Shown here: piece after piece, positions 1-64,000 of the stretch
Position numbering within the stretch: the stretch's first letter is position 1
Layout: each line of letters begins with the position of its first letter
From: Tomocerus qinae
Lineage: Eukaryota; Arthropoda; Collembola; Entomobryomorpha; Tomoceridae
Assembly (NCBI GenBank): GCA_020055645.1
Contig: CM034546.1
Location: forward strand, 28,210,001 to 28,274,000
DNA length: 64,000 nucleotides
Reading direction: 5' to 3'
Translations under genes and position numbers: made by a program
The notes under the pieces: model-generated
Databases searched by the model: none
Told to the model about the DNA's origin: nothing
Seen by the model: only the letters and a program-made list of their open reading frames with translations

Positions 1-2333
1 TACACAGCCATTTTTTCCTTATGTATTATTGCGTAGTGCACAGCTTGAAGAGACAAGAACAAATTTTAAGAGTCAGAGGCTTACCTTCTATTCCCCCTTG
101 CATTCATTACCAGCAATTTAAATATCTGATAATGCATATTTGGTAATCAACCCAGGCAGTAACTTAGATTAAGAGAGGAATGTAACAATACACAATATCT
201 TACATGAACTGTATAACGTAAACTGCCCTCATTTATAAGGAGTACATTTCCTTATAACGTGTTGACAAAAAGAGTCTTGGTGTTGACAGAAAGGTGTTGA
301 CAAAAAAACCGTAAAAAATGTTGTTGACAAAAGAGGGTTGACAAAAAGGTGTTGACAATTAGGGGTTCTTCCGGTCAAGTATGTTTGTATAGTAAAACGA
401 ATAAACAAAAAAACTAACGATATAAGATGAGGCAGTTAGAAAAATCGGGATGCTTAGGAAAGTATCAATTTAAAAATGATTTTATCTTTCCTTATTGCCG
501 CACGATTACAATATTCTCTTTGCCATCGCCGAAACAACATTAATAGTTAATAGGCGTAAACAACTTTTTTCTAGTCTGCATTTAGTTTGGTCTACATAAT
601 TATTAAGTACTGGTAAATTAATTCGAGGATAACAGCCACAATTACAGTCACGAAACGAATTCATTGTTCAACAAAAAAAGAGGCTACAAGGTTTATTAGT
701 CCTCTCTTCTCTTATTTGTCTCAAATTCCCACAATAAGGTACTTACTATACTCATATCATTATTCCTTCATTAGTTAATTTATAATGTTATGCATTTACA
801 ACATTTTGCACGTTTATAATTTCAACTTGAATAAACAAGCAATGAAGAGTTGATTACCATCATCAAGTTATTTGCAAAATTAAAAGCCTAATTAAATATA
901 ATTATAATATGATTGATTATATAATAATTGGGAATTGCATTATTAACGCATAAATTATAGATTTATGTCTGATGCTAATATATATCTACAGTATATCAAG
1001 AATGTACGTATCCATAGGAAATCAGTATCCCCAGTTGGTATCCAACCAGCAAGTAGTCAGTAATACCAATGGTCAGTGTCCGTAAATCCAAAAGAGGGTT
1101 AAACAACATTTAATAATTGATAACAATAACAAACTTAGTCTCATATGAGAGTTAGGACTAGAACCATATAAAACAATAATATACAAACTGCTATGATATG
1201 GAAACTGATTTACTATGGATACCTACTTCCCTTACATACTGTATTTACTGATACCAATGAGTTTCCATCACGTCATTTATAATATTATATTGCTATACTC
1301 CATAATATTATTACTCTTCTATCTGAGTGGTAGTAACCCTTAGTAAAGCCAAAAATTAAAAGACTACCATTTTGAAGTAGACTTGTGCATTGCATCAGTC
1401 CAGCATCCAGAAACTTGTTGAAGGTTGATACAAAAATAACATTGTCAAAAATATAATTTTTCGTCCGTTTTTCCGTTTTAGGGTGCCCTCTTTTCCCTCT
1501 AGATTGCAGTCTGCATTGCCAAATTCAGTCACAACATTTAAGCATACATCTTCAGAATGGCAAATACTTCTGTAGACAGAATGATCTACTATTACAGTTA
1601 CAAAGGGGTCAATAAATTGTACTTGCGCAAGTATTGCATTTAAAAGAATCCGGGCGTAGATATATATAGAAGAGCCGAAAGCTTTTATTAGTATGATTAT
1701 TCAACACCAAAAAAGGGTGGAATCCAATTTGAAGAACCTTTTGGGAAAGTAGTTATGGAAATTATGTTAATTATCTAGTTGACTGCATGTTTGTTTATGA
1801 ATCCAAAGCTTTTGCCAATAATGGTAGGTTGTACGTGGTGAAATATATTTCAAGATCATGCAAGACCTTATACTTGTACTCTTTTAGTAACTTTGTACTC
1901 TAATATTTGAAGATACATATTTCCTCGGTTATATTAGATATACAAACTGTAATAAGTACGTTCATGCAGGTAGTAAGGTCTTGGCATTATTTGTTTTCCA
2001 TTTTTCACACTTAAAATGGTGAAGGCCATTTTTGCAACCCTACAATATATATTCAATGTTTTGTAAAAATATACTAATTGCATGCCTCCATTAATATTCG
2101 GCATTGTCTTGTAGCCTTAAGAAATAGTTATAATGGGCTGAAGTTGCTATCTCCTGCAGATCTATAAAAAATATCATCACACATCTTCGTGCTAATAAAG
2201 GAGGGTTCTTCAGGTGCAACTCTTCAGTTCTGCTCTGTCTCTCTGATTGACTAAACGTGCGATAATAATAGTGAATAAAATCAATCAATTTATTTACCTG
2301 TTGCAGTATAATATCTAGGTGATCGACATCATC
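1..2333. other. Intergenic, no gene recognised
   Basis: AT-rich sequence with no ORF or splice-supported exon that I can recognise. It holds one small TTGACA-rich minisatellite (listed separately). An 82-codon minus-strand ORF ending near 2091 has no recognisable motif or partner exon and is not called. The last few tens of bases before 2334 may contain the promoter of the cuticle gene: a TATAATAT-like sequence sits at about 2307. Confidence 0.5.
259..357. repeat. TTGACA minisatellite
   Basis: Six occurrences of the core GTTGACA, mostly followed by A-runs and separated by 12-26 bp, lie within about 100 bp. Several share the longer form GGTGTTGACA. This is a degenerate short tandem repeat. 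No function is implied by the sequence. Confidence 0.55.
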
Positions 2334-3147
2334 ATGCATTATTCAAAGGTACTTTTTGATTACATTTACCTCTAGATTACTACTAATTAAAATATCTTGG
2401 GCCTGCAGCCCGTTGTACAGGGCAGAGGATTAAAAGTTTGTGCTATATGCAAATTATTAATGTATTTTCTTTGTCTTAAATTTTGTATTTCAAATTTTTC
2501 TCAATGCGTAAAAGATGCGGTAATCTTTTCCTTTAAATTACTAACACTATGTGTTAGAAATATGTATTTTCATTTCCAAAATTGTATCGAGTTTCATGAT
2601 AATGTTGACAAATGTTTTAAATCTTTTATTTTACAGGTCTTGGCTTGCACATTGATGCTTATCGTATTAGCAGTTTCCGTTAGCTGCCAAATCCCCAAAA
2701 TTGTAAGTTACATTATTATTTTATAACTAAAACCAATGAAAACGTAGTCAATTTAATCATATCGTCCTATACCTTAATCTTAATATCTTATATATCTTAA
2801 TATCGTCCCTTAAGGAACCATTTAGCCTAAATCTACTTTTTGTTTAGTGTACAAAATAGCCTAAATCCATTTTTCGTTTTGTGTACAAAATATCCTAAAT
2901 CCAATGTCTGTAACTTTTCTAATTTCTATTTTTTCAGTATGAGAATGGTGGTTTCGAATCCGCCTATGCTGTAAGAGATGCATATGGGAATGATTTTAGT
3001 CACAACGCCAAAAGTGATGGTGATCTTGTTACTGGACAATATCAAGTAGTGTTACCCGATGGCCGACTTCAAATCGTAAATTACCAAGCCGATCCAGTAA
3101 ACGGCTACACCGCTCAATTCAGAGTTTTGGATGAAGGTAGACAGTAA
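2334..3147 (+). CDS. Cuticle protein with Rebers-Riddiford (chitin_bind_4) domain
   Basis: Predicted three-exon gene: 2334-2348 (tentative), 2637-2702 and 2938-3147 (TAA), about 96 residues. Exon 2 encodes a hydrophobic signal peptide ending VSVSCQ. Exon 3 encodes the chitin-binding consensus, recognisable from SDGDLVTGQYQVVLPDGR followed by VNYQADPVNGYTAQF. Family knowledge: secreted RR proteins bind chitin in the exoskeleton. Exons 2 and 3 are joined in phase 0 by GTAAGT and TTTTTTCAG. Exon 1 is chosen because ATG CAT TAT TCA AAG followed by GTACTT gives the right phase and extends the signal peptide, but another upstream ATG is possible. A polyadenylation signal AATAAA lies at 3274-3279. 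Intron 2 contains a short direct repeat of about 37 bp near 2816-2900. It is transcribed towards PKS-A, so the two genes converge. The domain identity is the main evidence that this is arthropod DNA. Confidence 0.8.
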
Positions 3148-4184
3148 CTGTATAAAGTTCACTTTCAAAAATATCAACTAAGAAACGAAAATTAGATCCA
3201 GAACCTAGTATATATACCTAAATCCAAGGAATGAAATCATAACATGGAATTTTGAAATGTTTGTAATTCATTTAATAAATTGACTGAATTCAGCAGACCC
3301 TGAAAAACTTAAGAATGGCACGTACTTACTTATTATATAGCCCTGTACTATTGCTTTTCAATATTATAGGAGCAATAGTCACTTATATAATTCTTATTCC
3401 CTCGGATAAAATGAAAACATATTACCGTATTAATCGAATTAATTCTCCGTATTGAAATAGTTCTCCCCGGGTAACTATTTCGATTTTTTTCGTTTTCAAG
3501 AGCAAAATAATAGTCTGTGAAATATAATTCTGCATATCGAAATAATTCACCATCCCACTATACAAATATTATCGATAGATATAAATACGTAGTTATAAAT
3601 GGAAATCCTCCTAATACTCTCATGAGAGTGTCATGAGGGCACTGGGAGGATTCCTTACCCGTGACCACTTTACCATCATAAAATCAATCTTACACAAAAT
3701 AACATGAACACACATCAGGAGAGCAAACAATGTTTTCATCAGCTCCTTATGATCTACACCTCACCAAATTCAGGGTATGAAAAAACAAAAAACCCGTGTT
3801 TTTGGATGGGCTTTGAGTAGCAAACAACAAGAAGTCAAGGGTTTCTGGGGACAGAAAACCCGGGTTTTTGGTTTTTCTCACCAAAAGAAAAATCCATCGA
3901 TTTTTCAAGCTCTGGCCAAATGTAATATTTTTTTAATTTATTCCAATTTACCTTCACTTCGTTCCTATCTTGCACCCTAGTTCCTTTTCATAGAAGCAAA
4001 ATGAATATTGCTCCAGTAATATCCAACTAAACACTCATGCCCCTCCACAAAAAAGTCTATACTTCAATAATCATTCTCTTCTCAAAAAATATTTCTTTCA
4101 ACTTCATGTATACTCAACCTACCCATGGACCTCATATATTTACTTGTATTAAATAACTGTTTTTACCTGTGAGAAAATATAATA
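3148..4184. other. Intergenic between cuticle gene and PKS-A 3' end
   Basis: This stretch holds the cuticle gene 3' UTR with AATAAA at 3274-3279. Around 3440-3500 there is a short repeat (tattgaaatagttctccccg type) that resembles sequence at 59085-59215. A perfect small palindrome, ACTCTCATGAGAGT, lies near 3616-3629. A 67-codon plus-strand ORF at 3777 covers low-complexity 'AAACCCG/GTTTTTGG' repeats and is not believed to be a gene. Confidence 0.4.
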
Positions 4185-7100
4185 CTACAAAATACCCACA
4201 GATTTGGCATATGACAGGAACTTTTGAGCTCCGTCATAAGAGCTACCAATTCTATCAGAGATATTTGGAATTACCTTCAGGATTTTCTGGCTAAATTTGG
4301 TGTCCATTAACGTACCGTTGAGAAAATGCTTTGCCATGTAGATATTATCCATGAAAAGGGTAGATATGAAATCTTTGCTAAAAAATGAGAGTGTCCCATC
4401 TTCACCTACATGTTGTTGCAGTGTTTCAATAATTTCATCTTGGCTAACAATCGTCAATTTGTATCCTAGACCGGAAACTATATCTATAAATTCATTGACA
4501 TTTATGGTATTTGTGTGTATCAGATTGTACATTTCTGAGTCAACATTGTCATTAAACAGAAAGTCCATCGTTAATTCAGCAGCTATATCTGGAGACATAA
4601 AAGACCAGCCTCTTTCGCTATTACAAATAATGCCCAACTTTATTGCTAACAGAAATGCATTAACTACAAAATCCGACCCGATACTTAAATATCCTGTTAC
4701 ACTGTTCCCAGCTATATTTGGATATCGAATTACAATGCAGGGGATTCCTCTAGAAACAGCTTGCCCAATTAATTTTTCGCCAACAAACTTAGTTAAACAA
4801 TAACCTAAGGCTATTCCTTCCCCGTTATTTTCATCATCAGGAAATTCTTCATAGGCAAACCCATCCCTATTCAATTTATTTATGGCTGAAACTGACGAGG
4901 AGTAAAATACTCGTTTTGTTTTAATATTTGCAGCAAATCTAAGGACATTAATTGTACCAATGACGTTGACTGATCTCATATCAGTTGTATTTGTAGACGG
5001 GCTAAAATATTCGTCAAGGAAATTTACTTTGGCTGATATGTGATAAATAGCATCCACGTCTCGGGATAAAGAGTTATACTTTTCCATTGGAATTCCCAAT
5101 CTATCCTGGGTCACATCGCCTATTACTACTGAAATTCGATCAAGGTTTATTGTCAAATTATATTTATTAAGGTTTTTAATTAATCTTTTGTAGGCTAGAT
5201 CTGCAGTTGAACTTCTAACCAAACAAATGACGGAGATAAAGGGTTTTTTCAATAGATTTTCAAGCATATGCGCACCTAAATGTCCTGTTCCTCCTGTTAA
5301 AAGGACTTTTCGAATCTGACTTGCTTTTACGTAATTTCCACTTCCTCTGATATCTTCTGGCAGAATTGAATCTTTTTTAATTAATTTTTTCAATTCATCC
5401 TTATCAATTCGATGAATTATTGGTTCCGAACTTACTTCAACCTTCCCCAAAATTAAATTAGTTAAGTGTTCACTTAATTTACTGATATTTGGATAATCAA
5501 CTAACATATTATCACTTAATGGGAAATTGTCTCCCATTAAAGATTGCAGTTTGTTCTTTAATTCTACCGACATGAGCGAGTCTAATCCTATTTCATAAAA
5601 CATTTCATGGTCATTTATCTGCTCTCTCTTTGGTATTTTTAATATATCTTTAATTAAACTACCTAGTAAATCTTTAAAATATACTTTTCTATCAGAAACT
5701 TCCAGAGATTTTATAGTTAGCAACAAATTCTCTGACTTCAAACCACTTGTATCCCCTCTTTCACTTTTTCTAGTGTTATTAAGACGCTCTTGGAAATATT
5801 GTTCTAAGACAGGAGACAGATAGCCATCTTCTTCCACATATAACTCAGCTACCCCAAGTTGAACCAAGTTGGGTCTAGACATTACAAACTGTAGACCTCT
5901 AATACCTTGGTCAGGATTAAAAGGGTAAATTCCAGGAATTTCCATATTAGTGGCCGCACCAACATCTGACCAGGCACCCCAGTTAATAGACTGAGCGGGC
6001 AACCCAATCGAATGGCGGTATCGAGCAAATGCATCTAGAAAACAATTTGCTGCGCAATGATTACTTTGTCCAGGTGGTGCAACTATTGCAGCGGTTGAAG
6101 AAAATAGCACAAAATGTTCCATTTGCAAATGTTTTGTCAATTTATGCAAATTTAGGCAACCTTGGATTTTAGTATTAAAAACAGATTGATACTTTTCCCA
6201 GGTTTGATTGGCAAATATTGCATCAGAAAGAACTCCTGCAGAGTGAATCACGCCTTTTAATGGGGGCAATGATAACTTATCTGAATAAATTGTCTGAAAC
6301 AAATTTTCACATTGTTGCATATTTCCTACATCTACTTGAAATGATAAAGCACGACAGCCTTTACTTCGCATTGTTTCTAAAGCAGTAAGTGTTTGTGAAT
6401 TTGGCACTGATCTTCCTATTAGTATCAAACATCCAGCACCGTAATCTGCCATCCATTTAGCCACTTCTAAACCAATTCCTCCTAATCCACCGGTTATTAG
6501 GTATGTGGCATTTTTACTAAACAAAAATTCTTTTGTCTGTATCTGACAACCAATATTTGAAATGTGGGGCATTGATAAAACAATTTTACCAATATGTTGG
6601 GCTTTCATGAAATAGTCTAGAGCGTTTTTTACATCTGTGATGTCAAATCTAGAATACGCAATGGGCTTGATTATGTCTTTGTTATAGACAACTTTTATAT
6701 TTTCTGCTAAAGCAACCGGTTCCACTATTTCCAGATCAACAATTGTGTATGCTACATCCGGCCTCAGTTTTCTGACATGATCTGGTTGCCAAATATTTAC
6801 TTTTCCTATTTCGACAAATCGGGCATTCTTTGCACAATTTTCAAGTGTTGTTTCTTTGAAGCCTTCGCTGGTCAATGAATTCAAAACCACGTCTACTCCT
6901 ACACCGTTTGTTACTTTCTTTATTCCTTCACCGAATGACAGATCCCTAGAATGAAAAATATATTGCAATCCAAGTGATTTAAGGTAAGACCTCTTTCTTC
7001 GACTTCCCGCGGTAGCTATAATTATTGCGCCAATATATTTGGCAATTTGAATTGCAAATAATCCTACACCTCCAGATGCTACGTGAATTAAAATCGTTTC

Positions 7101-10100
7101 ATCCTTTTTCAACTTTGCAACTGTAACAAGACAATAGTGAGCTGTTAGATGACAAGCTGGAATCGTGGCCGCTTCAAAAATGTTAAAGTGTGACGGTTTA
7201 TGGTAAATTGCACTTGTTTCCTTTTGAACTGTATGACTCGCGGCAGTACATAAACCAAATCCACAAACTTCATCCCCTGGTTTAAATTTCGTTACGCGAG
7301 AACCAACTTTAGAAACAATTCCGGCAAAATCAGAACCTACGTTATCATTTAAACTTTGAAATCCATCAGGTTTCATTATAACAAGGATGTCTCGAAAATT
7401 AAGTGACATTGCCTTAATTACAACTTCGACGTCATCCTGTTCCAATTTGCAAATTTTATCAGGCATAAAGCTGACATCTGCAATTGTTTTTGTTTTAGGT
7501 AGTTTGAGTTTATATCTTCCTTTTGGGAGATTTAAAATTTCGTTGTCATCCCTAAATTCCACATATCGAGGAACTAATTTTTTACCTTTCCTATAGCAAC
7601 CAAAGCTTGTACCAGAATGAAAACATTCAAAAAATATTTCTTTCGCTTTACTTTCTTCCTCAACACCATCAGGATCCATATCTATCAGAGATATAGACAA
7701 TTTTGGAGCTTCATTTATAAGACTTTTAAACATTCCCCAAATTACAGATCCTGAAGGAAGAACATTTATCTGATTCGTTGTGTACACTGCGCCTCTAGTC
7801 ACAACAACTAACTTGACATTAGGATTTAGACTTTTGAGACTTTTAGTAAAATATTTACAAAAGTTAAGAGCTTTCATGTACAGCTCGTTAGTATTACTAA
7901 TCTCATAGAATCTCTTAGAATCGATTGGCATTAAATAAAGTATTCCACAAACGTCATTTAATTCCATTATTGTATTTAATTCCTGAGTAAACTGAAATTC
8001 TTCTAGCATGTCCACAAATTGTACAGATTGGTTTCCAGCATTTGAATTGGATTTCAAACCGTGTTTCAGAGTCTTCACGTTCTGTCCATTTTTTAATAAT
8101 AATTTGATCACGCTTTTGGTAAAACATTCGTTTTCGCAAAATATAAGCCAAGTCTTTGACTTGATTGATACAGAAGATAAATTAAGTTGCTTTTTGGTCT
8201 TGGCAGCTAGGACGGATGAACTCTCAGCGTCATTTGATAATAGACTTGACAATTCGAAATCATTTTCAGACAGTACTCGATCCCAAATTTGTTTAGACAC
8301 CATTGGATTCGTAGTCCTCAAATCATAGTCTCTAAATTTCCAATAACTGTCTAAAATACCATAAATGACATCTATTAGCCTACTAGGTAGTAGAACCTCT
8401 TGTAAGAGCAACATTCCTCCGTCAACCAACAATTTTCTAATATTTCGTACCGATACCCTTAAGTTCTCCGTTGCATGAATTACGTTTGAAGCGAGGACAA
8501 TATCATAATGATGTGGGCAAAATCCTTGTACGGATGGATCTTTTTCAATGTCTAAAACTTTGTAGTCAACCATTTCAAAACAAGAAAGTTCCATTTTAGC
8601 ATTCTCAAAGAATTGAGAAGAGATATCTGTGAAAGTGTATTGGCAAGAAATTTCACTTTGCTCCAGAGCCTCTAAAACCTTCATTGAAGTAGCCGCACTT
8701 CCTCCTCCGATCTCAATTATGCGAACAACTGCTCTTTCTTTTGATTTAATTTCACCGAGGATTAAACTAAGGAATTTTGCCATCCTAATGTTAGCCAAAG
8801 AAGCATCTAAACCTTTTGTATAAAAATCTAAGATATTCATATCTTTTCTACCAAATAATGCAGAGACAGGTTCAACCTTCTCTGTTACTACATTCCACAA
8901 ATTGTTCATGCATTTGTCTAGTAGCTCTAAATCTACAGGCAATTTAATTTTTAGTGTCTTCCGTAGATTCTTTAATTCAAGTTTGATTTCGTCACTAGAA
9001 GGAAATCTCCTCACGACTTTCCAATCAACGCAATCTTTTCCATTTTGAATAATATTTCCATCCTCAATAAACATCTCAATTATACGGTCGAATAATTTGA
9101 TATGGTTAAGGGAAACTAAATTATCGACCATAATGGATGATGTACAATAGATTTCTCCTAACTTCAGAAATATTCCATTTGCATTAAAAATTTCTATCAA
9201 TCTTAGGTAAATATAATGGTCGCGTAGATTGCGTACTGCAGGATCATATAAACCATATTCTTTTTCTATGGACATTTCCAAAGCCGGGATAATATCAGCA
9301 TAATCTTTCAAATCGTTCATTTCTATCCGAGATTGAAAAGGACCTAAACAAGGAGACCAAATCTCTTCATATAAATCTGGTATTGATTTTTTCTGCCCGG
9401 CTATTGAATTCAGAAATGAACCAATAGCCTTGGACACAAAACGGACACCAACCATCAAAAATAATAAATTGAAGTCTTGGCCTAGTAAAGAAACAGTTCC
9501 ACTTTTGCATTTGGCATCCCAATTCGCATGTACATAAACGACGTCAGATAGTATTCCACCAAAGGCGTAGCAATTTTCTATCCCCACAGGACGACACAAT
9601 GTTTTGTCTTTGATTTCCATACCCATTAATACCATCGATTGCAACATCGAATCTAATACAATAGGATGATAAATATATTCTTCTAAATTCCAATTTGAAT
9701 GTTTTATAGGAATAGCTGCAAAAGCTTCGTTTTCCAACAACAAAATCGATTCTACGCTTTGAAATGCTTCTCCGAATGCATAACCACTCTTCTGTATTTC
9801 ATTATAGAACTGGGTGCTCTTAGAGGAACTTGGGTCTTTTAATCCCTCTTTAAAGCTTTCCAAATTTTCACTTGTTACTTTTGATTTTGTATCTTCTTGT
9901 AGTAATGTTACTGTCCCACTTGCATGTTTTTTCCACCCATGTAATTTATTGAAGATGTAGATACCAACCACCACCAAATCATTTTGGCCTTCCAGTGGAG
10001 TCGCAATTGTCTGCATCTCATATTGTTTTCCTTCCTCCATCTCAAATGTGCATTCAAGAATAAAATCTTTAACATGCAACTGCATTGAATGATTTCCAAT

Positions 10101-13100
10101 TTGTAACATATCATTTCCCACAGCTAAAATAATTTCCAAGAATCCAGCACCTGGCATAATAACAAGATTTGCCACTTGGTGGTCTTTGAGATATGCAAAC
10201 TCCGTCAGACTCAAATGATTTGTGTATATAGTTTCATTTTTGTTAACTAATGAAACTTTCTTTCCTAAAAGTGGATGGATTGTGTTGTTTTCCTTTTTCT
10301 CGGGTGTATTAACCCAATATTTCTGTCTTTGGAATGGATATGTCGGCAACTCTAATTTCTTTCTATTTTCTGGAGGGTATATTGAAGACCAATTAATATT
10401 CGTCCCGTTTAAATATAACTTCCTTAAGCTATCTAATAAAGTTTCCCAGTTATCTTTATTCTGCTGGAGAGTTGGAAGCCAAAGTGCATTTTCAACGACA
10501 GCATTCTTAACTCCCAAAGCTAACAAAATAGGCCGAGATCCTAATTCAATAAAAGTATTGCAGCCATTTTCAGCAAGAGTCTGCATTCCTTTTTGGAAAT
10601 TAACTAGATCTCTAGCATGTCTAAGCCAATATTTCCCATCTTTCATTTCATCTGTTGCCAAAAGTGATCCAGTAGTTCCAGAAACATATTGGCAACTTGG
10701 AGTTTTATATTTTATTTTATTTGTGACGTGATTAAACTTCGAAAGAATTCCTTCTATATCCTGGGAGTGGAATGCATGAGGGGCTGCTAAAATCTTTGAA
10801 CGAATTTTATTTTCTGTGCAGATTTGTTGGAATTTTTTCAGAGATTCCATCCTTCCCGCTACTACAATATCTTCCGGAGAATTAACCACAGCTATATCTA
10901 ACCATTCATTTCGATTACTTTGGGAAAATTCTGTAATCAATTTTCCAGCTTTCTCTTTGTTACAATGAATAGCCAACATTCCACCAGATGGCAATTCGGA
11001 TATTAGTTGACTGCTTTTAGTTAGCAAAGTCAGAGCATCTTCAAGATCAAGGATTCCAGACGCTACTGCAGCTGCAAATTCTCCGATACTGTGACCCAGT
11101 ACAAAATCTGGTTTCACATTTAAACTAAAAAATAGTTTTAAAAGGGCGAATTGAAGACAAAATATTGATAATTGACACGGTACGCATTTCTGTATTAAGG
11201 ACCCGCCTTTGTCTCCCCATAAAACATCTTGTATTATTATGCCGGTCTCCGTTTTAATAATATTTGCACACTTGTCGAAGTAACTTCTAAAAATACAATT
11301 ACTCTTATACAAACCATGACCCATTCCTAAATACTGGGAACCTTGCCCAGGGAAGAGAAATGCGACTTTCAATGTCTCTTTATATACAGGACGGGCGAAG
11401 CTTTTAGTATTCAAAGCTTCTGCTAAATCAATATTGTTTTTTCCCATGAAACTTGATCTGTAATTAAAATGTGCCCTGCCATTATTAGTAGTGAAGCATA
11501 AATCTTCCGTGTCAATTTCTGGGTTTTCTTCTAGAAAGCTTTTATAACGGTTCACTAATTTACCCAAAGCATTTTCGTTTGTCGCAGACAAATTCAAAAT
11601 GTGATGGGTCATTTCTTCGTCAATAGTATTGCTTTTAATTGGGCTTAATTCATTTTCTACTGGTGGTTCTTCTAAAAGGACGTGAACATTTGTCCCACTA
11701 ATTCCAAACGAGCTAACACCTGCTATTCGAGTTCTTTCATTATTTCTTTTCCAAGGTTGTTGATCTAATGGAATAATGGCCGGAATGGATTCTAAATTGA
11801 TACTTGGATTGAGAGTGTCAAAATTCAGGTGGGGTGGAATGGTTTCATGCTTCATTGATAGAATTACTTTAATAATACCCGCCAACCCAGCAACTGATTC
11901 AGTGTGCCCGATGTTAGTCTTTACAGAGCCAATAACTATAGGCTTTTCCCTTTTTGCAGCATAACATGCCGACAAAGCTGCAAATTCCACCGGATCTCCA
12001 ACTGGAGTTCCAGTCCCATGTGCCTCTAAATAATCGACTTCTTCAGGGCGAACTCCTGAATTTTTAAGAGCTTCCCTAACAGCTATTTCCTGGCATATTT
12101 TACTCGGAGTTCCAAAACTAGACGAAGTTCCTTCGTTACTCATCCCACTCCCTCTGATAATTCCTAATACTCGATCTCCATTTTTGACTGCTTCAGGTAG
12201 TCGTTTCAATATGATGACCGCAATTCCTTCAGCTCGTCCAAATCCATCTGCCTTTTCATCAAAAGTTTTGCAATGACCATCTTCAGAAAAAATTCTAATT
12301 CCTCCTGCATCAATGGTAACTATGTTTGCTCCCATCACCAATGCCAAATTCGTTTCTTTTCTTTTTATACTCTCACACGCTAAATGTAAAGCGACCATGG
12401 AAGACGAGCATCCAGATTCAGTTGCAATGTTTGGTCCATTGAGACCCAAAAAATAAGCAATTCTAGAAGAAGTTGCAGAAAAGGAATTTCCAAAGACAAC
12501 ATTGTTGAATGTATTTGTTAGTGTATTTGCTTTCACTAGTCTTTCGTATTCCATTTTCCAAACTCCCGTGAATACTCCAGTGTTGCTCCCTTTTAGTGAA
12601 TGTGGATTGATTGCTGCATTTTCAAGGGCCTCCCATGCTACTTCCATCAATAATCTTTGTTGGGGATCAATCGTCTCTGCTTCTCTTGGACTAATTCCAA
12701 AGAACTTGGCATCAAATTCATTAATTGGACATTTCAGAAATCCTCCGTGCATTTCCTTTACCTTCTTCTTGTCTACATCAAAAAGTTCATAACGTTCCTC
12801 GGGAGTTGGTCTAATTCCATCCCCGCCGTTTATCAGTAATTCCCAAAACTCGTCAATATTATTTGCTTCTGGAAAGCGACAACTGTGTCCAACAATTGCA
12901 ATAGAATTTTCGTGGTAATTTTGCCGGTTTAAAATTACGTTGTTCAGCCTTAACGGAGATTTCTCATGGGAATTGCCACAGGGCATATCAATTTCACGTT
13001 GACAGGTATCCCAAAGTTTGATTATTTTCTGTCCAAAACAAAAAATGTCAGGCTTATGAGCAAAAATATATACCAGTCTAGTCTTATAGTGCCTGACCTC

Positions 13101-15515
13101 AACTTAGGATACCGCAAATGCTAAAATAAACGCCGCGTCATAATTATTATCTCGGGCACATTTAGTATAGCATTTACGGTTAGTTCAAAGGTATAATTGA
13201 AAAACTAAGAGATAGTGAAACGAGTATTTGAATTTTACTTGAATTTCGGCATCTCCCTCCAAATTCGTTTTAGACGGTGCAACAATCTTAAGCTTTTGCA
13301 ATTCTCTATTACAATAAATAATTTATTAAATTCCCAGTGGAAACAAAAATGTCATTTATAAATTAAATACCGTTGTTCGGTGTATTTAAGGTCCTGGTTA
13401 TACATCCTATGAATTTGTAATGGCGTTTCATTGATAAATACGTCACCACAGGGATCAGTGCACAATTGGGACCCTAAAATAATACATATATTATTATTAT
13501 TGTTTGTCTTGAGTTGAAATCTAGAATGGGATTCGAAAGTGAAAACTTACAAGTGAAGTGTTGTAAATTTTTAAGCTTGAGTAGTTTATTATAATGTCCC
13601 GAATTTGGTTTGATTACAAAAAGTTGGGGGAATTTTAGATTTTGTGTTTCAGACGCATCTGTGATGTAATACTCCTTTTCGATGTCGAACAAATCGTCAC
13701 AATTTTGTAAAACCTGTTTCAGAAAAAATCAATTATAATTATCGTTTCTAAAATTGTACTAATATTTCCCAATATTTGTTTGGCCATATCTAACTAAAAT
13801 AATCAATCCATATGAAACCATGTTAGAAAAATTCAGTTCCAGCCGTCCTTCAAGTTTACCTTTAACATTCTTAGGACTATCGTAAACGGCTATCTTCTTA
13901 ATCTATAATGCATACCGTCCAGCAAACAAGGAAAAAGAAATAAATATAAATACAATTTTAATTAGGTTGGGTTAGGTTAAGTTGAACCTATGGGTTCCAA
14001 CTCAGTGTACAAAATACCATTTACCAATTGTAAGTGGTTTTAATGGCATTTAATGTTATTTACCACTTCCTAAAAATTGATGGTATAATTGGTAAGAAAT
14101 GGTAAAAATAGTTTTCTTTAAATTTCCTATAAGATAGGGATTTCTGGGTAAATAGAAAAAGGTTTTTTGTGAATAAAAAAGGCGCTAATACATAACACAC
14201 CTTTGTAGCTGACGACTGTTGACACAAATCTAATAATTGTAATGTGTGTTAATTAACCCAAGGAAAAATTCAACTAATTGGGAAATCGTCCTTATTTACT
14301 TATTGAATAATAAAACAAACGTTGGCTGTAACAAGCAAATACATGCCCTTTAAATGACATTTTTCGCAACTGTCAGTGAAAATTCAATTATAAAAATTAA
14401 TTTGAAATATTTTAGAGAAAATAAACGTGAGCATGGACACTTTTGTGATGTGTATTTTGTGTATCTCAGCTAATTATTCACTATAATTTACCATTTTAAT
14501 CATTTTTTACTATTAAGTGTATTTTTACCTTTCGTGATGGTAAAAAAGGCAAAAAAATGGTAAATTTTGTACACTGGAAGAACCACAATTCCCAAAACAG
14601 CTTTAATATTTATACGGAAAACAAAACAAATTCTAACGATTGCAAATAAATTTTTAATGATTAGATATATGCACGAAAAATACAAAGTTTAAAACACTAT
14701 TCAAAATTTTCTTCTTTTACTATCTTTGTTTTAAGCAGCAAATAATTTAAAAGAAAGGTAAAAGAAACACCTAAAAATCAAAAATTCTAAACATCGGCCT
14801 CATTTTAGTTTGGCTGTCGGGACGCCTAAAAAAATAACCTACCCCCTCTGTTTTTCGATGGTTAAAATATTTTATTACCTTGATATTTTGATCAATGATG
14901 GCAATGCTTGTGTACATTTCCATGTTAATGGCATACATTTTCAAAATATCTATTGCTTGAAAATTTCCTTCCCAGCAGTTTTGATTTAAATTCACTTCAA
15001 TAACCGAATCAAAACATTGAGCTAAAAGTTGCCTGAAATTGAAAAAACTTTTAACGAATATTTTAAAATTTGGAAATTAAGCATTAAAATTTTGTGTGTG
15101 CAATACCGAGGCTTAATTCCCAGGTCGCTATCAATTAAAACAACGGTATTTGCTAGCGTAATGACTTGTGCAAGTGATTTTCCCAAAATTGCAGCTTGAA
15201 TTGTAGTCTCCTCATCATTGGCTGCGGTAATCCACGCATATCTGGAACTTCCTACATAAATCAATGAAATTTAATCATAACGATTTCCTATAAAACCTCT
15301 TTTTTGATGACGTCTGTATGTATAAGAGGATAACAAAGTTTTTAATGACACTTAGTACAAAAACCTACACTTATATATTTTTATGTCCGATTGCTAAAAT
15401 GTGTAACTTACTCACTCTCCTCCATCTTGTCTGCGACATGGTCCTACCTCAATACCCGATTGCTTTCCATTATATTTTATGTATAAAAATTAAAAGAATT
15501 CTTACCGAGTTTCAT
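4185..15515 (-). CDS. PKS-A: GT8-like/KS-AT-DH-cMT-ER-KR-ACP-R polyketide synthase, intact
   Basis: Rebuilt as seven exons: 15506-15515, 15107-15251, 14879-15032, 13551-13713, 13371-13473, 13239-13305 and 4185-13028. Donors are GTAAG, GTATTG, GTAATA, GTAAGT, GTATTT and GTAAAA; all acceptors are AG; phases agree; total 3161 residues. Domains (approximate residues): GT8-like 1-230; KS 256-668 with active Cys421 in ESGCSSS, plus EAHGTGTPVGDP and NIGHTES; AT 765-1060 with GHSIGE (Ser861) and AFHS, typical of malonyl-CoA; DH 1132-1418; cMT 1468-1768 with EIGGGSAATS; ER 2058-2368 with HVASGGVGLFAIQ; KR 2388-2616 with TGGLGGIG but GQSNHCAAN, His at the usual catalytic Tyr (2538); ACP with GLDSLMS (Ser2698); R 2778-3161 with TGGTGHLGAH and YCLTK. 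The expected activity is iterative chain extension, C-methylation and reductive release as aldehyde or alcohol. The KR may be inactive. It is not a fatty acid synthase: it has cMT and R and lacks TE. The product is unknown. Confidence 0.9.
13239..15515 (-). other. N-terminal glycogenin-like GT8 domain of PKS-A (six short exons)
   Basis: The six short exons encode 214 residues that follow the glycogenin fold in order. RYAWITAANDEETTIQAA then LGKSLAQV matches the glycogenin N-terminal strand and helix. VVLIDSDL is the next strand. LLAQCFDSVIEVNL matches the segment VFDEVIMVDV. ILKMYAINMEMYTSIAIIDQN then VLQNCDDLFD matches the stretch around MDADTLVLANIDDLF. LFVIKPNSGHYNKLLKL matches VFVYQPSVETYNQLLHL. 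The metal-binding DxD is DQN here, the FNSG motif is lost, and no glycogenin-type acceptor tyrosine is evident. The exon containing ELQKLKIVAPS corresponds to the AKVVHFLG strand, and IIKLWDTC at the start of the large exon to the terminal helix. I infer a non-catalytic or repurposed GT8 fold fused to the PKS. Confidence 0.75.
14003..14575. mobile_element. Small TIR element in PKS-A intron 3
   Basis: The left end begins CAGTGTACAAAATACCATTT. The right end, read on the minus strand, begins CAGTGTACAAAATTTACCAT. These terminal inverted repeats bound about 570 bp with no coding potential and many variants of the motif 'TGGTAA'. It lies in the third intron of PKS-A and does not touch splice sites. 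I see no clear target-site duplication, so the class is open; a non-autonomous DNA transposon (MITE) is most likely. Confidence 0.55.
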
Positions 15516-16360
15516 TTCTTTAGTGATAACGTAACTTTATCTACAATGTTTTAGGACTTTGGATTAATAGGCAACAATAAATGACGTCTTGTTGTATAAG
15601 TATACAATGAGTGGTAAATAATGTTATAAGTAATTTAATGTATACTATTATGTACCTATGGTAACTACTGATATTAATTTTAATCGAAATTGTTAGGTAT
15701 TATGTTACGTGGACAACCAATTCAGTTTCATTTGATATCATACTAAATACTAAATGGTGCAGAGTCTGAAGGAGTACAAAGCTGTGCAGTAAATACTATT
15801 ACACAATATAGGACGAAAACCAATTATTACAGCGTTATTGTATTTTTGAAGTGGTGATTTTTATTGCGTAAGGTTTAGGTTGATTTACTACTACTGTGCA
15901 ATAGCATTAAGTATTTAAATTAATGTTTTCAATAATGTACCTCAACGCTTACCTCCGTGTATTAAATTTAGTACATGAAGATATGCGTTGGGGTACATTA
16001 TCGAAAACATTAATTTATCCAGGGCAGCGTTCGAAAGTGGCGGATATGGTCATCGAGCTCAGAATAGAATAATATAAGCAATCTAACTCAATTTATGTAT
16101 GAGTTTATGTAGTTAAGGAAAAGCAACATGAAATACGTTCGTATTTCATCGTATGTGAGCGATGAGTAGGCAGAAAAAATTAGCTTTGAGCCGACAATAC
16201 TTGTATATCATATATGAAAAATAATTGTATAGCGTTAGCGTTCCTGTTAAGTTGAGGAAAATTCAACACAGATATGTGATTTCAGAAAATTTGATACGAG
16301 GAAAGCCTGTTTAAATGGTTCCAATATCAATTTAATATTATAATTATAAAAGTGAATAGA
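15516..16360 (-). promoter_or_regulatory. Conserved 5' flank of PKS-A
   Basis: The sequence upstream of the PKS-A start codon is recognisably similar to that upstream of PKS-B (28360-29150) and PKS-C (47484-47585 joined to 51761-52800). Shared blocks include ATTCAGTTTCA, GACGAAAACCAATTA, and ATTGCGTAAGGTTTAG at 15862-15877. There is also a tail block near 16270-16360 with GTTTAAATGGTTCCAAT. A weak TATA-like TATACTTATAC lies about 80 bp upstream of the ATG. A 100-bp palindromic MITE (15917-16016) interrupts this flank. Conservation may simply reflect duplication history, so a promoter role is inferred from position. Confidence 0.45.
15917..16016. mobile_element. 100-bp palindromic MITE, copy 1
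   Basis: The sequence is an imperfect hairpin along its whole length. It starts AAATTAATGTTTTC and ends with the complement GAAAACATTAATTT; inside, AATGTACC pairs with GGTACATT and CAACGC pairs with GCGTTG. A second copy is at 41076-41171. This copy sits in the 5' flank of PKS-A. Confidence 0.7.
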
Positions 16361-16876
16361 AATCTACAAAATAGTTAAAAAGGAACCTTAGTGATTATGA
16401 TCGGAAAGATAGAAGGCTTAAAAGTTGTATATTATCCGACAAAAGTAGGAATGGTCATTAGTTAAAAATGTGAACCCCAGTCATTTCATTTATGGTTGTA
16501 TCAATTCGACATTCTCCATTATATACGTACTCAGAAACAATGAAAACATATTTCAAAAAATTTTGTACTAGCTGCAGTTCTGTGTTCTCATTATAATTTA
16601 TTAGTGTAGCTTAAAAAAGAACATTTTTCGAATTATATTTGGAAAATATTATTGCAATTATTAGAAACAGCTCTAAGTCTTTGAAACATCCAGTAGAAGA
16701 CAGCGATGAATTTAATGATATATAATTTAGTGTTCTTCACAAATTGTTTGAATTATTACAATAGAAATTAAAAATAATACACTTCTTTTTCTGATATTAT
16801 TAACAATAATAATTTAATTTAATTTAATATTTAATTTTACTGCAATTTTATAACAGTTCTGCATAGGGAGTAGAGG
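16361..16876. other. PKS-A / PKS-B spacer
   Basis: AT-rich spacer without ORF or motif. It includes the 3' end region of PKS-B (minus strand), where ATTAAA-type polyadenylation signals occur around 16805-16840. Unlike the PKS-B/PKS-C spacer, I see no GMC remnant here. Confidence 0.4.
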
Positions 16877-19800
16877 TTATAAAATACCCACAGATTTGGC
16901 ATATGTCAGAAACTTTTTGGCTCCGTCATAAGAGCTGCCAATTCTATCAGCGATATTTGGAATTACCTTGAGAGTTTTCTGGCTAAATTTTGTATCCATT
17001 AACGAACCAGTGAGAAAATGCTTTGCCATGTAGATATTATCAGTGAAAAGGTTTGATAAGAAATCTTTGCTAAAAAATGAGAGTGCCCCATCATCACCAA
17101 TGTGTTTCTGCATTGTTTCAATAATTTCATCTTGGCTAACAATCGTCAATTTGTAGCCTTGATCGGAAACTATATTTATAAATTCATTGACCTTTATGGT
17201 ATTTGTGTGTATCAGATTGTACATTTCTGAGTCAACATTGTCATTAAACAGAAAGTCCATGGTTAATTCAGCAGCTATATCTGGCGCCATGAAAGACCAG
17301 CCTCCTTCGTTTACACAAATAATACCCAGCTTTATTGCCAGCAAAAATGAATTGATTACAAAATCTGTCCCAATACTAAAATATCCTGTTACGCTATTTC
17401 CAGCTATATTTGGGTATCGAATGACAATGCAAGGGATTCCTCTCGAAATAGCTTGTCCAATTAATTTCTCACCAACAAACTTAGTTAAAGCGTAACCCAA
17501 GGCTAATCCTTCCGCATTATTTTCATCATCAGGAAATTCTTCATAAGCAAACCCATCGGCATTTAATTGATTTATGGCTACAATTGACGAAGAGTAAAAT
17601 AGTCGTTTTGTTTTAATATTGCAAGCAAATCTTAAGACATTAATTGTGCCCAGAACGTTGACTGATCTCAAATCAGTTTTATTAGGCGACGAATTCCAAT
17701 ACTCGTCAACGAAATTTACTTTGGCTGATATATGGTAGATAGCATCTACTTCTCGGGATAAAGAATTGTACTCTTCTAATGCCATTCCCAACAGATCCTG
17801 TGCCACATCGCCTACCACGACAGAAATACGGTCAAGGTCTATTGTCAAATTGTACTTTTGAAGATTTTTTATCAACCTTTTGTAAGCTAGTTCTTGAGTG
17901 GAACTTCTAACCAAACAAATGACGATAATAAACGGCATCTTTAAAACATTTTCAAGTATATGTGCACCTAAGTGTCCTGTTCCTCCTGTTAAAAGAATTT
18001 TCCTAATCTGACTTGCTTTAACAAAATTTCCACTTCCTCTGATATCTTCTGGCAAAAATGAATCTTTTTCAATTAATTTCTTTAATATATCTTTATCAAA
18101 AAATTCCGTTTCAGAATCTATAGTCGTCTTTTCTAATATTATGCAAGTTAAATATTCACTTAACTTGCTAACGTTTGGATAGTCGGTTAATGTATCTGCC
18201 CTTAATGTTACAGTGTTTCCCAATATAGATTGCAGTTTGTTCTTTAGTTCTACCGACATAAGTGAATCTAATCCCATTTCATAAAACATCTGATGTTCAT
18301 TTATTTGTTCCCTCTTTGATATTTTTAATATATCTTTAATTAGGCTGCATAATAAATTTTTAAAATAAATTTTTCCATCCGTAACATCCAAAGATTTTAG
18401 ATCTTTCAATAATTGTTCTGAGTCCAAAATACTTGTATTCCATGTTTTACTTTTGTCGGCGTCATCAAGATCTTCCTGGAAATATTCTTCAAAAATAGGG
18501 GTCAAATTGCCTAACTCTTTCAAATTTATTTCCAATGCACCAAGTTGGACTAAGTTTGGCCGGGACATTGCAAACTGCAGAGCTGAAATTCCTTGACCAG
18601 GATTAAATGAATAAATTCCAGAAACGTCAAAATTAGTGGCCATACCAACATCTGACCAAACTCCCCAATTAATAGATTGAGCGGGTAATCCAATCGAATA
18701 GCGGTATCGCGCAAATGCATCAAGAAAACTATTTGCCGCACAATGATTACTTTGTCCAAGTGGAGCAAATATAGCAGCCATGGAAGAAAATAGCACAAAA
18801 TGTTCCAGCTGTAATTGTTTAGTCAAATTGTGCAAATTTAGGCATCCTTGGATTTTAGCATTAAAAACAGATTGATACTTTTCCCAAGTTTGATTGGCAA
18901 ATACTGCATCGGAAAGAACACCCGCAGAGTGAATCACGCCTTTTAATGGAGGCAATGATAATTTATCGGAATGAATTTTCTGAAACAAGTTTTCACATTG
19001 TTGCAGATTTCCTACATCTACTTGAAACGGTAAAACTCGACAACCTCTACTTCGAATTGTGTCTAATACAATTAGTGCTTCAGAATTTGGTGCTGATCTT
19101 CCTATTAGTATCAAACATCCAGCACCGTAATCTGCCATCCATTTAGCCACTTCTAAACCAATTCCTCCTAATCCACCGGTTATTAGATAAGTGGCATTTT
19201 TACTAAACAAAAAGTCTTTCGTCTTTACCTCACAACCAATATTTGAAATTTCGGGCATTGTTAAAACAATTTTACCAATATGATGGGCTTTCATGAAATA
19301 ATTTAAGGCGTTCCTAATGTTTGTGATGTCAAATCTAGAGTACGCAACGGGCTTGATTATGTCTTTGTTATAGACAACTTGAATATTTTCTGCCAAAGCA
19401 GACGGTTCAACTATTTCCAGATCAACAATTGTGTATTTAACATCAGGTCTCAGCTTTCGGACATCTTCTGGTTTCCAAATATTTACTTTTCCTATTTCGA
19501 CAAATCGGGCATTCTTTGCACAATTTTCAAGTGTTGTTTCTTTGAAGCCTTCGCTAGTCAATGAATTCAAAACTACATCCACTCCATTACCATTAGTTGT
19601 TTTCTTTATTCCCTCACCGAATGAAAGATCCCTAGAATTAAAAACATACTGCAATCCAAGTGATTCAAGGTAACACCTCTTTCTTCTATTTCCTGCGGTA
19701 GCTATAATTCTAGCGCCAATATATTTAGCAATTTGAATAGCAAATAATCCTACACCTCCAGAGGCTACGTGAATTAAAACAGTTTCATCCTTTTTCAACC

Positions 19801-22800
19801 CGGCAATTGAATCGAGGCAATAATGTGCCGTGAGATAACATGATGGAATTGCGGCCGCTTCAAAAATGTTGAAGTGTGACGGTTTATGGTAAATTGCACT
19901 TGTTTCCTTTTGAATAACATGACTACCTGCGGTGCCTATACCAAATCCAAAAACTTCGTCACCCAATTTAAACCTTGATACACGAGAACCAATTTTAGAA
20001 ACAATTCCAGAAAAATCGGTACCCACTTCGTCATTTAAACTTCGAAATCCATCAGGCTTCATTATAACAAAGATGTCTTTAAAGTTAAGTGATATTGCCT
20101 TAATGATAACTTCAACATCTTCTGGTTCCAATGGGCAAATTTTGTGGGTTGTGAAACTGACATCCGCAATTCGTTTTGTCTTAGGAAGCTTGAGCTTATA
20201 TCTTCCTTTTGGGAGACTTAGAATTTCATTATCTTCACTAAATTTCACAAATCGAGGTACAAATTTTTTACTTTTTCTATAGCAATAAAAATTGCGACCG
20301 GGATGGAAACATTCAAAAAATATTTCTTTTGAATTATTTTCTATATCAACTTCATCGGGATCCATATCTACTAGAGATATAGACAATTTTGGTGCTTCAT
20401 TCATGAGACTCTTTAACATTCCCCAAATTACAGCTACTGAAGGAAGAACATTTTCCTGATTCGTTGCATACACTGCGCCTCTAGTCACTACAACTAACTT
20501 GACATTAGGAATTTGGCTTTTAGTAAAATATTTACAAAAGTTAAGAGTTTTTATATACAGTTCGTTTGTATTATCATTCTCTGAATCTAGCGGTATTAAA
20601 TAAAGCATTCCACAAACATCATTTAATTCCAGGATTCTATTTATTGCTTCCTCAAACTGAAATTCGTCTAACATGTCCACAAATTGCTCAGTTCGGTTTC
20701 CAGAATTTGAATTGGATTGCAAACCATGTTTTAAAATTATGACGTTATGTCCAATATTTAACAATAATTTTGTCATCCTTTCATATAATACCCCGCTATC
20801 TGAAAATACAAGCCAAATATTTGAGGCTGATCCTAAGGAAGGTAAATGATGACGTTGCACGTTAGCTTTGGCAGCTAGAACTGACGAACTCTTTGGGTCA
20901 TTTGTTGTTAGACAAGATAATCCAAAACCATTTTCAGTCAATACCCGATCCCAAATTTCTTTAGATACCATTGGATTAAGTTTTCTCAAATCGTAATCCC
21001 GAAATCTCCAATAACTGTCCAAAATACCAAACATGGCGTCTGCAAACCTCCAAGGTTGTATAAACTCTTGTAGTAACAATATTCCTTCGTCAATCAACAA
21101 CTTTCTAACATTTGCTGCTGCTACTCTTAAGTTCTCCGCTGCATGAATGACGTTAGAAGCGACAACAATATCATAATGATGTGGACAGAAGCCTTGTGTA
21201 GATGGATCTTTCTCAATGTCTAATATTTTGTATTCTACCATTTCAAACGACGACAGTTCCTTTTTAGCATTCTCAAAGAATTGGGCAGAAACGTCGGTAA
21301 AGGTATATTGATAAGAAATTCCATTTTCTTTAAAAGCCTTTAAAATTACCATTGAGGTTGCTGCACTTCCTCCACCAATTTCAATTATGCGAATAATGGG
21401 TTTGCCTTTGCTAGATTTAAAATCACTTAGAATTAAACAAAGGAATTTTGCCATCCTTATATTAGCCAAAGAAATATTTAAACCTTTAGTGTACAGATCT
21501 AATATATTTATATCGTTTCTACCAAATAATGCAGTTATAGCGTCAACCTTCCCGGTTACTACATTCCACACATTGTCCATACATTTGTCAAGTAACTCTA
21601 AATCTACTGGAAGTACCATTTTTATTGCCTTATGCAGGTTTTCTAATTCCAGTTGAATTTCATTTCTAGAAGGAAATGCTTTAACCACTTTCCAATCCCC
21701 GGAATCATTTTGGACAATATTTCCGTCCTCTATAAACATCTCAATTATACGATCGAAAAATTTTAAATGGTTAATGGAGACTAAATTATCGACCATGATG
21801 GTTGATGTACAATAGGTTTCTCCTAACGTCAGAAATATTCCATTTTCATTAAACATTTCTATTAATCTCAAATGAATGTAATGGTCAAGTAGATTTTGTA
21901 CTGATGGATCATATGACTCCAAAGCCTTCTCCATAGAGATTTCTACAGATGGAATAATGTCAGCAAAGTCTTTTATACTTTTCATGTCTATCCGAGATTG
22001 CAGAGGACCTAAACGTGGAGACCAAATTTCTTCATATAAATCAGGCATTGATTTTCTCTGTCCGGCAATTGTGTTCTGAAATGAACCGATTGTTGTAGCT
22101 ACGAAATGTACACCAACCATTGAAGATAATAAATTGAAGTCCTGATCGTATAACGAAACGGTACCACTTTTGCTTTCGGCGTCCCAATTTGCATATGCAT
22201 AAACAACATCAGATAGAATCCCGCTGAAGGCGTAGCAGTTTTCCATCCCTACAGGAAGCCACAATTGTTGATCTTTCATTTCCATCGTTATCAATGCAAT
22301 TGACTGTAGCATTGCATCTAATACAATTGGATGATAAATATATTCCTCTAAATTCCAATTTGAAAGTTTTATAGGAATAACTGCAAAGGCTTCATTTTCT
22401 AACAACCAAATTGATTCTATACTTCGAAATGCTTCTCCAAACACAAAACCTTTCTTCTGTACTTCGGTATAGAATACATCGGAAGAATTTGTGTCCTGTA
22501 ATCGCTTTTTAAGGCTTTCAACATTTTCACATAAAAATTTCAATTTTATATCTTTATCCTCTAATAATGTTACCGTCGCACTTGCATGTCTTTTCCATCC
22601 ATGTAATTTATTGAAGATGTGAACACCAACCACCAGCAAATCATTTTGGCCTTCCAGTGGAGTCGCAACTACCTGCATCTCATATTGTTTTCCTTCCTCA
22701 AAAGAAAACGCATATTCGAGAATAAAATCTTTAACTTGTATCTCTTTTGAGTTATTACCTATTTGTAATAAATCATTTCCCACAGCTAAAATAATTTCCA

Positions 22801-25800
22801 AGAATCCAGCACATGGCATAATAACAAGATTAGCCACTTGGTGGTCTTTGAGATATTCAAACTCTTTCAGGTTTAAATTATTTGTGTATACAGTTTCACT
22901 TTTATTTACCAGTGAGACCTTTTTCCCTAAAAGTGGATGAATTATATTAATTTCATGTTTTTCTGGGATATTAATCCAATATTTCTGTCTTTGGAATGGA
23001 TATGTCGGCAATTCTAATTTCTTTCTATTATCTGGCGGGAATATTGAAAACCAATTAATATTCGCCCCATTTAAATATAAACTTTTTAAGCTTTCTAATA
23101 ACACTTCCCAATCATCTTTATTCTGCTGGAGAGTTGGAAGCCAAAGCGAATTTTCAACGACAGCATTCTTAACTCCCAAAGCTAACAAAGTAGACCAAGG
23201 TCCTATTTCAATAAAAGTATTGCAGCCATTTTCAGCAAGAGTCTGCATTCCATTTTGGAAATTAACAGGGTCTCTAGCATGTTTAAGCCAATATTTCCCA
23301 TCCTTCATTTCATCTGCTGTCAAAAGTGATCCAGTAGTTCCAGAAACATATTGACAACTTTGAGTTTTATATTTTATTTTACTTGTGACGTAATTAAACT
23401 TGGAAAGAATTCCTTCGATATCCTGAGAGTGGAATGCATGAGGAGCTGCTAAAATCTTACAACGAATTTTATTTGCTGTACAGATCTTTTGGCATTTTTT
23501 CAGTGATTCCATTCTACCTGCTACGACAATTTCTTCTGGACAGTTGAACCCAGCTATATCTAACCATTCATTGCGATAATTTTTGGAAAATTCCGAAATC
23601 AATTCTGAAGCTTTCTCTTTAGAGGAATGAATGGCCATCATTCCACCGGGTGGCAAATCAGATATTAGTTGATTGCTTTTAGTTAGCAAAGTCAAAGCAT
23701 CTTCCAGATCAACAATTTCTGATGCTACTGCAGCTGCAAATGCTCCAATGCTGTGACCCAATACAAAATCCGGTTTCACACCTAAACTAAAAAGTAATTT
23801 CAGAATTGCATATTGAACACAAAATATTGATAACTGACACGGTGCACATTTCTGTAATAAAGACCCATTCTTGTCTCCCCATAAAACGTCTTGTATTATT
23901 ATGCCTGTCTCCGTTTTAATAATATTTGCACACTTGTTAAAGTAACTTCTGAAAATACAATTACTCTTATACAAACCATGAGCCATTCCTAAATACTGGG
24001 GACCTTGCCCAGTGAAAAGAAATGCTATTTTCATTGTTTCTTTAGGTACAGGACAGGCAAAAGTTTTAGTTTTAAAAGCTTCTGTTAATTTTGAAATGTC
24101 TTTTTCAATGAAACTTGCTCTGTAATTAAAATGTGCCCTGCCATTATTAGCAGTAAAGCACAAATCGTTGATATCAACTTGTGGATTGTTCATTAGGAAT
24201 TCATAGTAACAGTGAACCAATTCATAGAAAGCTGTTTCTGTTTTGGCAGATAAATTGAGTATATTGTACGCATTTTCTTACTCCTTAGAGTTGATTACGA
24301 CTGAGCCATATTTATTATCGTTAGGAGGTTCTTCTAAAAGGACGTGAACATTTGTTCCACTAATTCCAAAGGAGCTTACACCTGCTATTCTGACTCTTTC
24401 CTTATTTGATTTCCAAGGTTGTTGATCTATTGGAATAATGGCAGGAATTGTTTCCAAATCTATATCTGAATTAAGAGTGTCTAGATTTCGGTGACTTGGG
24501 ATGATTTCGTTTTTCAATGATAGAATTATTTTAATGATACTGGCTAATCCTGCTACGGATTCAGTATGCCCTATATTAGTCTTTACTGACCCAATAACTA
24601 AAGGCTTTTCCCTTTTGCTAGCATAACATGCCGACAAAGCTGCAAATTCTATCGGATCTCCAACTGGAGTTCCAGTCCCATGTGCCTCCACAAAATCGAC
24701 TTCTTCAGGGCGGACTCCTGAATTTTTAAGGGCACCTCTAACGGCTATTTCCTGACACATTTTACTCGGAGTGCCAAAACTAGACGAAGTTCCTTCGTTA
24801 CTTATGCCACTCCCTCTGATAATTCCCATTACCCGATCTCCACTTTTTACTGCATCAGTAAGTCGTTTTAATACGATGACCGCAATTCCTTCAGCTCGGC
24901 CAAATCCATCTGCCTTTTCATCGAATGTTTTACAATGACCATCTTTCGCCAAAATTGGAACACCTTCTTCAAGTATTTCAATTATGTTTGCCCCCATCAC
25001 TAATCCTAAGTCTGTTTCTTTCCGTTTCAAACTCTCACAGGCTAAATGCAAAGCGACCATGGAAGATGAACATCCAGATTCAGTTGCAATATTTGGTCCA
25101 TTGAGACCCAAAAAGTTTGAAATTCTAGCAGAAGTTGCAGCAAATGAGTTTCCAAGAATGATATTGTGAAATGCTTTCGTTGGTGTATTTTCTTTCACTA
25201 GTCTCTCATATTCCATTTTCCAAACTCCCGTAAATACTCCAGTGTTGCTCCCTTTCAGAGAATGTGGATTGATAGCTGCATTCTCTAAAGCTTCCCAAGC
25301 TACCTCCATCAATAATCTTTGTTGTGGATCAATCAACTCTGCTTCTCTTGGACTGATTTCAAAAAACTTGGCATCGAATTCATCGATTGGACATTTCAGA
25401 AATCCACCTTTGAATTCAACATACTTTTTCTCGTCTAAATGAAACAATTCAAAACGTTCCGCCGGAGTGGACCTAATTCCATCTCCGCCTTTCATTAATA
25501 ACTCCCAAAACTCGTCAATGTTATTTGCTTCTGGAAAGCGACAACTGTATCCCACAATTGCAATAGAATCTTTGTAGTAGTAATTCCGCCGGTTGAAAGT
25601 TCCGTCGTATAGTCTTAATATGGAGTGTTCATGGGAATTGCCATGTAGCATAATATTAATGTCGGACTGACACGAATCCCAAAGTTTGGTTATTTTCTGT
25701 AATCATAACAAATCATTGATCGGCTTTTAGCAAAAATCGTGGTCAGTCTCACACAAATGTTTGCTATGGTATCTGTATTTAGACTTAGACTATGCTTAAA

Positions 25801-28359
25801 TGTGTAAATGAAAAATATAAATTTGATTTGATTTTTATACTTGGATTCCAGTATCTTCACCAACAGTCAATTTTGACGATTGAATGATTTTAACGGTTTG
25901 CAACTCTCTAATAAAATAAAGGATTATTAAAGTTCAATTGAAAACTAAAAAAACACTTACTATGTTTAAAAAATTAAATACCGTAATTTGGTGTAATTAA
26001 GGTCAACACTGTAGATTCTGTCCAGTTTAAATAGTGTTTCCTTGCCAAAGACTTCACAGGAATCAGTAAACAGATGGGACCCTAAAATAACATTCAACAG
26101 GCATACTGTGTATATAACTCTTATTAATTTGCAATTTTGGATAAAAATATTTAAATAATATATAAACTAACAAGAGAAGTGTTGTTTATTTGTGATGTTG
26201 AGGATTTTATTATAAACTTCCGAATTTGGTTTTATTACAAGCAAAGAGGGGAAGTATTGTGGTTCATACGCATCCGTCATATAATATTCCTTTTCCAGAT
26301 CGAATAATTCGTCGCAATTTTGTAAAATCTGTTTACAGAAATATTAATATTGCCTAATGATTAATGATATAGCTTTTTCTACACGGCGGCACCTTACAGA
26401 TATTCAAAACTCTTTTCCGTTTTTAAGTATATATTATTACATTATTAGGCTAGGTTAAAGTGGTGTATTGTATGCATAATTCAATGCTAAATAAAGTTAT
26501 AATAATCTTTTGAGTATAGTGTTGAATACATTTTATGTTGTGATAGGACACGACAATCAGGAATTAAAACTTGCATTGTGAAACTGATTCAACTAAATAT
26601 TTGTTATGGATTTTAAAACATAATGATTACCTTGCTTTTTTGACTAACGATCGCTATCTTGGTATACATTTCCATATTAAAGGCCCATATTTTCAAAAGA
26701 TCTATTGATAGCAAATTTGGGCTTAGGCAGTTTTCATTCAAATCTATTTGAACAACCGAATTAAAACATTGAGCCAAAAGTTGACTGAAATTTAAAAAAA
26801 ACATTGGCGATTATTTGTAAATTTGGGGTTAAATCATTTAAATGTTGTGTGAACAATACCGATGCTTAACTCCAAGGTCACCAGGAATTAAAACAACGGT
26901 ATCTGCCAAAGTTATGACTTGTGCAAGTGATGTTCCCAAAATTGCAGCTTGAATAGTAGTCTCTTCATCCATGGCTGCGGTAACCCAAGCATATCTGAAA
27001 CCTCCTGTATAAACCAATGGAATTAATCATAATTTTAAAAATATTGGAAATAGTTGTGCCTATATATAAACATATTACCATGTAAGTATGTAAAATTTAT
27101 TACCTATTTGAGTTTTTATGTAGTAGTTTTTAATTAACCATTTTGCAAGCTACTTATACCTTTTAGCACATTTCCAAAATGCCCAGGACATATTATGTAA
27201 TTTTAGAAACCAAAATTTTGATTTTGATCAAATCTAACGTCATTAAAATTAATCACACTTACTTGAAAGTACATTTGACAGTCAACAAGTGGTTTCAAAT
27301 TAGGTTGGATTAATTAAAAATGAAAGTTTTTGTTTCTGAAAATACATCCTAGGCATAGTATGTCCATTCTGTACCTACTTTCCTGTGACATTTATTAATT
27401 TTTTTTACACCTTTGTTTATACACTTTTTATGATTTGATTTTAATATTTATGTGGTGTTAGTGTTCAATGAGAATTTAGTTAAATATTGATCATCACTCT
27501 ATAGTGTAATCGTGTTGTTCGAGTTGCGAAATGAAAAATTCCGTAGGTATATTTGTTTATATCACCGTGCGTTAATTTTCCGCTGTGATAGCGCAGCTAA
27601 GCAGACCTCAATCTTAAACGTTGCCGAAATCTGGTAAATCCCAACAAGTCCGTATATTTCATAACAAAGCAGTTCATGCGTTCTTTATGCAAATATTTCC
27701 AGGACATCGGACAGTTTTCCAAAACAATAGTCAATACACCTATCAATGTAAAATATCTACCTCTCTACCACTAAATGAGAGACCATGAAAAGTTCAATTA
27801 GAAAAATCAATCTGAAATACTTTCTTCTCATCGTACAATATTGTCCCTGGAATACACACTAGCTTTATTTATAACAGGGCCTAGGTCCTGTGACCGGCTA
27901 GTTACATTGTAAGCATGATATACTTTGATACGGAATCGTTTGCTCAGTTACAAAAGAGCGATAATAGAAACTTGCAACTAGTTCACTTAAAGTACACGGT
28001 TTAAAAAATATTCTACATTCTTTTATGTAAATTGAGGGAAAATCTGAATCGATTAGTAAATTGCATTAGTCAAGATACATTCGATTGCTAGGTTCTTATC
28101 AACGTATTATCTTGATTTATATCAATTTCTTAGAAATGATGCTGATTGCTGAATTATTTCTTTCCTAAGATCCTACTGAGTCACTTACTCTTAAATTTTA
28201 ATGATATTTAGTACAGAAACCGCTACCTATTTTTTAAATATACGATTGCTAAAACTTGTTACTTACTCTCCTCCGTTACTTGATCTTATCTCACTATACC
28301 TGATTGCTTTCATTATAATTATGTACAAAAATAAAAGGATACTTACCTTGTAGTTTCAT
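16877..28359 (-). CDS. PKS-B: GT8-like/PKS paralogue with one in-frame stop codon
   Basis: Seven exons by the same logic as PKS-A: 28347-28359, 26860-27004, 26631-26784, 26172-26328, 25982-26081, 25841-25907 and 16877-25696. That gives 3151 codons, open except for one TAA at 24278-24280, in the linker between KS and AT; the frame resumes directly with ENAYNILNLSA. The KS (Cys codon 25070-25072), DH, cMT (EIGGGSAATS), ER (HVASGGVG), ACP (GLDSLMS) and R (TGGTGHLGAH, YALTK) motifs are all present. The AT motif is GHSIGA, not GHSIGE, with the nucleophilic Ser kept. The KR has His at the catalytic Tyr (18742-18744), as in PKS-A. The GT8 DxD position reads SQK. Intron 1 is 1.3 kb and carries a transposon end near 27830-27900. 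Alternatives for the TAA are recent nonsense mutation, assembly error, readthrough, or two polypeptides; a single lesion in nearly 9.5 kb argues against old decay. Confidence 0.75.
24278..24280 (-). other. In-frame TAA in PKS-B
   Basis: On the minus strand the codons read AAG GAG TAA GAA AAT GCG. The homologous region of PKS-A is a sense stretch (IDEEMTHHILNLSA). Frame before and after the stop is identical, and there is no splice donor nearby that would remove it cleanly. Confidence 0.85.
27830..27902 (-). repeat. Transposon-end repeat in PKS-B intron 1
   Basis: The roughly 70-bp segment, containing GGAATACACACTAGC and the small hairpin ACAGGGCCTAGGTCCTGT, occurs in opposite orientation at 45365-45440. 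It ends in GGCTAGT on this strand. The hairpin near a CTAGT-type end recalls Helitron-like termini, but that assignment is weak. Confidence 0.45.
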
Positions 28360-29150
28360 TTTTGAAAGCGATGACACGACTTTATCAATAATGTCGTTTT
28401 ATATAAGTATACAACGATTGATAAATATAAGTAATTTCATGTATACTATATCTATACTACTATATACATATGAAATTAGTACTATATGTATAAATAAGAT
28501 GTACGGATATTAATTCCAATTGTATTTCTTACTTAGTTAATATGTTGACAACCAATTCAGTTTCAGATACCAACAACTGACTGCCAAACGGAGAGTGTGA
28601 AGGAGTAAGTGGCTGTATAAGTAAGAACTATTACACAATGGGACGAAAACCAATTAATACAGTGTTATTCTAATTTTGAATTGGGTATTATGATTGCGTA
28701 AGGTTTACGTTGATTTATCAGTACCGCACAATAACATAAAATATTTAAAATTATCCAGGGTTAGAAAGTAGCTAATGCGGGAAATATGTAGGCAACAGTA
28801 GAGCTTTGCCCTTATTGTCTACTATTCACCTCTAAATTGAACCGCCACCACAGAGCCACTATCAATGGATTACTGAACCCTGAGTACAATAATAATATGT
28901 TAATAATCGAACTCAATTTACGTTAACTTTAATGTGTATTTGTTTACAAGGAAAAATAACATGAAATATCTACGTAGAATATTACAGGGTATATAATAAT
29001 ATATGACAATGGAATAGAGAATCTCTAATAGAAATGCATCTTAAGATTGAGGAAAACTCAACACACGAAAGTGATTTCAGATAACTGATGTACAAGGAAA
29101 ATCTCTTCAAATGGTTCCAGTTCCAATATAATGCAATTATAAAAGTGAAT
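28360..29150 (-). promoter_or_regulatory. Conserved 5' flank of PKS-B
   Basis: This is homologous to the PKS-A and PKS-C upstream regions. On the minus strand a good TATA box, TATATAAA, lies at 28398-28405, about 40 bp upstream of the ATG at 28359, which would give a very short 5' UTR. The shared element ATTGCGTAAGGTTTACG is at 28693-28709, about 335 bp upstream. Promoter function is inferred. Confidence 0.45.
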
Positions 29151-29318
29151 AAAAATGTTGAGAAAAATGCAAGAGAACTGCTTCGAAGAGGAAGTTTTCT
29201 TGAGCCAAAATCTTTTGAAATTCGCCAATAGTAAATGGATGACTTCGTAAGTTAGCAAATTAACAAAAGCCAAAATAAAGCAAAATTAGAATAAAATCTT
29301 TATAAATGAAAAACTAAC

Positions 29319-29544
29319 CTCAATTGTGAATCAACAACTGCTTTTGGGTCGTCATTTCTTCCCATGCGGCAAGTTCCACTGTAATGCCAAATTGTCCCTG
29401 TGAATTGCCTTGCTTGGCATTCATAATAAGCATCGCTTTTGAAAGTGTAATTTTCACAGCCAGGGAACGGTTGAGGTACAAGTGTGGCATCGTATTTTTT
29501 TTACGCGTTTGTATTCTCATAACTATTGACAATGTATTTCATTC
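29319..29544 (-). pseudogene. Relic GMC oxidoreductase exon between PKS-B and PKS-C
   Basis: This 226-bp exon aligns end to end with the penultimate exons of GMC-1 (54312-54537) and GMC-2 (62020-62245), which have exactly the same length. It keeps the acceptor CAG, the donor GTTAGT, and motifs [18 protein letters not shown] and [14 protein letters not shown] at 29501-29503 replaces the Tyr codon of GMC-1. Sequence to about 29850 still resembles the GMC-1 intron before this exon (tagtgttt...ttttcatttt). On the other side the resemblance stops within the following intron and passes into the PKS-B 5' flank, so the final exon has been deleted. The reading is a leftover from duplication of a PKS-plus-GMC segment. 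Confidence 0.8.
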
Positions 29545-30319
29545 CTGCATGAATAAAACTTTTATTAAGTGAGCGCTCAAAAAATTTGAATTTAGGAAAT
29601 TAAGTTAATCTGGTCTCTAGTCATAACATAAATGTATTACCTATAAAATCTTGAACTAAAAATTTCTTTACTACTTTAAGAATGAAGTGTTATATTTTAC
29701 TTTTAATGCCATAACTCCATAGACATAGACTTTTTTCTCATACCAACCGTTCTTATGTTACAGATTAGTGTTTGGGAACCACCTTTTCATTTTCTGAGGA
29801 AACCGAGTCAAAAGCACTAATTGTAACGTAAAATTAGCATTTAAATATTTCATACAGTTTTGGCTATTCCTAAATTTGCAGCTTCCAATGTTTTTTGAAA
29901 ATTGAAAATAAACAAATAAAGTTCTTTATCGCCACCACAGACGGGATTGGTACAAAATTATAGTTGTTCAAACAGGCACGTTAAAGTTAAACCCAAACCT
30001 AGAAACCTGCCCTGAAAATTTATTTTAAATGAAACATGGACAAAAATGATTTAAGGAACACAAGACATAATTATTCATTCCAACTGGAATATTATACTGT
30101 AATTTATTATCAAAGCCTTTTGCATGTTCATAGTTACATGACATAGGGATTCTATTCTAGTAGAGGACATCGATCAGTACAGCGATATAATTGGTCAACA
30201 TAAAATTGTCAGACAGAATTATTACAAAGTAAATACAAATAATACATCAGGTATTCGTGTACCATTATTATTCATTCAAATTTCCTAATAGTATTCTAAA
30301 TTCCAATACACCGATGAGA
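29545..30319. other. Spacer with decayed GMC intron, then PKS-C 3' flank
   Basis: The first 300 bp resemble the intron of GMC-1 upstream of the homologous exon. The rest is AT-rich with no ORF or recognisable element. Confidence 0.4.
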
Positions 30320-33300
30320 TTATAAAATACCCGAAGATTTGGCATATGACAAGAACTTTTTAGCTCCGTCATAAGAGCTACCAATTCTTTCAGTAATATT
30401 TGGAATTACTTTCAGGATTTTCTGGCTAAATTTTTTGTCCATTAACGCACCTGTAACAAAATGCTTTGCCATGTAGATATTATCAGTGTAGAGGGTCAAT
30501 AACAAATCCTTGCTAAAAAATGATAGTGCTAGATTGTCACCGATGTGTTGCTGCATGGTTTTGATAAATTCATCGTCACTGACAATTGTCAAATTGTAGC
30601 CTAGATCAGAAACTATATTTATTAATTCTTTGACCTTTATGGTATTTGTATGTATCAGATTGTACATTTCTGAGTTAACATTGTCATTGAACAGAAAGTC
30701 CATCGTTAATTCAGCAGCAATATCTAGTGACATGAAAGACCATCCTTCTTCGTTATTACATATAACGCCCAACTTTATTGCCAGCAAAAAGCAGTTAATT
30801 ACAAAATCTGTCCCAAAACTAAAATATCCTGTTAAACTGTTCCCAGCTATATTTGCATATCGAATGACAATGCAAGGAATTCCTCTAGAAATGGCTTGCC
30901 TAATTAATTTCTCGCCGATGAACTTAGTTAAACAATAACCCAAGGCTATTCCTTCCCCGTTATTTTCATCATCAGGAAATTCTTCGTAAGCAAACCCATC
31001 GCTATTCAATTTATTTATAGCTCCAATTGACGAGGAATAAAATATTTATTGTACCCAGAACGTTCACTGATCTTAAGTCAGTTGTATTGGGAGACGGGTC
31101 CCAATACTTTTCAATGAAATTGACTTTGGCAGATATATGGTAGACAGCATCCACGTCTCTAGATAAAGAGTTATATTTTTCTAATGGCATTCCCAACATA
31201 TCCTGAGCCACATCGCCTTTTACTACAGAAACTCTATTCAGGTCTACGGTCAAATTATATTTTTTAAGATTTTTAATCAGTCTTTTGTAAGCTAGTTCTG
31301 GAGTGGAACTTCTAACCAAACAAATGACGGTAATAAAAGGTTTTTTCAAAAGGTTGTCAAGCATATGCGCTCCTAAATGTCCTGTTCCACCTGTAAAAAG
31401 AACTTTGCGAATCTGACTTGCTTTGACATAATTTCCGCTTCCTCTGATATCTTCTGGCAGAAATGAATCTTTCCTAATAAATTTTTCTAATTCATTCTTA
31501 TCAATTCCATTAGCTTTTCGTTCTGAACTTGATTCAACCTTTCTTAATATTAAGTCAATTAAATGTTCACTTAACTTACTAACACTTGGATAATCAACTA
31601 ATATATTATTACTTAAAGTGAAATTGTCTCCCATTAACGATTGCAGATTGTTCTTTAATTCGACTGACATGAGCGAGTCTAATCCCATTTCATAAAGCAA
31701 TTGATGGTCATTTATCTGTTCTCTTTTTGGTATCTTTAGTATATTTTTAATAATAGTACCTAGTAAATCTTTAACATATATTTGTGCATCTGCAACTTTC
31801 AATGATTTTATATCCTCCAATAATTGCTCTGACTCCAAACCGTTCCATTTTTTCCTTTTATTGGCGTCATCAAGATTATCCACAAAATATTGGTCTACAA
31901 CTGGAGATATAGTGCCAGCTTCCTTCTTATTAAAATTCATTACTCCAACTTGAACCAAGTTGGGTCGAGACATTAGATACTGTAGAGCAGAAATACCTTG
32001 GTCAGGAGTAAATGGATAGATTCCAGAAAATGTGGAATTAGTAGCCGCACCAACATCTGACCAGGCACCCCAATTTATGGATTGTGCGGGCATTCCAATC
32101 GTATGGCGATAATGAGCAAATGCATCAAGAAAACAATTAGCTGAACCATAATTACTTTGCCCAGGTGGTGAGAATATGGCAGATATTGAAGAAAATAACA
32201 CAAAATATTCCATTTGCATATATTTTGTAAAATTATGCAAATTAAGGCAACCTTGGATTTTAGCGTTGAAAACAGATTGATACTTTTCCCAAGTTTGATT
32301 GGCAAATATTGCATCGGAAAGAACTCCTGCAGAGTGAATCACGCCTTTTAATGGGGGCAATGATAACTTATCTGAATGAATTGTCTGAAACAAATTTTCA
32401 CATTGTTGCAGATTTCCTACATCTACTTGAAATGATAAAACACGACAGCCTTTACTTCGAATTGTGTCTAATACAATAAGCGTCTGTGAATTTGGTGCTG
32501 ATCTTCCTATTAGTATCAAACATCCAGCACCGTAATCTGCCATCCATTTAGCCACTTCTAAACCAATTCCTCCTAATCCACCGGTTATTAGATAAGTGGC
32601 ATTTTTACTAAACAAAAAGTCTTTTGTCTTTACCCCACAACAAATATTTGAAATTTTGGGCATTGATAAAACAATTTTACCAATATGCTGGGCTTTCATG
32701 AAATAGTCTAGAGCGTTTCTTATATCTGTGATGTCAAATGTAGAATATGCTACCGGCATGATTATGTCTTTGTTATATACAACCTTAATATTTTCTGCTA
32801 AAACCGCTGGTTCAACTATTTCCAGATCGACGATTGTGTATTTAACATCAGGTCTCAGCTTTCTCACATCTTCTAGTTGCCAAATATTTACTTTTCCAAT
32901 TTCGACAAATCGAGCATTTTTTGCACAATTTTCAAGTGTTGTTTCTTTGAAGCCTTCGCTAGTCAATGAATTCAAAACTACATCCACTCCGTTACCATTA
33001 GTTGTTTTCTTTATCCCCTCACCGAATGAAAGATCCCTAGAGTTAAAAATATATTGCAATCCAAGTGATTTAAGGTAACACCTCTTTCTTCTACTTCCTG
33101 CTGTAGCTATAATTCTCGCCCCTATATGTTTTGCAATTTGAATTGCATAGAGTCCTAAGCCTCCAGATGCTACGTGAATTAAAACTGTTTCGCCCTTTTT
33201 TAAATTGGCGACTGTAGCGAGGCAGTAATGTGCAGTTAGATGACATGACGGAATTGTGGCAGCCTCAAATAAAGTAAAATGAGACGGCTTATGGTAAATT

Positions 33301-36300
33301 GTACTTGTTTCTTTTACAACGATATGACTGGCCGCAGTGCCTGTGCCAATTCCGAATATTTCATCTCCTGGTTTAAATTTTGTTACACGAGAGCCAACTT
33401 TTGAAACAATTCCGGAATAATCAGTACCCACGTGCTCATATAAAGTGTGATAGCCATTAGGCTTTAGGATAACTAAAATGTCTCTAAAGTTAAGAGACAT
33501 GGCTTTAATCACAACTTTGACATCGTCTGGATACAATAGAGAATTTTCGAAAGGTTTAAAATCCAAATCTGCAATTCGTTTTGTAGTTGAAAGCTTAAGT
33601 TTATATTCTCCTTGTGGAAGACTTAGAACTTCATTGTCTTCACTAATTGATTCATATCGAGTTACAAACTTTTTACCTTTCCTATAGCAAACATAGCTAG
33701 TGCCAGGTTGAAAACACTCGTAAAATATTTCTTTGGCATTGTTTTCTATATCAACATCGTCGGGATCCATATCTACCAGAGATAAAGACAATTTTGGAGC
33801 TTCATTAGTGAGACTCTTTAACATTCCCCAAATTACAGCTCCTGAAGGAAGAACATTTTCCTGATTCTTTATGTACATTGCACCTCTAGTCACTACAACT
33901 AATTTGACATTGGGTTTTCCGTGTTTAGTAAAATATTTACAGAAGTTGAGAGTTTTTATGTACAGTTCGTTTGCATAAATAATATCTGAATCCAGCGGCA
34001 TTAAATAAAGCACTCCACAAACATCATTTAACTCTGTGATACTATTTAGTTCTTCCGTAAACTGAAATTCGTCTACCATGTCCACAAATTGTGCACTTTT
34101 GTTTCCAGTATTCGAATGGGATTTCGGACAATGCTTCAGGGATATGACGTTTTGTCCATTATTTAATAATAATTTGATCACGCTTTTATTAAAAGCTTCT
34201 TCTTTACAAAAAACAAGCCAAGACTTTGACGATGATGATAAAGAAGAATGACCTTTGGCTTCGGCAGCAAGAACTGATGAACTTTTAGCGTCAGTTGATA
34301 AAAGATATGACCATCCAAAACCATTTTCAGTCAGTACTCGATCCCAAATATCTTTAGATACCATTGGATTCGTAGTCCTCAAATCATAGTCTCTAAATTT
34401 CCAATAGCTATCCAAAATACCAAAAATAATATCTATTGATCTGTAAGGTTGCAAAAACTCTTGTAGAAACAATATTCCTCGGTCAACCAACAACTTCCTA
34501 ATATTTCTAACCGATACCCTTAAATTGTCTGTTGCGTGGATTACATTAGAGGCTAAAACAATATCGTAATGATTTGGACAGAACCCTTGCAACGTGGGAT
34601 CTTTCTCAATGTCTAAAACTTTGTAGTCAACTGTATCAAAGGACTTCAATTCTATTCTAGCATTTTCAAAGAATTGAACTGAAACATCTGTGAAGGTGTA
34701 TTGGTAGGGCATTCCACTTTCCTGAAGAGCCTTTAAAATTACTTTTGAAGTACCTGCACTTCCTCCTCCAATTTCAATTATTCGAGCAACTGGAATTTCT
34801 TTTTTTGAAATTATTTTTAAATCGTCAAGCATTAAACAAAGATATTTTGCCATCGTTACATTTGCCAAATTAACAACTGAACCTTTAGTGTAGATATCTA
34901 AAATATTCATATCATTTCTTCCAAATAAGGCAGCCATAGGCTCAATCTTATCTGTTATTACATTCCAGAAATTAAATATACATTTATCAAAAAGCTCTAA
35001 TTCTACTGGTAATGCCATTTTGATTGCCTGATACAATTTTTCTAATTCAATTTGAATTTCTTCACTGTTGGGAAATTCTTTAACCACTTTCCAATCAACG
35101 GAATCTTTTCCAATTCGAATTATATTACCGTCCTCAATAAACATATCAATTATACGGTCAAATAATTTGATATGGTTAAGGGATATTAATTTATCCACCA
35201 TGATGGATGATGTATTGTAGTTTTCTCCTAAATTCAGAAAAATTCCATTTTCATTAAACATTTTTATCAGTTTTAAGTGAATGTATTTTTCGTGTTGATT
35301 TCGCAGTGTAGGATTGTTAGACTTCACGTCATTCTCCATGGATTTTTCCAAAAGTGGAAAAACGTCAACAAAGTCTTTCAAAGATTTTATTTCAATCCGA
35401 GATTGTAGAGGACCTAACTGAGGACTCCAAGTGTCTTTATATAAATCTGGCATTGATTTTTCTGTCGAGTAATTGTGTTCAGAAATGAACCAACAGTTGT
35501 CGCCACAAAACTAATACCAACCATTAAAAACAATAAATTGAAGTCCTGATCATATAACGAAACAGTGCCACTATTGCTTGTAGCATCCCAGTTTGCATGC
35601 CCATAAACAACGTCGGTTGAAATACCAGCAAAGGCGTAGCAGTTTTCTATCCCTACAGGAAGATATAATGTTTGGTTTTTAATTTCCATCGTTAATGCTA
35701 TCACTTGCAGCATCGAATCCAATACAATAGGATGATAAATATATTGTTCTAAATTCCAAGTTGAATATTTAACTGGTATAACTGCGTAGACTTCACTTTC
35801 CAACAAACAAAGGGACTCAATGCTTTGAAATGCTTCTTTAAGTTGAATACCACTTTTCTGTATTTCTTTATAGAATTCGTTAGAAGACTCTTGCTCCTTT
35901 AACATATTTTTAAAGCGTTCTACTATTTCCCTTCTAAATTTTAATTTTGGATCGCTTTCATCTAGTAATGTAATTGTCGCACTTGCATGTTTTTTCCATC
36001 CATGCAATTTATTAAAAATATGTACACTAACCGCTAGCAAATCATTTTTGCCTTCCTGTGGCGTGGCAATTACGTGCATCTCATATTGTTTTCTTTCCTC
36101 CAATTCAAATGCAATTTCGATAACAAAATCTTTAACTTTTAAAGCTTTTGAACGATTTCTCATTTGCAGTAAATCTTTTCCCACAGCTAAAATAATTTCC
36201 AAAAATCCTGCAGCTGGCATAATAATAACATTTGCTACCAAATGGTCTTTGAGAAATATAAACTCGGTAAGGTTTAAATTGTTTGAATAGAAAGTTTCAC

Positions 36301-39300
36301 TTTTACCAGCCAATGAAATTTTCTTTCCTAAAAGTGGGTGGATTGCATTGGTTTCCTTTTTCTCTAGAATATTAACCCAATACTTTTGTCTTTGAAATGG
36401 ATATGTCGGTAACTCAAGTTTTTTTCTATTTTCTGGCGGGTATATTGAAGACCAATTAATATTCGCCCCATTTAAATATAAACTTTTTAAAGTTTCTAAT
36501 AACACTTCCCAGTTATCTTTATTCTGCCGTAGAGTTGGAAGCCAAAGTGCATTTTCAACGACAACATTCTTTACTCCTAAAGCTAACAAAATAGGCCGAG
36601 GTCCTATTTCAATAAAAGTATTACAGCCATTTTCAGCAAGAGTCTGCATTCCTTTTTGAAAATTAACAGGATCTCTTGCATGTCTAAGCCAATAGTTTCC
36701 GTCTTTCATTTCATCTGCTGTCAAAACTGATCCAGTAGTTCCAGAAACATACTGGCAACTTGGGGTTTGATATTTAATTTTACTTGTGACTTGGTTAAAT
36801 TTGGATAGAATTTCTTTAATATCCCGAGAGTGGAATGCATGAGGTGCTGCCACAATTTTAAAACGAATTTTATTTTTGGTACAAATATCTTGAAATTTGT
36901 TCAGAGACTCCTTCCTTCCCGACACAACAATATCTTGGGGCGAATTCACCCCAGCTATGTCGATCCATTCATTATTATACTTTTTGGAGAATTCGGATGC
37001 CAATATATTTACTTTCTCTTTAGAACAACGAATAGCCATCATTCCGCCAGATGGCAATTCAGATATTAGTTGACTACTTTTAGTTAGCAAAGTCAGAGCA
37101 TCTTCAAGATCAATAACTTCTGAGGCCACTGCAGCTGCAAATTCTCCTATACTGTGACCCAATACAAAATCTGGTGTCACTCCTAAACTTAAAATTAATC
37201 TCAGAAGAGCGTATTGAACACAAAAGATTGATAATTGACAAGCTACACATTTCTGTATTAAGTGACCTTTTTCTTTACATAAAACATCTTGTATTATTAA
37301 GCCTGTATTTCTCTTAATAATCTCAGCACACTTGTCAAAATATCCTCTAAAAATGCAATTAGTTTTATACAAACCATTAGCCATACCAAAATACTGGGAA
37401 CCTTGACCCGTGAAGAGGAATGCTATTTTCTGTGATTGTTTAGAAGACGGACCAGCAAAGCGGTTAGTCTTCATAGCTTTTACTAAATCTGAATTAACTT
37501 TTCTGATAATACTTGTTCTGCAATTAAAATGTGCCCGGCCAATATTAGTAGTAAAGCATAAATCACTGAAGCAAATATTAGGATTATCTTCTAAGAACCT
37601 AGTGTAGCGGTTAATTATTTCACCCAAAGCATTTTCATTTGTCGCGGACAAATTCAAAATATGATGTGTCATCTGTTCCTCAATAGTATTGCTAGTTTTA
37701 TTTTCAATTGGGGCTTCCTCAATAAGTACATGAACGCTTGTGCCACTAATTCCAAACGAGCTGACTCCAGCAATTCGGACTCTTTCTGCATTTCTTTTCC
37801 AAGATTGTTGGTCTAATGGAAGAGTGGCTGGAATTGCCCCCAAGTGGATATCTGGGTTAAGAGTATCAAAATTCCTGTGACGTGGAATCTTTTCGTGCTT
37901 CAAAGACAGAATCACCTTAATGATACCTGCCAAACCTGAAACTGACTCAGTGTGTCCAATATTGGTCTTTACGGAGCCAATAATTATAGGCTCTCATTTT
38001 CCAGTGCTTCCCATGCTACCTCCATCAATAATCTTTGTTGAGGATCAATCATCTCTGCTTCTCTTGGACTGATTCCAAAGAACCTGGCATCGAATTCATC
38101 GATTGGACACTTCAAAAATCTTCCATTGATGCCATTAACCTTATTATCGTCGAGATGGAAAAGTTCATAACGTTCTGCTGGAGTTGGCCGAATTCCATCT
38201 CCACCTTTCAATAATAACTCCCAAAACTCGTCAATGTTATTTGCCTCTGGAAAGCGACAACTGTACCCCACAATTGCAATAGAATTTTTGTAGTAGTTTC
38301 GCCGCTTCATTTTCTGATATGAATTGCCTTGAACTACATCAATTTTGGATTGACGTGGATCCCAGAGTAGTTTTGGTACTTTCTGTAATCATAGTAAACG
38401 ATTGGGCTCGTTATTAACAAAAAGATGTCCCCATCACACTTTGTCTAAATATTATAAGCGTAAATAATGTAATTAATGTACAGATAATACAATAGTAGAT
38501 ATTATAATTAATACTCAATAAAAAGTAAATGAAATATTTGAAAATAAATGACTAAACCTAATGAAATATTAATTTTGTTTAATTTTTTACTTGATTTGAT
38601 ACATCTTCACACACTGCCATTTTTGACGATGCAATCATTTTAAGGGTTTCCAATTCCCTAATAAAATAAAAAAATATTACAATCCCAATTTAAACAAAAA
38701 AGGCTTTTAAAATGAAATACCGATGTTCGGCGTATTTAAGCTCAGTGTCATAAACCCTGGGGTGTATAGACTCCCGGTTTAACACACCCCATAAGTCAGT
38801 AAACAAAGAGGACCCTAAAATCATATTATTACATGTAATTTCTCTTAAAAGATAACTGAAATTAAATCTGGAAACTAAACCTGAAAGACGAAAAAGTTAA
38901 ATGCAATGAAATCTTGAACATAATCCGAAAATACTTACAGGAGAAGTTTTGCATGCTTACAAGTTTGAGAATTTTATTATAAACTCCCGAATTTGGTTTT
39001 ATTACAAGTAGTGAAGGCAAGTTGAAATTTTTTGTTTTAGACGTGTCCGTCATGTAAATGTAGCACTCCTTATCGATATCAAACAATTCGTCGCAATTTT
39101 GCAAAATCTATTTTCAGAAATATAAACACAAATACATATAAATGTTATTGTTTCAATTAGGTTAGATCCCTTCAAGTGGATATTTTTTATTGTAAAAAAG
39201 TACCACGATCACGAACTTATTTCGAAGATGTGAATACCACGTAATATATCGGTTATATAATCTTTTGATTACCTTGCATTTTTGATTAATGATTACAATT

Positions 39301-40079
39301 TTGGTGTACATTTCCATATTGAAGGCATAGATTTTATAAATATCTAATGCTAGAAAATTTCCTTTCAGGAGGTATTCGTTTAAATCAACTTGAATAACAG
39401 AATCAAACCACTGAGCCAAAAGTTCACTGAAATTGAAAAAAAACATTTGTTGTAAATTTGGTATTGTAAATCATTTAATATTTTAGTGTGCATAATTACC
39501 GAAGCTCATCTCCAAGGTCACTAGCAATTAGGACAACGGTATCTGCCATCGTAATGAATTGTGACAGTGATGTTCCCAAAACTACAGCTTGAAGTGTAGT
39601 CTCTTCGTCCATGGCTGCGGTAACCCAAGCATATCTGGAACCCCCTACTTATATAAAACGATGGACCACAATCATATTTTTTGAAAATATTGGAATTAGT
39701 TGAGCGTATGTAGGTGGCGAGCTGATACAAATTTTTAAATTTATGGTATGTAAGTATACAATAACAATTTTAGAAAAGGTAAATTATAGCCATTAAGATT
39801 ATTGATTGGTCAACCAATAGCTGTAGCCAATGAGTTAAGAAACATGAAAGACGTACAGCAATTGTTCCAAATATTTATGTGGATAAATAACTTTGTTTTT
39901 CTTTAGTATCTGAAAAGTAGTAGTATTTAGAGTAAGTATACATTGTATTATATAAGAATGTCAATGTAATTTCTTCGTTAAATATTGCTACAATAGAATG
40001 AATTGACAAAATATGCATCACAACACAATAGTATAGCATGGTTAGGCGGATGATAAAATCTAACTTTAATTATAGTGAT

Positions 40080-40325
40080 TTAGTGTTCCGGGTAGAGTTG
40101 CACGGGTAGGAAATTTAGTGCACGTGCTTGCCCGTGCCCGTAGATAATGAGCCCATGCCCGCTCGTGAGTTTTGGGGTTTGTCCTTACATGCCCATGAGC
40201 ATCTTTGATTGTCCCGTTTGTACCCGTAAAAATTCTGTGCTGTGTGCCCGCCCAGCCGCCCATGCCTGTAAAAAGTTTGTAGTATGAGCCCGTGCCCGCC
40301 CGTACCCGTATGGGAACACAAAAAA
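40080..40325. repeat. CCCGTG-rich repeat, copy 1
   Basis: Begins AGAGTTGCACGGG and consists of degenerate CCCGTGCCCG units, strikingly GC-rich against the AT-rich background. A second copy, in inverted relative orientation at its end (CCCGTGCAACTCT), lies at 45030-45265. Short ORFs across it are by-products of the repeat. Confidence 0.55.
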
Positions 40326-40350
40326 CCATAATTTCTGGCTTTATTACAAT

Positions 40351-41392
40351 ACTAGTGAACCCAGCTAAGGGGCAAATCTAGCACTCAAGAGAAATTCAGC
40401 AGGCCACCCATCACAGTAATAAAAACAATTTTGAAAATACCCCATTAGGTTATTATGTTACCTTTGTAAATACAAAGTATATTTAAATTAATATACTTTT
40501 ATTATCTACAGTGGTTGGTGAAATTAGCTGCAGCCCTAACTTCCTGCTAAAAAGGAATTTCCTACACCAGAATAATAACTGTGGATTGTAGCATCAAATT
40601 CAGAGACCAAATGAAAAACTCCATTTAAAAAAAAATCCCACAAAGTCACCACAAAGCTCCCTATTTAAATCAAAAATTCTCCCTGGGATTTTGGAAAAAC
40701 GTACAAATTCTATGAGTACAAATTACAAATAAATATTTTTAAAGAATAAATAGTTAGTTATCCAGTACTGTCATTTAACTCTACAAAAAGGTGTGCCAAC
40801 TGCCAAAGGAATCAAGAGGGTGGTAAAAAAGCAAAACCCAGTTCTAAAAGTTTGAAATAAGTTTGTCGATATAACAGAACCAATTTGGATTAGAAATTTT
40901 GAAATGCTATTTAATTAGGCACGTTACGATTATTACGAAATGTCCCCTTTCGCCAATCATTTCCATTCAATCACGAATCACCACCATTCAACCTTCTTGT
41001 GTAAATTTCTATTATTGTTTTGATGTTACAACGTTACAATAATATGAAACGACTCTTTACGGTGGTTTAGAGGAATTAATGTTTTCAATAATGTACCCTA
41101 ACGCATACCTCTCCATGTACTAAGTTTAGCACATGAAGGTATGCGTTGGGGTACATTATTAAATACATTAGTTGGTCTTGCGCATTATGCGTTTAAGGAA
41201 CATGCATATATTACGTGTGCAGTTGATGGGAGGAGGAGGTACTCATAAGTGTTGCAGTCAACACTTACGTTACACATGGAGGAGGGGGTTTTGCGTGACC
41301 TAGTATATGCAGGTTTCCTAAGCTCTCCTACCAGACAAACATAGATTGGTAATTTTTTTCAACTCTAGGATTATATTATAGAGACTAGTTTG
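40351..41392. repeat. 1-kb dispersed repeat, unit 1
   Basis: Begins ACTAGTGAACCCAGCTAAGG and ends near GATTATATTATAGAGACTAG. It is closely related to units 2 and 3. It differs by carrying a palindromic MITE at 41076-41171 that the other units lack. No coding capacity; probably a non-autonomous transposon, class not settled. Confidence 0.65.
41076..41171. mobile_element. Palindromic MITE, copy 2, inside repeat unit 1
   Basis: Related to the copy at 15917-16016 (AATGTTTTCAATAATGTACC at the left, GGTATGCGTTGGGGTACATT at the right). Units 2 and 3 read GGTTTAGAGGAATTGG without interruption where unit 1 has this insert. The insertion is therefore younger than the repeat family. Confidence 0.7.
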
Positions 41393-41872
41393 ATTAAATT
41401 TCAATTATAAATAGTCAGTTGAGTTAATAGCGATGGTAGAATATTTTAGATTTCTGTCCATGCTGTTGTGGATGTAGTAATTGTTTATTCCATTCAAATC
41501 AAATATGCATTTTTCTCAATTCGATTGACAAATGACAAGAAAATAAAATGAATTGATAATTATTTTTGGTTTTTATAAATAAAAAATTCATTTTAAATAA
41601 AATATATTTATTTCAACGCGACAATTAATTGCACTATAAATTCGCCACAGGATCATTTCAACCACCAGCGAACAACTTTTAGCAGAAATCGAAAGACTAT
41701 GATCTACTCTATTGCCAACACCCCCCGAAGACATAAAAAGTTTCCGATAACTTCATGAAATATCAATTCCTCCGCCCAAAAGCCAAATTTCATGCAATTG
41801 TCATATGTAGAGCAAATATTTTCATCTAGAGACCGACTGAAGGTTCAAATTATTTTATTATTATTATTTATT

Positions 41873-42821
41873 ACTAGTGAACCCAGCTAATGGGCAAATC
41901 TAACACTCAACAGAAATTCAGCAGGCCACCCATCACAGTAATAAAAACAATTACGAAAACATCCCATTAGGTTATTATGTTACCTTTGTAAATACAAAGT
42001 ATATTTAAATTAATATACAGTAGTTGGTAAAATTTGCTGCAGCCCCAACTTCCTGATAAAAAGGAATTTCCTACACCAAAATAATAACTGTAGATCGTAG
42101 CATCAAATACAGGGAACAATGAAAGACTATTTTTGAAAAAAACTCCCACAAAGTTACCAAAAAGCTTCTTTTTAAATTCGAAAAAATAAGATTCCCTCTA
42201 GGATTTTGGAAAAACGTACAAACCCCATGAGTCAACTTATGAATAAATATTTTTAAAGAATAAATAGTGGCTCCCAGTACTGTTATTTAATTCTACAAAA
42301 CGATGTCCCAACTGGCACAAAGGAATCAAGAGTGTAGTAAAAAGTAAACCCAGCTCTACTAAAAAGTGTTGAATAAGTTTGTCGATATATAGCAGAACCG
42401 ATTTGGATTAAAAGTTTTGAAATGCTATTTAATACGCATAATATTACGATCATTACTAAATGGTCCCTTTCGCTAATCATTTCCATTCGGTCCCCACTCA
42501 CCATTCAACTTTCTTATGTAAATTTCTATTATTATTTTGATGTTATAATAATATGAAACGACTCATTTCGTTGGTTTAGAGGAATTGGGCTTGCGCATTT
42601 TGCTTTTTTGCTTTCAAGGAGCCTGCATGTATTACGTGTGCAGTTGATGGTAGGAGGAGGTACTCAAAAGTGTTGCAGTCAGCACTTGCGCTACACATGG
42701 GGGAGGGGGTTTTGCATTACGTAATATATGCAGGTTTCCTAGATTCTCCCTACCATACGTACATATATATAAATATATATAGACAGGTAAATTTATTGCT
42801 TTAAGTCTACGATTAATACAG
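41873..42821. repeat. 1-kb dispersed repeat, unit 2
   Basis: Begins ACTAGTGAACCCAGCTAATG, contains the shared blocks CAGCAGGCCACCCATCACAG and TGTGCAGTTGATGG, and ends CTACGATTAATACAG directly against unit 3, head to tail. Confidence 0.65.
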
Positions 42822-44010
42822 ACTAGTGAACCCAGCTAAGGGGCAAATCTAGCACTCAAAAGAAATTCAGCAGGCCACCCATCACAGTAATAAAAACATC
42901 TCATTAGGTTATTATGTTAATTTTGTAAATACAAATTATATTTTAATTAATATACTTTTATTTTCTACAGTGGCAAGGCTGTATTGAGGGGGGCATAGGG
43001 AACAGCCCCCCAAAATCCAAGAAAAGAGAAATTTTTTTCTCAAAATACCAAAATATTTCGATTTAGGCTATTTTTGACTCATTTTAAACAAAAGAAGCCA
43101 AAATTTTTTGCGCTTTGCGCGAATATGCCAAATGCATATAAGTGTATGACGTCATTGCCCCCTCCAAAATCGACTTCTAAGTACGGTGCTGTATAGTGGT
43201 TGGAAAAATTAGCTGCAGCCCCAACTTCCTGATAAAAAGGAATTTCCTACACCAAATTAATAACTGTAGTTCGTAGCATCAAATACAGGGAACAATGAAA
43301 AACTCTATTTTCGAAAAAACTCCCAAAAATTTACCAAAACGTTTCCCATTCAAAATCAAATAAATAAGATTCCCCGTGGGATTTTGGAAAACCGTACAAA
43401 TCCCATGAGTACAAACTTACGAATAAATATTTTTATAGAATAAATCGTGGCTCTGGCTCCCGGTCTGTTATTTCATTCTACAAAAAGATGGTCCAACTGG
43501 CCCAATGGAATCAACAGGGTAGTAAACAGTATACCCAACTCTACTAAAAAATTGAATAAGTTTGTCGATATAGCAAAACCAATTGGAATTAGAAGTTTTG
43601 AAATTTTGTTTAATAAGGCACATTACGATTATTACGAAATTTCCCCTTTAGCTAATCATTCCCATTCCATCACCACTCACCATTCAACCTTCTTATGTAA
43701 ATTTCTATTATTATTTTGATGTTATCATAATAATATGAAACGACTCATTTCGGTGGTTTAGAGGAATTGGACTGTTGGACTTGCGCATTTTGCTTTTAAG
43801 GAGCCTGCATATATTCCGTGTGCAGTTGATGGGAGGAGGAGGTATTCAAAAGTGTTGCAGTCAGCACTTGCGTTTCACATGGTGGGAGTGGGTTTTGCGT
43901 AACGTAATGTATGCAAGTTTCCTTGGTTCTCCCTACCACACGTACATACATATATGCATATATAGACAGGTAAATTTATTGATTTATCAAGTCTGCGATT
44001 ATATATAGAG
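42822..44010. repeat. 1-kb dispersed repeat, unit 3, with an insert
   Basis: Begins ACTAGTGAACCCAGCTAAGG and ends AGTCTGCGATTATATATAG. An extra block of about 225 bp (roughly 42971-43196), with runs of G and C at its ends, interrupts it at the position where units 1 and 2 read continuously; that insert may be another small element. Confidence 0.6.
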
Positions 44011-44293
44011 ATTGGCTTAGATGTAATGTCTCAGGAGATGTAATTGTGCAATGTACATAGTACATACGCATATTGCATAATGATGTTCTCTGCCATCCAC
44101 GGATTGCGAATATATAATTATATTATTATTAATCACCGTCAAAAATTACTTTCAGATCTAAGATGCATTAATTAATCTTTAAGATTCCAGGGCTTAATTT
44201 GCTTAGATGATAAACACGTTGAATATTTCTTTTAAAAGTGTGATATGGCAGTCGAAAAGGAAATGCCTACAAACCCAGACACTACTCACACAT

Positions 44294-44425
44294 TCGAGTT
44301 GCGTTTTAGGCGTTGGAAATAATGCTTTGCATATTATGAAATAAACAATTTGTTTTTCGAGTTGCGTTTTAGGCATTGGAAAGAGTGCTTTGCATATTAT
44401 GAAACAAACAATTTATGTTTGGGTA
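44294..44425. repeat. 66-bp direct repeat x2
   Basis: Two adjacent copies of a roughly 66-bp sequence containing CGAGTTGCGTTTTAGGC and GCTTTGCATATTATGAAA. Shortly after, 44790-44850 contains a second short direct duplication (AATATTTTGTAATTAATGAG twice). Partial copies of the 1-kb repeat end lie at 44530-44720. Confidence 0.6.
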
Positions 44426-45029
44426 TTGGATAATCTGGGCTGCACTATATATGTTCCAATGTCCAATGCCAATTCCAAACTTGCTTAATATTTACTTACT
44501 TACTTTACGTGCTCCGATGGCTTAGAAAAAGTGAACATGCGCATTTTGAATTTGGAATCACCCTACCACACGTACAGACATAGACAGGTAAATTTATTGC
44601 TTTCTCAAGTCTAAGATTATAATATAGATTACAGTCAGCGTTGCGTTATGCATGGGGGAGGGAATTTTGCGTTACGTAATATGTGCACGTTCCCTAGATT
44701 CTCCCTACCATCTTTACTCTACATAAAGATAAAGTGGGGCATGCGCATGGGATTCTTTCACTATTCCTGAATAAATGTTTGTATCTATGTCCGTAATATT
44801 TTGTAATTAATGAGTAAGGGTAATATTTTGTAATTAATGAGCAAGGACTAGGCTATCAGTACTGAGTCCAATCAACGGTCTATGAAATTCGGGCCAATGC
44901 GCAGTCGGTAGAAATTTACTGATTTCAACATTTTCTAGCACACTTTATGTGTGCTAGGATTCAACTAGTACATTCATAAATAGATGGTTGATTTTTGAAA
45001 GTCTGCGATTATATATAGAATACTAGTAC

Positions 45030-45265
45030 GGTTTTCCATCCTACGGACAGGGCATCATCAGGGTGCTTTAAAATTTCAGCCCATGCCCACCCGTAGCCGC
45101 CCGTGAGCATTCCGGTTTACCCGTGTTTGCCTATGCCCGCCCACGGGTATCCTTGATCTGAAAAATGTCCGTGAAAAATCTGCATCATGTGCCCGCCCGA
45201 ACCCGTACGGACACGGGCCGGGCAGTTGCCCGTACGGGTGGCCCGTGCCCGTGCAACTCTCTAGT
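45030..45265. repeat. CCCGTG-rich repeat, copy 2
   Basis: GC-rich degenerate CCCGTGCCCG units ending GGCCCGTGCCCGTGCAACTC. Counterpart of the copy at 40080-40325. Confidence 0.55.
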
Positions 45266-45364
45266 TCTGGGTATTGAATTAGGACCAGGAGCTGATAAAG
45301 GAGAAAGAATTACATATCATAGCAAAAATTGTAAAGAATATAATTATTAATATTATATAATTAT

Positions 45365-45440
45365 TAGAATACTAGCCGGTCACAGGGCCCAGGCCCTGTT
45401 ATAAATTAAGCTAGTGTGTATTCCAGGGCAATATTGCAAG
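45365..45440 (+). repeat. Transposon-end repeat, second copy
   Basis: Inverted counterpart of 27830-27902: ACTAGCCGGTCACAGG, then the hairpin-forming CAGGGCCCAGGCCCTG, then GCTAGTGTGTATTCC. Confidence 0.45.
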
Positions 45441-45733
45441 ATGGATAGAATGTATTTCAGAAACTTATTTCCGTCACCCATCTGGTAAGTGAGGGGAAGC
45501 AGTTTATTTGCTTGGTCGGATAAAAAAGATTAACACTTGGCAGCATAGACGTAAGTTGTAGGTAAACATCCCATCCAATGCAAAAGATGGAACATCCAAC
45601 CCCATCCATTCCATCATCCCCAAATACCCAAGAAAAGATCAACATCTTATCCAGCCCACCACCAATATTCAAATAAAGTAATCCATCTAATATAGCCCAT
45701 CCCCAGTTTCCAAATAAAGTACCATTACAGCCA

Positions 45734-45911
45734 AGCACGTATCCAGAGGGGGGGCCGGGGGGGCCCGGACCCCCCCTAAATCTCCAGAAAAAGGCGATTT
45801 TTTTGTCAAAAAAGGTTAAAAATCCAAAAAAAATTTCGCGCGAATATGTTGTAATTTTACCAATATATTTTGGTGGGCCCCCCCTTGGTCAAATTCCTGG
45901 ATACGTGACTG
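45734..45911. mobile_element. 178-bp TIR element with 10-bp target duplication
   Basis: Left end AGCACGTATCCAG and right end CTGGATACGTGACT are inverted repeats, followed inside by long G and C runs. The flanks carry an identical ATTACAGCCA at 45724-45733 and 45912-45921, a likely target-site duplication of 8-10 bp, as in hAT-like elements. Non-autonomous. Confidence 0.65.
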
Positions 45912-47689
45912 ATTACAGCCATCACCAACACATCCCTTTCAGCCAATTCATACACCTGGATGGGGATGTTTGGTATAATGGATGGGATGCTTACATCTAA
46001 GCTTGGCAGTATGCATAATGATGAGTCAGAGTAACGTAGGCGTAACATTATACCCCAAGTCAAAAATGTGACCATAATGGGTGACCAGAGTAAGTACCGA
46101 TAGTCACAATAAAATTCCAACACAAAAATATTGGCCCTTGGTCGTAATAAGCTGAAGTTTTAGAAAATTATGTTTTTTTGATTTGGAATAACTAATTACA
46201 TATACTACCGTTGTATAGTGTCAATGCAAGGAAAATGTCAACTTCCATGACATTCCTGACTATGACCAACGAAAATGGAATCACATTAAAGAAATATTCT
46301 ACATTCATAAATATTCACCCACCTAAACTTTTTAAGGGCTACTTATACTCTTCCTAATCCTATCTTCATCACGATTTGTGACTTCATATTAGAAGTCATA
46401 ATTTTATGATAATAAATCTCTTTAACACATAAGTGGCAGATTCAAAACGTACACATTTGAAATAAAAAATAGTTTACCACTTCATCCCGCTATGAATATT
46501 TTCTTTTTAAGAATGGACTTAGTTTTTCTATTTAAGACGTAAAACATTTTTAACCTCCTATTAGCTTAAAACCATTTGCGAATTGAAAAAATATAGTTTT
46601 ATTATGAATAGCCAATTTTTAAACTTTCCTGCGTATAAAATAAGGTCACCGCACAGTGTATTAAATTGAAAGAAAGAGTATCAACTGCCACGTCTCACAA
46701 CAGTGACTTTCATAATTTTATCACCGCGCAAGCGTGTATGCAGTTAGTAAGTTCTATCTGGATGGAATTTAGCATCTTCAGCAAATAAACCAAATTGTGT
46801 TGTTAATACATTTTGAAATAACGTTACGGTGGCCGAGAAATTACATTCATAATTTCATAACATCCGTGCACACAAACATACAACATACATTTCGATGACG
46901 TTTATATTATTTTAGAAGATATCGAGATATTAATTTTTCAAGATTTTGTTAACCATTAGCGGAGTAGGCAGAGGTGCCCCGCGCTGGGGGCAAAAAGTCA
47001 AATTTTTACCTTTTTGAATTCCTTTAAATTTTTTTCATGGATGTAAGAAAGATGGAGAAAGTTTTTCTTAGTAATTCCACCAAGTTCCAAGGCCTACTTC
47101 AGGCTCCAAAATTATTTTAAAACTAGATTTTTAAAAGTTTTTATTGACTGCTCACTGTACGACGGCTACAAATTTACTTATTTGTTTTAAAAAATTTAAT
47201 TTTACCCGGGTCTTATGTTTAACGTAATATCATGAAGTCGTCAATATATTGTTTTCTTAATACCACATTTATTTAGCCTTCGCTTACAGTCAAATTTCGC
47301 GTATCACCTTCATGCATATAGATTTTCACGGTATATATTAGTTTAAAAAACCTCTTCATAGTTAGACGTACGCTTTTGGTGACATTTGTAACTTTTAGTC
47401 CACTTTTAAGTGGTCTTAACTCATGCCTTCCTTTTTATATTTTTCTGTATACAAAAATTGAAGTAATACTTACCGATTTTCATTTAAAAAATGATGATGG
47501 GACTTTATCAATCTTTTGAATAATGCTGCTTTGGATTTATTGACAGGCAAAAATAAATTATTTCTTGTTATCTAAGTAAGTAATGGAGATGCGGATGAAG
47601 CGAGCGGGAGGTTCGAAAGAGAGCATGTGAAAAATTTTTGCTCTTAAATATTTTTGTAAAATTTGAATCTAAAAGACTGATAAAACAAG

Positions 47690-48361
47690 ATGGGTAAAAC
47701 CAAACGTATTAGAAAAGCAGGAGCTGATCCAGATATCAGTGGAAACAGTGGGGATTCCTCCTTCGCAGTAGAATCAAGTGATCTCAAGTCTCTTTTGGCG
47801 GAGATGGAAAACAGACTTGCTAATAAGATAGACGGAACTACGGCAGCTGTAACAGGCCTTAATGAAAAAATAGCAACAGTGGAGAAAAGTGTAAAGCGAA
47901 TTGATCGACTGATAAAAGAAAAAAATATAGTCGTCCTAGGAGTCAAGGAGGGGGATGGAGAGGACCAAGATGCCTTGATGAACACATTCAATCAAATAAT
48001 AACAAAGATATCGATGGCAACTGTTGATGTGGACAACATTTATCGTATCGGCCCCAAAAAAGAAGACAAGGATCGCCCTATTCTAGTGAAACTGATGAGA
48101 GCTATGGACAAGCAACGGCTGATGAAAAACAAAAATCAGCTGGAGACTGGAATATACTTTAATGAGGACCTTTCATTCGAAGAAAGAAAAATGCAAGCTG
48201 CACTGAGGACTAAAGCAAAAGAAATCCGAGCAATGGACAAGGGCGCAGTGACGAAGATGCGGGGATCTCAGTTGTTCGTTCTACGTAATGGCAAGAAAGA
48301 GGTAACCTACGTCGTCGACGACGAAGGAAGGGTGATGACCAAAGCGGCAAGGCGTACTTGA
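47690..48361 (+). CDS. LINE ORF1 protein
   Basis: 223 residues, basic N-terminus, a heptad-like helical stretch around residues 40-85 (TAAVTGLNEKIATVEKSVKR), then an RRM-like region (IVVLGVKEGDGED, YRIGPKKEDKDRPILVKL) and a C-terminal domain (IYFNEDLSFEERKMQ). This is the architecture of L1-type ORF1 nucleic-acid chaperones: coiled coil, RRM, CTD. No CCHC zinc knuckle is seen. Its start is the first ATG after the leader, and base composition is richer in GC than the surrounding DNA, in keeping with a recent arrival. Confidence 0.8.
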   Translation: MGKTKRIRKAGADPDISGNSGDSSFAVESSDLKSLLAEMENRLANKIDGTTAAVTGLNEKIATVEKSVKRIDRLIKEKNIVVLGVKEGDGEDQDALMNTFNQIITKISMATVDVDNIYRIGPKKEDKDRPILVKLMRAMDKQRLMKNKNQLETGIYFNEDLSFEERKMQAALRTKAKEIRAMDKGAVTKMRGSQLFVLRNGKKEVTYVVDDEGRVMTKAARRT

Positions 48362-48379
48362 CAGGAACGGCCATGGAAC

Positions 48380-51300
48380 ATGACAAAAGACGAAACTACG
48401 TACTCACTACAAATCATAAATTGGAATGTGGAAGGTATCCAAAAATTAAATTACTTAACAGCCAATGAAAAATATATTTTAGCAAATGTAAGTATTGTAG
48501 GTTTATGCGAAACGTGGTCACAGAGTGTACCAAAAATACCAAGCTACCTAAATAATTTTGAGTTAATTACAAGGGAAGCTATTAAATATAATGTTAAGGG
48601 GAGAGCAAAAGGGGGAATCGCTTTGTTTTTAAACAAGGATAAAGTAAAACTGTTAAATACAATTGACATTAACGATGCATGGATAATATGTGAGATTCAA
48701 TGTCTAAAATCGAACCGAAAATACATCATAGGTACAATATACATACAAGCAGATGGCAATCACGAAGGAAAGCTAGTCGAACTAAGTAATCTATTTAATC
48801 AATCAAATATATGTAAACTATACCCTTGTATTTTAGGAGGGGACTTTAATGCAAGGATAGGGGAATTTAATAATAATATAAACTTTAACGAATTATCTAA
48901 CATAAAATTTTTACATAGAAGCTCCTGCGACAAAACATACAATAAATTCGGTTATAACCTAATCAGCTGTTTAGAGGAACATAACTTAACGGTAGCAAAT
49001 GGAAGATCTCCAAGTGACAAAATGGGTAATTATACATTTATAAACAATAATGGAAAAAGTATTATAGATTATGTAATATTAAATACCCTAGCATTAAATT
49101 ATTTTGTGGATTTTGAAGCTTTAGATATTAACGAATCATGCCATGTTCCAATTCTAGCCACGTTTGGTAAAAATGTAAAAGTATATAACAGAGGAGAGAG
49201 CAAACTAAAGTGGAGGAATGAATTTTGTGAATCCTACCAGGACAATATGAGATCACTGGCAGCTGATATAACGGACATCAAAACGTTCAAAGAAGCAATT
49301 ATCAAAGCCGGAAAATCTGCCAAAATGACGGTTTTGCAAAAGAAAATCCCTGACGTTGCATGGTTTGATACAGAATGTCGAAATAAATTTAACACGTGTA
49401 AAAAATTAAGAAAAAAGGCCGTTAACTTGGGTTGGAGCGATGAAGCGAGAAACACATACCTGCTTGCCAAAAAAGCTTATGTCAACTGCAGAAAAGCAAA
49501 ATCTAAGCTTTATTGGGATGGTCAACGAAACGCACTTAATTCTGCAACTTCACCTTTTTGGAAAGTGGTCAAACAACTCCGAAGAAAGCCAACACAAATG
49601 AACTGTATACAGAACGAGGAATGGACTAGTTATTATAAAACATTGCTTCCTGAGAAAACTGTAAATAATATTACGTTTACGGATGCTGGAAATGAAATAT
49701 TAACTTCATGTTTCAAGATTACAGAAATGCACGCGGCAATTAAAAAGTTAGCTATGAACAAAGCACCTGGGCCAGATCAAATAAGTAACGAATTTTTGAA
49801 AAACCTTCCAAATGAATGTCTACAGTCATTAATGGTTATTTTCAATGAAATTCTACAGAAGGAATCACCGCCGAAAGATTGGGGAGAATCAATCACCGTT
49901 ATGTTATATAAAAAAGGACCTATAATGAATCCAGAAAATTACCGACCAATCGCATTGTTAAATACCATACTAAAATTATTTACACAGTTGATAAATGAGC
50001 GACTTCTGACGTGGGTTACAAAAGCAAATATATTGCCAGAGGCCCAAGCCGGATTTAGAAGAGGGCGCGGTTGTGAAGACCAGATATTTACGCTTAACAG
50101 TGCCATTCAAATTGGGACTAGACATTCGGGGAAAGTTTACTCGCTTTTTATTGATTTTGCCCGTGCATTTCCGTCAATTAAGCATGACCTGCTCTGGCAT
50201 CGATTATACGACATAGGAATATCAGCAAAAATTATAAGAATCATAAAAAAGGTTTACGATGGCTCTTTTACTAGAATTAAACTCCAAGATAGCTTCTCGG
50301 ATCCAATTAACCTAACGGAAGGCCTTGCCCAAGGCGAAATACTCTCACCGCTCTTATTCAGTTTGTATATTTACGACATTGAAAAAATATTACAAGATAA
50401 GGGCTGGAGAGGTGTCCCGATCAATGCAAAGCTAATTTTACACATACTACTTTTCGCAGACGATGCCGTTTTGCTATCAAATAATAAACTCAGTCTACAG
50501 AGAAAAATAAGGCAGCTTGAGCAGTATTTCCAGCTATTGGAATTAGAAGTAAATCTTAGTAAAACTAAAGTGGTGGTCTTTAGGAGAGGTGGTCGGCTAG
50601 AAAAGAACCTCAAATTTACCTACTTAGGAAAGACCATTGAAATTGTCCGTGAATACGTGTATTTGGGAGTGCCTTTCAGCTCATCTGGAAAGTTTTCCTC
50701 GGCATTAGTACACTTCAAAAACAAGACTGCAAAAGCACAGGGAGCTGTAAGTGATCTCATATTGAGGGGTAGGATGGCAAATTTCGATTCTAAGTTAACA
50801 CTTTTCGATTCAATTGCTCGATCCTCGCTGATGTATTGTAGTCAGATATGGGCTTTAAACTACCTGGATAAAATTGAAGTTTGTCAAAGCAAATTCCTAC
50901 GTTTTGTTATGGGTGTAAAACCTACAGTACCAAACTGTGTTATCCGCCTAGAAACTACACGTGTGAAAACTAAATTTGAAGTTATAAAAAAGCTGATTCT
51001 GTTTATATTCAAGATAGTAAGCATGGAGGATGACAGGTATCCAAAAATTTGCTTGGAAGAATTGGTTAGGCTAACTAAATGGGACAAAGACGCTAGTTAC
51101 AATTGGGCACTAAAATGTAAAGGTATATTTGAGCATTATAATTGTTCGTACATTTGGGACGATCTTACCCCAGAAAATATTGCTCAAAATTACCTAAAAC
51201 TACACAAAGAAATAATAGACCTAAATAGGGAAGAGGATATTAATAAGTTAAAGGAATACCCCGAATATAGTTATTATAACAAGTTCATAAACGTACAAAC

Positions 51301-51658
51301 AAACTGTAAACCACCTACGTTAACATTACAATTAGCAAGAACTTATAATGTACTCTTAGCTCAAATCAGGCTTAATACAAACTCCATTTACTATAATAAA
51401 ACTCTGTATGATTTTAAAGATGATGAAATGTGCAAATATTGTAATATGCAAAAGCCAAATAGCCTTTTCCACTTATTCTGTGAATGTAAAATACACACTA
51501 GAGATAAGGTAGAATTTCTTTCTAATTTGAATCGAGATCAATATTATACACTATTAGATTCATACAATGCAGAAAATATTGTTAATATAATTAAGTTTCT
51601 AAAAACCGCTCTAAATAGAATTAAATTTATTACTGAATTAGAAAATGAAATTATGTAA
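48380..51658 (+). CDS. LINE ORF2: APE-type endonuclease and reverse transcriptase
   Basis: 1092 residues. The N-terminal endonuclease covers about 1-235: NWNVEGIQ, a catalytic-type LCETW, GGDFNARIG, IIDYVILN and ESCHVPI. Reverse transcriptase covers about 440-740: NKAPGPDQISNEFLK, YRPIALLNTILK, QAGFRRGRGCEDQ, LFIDFARAFPSI, LAQGEILSPLLFSLY and the catalytic LLFADDAV near residue 691. A C-terminal CCHC-like motif, CKYCN...H..C, is at about 1015-1040. These features fit an L1/R1/Jockey-superfamily element that nicks DNA and primes reverse transcription at the target. The clade needs phylogeny. No stop or frameshift is present. Confidence 0.9.
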   Translation: MTKDETTYSLQIINWNVEGIQKLNYLTANEKYILANVSIVGLCETWSQSVPKIPSYLNNFELITREAIKYNVKGRAKGGIALFLNKDKVKLLNTIDINDAWIICEIQCLKSNRKYIIGTIYIQADGNHEGKLVELSNLFNQSNICKLYPCILGGDFNARIGEFNNNINFNELSNIKFLHRSSCDKTYNKFGYNLISCLEEHNLTVANGRSPSDKMGNYTFINNNGKSIIDYVILNTLALNYFVDFEALDINESCHVPILATFGKNVKVYNRGESKLKWRNEFCESYQDNMRSLAADITDIKTFKEAIIKAGKSAKMTVLQKKIPDVAWFDTECRNKFNTCKKLRKKAVNLGWSDEARNTYLLAKKAYVNCRKAKSKLYWDGQRNALNSATSPFWKVVKQLRRKPTQMNCIQNEEWTSYYKTLLPEKTVNNITFTDAGNEILTSCFKITEMHAAIKKLAMNKAPGPDQISNEFLKNLPNECLQSLMVIFNEILQKESPPKDWGESITVMLYKKGPIMNPENYRPIALLNTILKLFTQLINERLLTWVTKANILPEAQAGFRRGRGCEDQIFTLNSAIQIGTRHSGKVYSLFIDFARAFPSIKHDLLWHRLYDIGISAKIIRIIKKVYDGSFTRIKLQDSFSDPINLTEGLAQGEILSPLLFSLYIYDIEKILQDKGWRGVPINAKLILHILLFADDAVLLSNNKLSLQRKIRQLEQYFQLLELEVNLSKTKVVVFRRGGRLEKNLKFTYLGKTIEIVREYVYLGVPFSSSGKFSSALVHFKNKTAKAQGAVSDLILRGRMANFDSKLTLFDSIARSSLMYCSQIWALNYLDKIEVCQSKFLRFVMGVKPTVPNCVIRLETTRVKTKFEVIKKLILFIFKIVSMEDDRYPKICLEELVRLTKWDKDASYNWALKCKGIFEHYNCSYIWDDLTPENIAQNYLKLHKEIIDLNREEDINKLKEYPEYSYYNKFINVQTNCKPPTLTLQLARTYNVLLAQIRLNTNSIYYNKTLYDFKDDEMCKYCNMQKPNSLFHLFCECKIHTRDKVEFLSNLNRDQYYTLLDSYNAENIVNIIKFLKTALNRIKFITELENEIM

Positions 51659-51760
51659 ATTTAAAAGTTGTTTAAATCAAATTGTCATGTTCTATGGGCC
51701 AATTGCCCGTCGAGAATATAAAAATAAAATAATCAAATCAAAAAATCAAAGTAAGTAATG

Positions 51761-52800
51761 ATTTCAATTGTATTTGTTACGTGTTTGTTGCTATACCCAA
51801 TTCAATTTCATTCAGATACCAAATACTGACTACCTAACTGAGAGAGAATCAAGTAGTACATAGCCATGTAGGTAAGATATATTATAGAATGAAACAACAA
51901 ATATAGACTACACTGTTATTCTATTTTTGAACTGGGAATTTTGGTTGCGTAAAGTTTACGCTGACTAGACTTACGGAGTAATAAAATCAAATATTATAAT
52001 AGTGTCGCAGAGGCGGACCAACGTCTCTCTACGCCCGTTGCGAGACCCCTATTACTTTACAATCGATTCCATCATTTTCTATTTAGCATTTAATAAACTT
52101 AGTTATTCATTGTACGCCTAGGTATCAAGTACATCAGCAAAAGAAAATTAATAATAATATTTTGCTTCCTACAATAATCACTATAATATTAGCTACCGTT
52201 CTTGAGTTATCGATCTAACATACTGACGAACAAAAGGACAGACAGAAAAACGTACGGAAAGACAGATCGGTCATTAATTGAAAGCAGCTCCGCCACTTAA
52301 TAAAGAAAACGAAAATATGTGTTCGGTTTTAGCTGCACATGCATATATTATTTAGTTCACAGTTGTGGCAACTGGGTATTTTCCATAAAGTCGCGAAAAT
52401 ACTACTCAAAATTTTGAACAATTTTTTATGTGTCATTTTAAAAAAAATATTTCAACTTTTCTTTCCCCTTTTCCCACTTGCACTGGAAACACACGCCCCA
52501 ATTCAACCGTCTCTAGCCACTATCAACTAGGTAGCTGAACCCTGCCCTGTCTGAAAACAATAATATTGGATGGAATAATAATAATAATCTAACTCAATTT
52601 ACATTTAAATTAATGGTGCACATGTTTACAAGGATAAATGAAGTGAAATAACTTCATAAAATACTGCACTGTGGCGTTTGTGAGTAGGCAAAATATCAGC
52701 CTTGAACCCTATTATGTTGGATAATGAAATAGTATAGCGTTGAAAAATACGCACGAAACACGTGGCTAATAAAGAAAAGCTGTATTTAAATGGATTTTAA
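51761..52800 (-). promoter_or_regulatory. Displaced distal 5' flank of PKS-C
   Basis: Sequence after the LINE continues the homology to PKS-A and PKS-B upstream regions: CCAATTCAATTTCATTCAGATACC, the shared GTTGCGTAAAGTTTACG at 51944-51960, GCCACTATCAA and GCTGAACCCTG near 52517-52542, and TTTAAATGG near 52786. A segment at 52227-52310 (GACAGATCGGTCATT) resembles, in reverse, the sequence at 62960-63050. The LINE has moved these blocks about 4.2 kb further from the PKS-C start. Confidence 0.5.
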
Positions 52801-52931
52801 TTTGTACAGGTAAAAAGAAAAACAGACGATGCTAAAAGCTTAAGCTGGAGTAAGATTTACTGTTTTGTATGCATTTAAAATTTAATGCATCAAAATTTGT
52901 TGGGTAAAGTTTTATGGGGCTTTAGAGAAAG

Positions 52932-53402
52932 TTATTTTGTCAGTAAAAAGAAGTCATTTTGTCATCAGTCCAAGGAGTAGTAAATAAAGTATCCAGGGCA
53001 GTACCAAAAAAGTACAAAAGGCAGTAGAACGAGTAACAATGACAGTTACCAAAGAAAATATTTTATTAGTCAAAATGAAATTAAATAATGATGTTAAAAT
53101 AAATATTACATTCAATATAAATACTTTATAGTAAGTCAAATTTAAAAACTCAATAAAAAAACATAAGGTAACAGTCAGCAATAAATGCCGTAATTATAAG
53201 CAGAATTCATGGTTTCACCAGAGCTTTAGATATTCAGCGGGGTCTTCCATGCCATGCCTCCTTGAAATACAATTTAGTGTCCGTAAGTACTACTGTTATT
53301 ACTCGCTCACTGCCTTTTGTGCTATTTTGGTACTGCACCGTAGACTTTATTTTACCGCTCCTTGGATTAATGACAAAATTACTTCTTTTTACTGACAACA
53401 TG
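52932..53402. mobile_element. Foldback element
   Basis: Imperfect inverted repeats of about 120 bp (52932-53050 against 53282-53402) share TTTTTACTGACAA, CTCCTTGGA and TACTGCC. About 230 bp lie between. Related arms occur at 56750-57800. Two short ORFs over the arms are not genes. The remaining sequence to 54015 shows nothing else recognisable. Confidence 0.55.
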
Positions 53403-54015
53403 ACTTTTTCTACAGCCCATGTACACCATACCAAATCAACAATAAAAAGTGAAATGAGGATACATTAAAATAAAGTGCATATGACTAAGGCCATAAATGT
53501 AACGGAAATTGTAATCATGTTCCCAATCCAGGATGGAAATTGATAAGGACTTACATATACAAGGATTTAACACTACTATAATGCCAAGTATAATATCTTA
53601 TACATTACTTGCATGGCCTTATTCCTGTTATGACATATATGCACAAGCTAGTTCGTATCTGTTTCTGTTTAGTGGAATCTGTTTATGACTGTTTCGTAGG
53701 AAGGCCTACGTAGACGTAGGAAGATCTGAAGGTGTATTATAATAATTTTAACCGTAGCTTTATGCTCTTCGGAATTACGACGTGCATTTTTATGATTCTT
53801 ACCGAAATAGTATAAGAGCAGCAAGGTAACCATCTAATAAATACATCTTTACGAAAAGCCTGTTTTCTCAATCTTCACATGCATACATGTCGCATATTAT
53901 TTCACACGAACTCGAATAAACTCTTATGATAATTTGATCAGTACCAATTACTATCGTAGTATAGTATTTAACAACATTTAAATGTCCAATGTCTTTAAAA
54001 TCCACATGCATGATT

Positions 54016-57000
54016 TTAACCTAGTATATCTTTCACTTTATTAATTGTGGACGATAATTGTGGACTATTCCCACCTTGGCCATTTGATGGTTTGTAATCT
54101 TCCCAAGTTTTTAAAACCATGTCAGAAGCTTTCTCAGCAATCATGATGGTAGGAGCGTTTGTGTTTCCATTTGTTATTACTGGCATTATCGAGGCATCGA
54201 CTACTCGTAAGCCATCAATACCAATTACTCTGCGGAACATTCAATAGAAAATTTAAAAAAACCAAAATAAAACAAAATTATAATAATATCTGTATAGTAA
54301 AAAAACCCAACTTCAATTGTGGATCAACAACTGCTTTTGGGTCGTTTTCCTTCCCCATGAGGCAAGTTCCACTGTAATGCCAAATTGTTCCAGTGAAATG
54401 TCTAGCTAGGCATTCATAATAGGCATCGCTTTTGAAAGTGCAATTTTCACAGCCAGGGAAAGGCTTAGGTACAAGTGTAGCATTATATTTTTTGTACGCG
54501 TTTGTATTCTCATATATATTGACTATGTATTTCATTCCTGAAAATATAAAAAAAGGTTCACTTTTATTAAATCAAAAAATGGTTTAAGAAAATAATGTTA
54601 TGTGGCTTGTATGATCATGTAAAGTAATAAAACGTTTTATCACACACTAGTGTTTTTGGAACAACTTTTCATTTTATTAGGAAAGCCAGTTGAAAACAGT
54701 AAAATTGTAATGTAATAGTAGTAAATGTAATATACAGTTAAAATATTTTTGTATTATAACTATGAAATAAAAAATTCCAGGTGGAATGTCGGAAATTGTT
54801 TTTATCATTTGCAGATTTATATCTTACCATGAATCATTCCCTTGATATCAAATCCCTCAGGATCACTAAAAGAGTTAGGGTCGATCAAAGGAGCAACATT
54901 AGGATCTTTACTAGCCAACTTTACGGTCCCAACACTTTTCGGTTTACATTGAATGACCCCAGCCATGTTACCATCAATCCATTTATCGCTATATTCCTGG
55001 AAATATTTGTCAAACGTTCCTGTCTCAAAATTGTACAGTCTATACATTCCAGCAACGTAAACACCACTTAAACCAGTGTAGAATTCCAAAATTTGAATGT
55101 CAGGCCAATTGGAATCACCATTTAATGGACTAGAAGTATAACCGGTAGCAAACAAAGCGTTACCAGCCGCAGGTCCTTATTTTCAATTATAAACAGTAAG
55201 ATATTATTGGTCAATGTAATGTTCTTCATAATTTTGTGTTATTTTACGTCGTTTAGAACGACTTGTTAAAAAACTAGAAAAATCTTACCCGATCGATCGC
55301 TTTCATATAAAGTCATAGAGTCGGCTGTAAAATCTCTTTCCAAAATAAATGAAATATCTGTTCCATTATTAAATGTAAATGGCAGAAATGTTGCTAAATG
55401 GTCTTGCAAATTTTTCCCTACGTTAGTGTTATTCAAAACTACTGGAATCTACCAAAATTAATTATTAATTGATTATTTAATCGGATCGTTCTTTTAACAA
55501 CAAGTGAATGTGATCCGTCCTAAAAAATAATTATAATATATTCACAGTAAGAGTAACCACCTCCAAAGCATTAAGATCTTCCGCTGGTCCAATTCCTGAC
55601 AAAAGAAGCAATTGCGGAGAATTTATTGCTCCTGCACTAGAAATTACTTCCTTGCTTGCATACGCATATTTTAATTCTGAATTGTTGTGCCGGATGTATT
55701 CTACTCCAATTACTTTTTTTGTATTGATTGGATCGAATATAAACTGCAAGGTTAACACCAGAATAAATTGCCAATCCCATCTTAATTGTAATTATTTGTC
55801 GATATATATACATAATAATCTATTTTCTAAACTAATATTATGTATGAAATAATTTCACACCTTGGTAACTTTGGAGTAGCGACTAACTACAAAGTTTGGT
55901 CTCTCAAGGATAGGTTCGATGAATGCCGAATATGTACTCCATCGAACGCCGTTTTTGGTAGTAGTATCGATTTTCATCCACGCTGCAAAAAAATTCCATG
56001 CTGATTTCATCATACATAAAAATAATTTATAAGTAAACATTAGCAATTTTAGGAATTAATCTCGTCCAATATTTAAAAAGGAGATGGATATATATTTGGA
56101 TCTATTATTCTTCATTATGGTGGTCAAAATTTAATTAAATACTAAATACATTAACTGATAATCCAAAAGTCAACTTAATGATAACAAAAAATTAATTTAA
56201 ATTTACATTATGACACTCTGGTATACGAATTTCAAGATATTTTAGTAATTTTAGTAATTTGAATTGAGGTTGCTGTATCTGGATTAAATTGACAAAAAGC
56301 ATTCTTTATTTTTCAAAATCAATTTGTTTACCATCTGTTTGATTTACACACAAATCGCGTATTGGATATTTCAATTCTTGAAGAGCCTCAAAGAATATGC
56401 CAGAAGATGGACGATACTTAACCTTATCAATATGCAAAGGACCTTCAGTTCCATGAATTTTTTCTGATTCCCAATAAATACAATTTCAAAACATTAGCAA
56501 GTTGTATGCAAAAAAAATAAATGAAAAATAATCACACTCAAGTGCAAAAACTATTTCAAATTTCACTACTTCGGGAATAATATGTCCAAAAGTATTGACA
56601 AACTACAGGTGGCTCAGGACTTACCCAACAATTTGAATAAGCTCTGTTGACTTAGCCCAAAAATACTCATTGCCAGTTCCAACGCATGTAATAGTAATGT
56701 TGAACAAATAAAATGTGGGTGCCAATTTACGAAAATATTTTTAGGCGGAAAAAAATTTTTTAATCAGCTTTTAATCGGCAGTAGACTTTTATTAGAAAGG
56801 CAGTAAAAACCAAAGCAATAGGCTGTAGAACTAATTGTAATAGCAGTACCAGAAAATTGATTTTTACATGTGCTTTAATAGAATAGATTCACTTCAAAGT
56901 TTGAACTGCAGGCCTCCAAACAAGCGTGAATACTGCTTAGGGTAACAAACTTGCCATCTAATCTGAATCTACCTTCTCTAATGAGAAAAGAATTTTATGG

Positions 57001-60000
57001 TAATGAATTCTTATCTGCTTTGGGAATGTTTTGCTTTTTCATACTGCAGTAAACTTTTTCATACTACAAAAGTTCATTTACGGGGCTGTACAAATATGAG
57101 TTAAGTTGGAAAGCAACACTGTAGGTGTAAAGGCTGATTGTTAGAATGGCACAACTAGTTTATAATTCTAGTGACTCTGATACCGAATCCTAACAGAAAA
57201 ATATTATTACCAAAAGTAAAATAAACTGGAAGGTGTTGAAAAAATAAAACCGAAGCAGAGGTGTTGCTATTACACGTTGAAAGTGACTGGTCTGTTCATT
57301 ATGAAAATCGTAACTAAAATAATAAAGTGATTTAGGTATTGATTTATTAGTTTTGCAAAAACAATAAAAGATGCCATTGTAAAGGAAAGCTACAAGTTGA
57401 CAATATTTTAACTGTGTGGGAAAATGATTCTGTTCATTTCCATGTTGCTAAAAATCTGACATGGTGTGCAAAACAATAAATCATTAAGTTAACTGAAGGA
57501 GGGATACATAAACCGAAACACATAGTCAGGCTACTAAACAAATGCTCAAAACCCGTAAATTTTGATTATACGTAACTTTCATTACTTTCCCTTAAATTCT
57601 GACATTAAATTTGCATTCAAATAATCCCAGAAGTGAGATTTGAATTAATTCTCCATTTGACAAAATAAATATCATTCCAGCGTTACTCTGCCTTAATAAT
57701 TGGTTCTACTGTCCGTCTATCGCAATTGTTTTTACTGCCTCACTTGATTAAATTACTGCCTTAAAAAACTGCTTAATAAAATTTCTTTTACTACTTAAAT
57801 AATTTTTACAGCTCTTTAAAAGTTTATTTATGAAATATAATGCAATGTATTCTTATACTTGAAGGGTTGGCGGCTAGCATTTCGTACACTGAAACTCAAC
57901 TTACACTATTGTAAGTGCATTTGTTAACTGTGTGTCCCTATTTCATAAATTATATATAACTTATACAGAGTGTGATCTTTTCATAACGTACAATAAATAA
58001 TTTCTTAAAATAGAAATACAACATTACGACACGTTACGATTTGGATAACTTCCATGGTAATCTTCCGATTTCATGAAATAAGGAAGAACGCCATCGGAAT
58101 TCCAGCTGGAATCGTTTGTTATGTTTCCCCACTCATCAAACCCAGCTGCATTTCCTCGTATATAAACCATAAAATTCAGAGAAGAAGTTCCTGTTTCACA
58201 AGAATTGCGGAATAAAAGTAACCATGTTGTATATACCTAGATTAAAAATGAATTACTCTAAATTTTTATTAAATACCTCCTAAGGTTTTCCCTCTTGTTA
58301 CAAAAAATTTCTGCAATAAAGATTTAATTTACAACGTTACAAATGTAACTATATAAACGATTAGTACAGAATCTAATCAAAGATTGCTAGACAGTCTCCT
58401 CCCTATTTAGTGGCTAATACACTATATTCTATAACATAATTGTAGACTTGAAAAAATTAACTAATCTATCCATACTAGGACCCCAGTACCAATGCTCCAA
58501 TATTCGAAACATGGCAATATTAACCCAGCCGCAGTGCAGAGTTATTATGAAAGTTCATGCTGGGTTCACTAGTTAAAATATATATGTAGTAGACTGGGAG
58601 GGATACAATGACTCTCTCAGCCTAGACTGAGAGGGATACCTTTGGTCATAATTACATTGTAATTAACAAACGGTAATAACTAGAGTGATTATACTGACAC
58701 TATCGATTAAAACTGGTCTATGTATCTTATATTTGAAATTTTATTATTTTCGGACATCCTAATCAAAAGATATGGCAATAAAAGCGAAACTTGTAAAAAT
58801 GAATTTATGCAATAATATTTCAAACCTAGGATAATTAGACTAGTTTAATCGATGGTGCTAGTATCATCTCTATAGTTATTACCGTTTGTTAATTACAATG
58901 TAATTGTGACTAAAGGTATCCCTCTCAGTCTAGGCTGAGAGAGTCATTATATCCCTCCCAGTCTACTACATGTACAACTACAATGTAGAGTTATTAATTC
59001 CACATGGTATCGGCCAAATTATATTAACATAAAATTTTGAAGAAATATAAAAATTCAGGTACCTACCGTAATAATTGATATAATTCCCCACACCGAAATA
59101 ATTTCGCCGACGGGGAACAATATCGATTTTCATCCCTAAATAGCAGCCTTTGAAACTATAATTCCCCGTATCGAAATAATTCCCCGTCCGGGGAATTACA
59201 TCGATTTTTTTGCACCAAAAATGGCGATGAAACTATTTTTCTTCGAAGTATTAATTTGATTATTGCGGTAAATATAATCTAAGTTATTTTTACAATTTAC
59301 AACCCCAGTAAAAACTTCTGTAGAACCTAATTTGATTTGATTTTTACACAGAAAAAGACCAAAAAGGCAGAAGTTAGAAATAACCTTTGACTCATATAAA
59401 TTCGCAAATATATGTGTTTCAAAGTATAGAACTTTAAAAACTTTCTTCGTTTAAGGTTGTAAAAGCAATAATCCTAAGATGACATACCAGCATCATCTCA
59501 TAGAGTTTTGAGGTAAATATGTAAAAAAAAAAGTAAAAACTTTACTCGATATATTCATATTAAAAATGTATACTGTTAATTCATATTATTCTTAATTTTT
59601 TTCCTTCTCACTCACTCTTTCAAATTTCTAAATGATTATTTCAAACTCAAATTTAATCAGGCGTTTTTTATACTATTAATGGTAGCGGACAAACCAAATC
59701 TTCTAAACATTTCAAGAAAACTATAAGATAAGTTATAATAAATCATATTTTCAGACCCTTGCAACATTTCTACACAATATTAACCCAATTTGGCGTTACC
59801 TGATTTTTCATGGCTAAGCAAGTATTTCTTTGGGGGACTGATTCGTACATCCAATCAATGCTAGGGTTTCGTACAGTAAAGAATGCTGTCAATGGTATGT
59901 ATGACACCCAGTTGGGATCACCCCCGGCTTCTAATAGTAGAACTTTGTAATTCTTTGGCGGAGCAGATAGACGATTTGCTACTACACATCCAGCCGATCC

Positions 60001-60768
60001 TCCTCCAACGACGTCATTAAGCAATTAATGTATAATATATGTACGTCTTTAACAAATTTAATAATTAATAATTACTGTACAATATCTTAAAGATACATTA
60101 TTGGCTATATATAATTTTTATGAGTAAATTAACAGCTATACAATATTTCTGTATTTTACAAAGTTTACCATTCAAATAATTCTAATTGTGAATTAACATT
60201 TGTATTGTGTCTACTACAGAATATTTGGAGCTGGTGATTGTGCTTTTCATCTTTAGATATTTTATTAATTGTGTTGCTATCGTGTCTAAGCTTTGCTGCT
60301 CTGTAGATAAAATGACATTACAGAAACAACCGAGCTATGACCTGCATATTTGTAGAAGACTTCAATTCATAATTAAAAAACTAACTACATAATGAGTATT
60401 CATATTAAATTAAAGCTTGTTCTCAAGGTAATGTAGATAGTCACTCCCCGATACTGTGTAAGCCTGTTTGCCAAAAGTTTATTCAATATTGAAATTGGAC
60501 ATGGCGTTTATTAAAATTCTGACGAAGGTCCAAATCTAAATTTTTGGCATTACGGTGGTATATAGAAAGATCAATAAATTATATAAATAAATAACTGAAA
60601 CAACCTACCGACAATGAAATCGTAAGCTTGACCATCAGGAAGGAAAATTGGGCCCACATTTTCAACGTAATCCTGTTTTTCTTGGATATCAGAGTAGAAA
60701 GCTATTAAATAGGGAATAGTCAAAACACTCAATGACAAAACAGGTCCCGGAATATTTGGAGATGCCAT
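54016..60768 (-). CDS. GMC-1: FAD-dependent glucose-methanol-choline oxidoreductase, 11 exons
   Basis: Exons: 60609-60768, 59800-60008, 58278-58311, 58038-58190, 56332-56463, 55861-55982, 55561-55743, 55289-55448, 54828-55175, 54312-54537 and 54016-54229 (TAA), about 646 residues with all phases consistent. Seen: a hydrophobic N-terminal signal-like segment ([17 protein letters not shown]), FAD-binding [16 protein letters not shown] and [18 protein letters not shown] then [40 protein letters not shown] (catalytic-His region) and [13 protein letters not shown]. Family: flavoenzymes oxidising alcohols or sugars; insect members act in cuticle, ecdysteroid and defence chemistry. One defect: the exon 2 acceptor required by frame (60010-60009) is CG, not AG; the next AG would remove two residues and break the FAD glycine motif. 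Either the gene is damaged there or the base is wrong. It lies upstream of PKS-C in the same orientation and may oxidise a PKS-released alcohol (inference). Confidence 0.85.
56750..57800. repeat. Inverted-repeat element in GMC-1 intron
   Basis: Arms at about 56770-56860 and 57690-57800 are inverted relative to each other. They share GGCAGTAAAAAC, the GCAATAG/GCGATAG variant, and AGTAGAAC/TGTAGAAC blocks. It fills the intron between GMC-1 exons 4 and 5. It resembles the family at 52932-53402 in its GGCAGTA motifs. Boundaries are approximate. Confidence 0.45.
58584..58971. mobile_element. Foldback MITE with near-perfect 100-bp arms
   Basis: Left arm from ATGTAGTAGACTGGGAGGG and right arm ending CCCTCCCAGTCTACTACAT are about 100 bp each with only a few mismatches, spaced by roughly 180 bp. 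Within each arm CTCTCAGCCTAGACTGAGAG is itself a hairpin. Immediately to its left (58559-58573) is the inverted end sequence of the 1-kb repeat family (GCTGGGTTCACTAGT). It lies in a GMC-1 intron; splice sites are not affected. Confidence 0.75.
59085..59215. repeat. Short dispersed repeat (AATTCCCCG type)
   Basis: Two similar blocks in tandem (CCGAAATAATTTCGCCGACGG and CGAAATAATTCCCCGTCC), the second including the palindrome AATTCCCCGTCCGGGGAATT. Similar sequence is seen at 3440-3500. It lies in a GMC-1 intron. Confidence 0.4.
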
Positions 60769-61350
60769 TGTTTAAAAATATTTTCTCAGAACTGGTTAAA
60801 TAGAAATGAAGATTAAAGACATAAGTGTCCAGAAAATGAGACAATGGCAACTTCATGTCTGCTTTGTTAACTTGCACTGATATTTGTCCATTAAAATAAA
60901 ACAAAATTCCATTGATGTCTAACATTCCAGACGTAAAATTGGAATACAATGTAATTTTTTTATTACTCTATTGTTACATATTTATTGTGTAAATTATTTA
61001 GCAATTATCAAATGCATTACATTACGAGTAAAGTAATGTGATGATGTATGGGGATAAATATCTTAAATAAACAAATTTACAAATTTTGTAACAGCTTACA
61101 ATTACGATGTTGTCACAGAGACACTCATAAACATATTAATCAAGATGGAAAATTATTAATTACTGTAAATAAAACAACCTCATTTCAGGTGAAATCTTCA
61201 ATATAGAGACCATTTTAATTACAAAATAATAATATAAAGGATTAAGGCTATTTGGTTCCTTAAGAGACGATGTATATTTTTTGTAATGGTGGTGTAAGTA
61301 TGTAATTATAGTGATCAGTTAGATAATTCTACCAAAATGTTTGCATGGTT
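60769..61350. other. GMC-1 5' flank / GMC-2 3' flank
   Basis: AT-rich, about 580 bp, no ORF of note. It must hold any promoter of GMC-1, but I recognise no convincing core promoter elements. Confidence 0.4.
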
Positions 61351-62245
61351 TCAGCCTAGTATATTTTGCACTGCATTAATGGCGGACGATAATTTTGGAC
61401 TATTTCCACCTTGGCCATTTGATGGTTTGTAATCTTCCCAAGTTTTTAAAATCATATCAGAAGCTTTCTCTCCAATCATGATGGCAGGAGCGTTTGTGTT
61501 TCCATTTGTAATTACTGGCATTATCGAGGCATCGGCTACTCGTAAGCCATCAATACCGATTACTCTGCGGAACATTCAATAGCCCATTAACAAAAGCCAT
61601 ACGAAAGTAAAACTGCCATAAAATCTATAATAAACGCCCCCGGAGTTTAGCCTTCACACGATAAAATTTGACCCAGTGTTTAAGTTTGCGACAATTTTTA
61701 AAATTAAAAGTAATTGATCAATTGAGCAGAACCGTTATCTTAAAGATGGAAAATGCTATTTTTTAGGAATCATGCAAACTGTTTTTATCAAAATTAACTG
61801 TTCACTTTACTAAATACAAGTTTTATACTGCTTATGCATGACCAATGTAGATTGGAACGTTGCGCCTTCTAACCGGCATTTGTTAAAGACCGGGCATTTT
61901 CTACAGACCGGCGTTGCTCGCGGTTTCGGCGTTTAGATAAACGCCTTATTATTGGCATTACCCTGGCGTTTATTACACATTTTACGGTATAATAAAATCT
62001 GTATAGATGAAAAACTAACTTTAATTGCGGATCAACGACTGCTTTTGGGTCGTCTTTCTTCCCCATGCGGCAAGTTCCACTGTAATGCCAAATCGTTCCT
62101 GTGAAATGCCTCGCTTGACATTCATAATAAGCATCGCTTTTGAAAGTGTAATTTTCACAACCAGGGAAAGCCTTAGGTACAAGTGTAGCATTGTATTTTT
62201 TGAACGCGTTTGTATTCTCATAAATATTGGCTATGTATTTCATTC
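61351..62245 (-). CDS. GMC-2: 3' end of a second GMC oxidoreductase
   Basis: Two exons: 62020-62245 (226 bp) and 61351-61564 (214 bp, TAA). They have exactly the lengths and phases of the last two exons of GMC-1 and encode nearly the same protein: [43 protein letters not shown] and [13 protein letters not shown]. Acceptors are TTTAG and CGCAG; the first donor is GTTAGT. The intron is 455 bp against 82 bp in GMC-1 because of an inserted element. The next upstream exon, 348 bp in GMC-1, is not recognisable before the window ends, so the gene either continues through a long intron beyond 64000 or is truncated. Expected activity as for GMC-1: FAD-dependent alcohol oxidation by a secreted protein. 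Confidence 0.75.
61617..61990. mobile_element. Inserted TIR element in GMC-2 last intron
   Basis: The GMC-1 and GMC-2 introns match at both ends but GMC-2 carries about 370 bp extra. Its ends, ATAATAAACGCC on the left and GGCGTTTATTAC on the right, are inverted repeats; another AAACGCC/GGCGTTT pair is internal. Boundaries are accurate to about 10 bp. Confidence 0.55.
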
Positions 62246-62640
62246 CTAAATGCATAAAAGAATTCACTGTAATTAATTAAGTACTGAATAACCTAAGTAA
62301 ATTGTATAGTTAATCTAGTTGCTCTTAGTCACAATATGATTGAACCTGAGTATGGGTATCCTTTGGAATTTAACATGGATATTTATCATAGAAACCAAGT
62401 GTTTTTTTCTTTAAGATCCAAAACTCTAAACACTACTTGCCCTACCCTCTTTGCTAATGTCATGATTAGTGTTTTTGAATTATTTTTCATTTTTGGACAT
62501 GTTAGTATGTATTATGTATGTTATATGGAGTGTACTGCCTCACTACACTACAAAGTGATAGTACTGGGCGCAGGTCTCAATTACGGGCATATTGCAAACT
62601 CCCTCAACACTGGTATTGTTGTTAATTAATACCCGAGAAG
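62246..62640. other. Partial GMC-2 intron
   Basis: A block near 62465-62500 (agtgttttt...tttttcattttt) resembles the corresponding GMC-1 intron (54650-54690), supporting this as intron. No exon is recognised. Confidence 0.35.
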
Positions 62641-62937
62641 CCTAAGGCTGTCATTTACGAGTCACTGTTGTGGGACTGTCATCGGAAGTCTACTAGCCCA
62701 ACAAAGACAGGTCATCCAAAGCTACTCTACGTACACAGGATCACATACGAGGTATCAATAGTACGGCCCTTGTAATTGCAGGTTTGTGCTTAACCTTTGT
62801 CTTAATTCCACATTTACAACTCAAACACTCGCCTTTAAACAGCCCTCGGCCATTTCACCTAGCTAAAGACTCGAACTGGCAGTGGAAGCACATATTAATT
62901 TGTCAGACGACTGAGTGCTTCACCAAGCCAACGTGGC
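62640..62937 (-). mobile_element. tRNA-derived SINE-like sequence
   Basis: On the minus strand, starting at 62937, GCCACGTTGGCTTGGTGA contains an RNA polymerase III A box (TGGCTTGGTGA). About 45 bp downstream AGTTCGAGTC (62868-62877) fits a B box. The spacing and head sequence are tRNA-like, but there is no matched acceptor stem or convincing cloverleaf, so a SINE head is preferred to a functional tRNA. The 3' limit is uncertain. Confidence 0.45.
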
Positions 62938-63020
62938 TGGGTGGACCTGTTAGTTAGTACTACATAAGACTTCATAAACTTATTAAGTGGTGTGTACACC
63001 ACTTTATAGGAATGACCGAT

Positions 63021-63048
63021 CTGTCTGTCTGTCTGTCTGTCCGTCCGT
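63021..63048. repeat. (CTGT)n/(CCGT)n microsatellite
   Basis: Five CTGT units followed by two CCGT units, then GTAAGCACGATAACTTTCGA, which leads into the 142-bp satellite. Confidence 0.8.
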
Positions 63049-63049
63049 A

Positions 63050-64000
63050 AGCACGATAACTTTCGAACGAAATGAGATGTTCAGTTCAAATTTTTTGTAC
63101 GTTAACTAGAGGTCAAAAGTAACATCGACTTCGTAAATGGGCAAAATCGGTCACACCCCCTGTCCGGGGGAGGGGTTTGAAACTTAAAAAGAATTAAAAA
63201 TCGTTGTAATTTCGGCTATTTTCACCGTGCAAAGTCGTGACATAGCTCGATTGAAAGGACAAAGGTCTATATACATTACTAAATAGGTTATAGTCATCCC
63301 CTGAGAGGGGAAGTGGGTGAAATACATAAAAATAACTGAAAATCGATGTAACTTCCGTGTTATTTGTCCTACAAAGTCGTGTAATGACTCGATTGAAAGC
63401 TGGCATGTCAATAGACACTATAAAGTCGGTTATAATCATCCCCTCTTAGGGGAAGTGGGTAAAATACATAAACATAACTGAAAATCGATGTAACTTTCGT
63501 TTTATTTGTTCTACAAAGTCGTGTAATGACTCGATTGAAAGCTGGCATGTCAATAGACACTATAAAGTAGGTTATTGTTATCCCCTGACAGGGGAAGTGG
63601 GTGAAATACATAAAAATAACTGAAAATCGATGTAACATCCGTGTTATTTGTTCTACAAAGTCGTGTAATGACTCGATTGAAAGCTGAAATGTCAATAGAC
63701 ACTATGAAGTAGGTTATTGTTATTTTGTTATCCCCTGACAGGGGAAGTGGGTGAAATAATAAAAATAAAAATCGATGTAACATCCGTGTTATTTGTCCTA
63801 CAAAGCCGTATAATGTCTCGATTGACAGCAAAAATGTTCAGCGACATTAAAAAGTAAATCCCAGTAACCCTCTGATTGGGGAGGTGGGTGAAAACTACAA
63901 CTGACTAAATATTCATGTAACTTCGGTTCGATTTATCGCATAAAGTGTTGTTACAATACAACTGGTTCGACAGGTCACAAAGACATGTCGTTAATGTCAT
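63050..64000. repeat. 142-bp tandem satellite, at least six units
   Basis: The landmark ACAAAGTCG or its variants recurs at 63229, 63371, 63513, 63655, 63800 and 63940, a spacing of 140-145 bp. Each unit contains GATGTAACTTCCGTGTTATT, GACTCGATTGAAAGC and a CCCCT...AGGGG hairpin before AAGTGGGTGAAA. The central units are most alike and the ends more diverged; the array runs off the window. Minus-strand ORFs of 75-95 codons across it are repeat artefacts. Confidence 0.8.

Follow-up and report, generated by a model that had tools for sequence, protein, structure and literature searches.

Horizontally acquired polyketide synthase (PKS) genes are known in arthropods; their gain of a promoter, introns and a cellular place is rarely visible. 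In the springtail Folsomia candida, type I PKS genes have been judged horizontally acquired (PMC5490193, PMC10764717). The gene described here, gene 1, resembles them as a type I PKS gene presumably acquired by the same route in an arthropod; in contrast, the available portions of both papers mention no GT8 fusion, and the word ‘glycosyltransferase’ is absent from the main text of PMC10764717. Arthropod AFPKs share a FAS-like domain order with gene 1 and, in the available part of PMC10764717, a few of them are described with R domains. Unlike gene 1, AFPKs clade with animal FAS; the KS-AT region of gene 1 scores about twofold higher to bacterial PKS than to FAS chains, and on these bit scores an AFPK origin was set aside as less likely. 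Bacterial reductase-terminated type I PKSs (NF045894 PKS_plus_SDR; CurL; the R domain of MxaA) match gene 1 in KS-AT, tailoring domains, ACP and thioester reductase, whereas gene 1 is spliced to animal-type exons, is A+T-rich in a genome with introns and has a KR His in copies 1 and 2. With animal glycogenin (human GYG1), gene 1 shares 28–31% identity in alignments of residues ~5–150, the place and phase of intron 2 and a short first coding exon; it differs in lacking DxD, in a loop shorter by 7 residues, in an unrecognisable C-terminal half and in the fused PKS. Among the papers listed by the literature searches, none on a glycogenin–PKS fusion was found.

Gene 1 lies on the minus strand (15515–4185) of the window, the whole stretch of 64,000 nucleotides that was analysed. 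Translation of its seven spliced exons gave a single frame of 3161 codons with zero internal stops, and all six introns (6/6) are GT-AG, in agreement with the original prediction that six small exons join the PKS exon in consistent phase. Exon 1 (15506..15515, minus; ATGAAACTCG) starts with ATG, ends in phase 1 at a GTAAG donor and is preceded by sequence conserved with copy 2; its end phase equals that inferred for human GYG1 exon 1. Two alternative ATG-donor candidates for this exon, at 15439 and 15425, are not conserved in copy 2. Exon 2 (15107..15251, minus) encodes the glycogenin N-terminal strand and ends at the second base of Arg52, exon 3 (14879..15032, minus) bears the degenerate DxD site, and exon 4 (13551..13713, minus) is glycogenin-like up to about residue 153. 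Exon 5 (13371..13473, minus) has the same phases as in the paralogues and, taken alone, undetectable similarity to glycogenin, while exon 6 (13239..13305, minus) is 67 bases long in all three copies. Exon 7 (4185..13028, minus) is a single 8.8-kb exon encoding a linker of ~40 residues and the whole PKS. A sigma-70 scan around exon 1 returned chance-level counts (11 versus a mean of 10.0), and Rfam and tRNA scans were empty.

Searched as a single sequence, residues ~5–150 of gene 1 match glycogenin with E=1.2e-6, and a profile built from the three paralogues identified glycogenin-1 among solved structures with E=8e-13. On this latter value and the common intron place, chance similarity was rejected. 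The expectation that a profile search would recognise GT8 was borne out by the three-copy profile against structures and failed with the Pfam GT8 model (PF01501), which did not match the N-terminal region. A ‘full small GT8 fold’, as first described, is more than the data support: similarity is confined to residues ~5–150, and residues ~129–255 searched alone gave zero glycogenin matches, leaving the C-terminal GT8 half undetectable.

We considered whether the N-terminal domain still binds a UDP-sugar or glucan, with sugar transfer to the polyketide or attachment of the enzyme to glycogen as its role. Lys86 and Asp125 of glycogenin, which we take to be functional positions along with GGDQG and Tyr195, are retained in 3/3 copies, as this activity would lead one to expect. 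However, the DxD motif is absent from all three, being replaced by DQN, SQK and NQK in copies 1, 2 and 3, respectively. In addition, the first strand is unlike that of glycogenin, and together with the loop deletion and the undetectable C-terminal half these changes weaken the earlier suggestion of sugar-nucleotide binding. The available part of PMC5203857 describes the roles of Asp102 and DxD in glycogenin, where a change of Asp102 alone abolished autoglucosylation; copy 1, however, keeps an Asp at this place. Overall, we regard retained binding as very improbable. Given the loss of DxD in 3/3 copies, the GT8-derived part is probably a pseudoenzyme.

The boundary between exons 2 and 3 shares its aligned Arg and its phase with human GYG1 intron 2, and the place of Asp102 falls in exon 3, as in human GYG1. 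Since place and phase are shared, the exons of the glycogenin-like part are probably animal glycogenin exons; descent from the host glycogenin gene would rest on one exactly known human intron position.

Two tandem paralogues accompany gene 1 (copy 1). Copy 2 (16877..28359, minus) comprises exons at 28359-28347, 27004-26860, 26784-26631, 26328-26172, 26081-25982, 25907-25841 and 25696-16877, the first of which is alignable with copy 1 together with the stretch upstream of it; a candidate for this exon at 27391 was dropped, as that at 28359 aligns with copy 1. Copy 3 (30320..39644, minus) comprises exons at 39644-39500, 39426-39273, 39107-38939, 38814-38721 and 38657-38591 and a broken PKS exon from 38382. 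No candidate for exon 1 of copy 3 was found within 701 bases upstream of its exon 2, and the ~7.4 kb upstream contained no homologous stretch beyond short matches, the longest of which (61 bases) adjoins exon 2. Exons 2–7 have identical phases in 3/3 copies, and exons 2, 3 and 6 are of equal length throughout. Exon 4 (163, 157 and 169 bases in copies 1, 2 and 3) and exon 5 (103, 100 and 94 bases) vary exclusively by multiples of 3. The common arrangement claimed for the three paralogues thus stands for exons 2–7, and for exon 1 in copy 2, and falls short at exon 1 of copy 3. The paralogues are also not equivalent, as one in-frame TAA interrupts the KS-AT linker of copy 2, while copy 3 is without the stretch matching copy 1 residues 355-575, including the Cys and the first His of KS, and has its PKS exon split into four open pieces. 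One copy of the three is intact.

These copies bear on whether the locus consists of two adjacent transcription units, namely a degenerate glycogenin gene (exons 1–6) and a PKS gene starting within exon 7. Exon 7 has an in-frame ATG just upstream of KS, which makes a PKS-only transcript possible, and the exon-7 frame of copy 1 stays free of stops over the 25 codons that precede the acceptor. This open stretch is, however, just 2 codons long in copies 2 and 3. Moreover, if exon 6 is read through, translation ends at codon 18 in copy 1, codon 2 in copy 2 and codon 4 in copy 3; the exon 6–7 junction is in frame in 3/3 copies and the same order recurs in the three tandem copies. We therefore consider separate units improbable.

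For the GT8 exons, dN/dS was 0.45 between copies 1 and 2 (0.33-0.66 in 60 bootstraps), 0.42 between copies 1 and 3 and 0.38 between copies 2 and 3. Neutral simulations gave values at or below that observed for copies 1 and 2 in 0/150, 1/150 and 5/150 cases at kappa 1, 2 and 3, respectively, and the GT8-derived part seems to be maintained as protein. The PKS domains are more constrained (0.17-0.26), while the linker (0.47; 0.21-0.98) is hardly distinct from 1. A constraint on the GT8 part about half that of the PKS, the missing catalytic motif and the unrecognisable C-terminal half would suit a tolerated leftover: the PKS would have required a promoter and a start codon from glycogenin, and the attached domain would do nothing beyond being harmless. 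We find this unlikely, as the observed dN/dS lay under at least 145 of 150 neutral simulations in each set and exon length changes keep the frame in three copies, although frame-keeping and foldability could explain part of this pattern. A gene fusion, which had been among the readings first offered, is supported by the three-way conservation of exons 2–7 with their phases and frame, by this coding constraint and by the exact place of GYG1 intron 2.

Using Pfam, we found all eight domains predicted behind the GT8 part in exon 7, in the order KS (11817..12908), AT (10401..11360), DH (9558..10277), C-methyltransferase core (8409..8717), ER (6576..7439), KR (5964..6509), ACP (5463..5666) and thioester reductase (R; 4611..5300), all on the minus strand. 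The KS Cys-His-His, the AT Ser (GHSIG) and the ACP Ser (GLDSL) occur in one chain, along with the DH His and Asp motifs and an AT HAFH, a malonyl signature. The PKS had been described as ‘complete reducing’, which does not hold for KR: the catalytic Tyr place (residue 2538) is occupied by His in copies 1 and 2 and by Tyr in copy 3, and Tyr was present in 115/115 motif matches among proteins matching residues 1-600.

The KS-AT region scored 616 bits with CurL, 380 with norsolorinic acid synthase and 279-291 with fatty acid synthase chains (best 60 of 88 matches), which are of bacterial, fungal and animal origin, respectively. Because CurL so exceeds the animal FAS chains, the PKS is, as judged by sequence, bacterial in type, and we infer that it was acquired horizontally. 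The NCBIfam models PKS_plus_SDR (819 bits) and Thioester-redct (213 bits) each scored below their own cut-off, and the R domain is nearest to that of MxaA. A genome-contig search recovered 5 bacterial loci at 26-34% identity, and viral contigs yielded zero matches to the KS-AT query. When residues 1-600 were used as the query, KS words dominated and 2947 of 2991 scored candidates passed, making this search uninformative on GT8 fusions; among the 120 matches listed, the source was bacterial or metagenomic wherever named. In this protein collection, the GT8 region was matched by 0/610 candidates at E<=10 within the long query and by 0/90 at E<=0.1 when searched alone, so that the collection yielded no second species with the fusion. 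Against viral contigs, 0/57 matching stretches supported GT8 in the alignment.

Taken together, we think it likely that a horizontally acquired single-exon PKS was fused to exons from the 5′ part of an animal glycogenin gene, with the GT8 part forming a folded pseudo-glycosyltransferase cap. A gene for a reductase-terminated type I PKS of bacterial type would have entered the genome, remained a single 8.8-kb exon and been joined to glycogenin exons, probably those of a duplicate, thereby gaining a promoter, introns and an N-terminus before the fused unit was tandemly triplicated. The glycogenin-derived part would be transcribed and translated with the PKS as its N-terminal domain, having lost the catalytic motif and apparently the C-terminal catalytic half. 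Glycogenin is a homodimer. Its remnant would most likely cap the KS dimer, for folding, dimerisation or placement rather than sugar transfer, while the PKS may perform malonyl-CoA extension, methylation and aldehyde or alcohol release via R. Points against this fusion scenario are the exon-7 ATG, the 25-codon opening in copy 1, the lower GT8 constraint, the linker dN/dS near 1, the kappa 3 simulations, the single intact copy, the single exactly known human intron position and copy 3, for which exon 1 was not found. More tentatively, glycogenin may have been recruited as an N-terminal pseudoenzyme module needed for PKS function (dimerisation, placement, or glucan or UDP-sugar sensing), which we hold to be possible rather than probable. 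If true, this would bring a novel type of N-terminal domain to PKSs, host exons having made a bacterial megasynthase an animal gene. The join between the two can apparently be followed through its individual exons in three copies. On the resulting PKS, with its glycogenin-derived N-terminal domain, one could test whether a pseudo-glycosyltransferase serves a PKS and whether an animal makes a methylated polyketide aldehyde or alcohol. The window also contains a GMC oxidoreductase array and a LINE, from which an arthropod origin is plausible.

Using spliced translation, we joined the seven minus-strand exons of gene 1 (15515-15506, 15251-15107, 15032-14879, 13713-13551, 13473-13371, 13305-13239 and 13028-4185) into one frame of 3161 codons with GT-AG introns and no internal stops, confirming the original prediction that six short exons precede the PKS exon in a consistent frame. 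Pfam placed the KS, AT, DH, cMT, ER, KR, ACP and R domains all within exon 7. The sequence is best read as a fusion gene, in which a bacterial-type PKS of an animal carries an N-terminal pseudo-GT8 domain. We found no published account of a glycogenin-PKS fusion in searches of an open-access library and no relatives of the GT8 part in the protein collection.

A GT8 match depended on the search: the Pfam GT8 model matched none of the three N-termini (gene 1, or copy 1, and its minus-strand tandem paralogues, copy 2 at 28359-16877 and copy 3 at 39644-30320), whereas a three-paralogue profile searched against solved structures identified glycogenin-1 (E=8e-13), as did a single N-terminal sequence (E=1.2e-6). 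The similarity spans residues ~5-150 of gene 1. Because residues ~129-255, used as a separate query, gave no glycogenin match, the full small GT8 fold originally proposed is unsupported by sequence. The first half of the N-terminal domain is, by these comparisons, clearly glycogenin-like, and the second half has diverged past recognition or been replaced.

We compared intron positions with those of human GYG1, the glycogenin-1 gene. An excerpt of PMC13258228 locates the variant c.143+3G>C in intron 2; human exon 2 therefore stops two bases into codon 48. With human residues numbered relative to Asp102 in the DxD motif, the Arg at this exon end aligns with gene 1 residue 52, and the exon 2/3 junction likewise divides that residue's codon between its second and third bases. 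Asp102 is encoded in human exon 3 in the accessible part of PMC5203857, and the place aligned to it also lies in exon 3 of gene 1. The PMC13258228 excerpt assigns c.487 (Asp163) to human exon 5; as the aligned human piece stops at residue 155, the equivalent place is extrapolated to ~residue 161 of gene 1, just within exon 5, which starts at residue 158. Finally, in the excerpted literature the label p.Asp3Glufs is given to both c.143+3G>C and c.7G>C, suggesting that c.7 is the last base of human exon 1, which would then end in phase 1 like the 10-base exon 1 of gene 1.

The expectation of one arrangement with the same phases in all three paralogues held for exons 2-6, whose lengths (145, 154, 163, 103 and 67 in copy 1; 145, 154, 157, 100 and 67 in copy 2; 145, 154, 169, 94 and 67 in copy 3) differ only by multiples of 3 with identical phases, but not for exon 1, which was not found upstream of exon 2 in copy 3. 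Copy 2 exon 1 (ATGAAACTACAAG, 28359-28347, donor GTAAGT) is in phase, 3 bases longer than that of copy 1, and sits in a stretch alignable to copy 1 (70% identity over 600 columns). Before the acceptor, the exon-7 frame is open for 2 codons in copies 2 and 3 and 25 in copy 1. For the GT8 exons, dN/dS was 0.45 (0.33-0.66, 60 bootstraps) between copies 1 and 2, 0.42 between copies 1 and 3, and 0.38 between copies 2 and 3; between copies 1 and 2, PKS domains gave 0.17-0.26 and the linker gave 0.47 (0.21-0.98). Neutral simulations for copies 1 and 2 gave values at or below their observed GT8 dN/dS in 0/150 (kappa 1), 1/150 (kappa 2) and 5/150 (kappa 3) runs, the lower kappas being favoured because the upstream stretch has 52 transitions and 69 transversions. 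Purifying constraint on the GT8 exons seems real, though weaker than on the PKS.

The DxD place reads DQN, SQK and NQK in copies 1, 2 and 3, respectively. Compared with human glycogenin-1, copy 1 retains Asp102 but has lost the second Asp; the accessible part of PMC5203857 reports that altering Asp102 alone abolished autoglucosylation of the human protein. The Lys86 and Asp125 places are retained in all three copies. Pfam gives the predicted domain order (KS-AT-DH-cMT-ER-KR-ACP-R) and copy 1 has the KS, AT, DH, cMT, ER, ACP and R motifs, but the proposal of a complete reducing PKS is not confirmed, as the KR Tyr (gene 1 KR, 5964-6509) is replaced by His in copies 1 and 2 (NHCAAN). Tyr is present in copy 3 and in 115/115 pattern matches among proteins found with gene 1 residues 1-600. 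Since comparison of copies 1 and 2 shows KR, DH and ER still under purifying selection (dN/dS 0.21-0.24), the reductive cycle appears not to have been simply abandoned despite this His.

Copy 1 is intact. Copy 2 differs from it at a few AT and DH motif residues and has a single in-frame TAA (24278-24280) in the KS-AT linker of a frame otherwise open for 3152 codons, including the final stop; this TAA may reflect recent loss (a pseudogene), an allele or a sequencing error. The PKS exon of copy 3 forms four open pieces, and this copy lacks the equivalent of copy 1 residues 355-575, including the KS Cys and first His.

Among the matches listed, gene 1 KS-AT scored 616 bits with the bacterial PKS protein CurL, 380 with fungal norsolorinic acid synthase and 279-291 with animal fatty acid synthase chains. 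Its best NCBIfam match was PKS_plus_SDR, at 819 bits for a KS-AT-only query against a full-length cut-off of 1740. The R domain was nearest to bacterial MxaA and scored 213.2 with Thioester-redct, slightly below the cut-off of 213.35. Because one 8.8-kb exon follows six small ones, the simplest history would be horizontal acquisition of the PKS, then its joining to glycogenin exons. Arthropods have few or no PKSs according to an excerpt of PMC10764717, which cites one horizontally acquired PKS, and 30 type I PKS clusters are given for Folsomia candida in part of PMC5490193.

The PKS array is adjoined by minus-strand GMC oxidoreductase exon pieces (54016-62276; family match in 5/6 pieces tested), whose two sets of C-terminal pieces indicate at least two copies. 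A plus-strand non-LTR retrotransposon (47684-51658) encodes an endonuclease and reverse transcriptase and is preceded by a 225-aa ORF with no Pfam match. A self-inverted repeat of ~100 bases, present in the spacer between copies 2 and 1 (15916-16017) and upstream of copy 3 (41074-41173), looks like a small mobile element.
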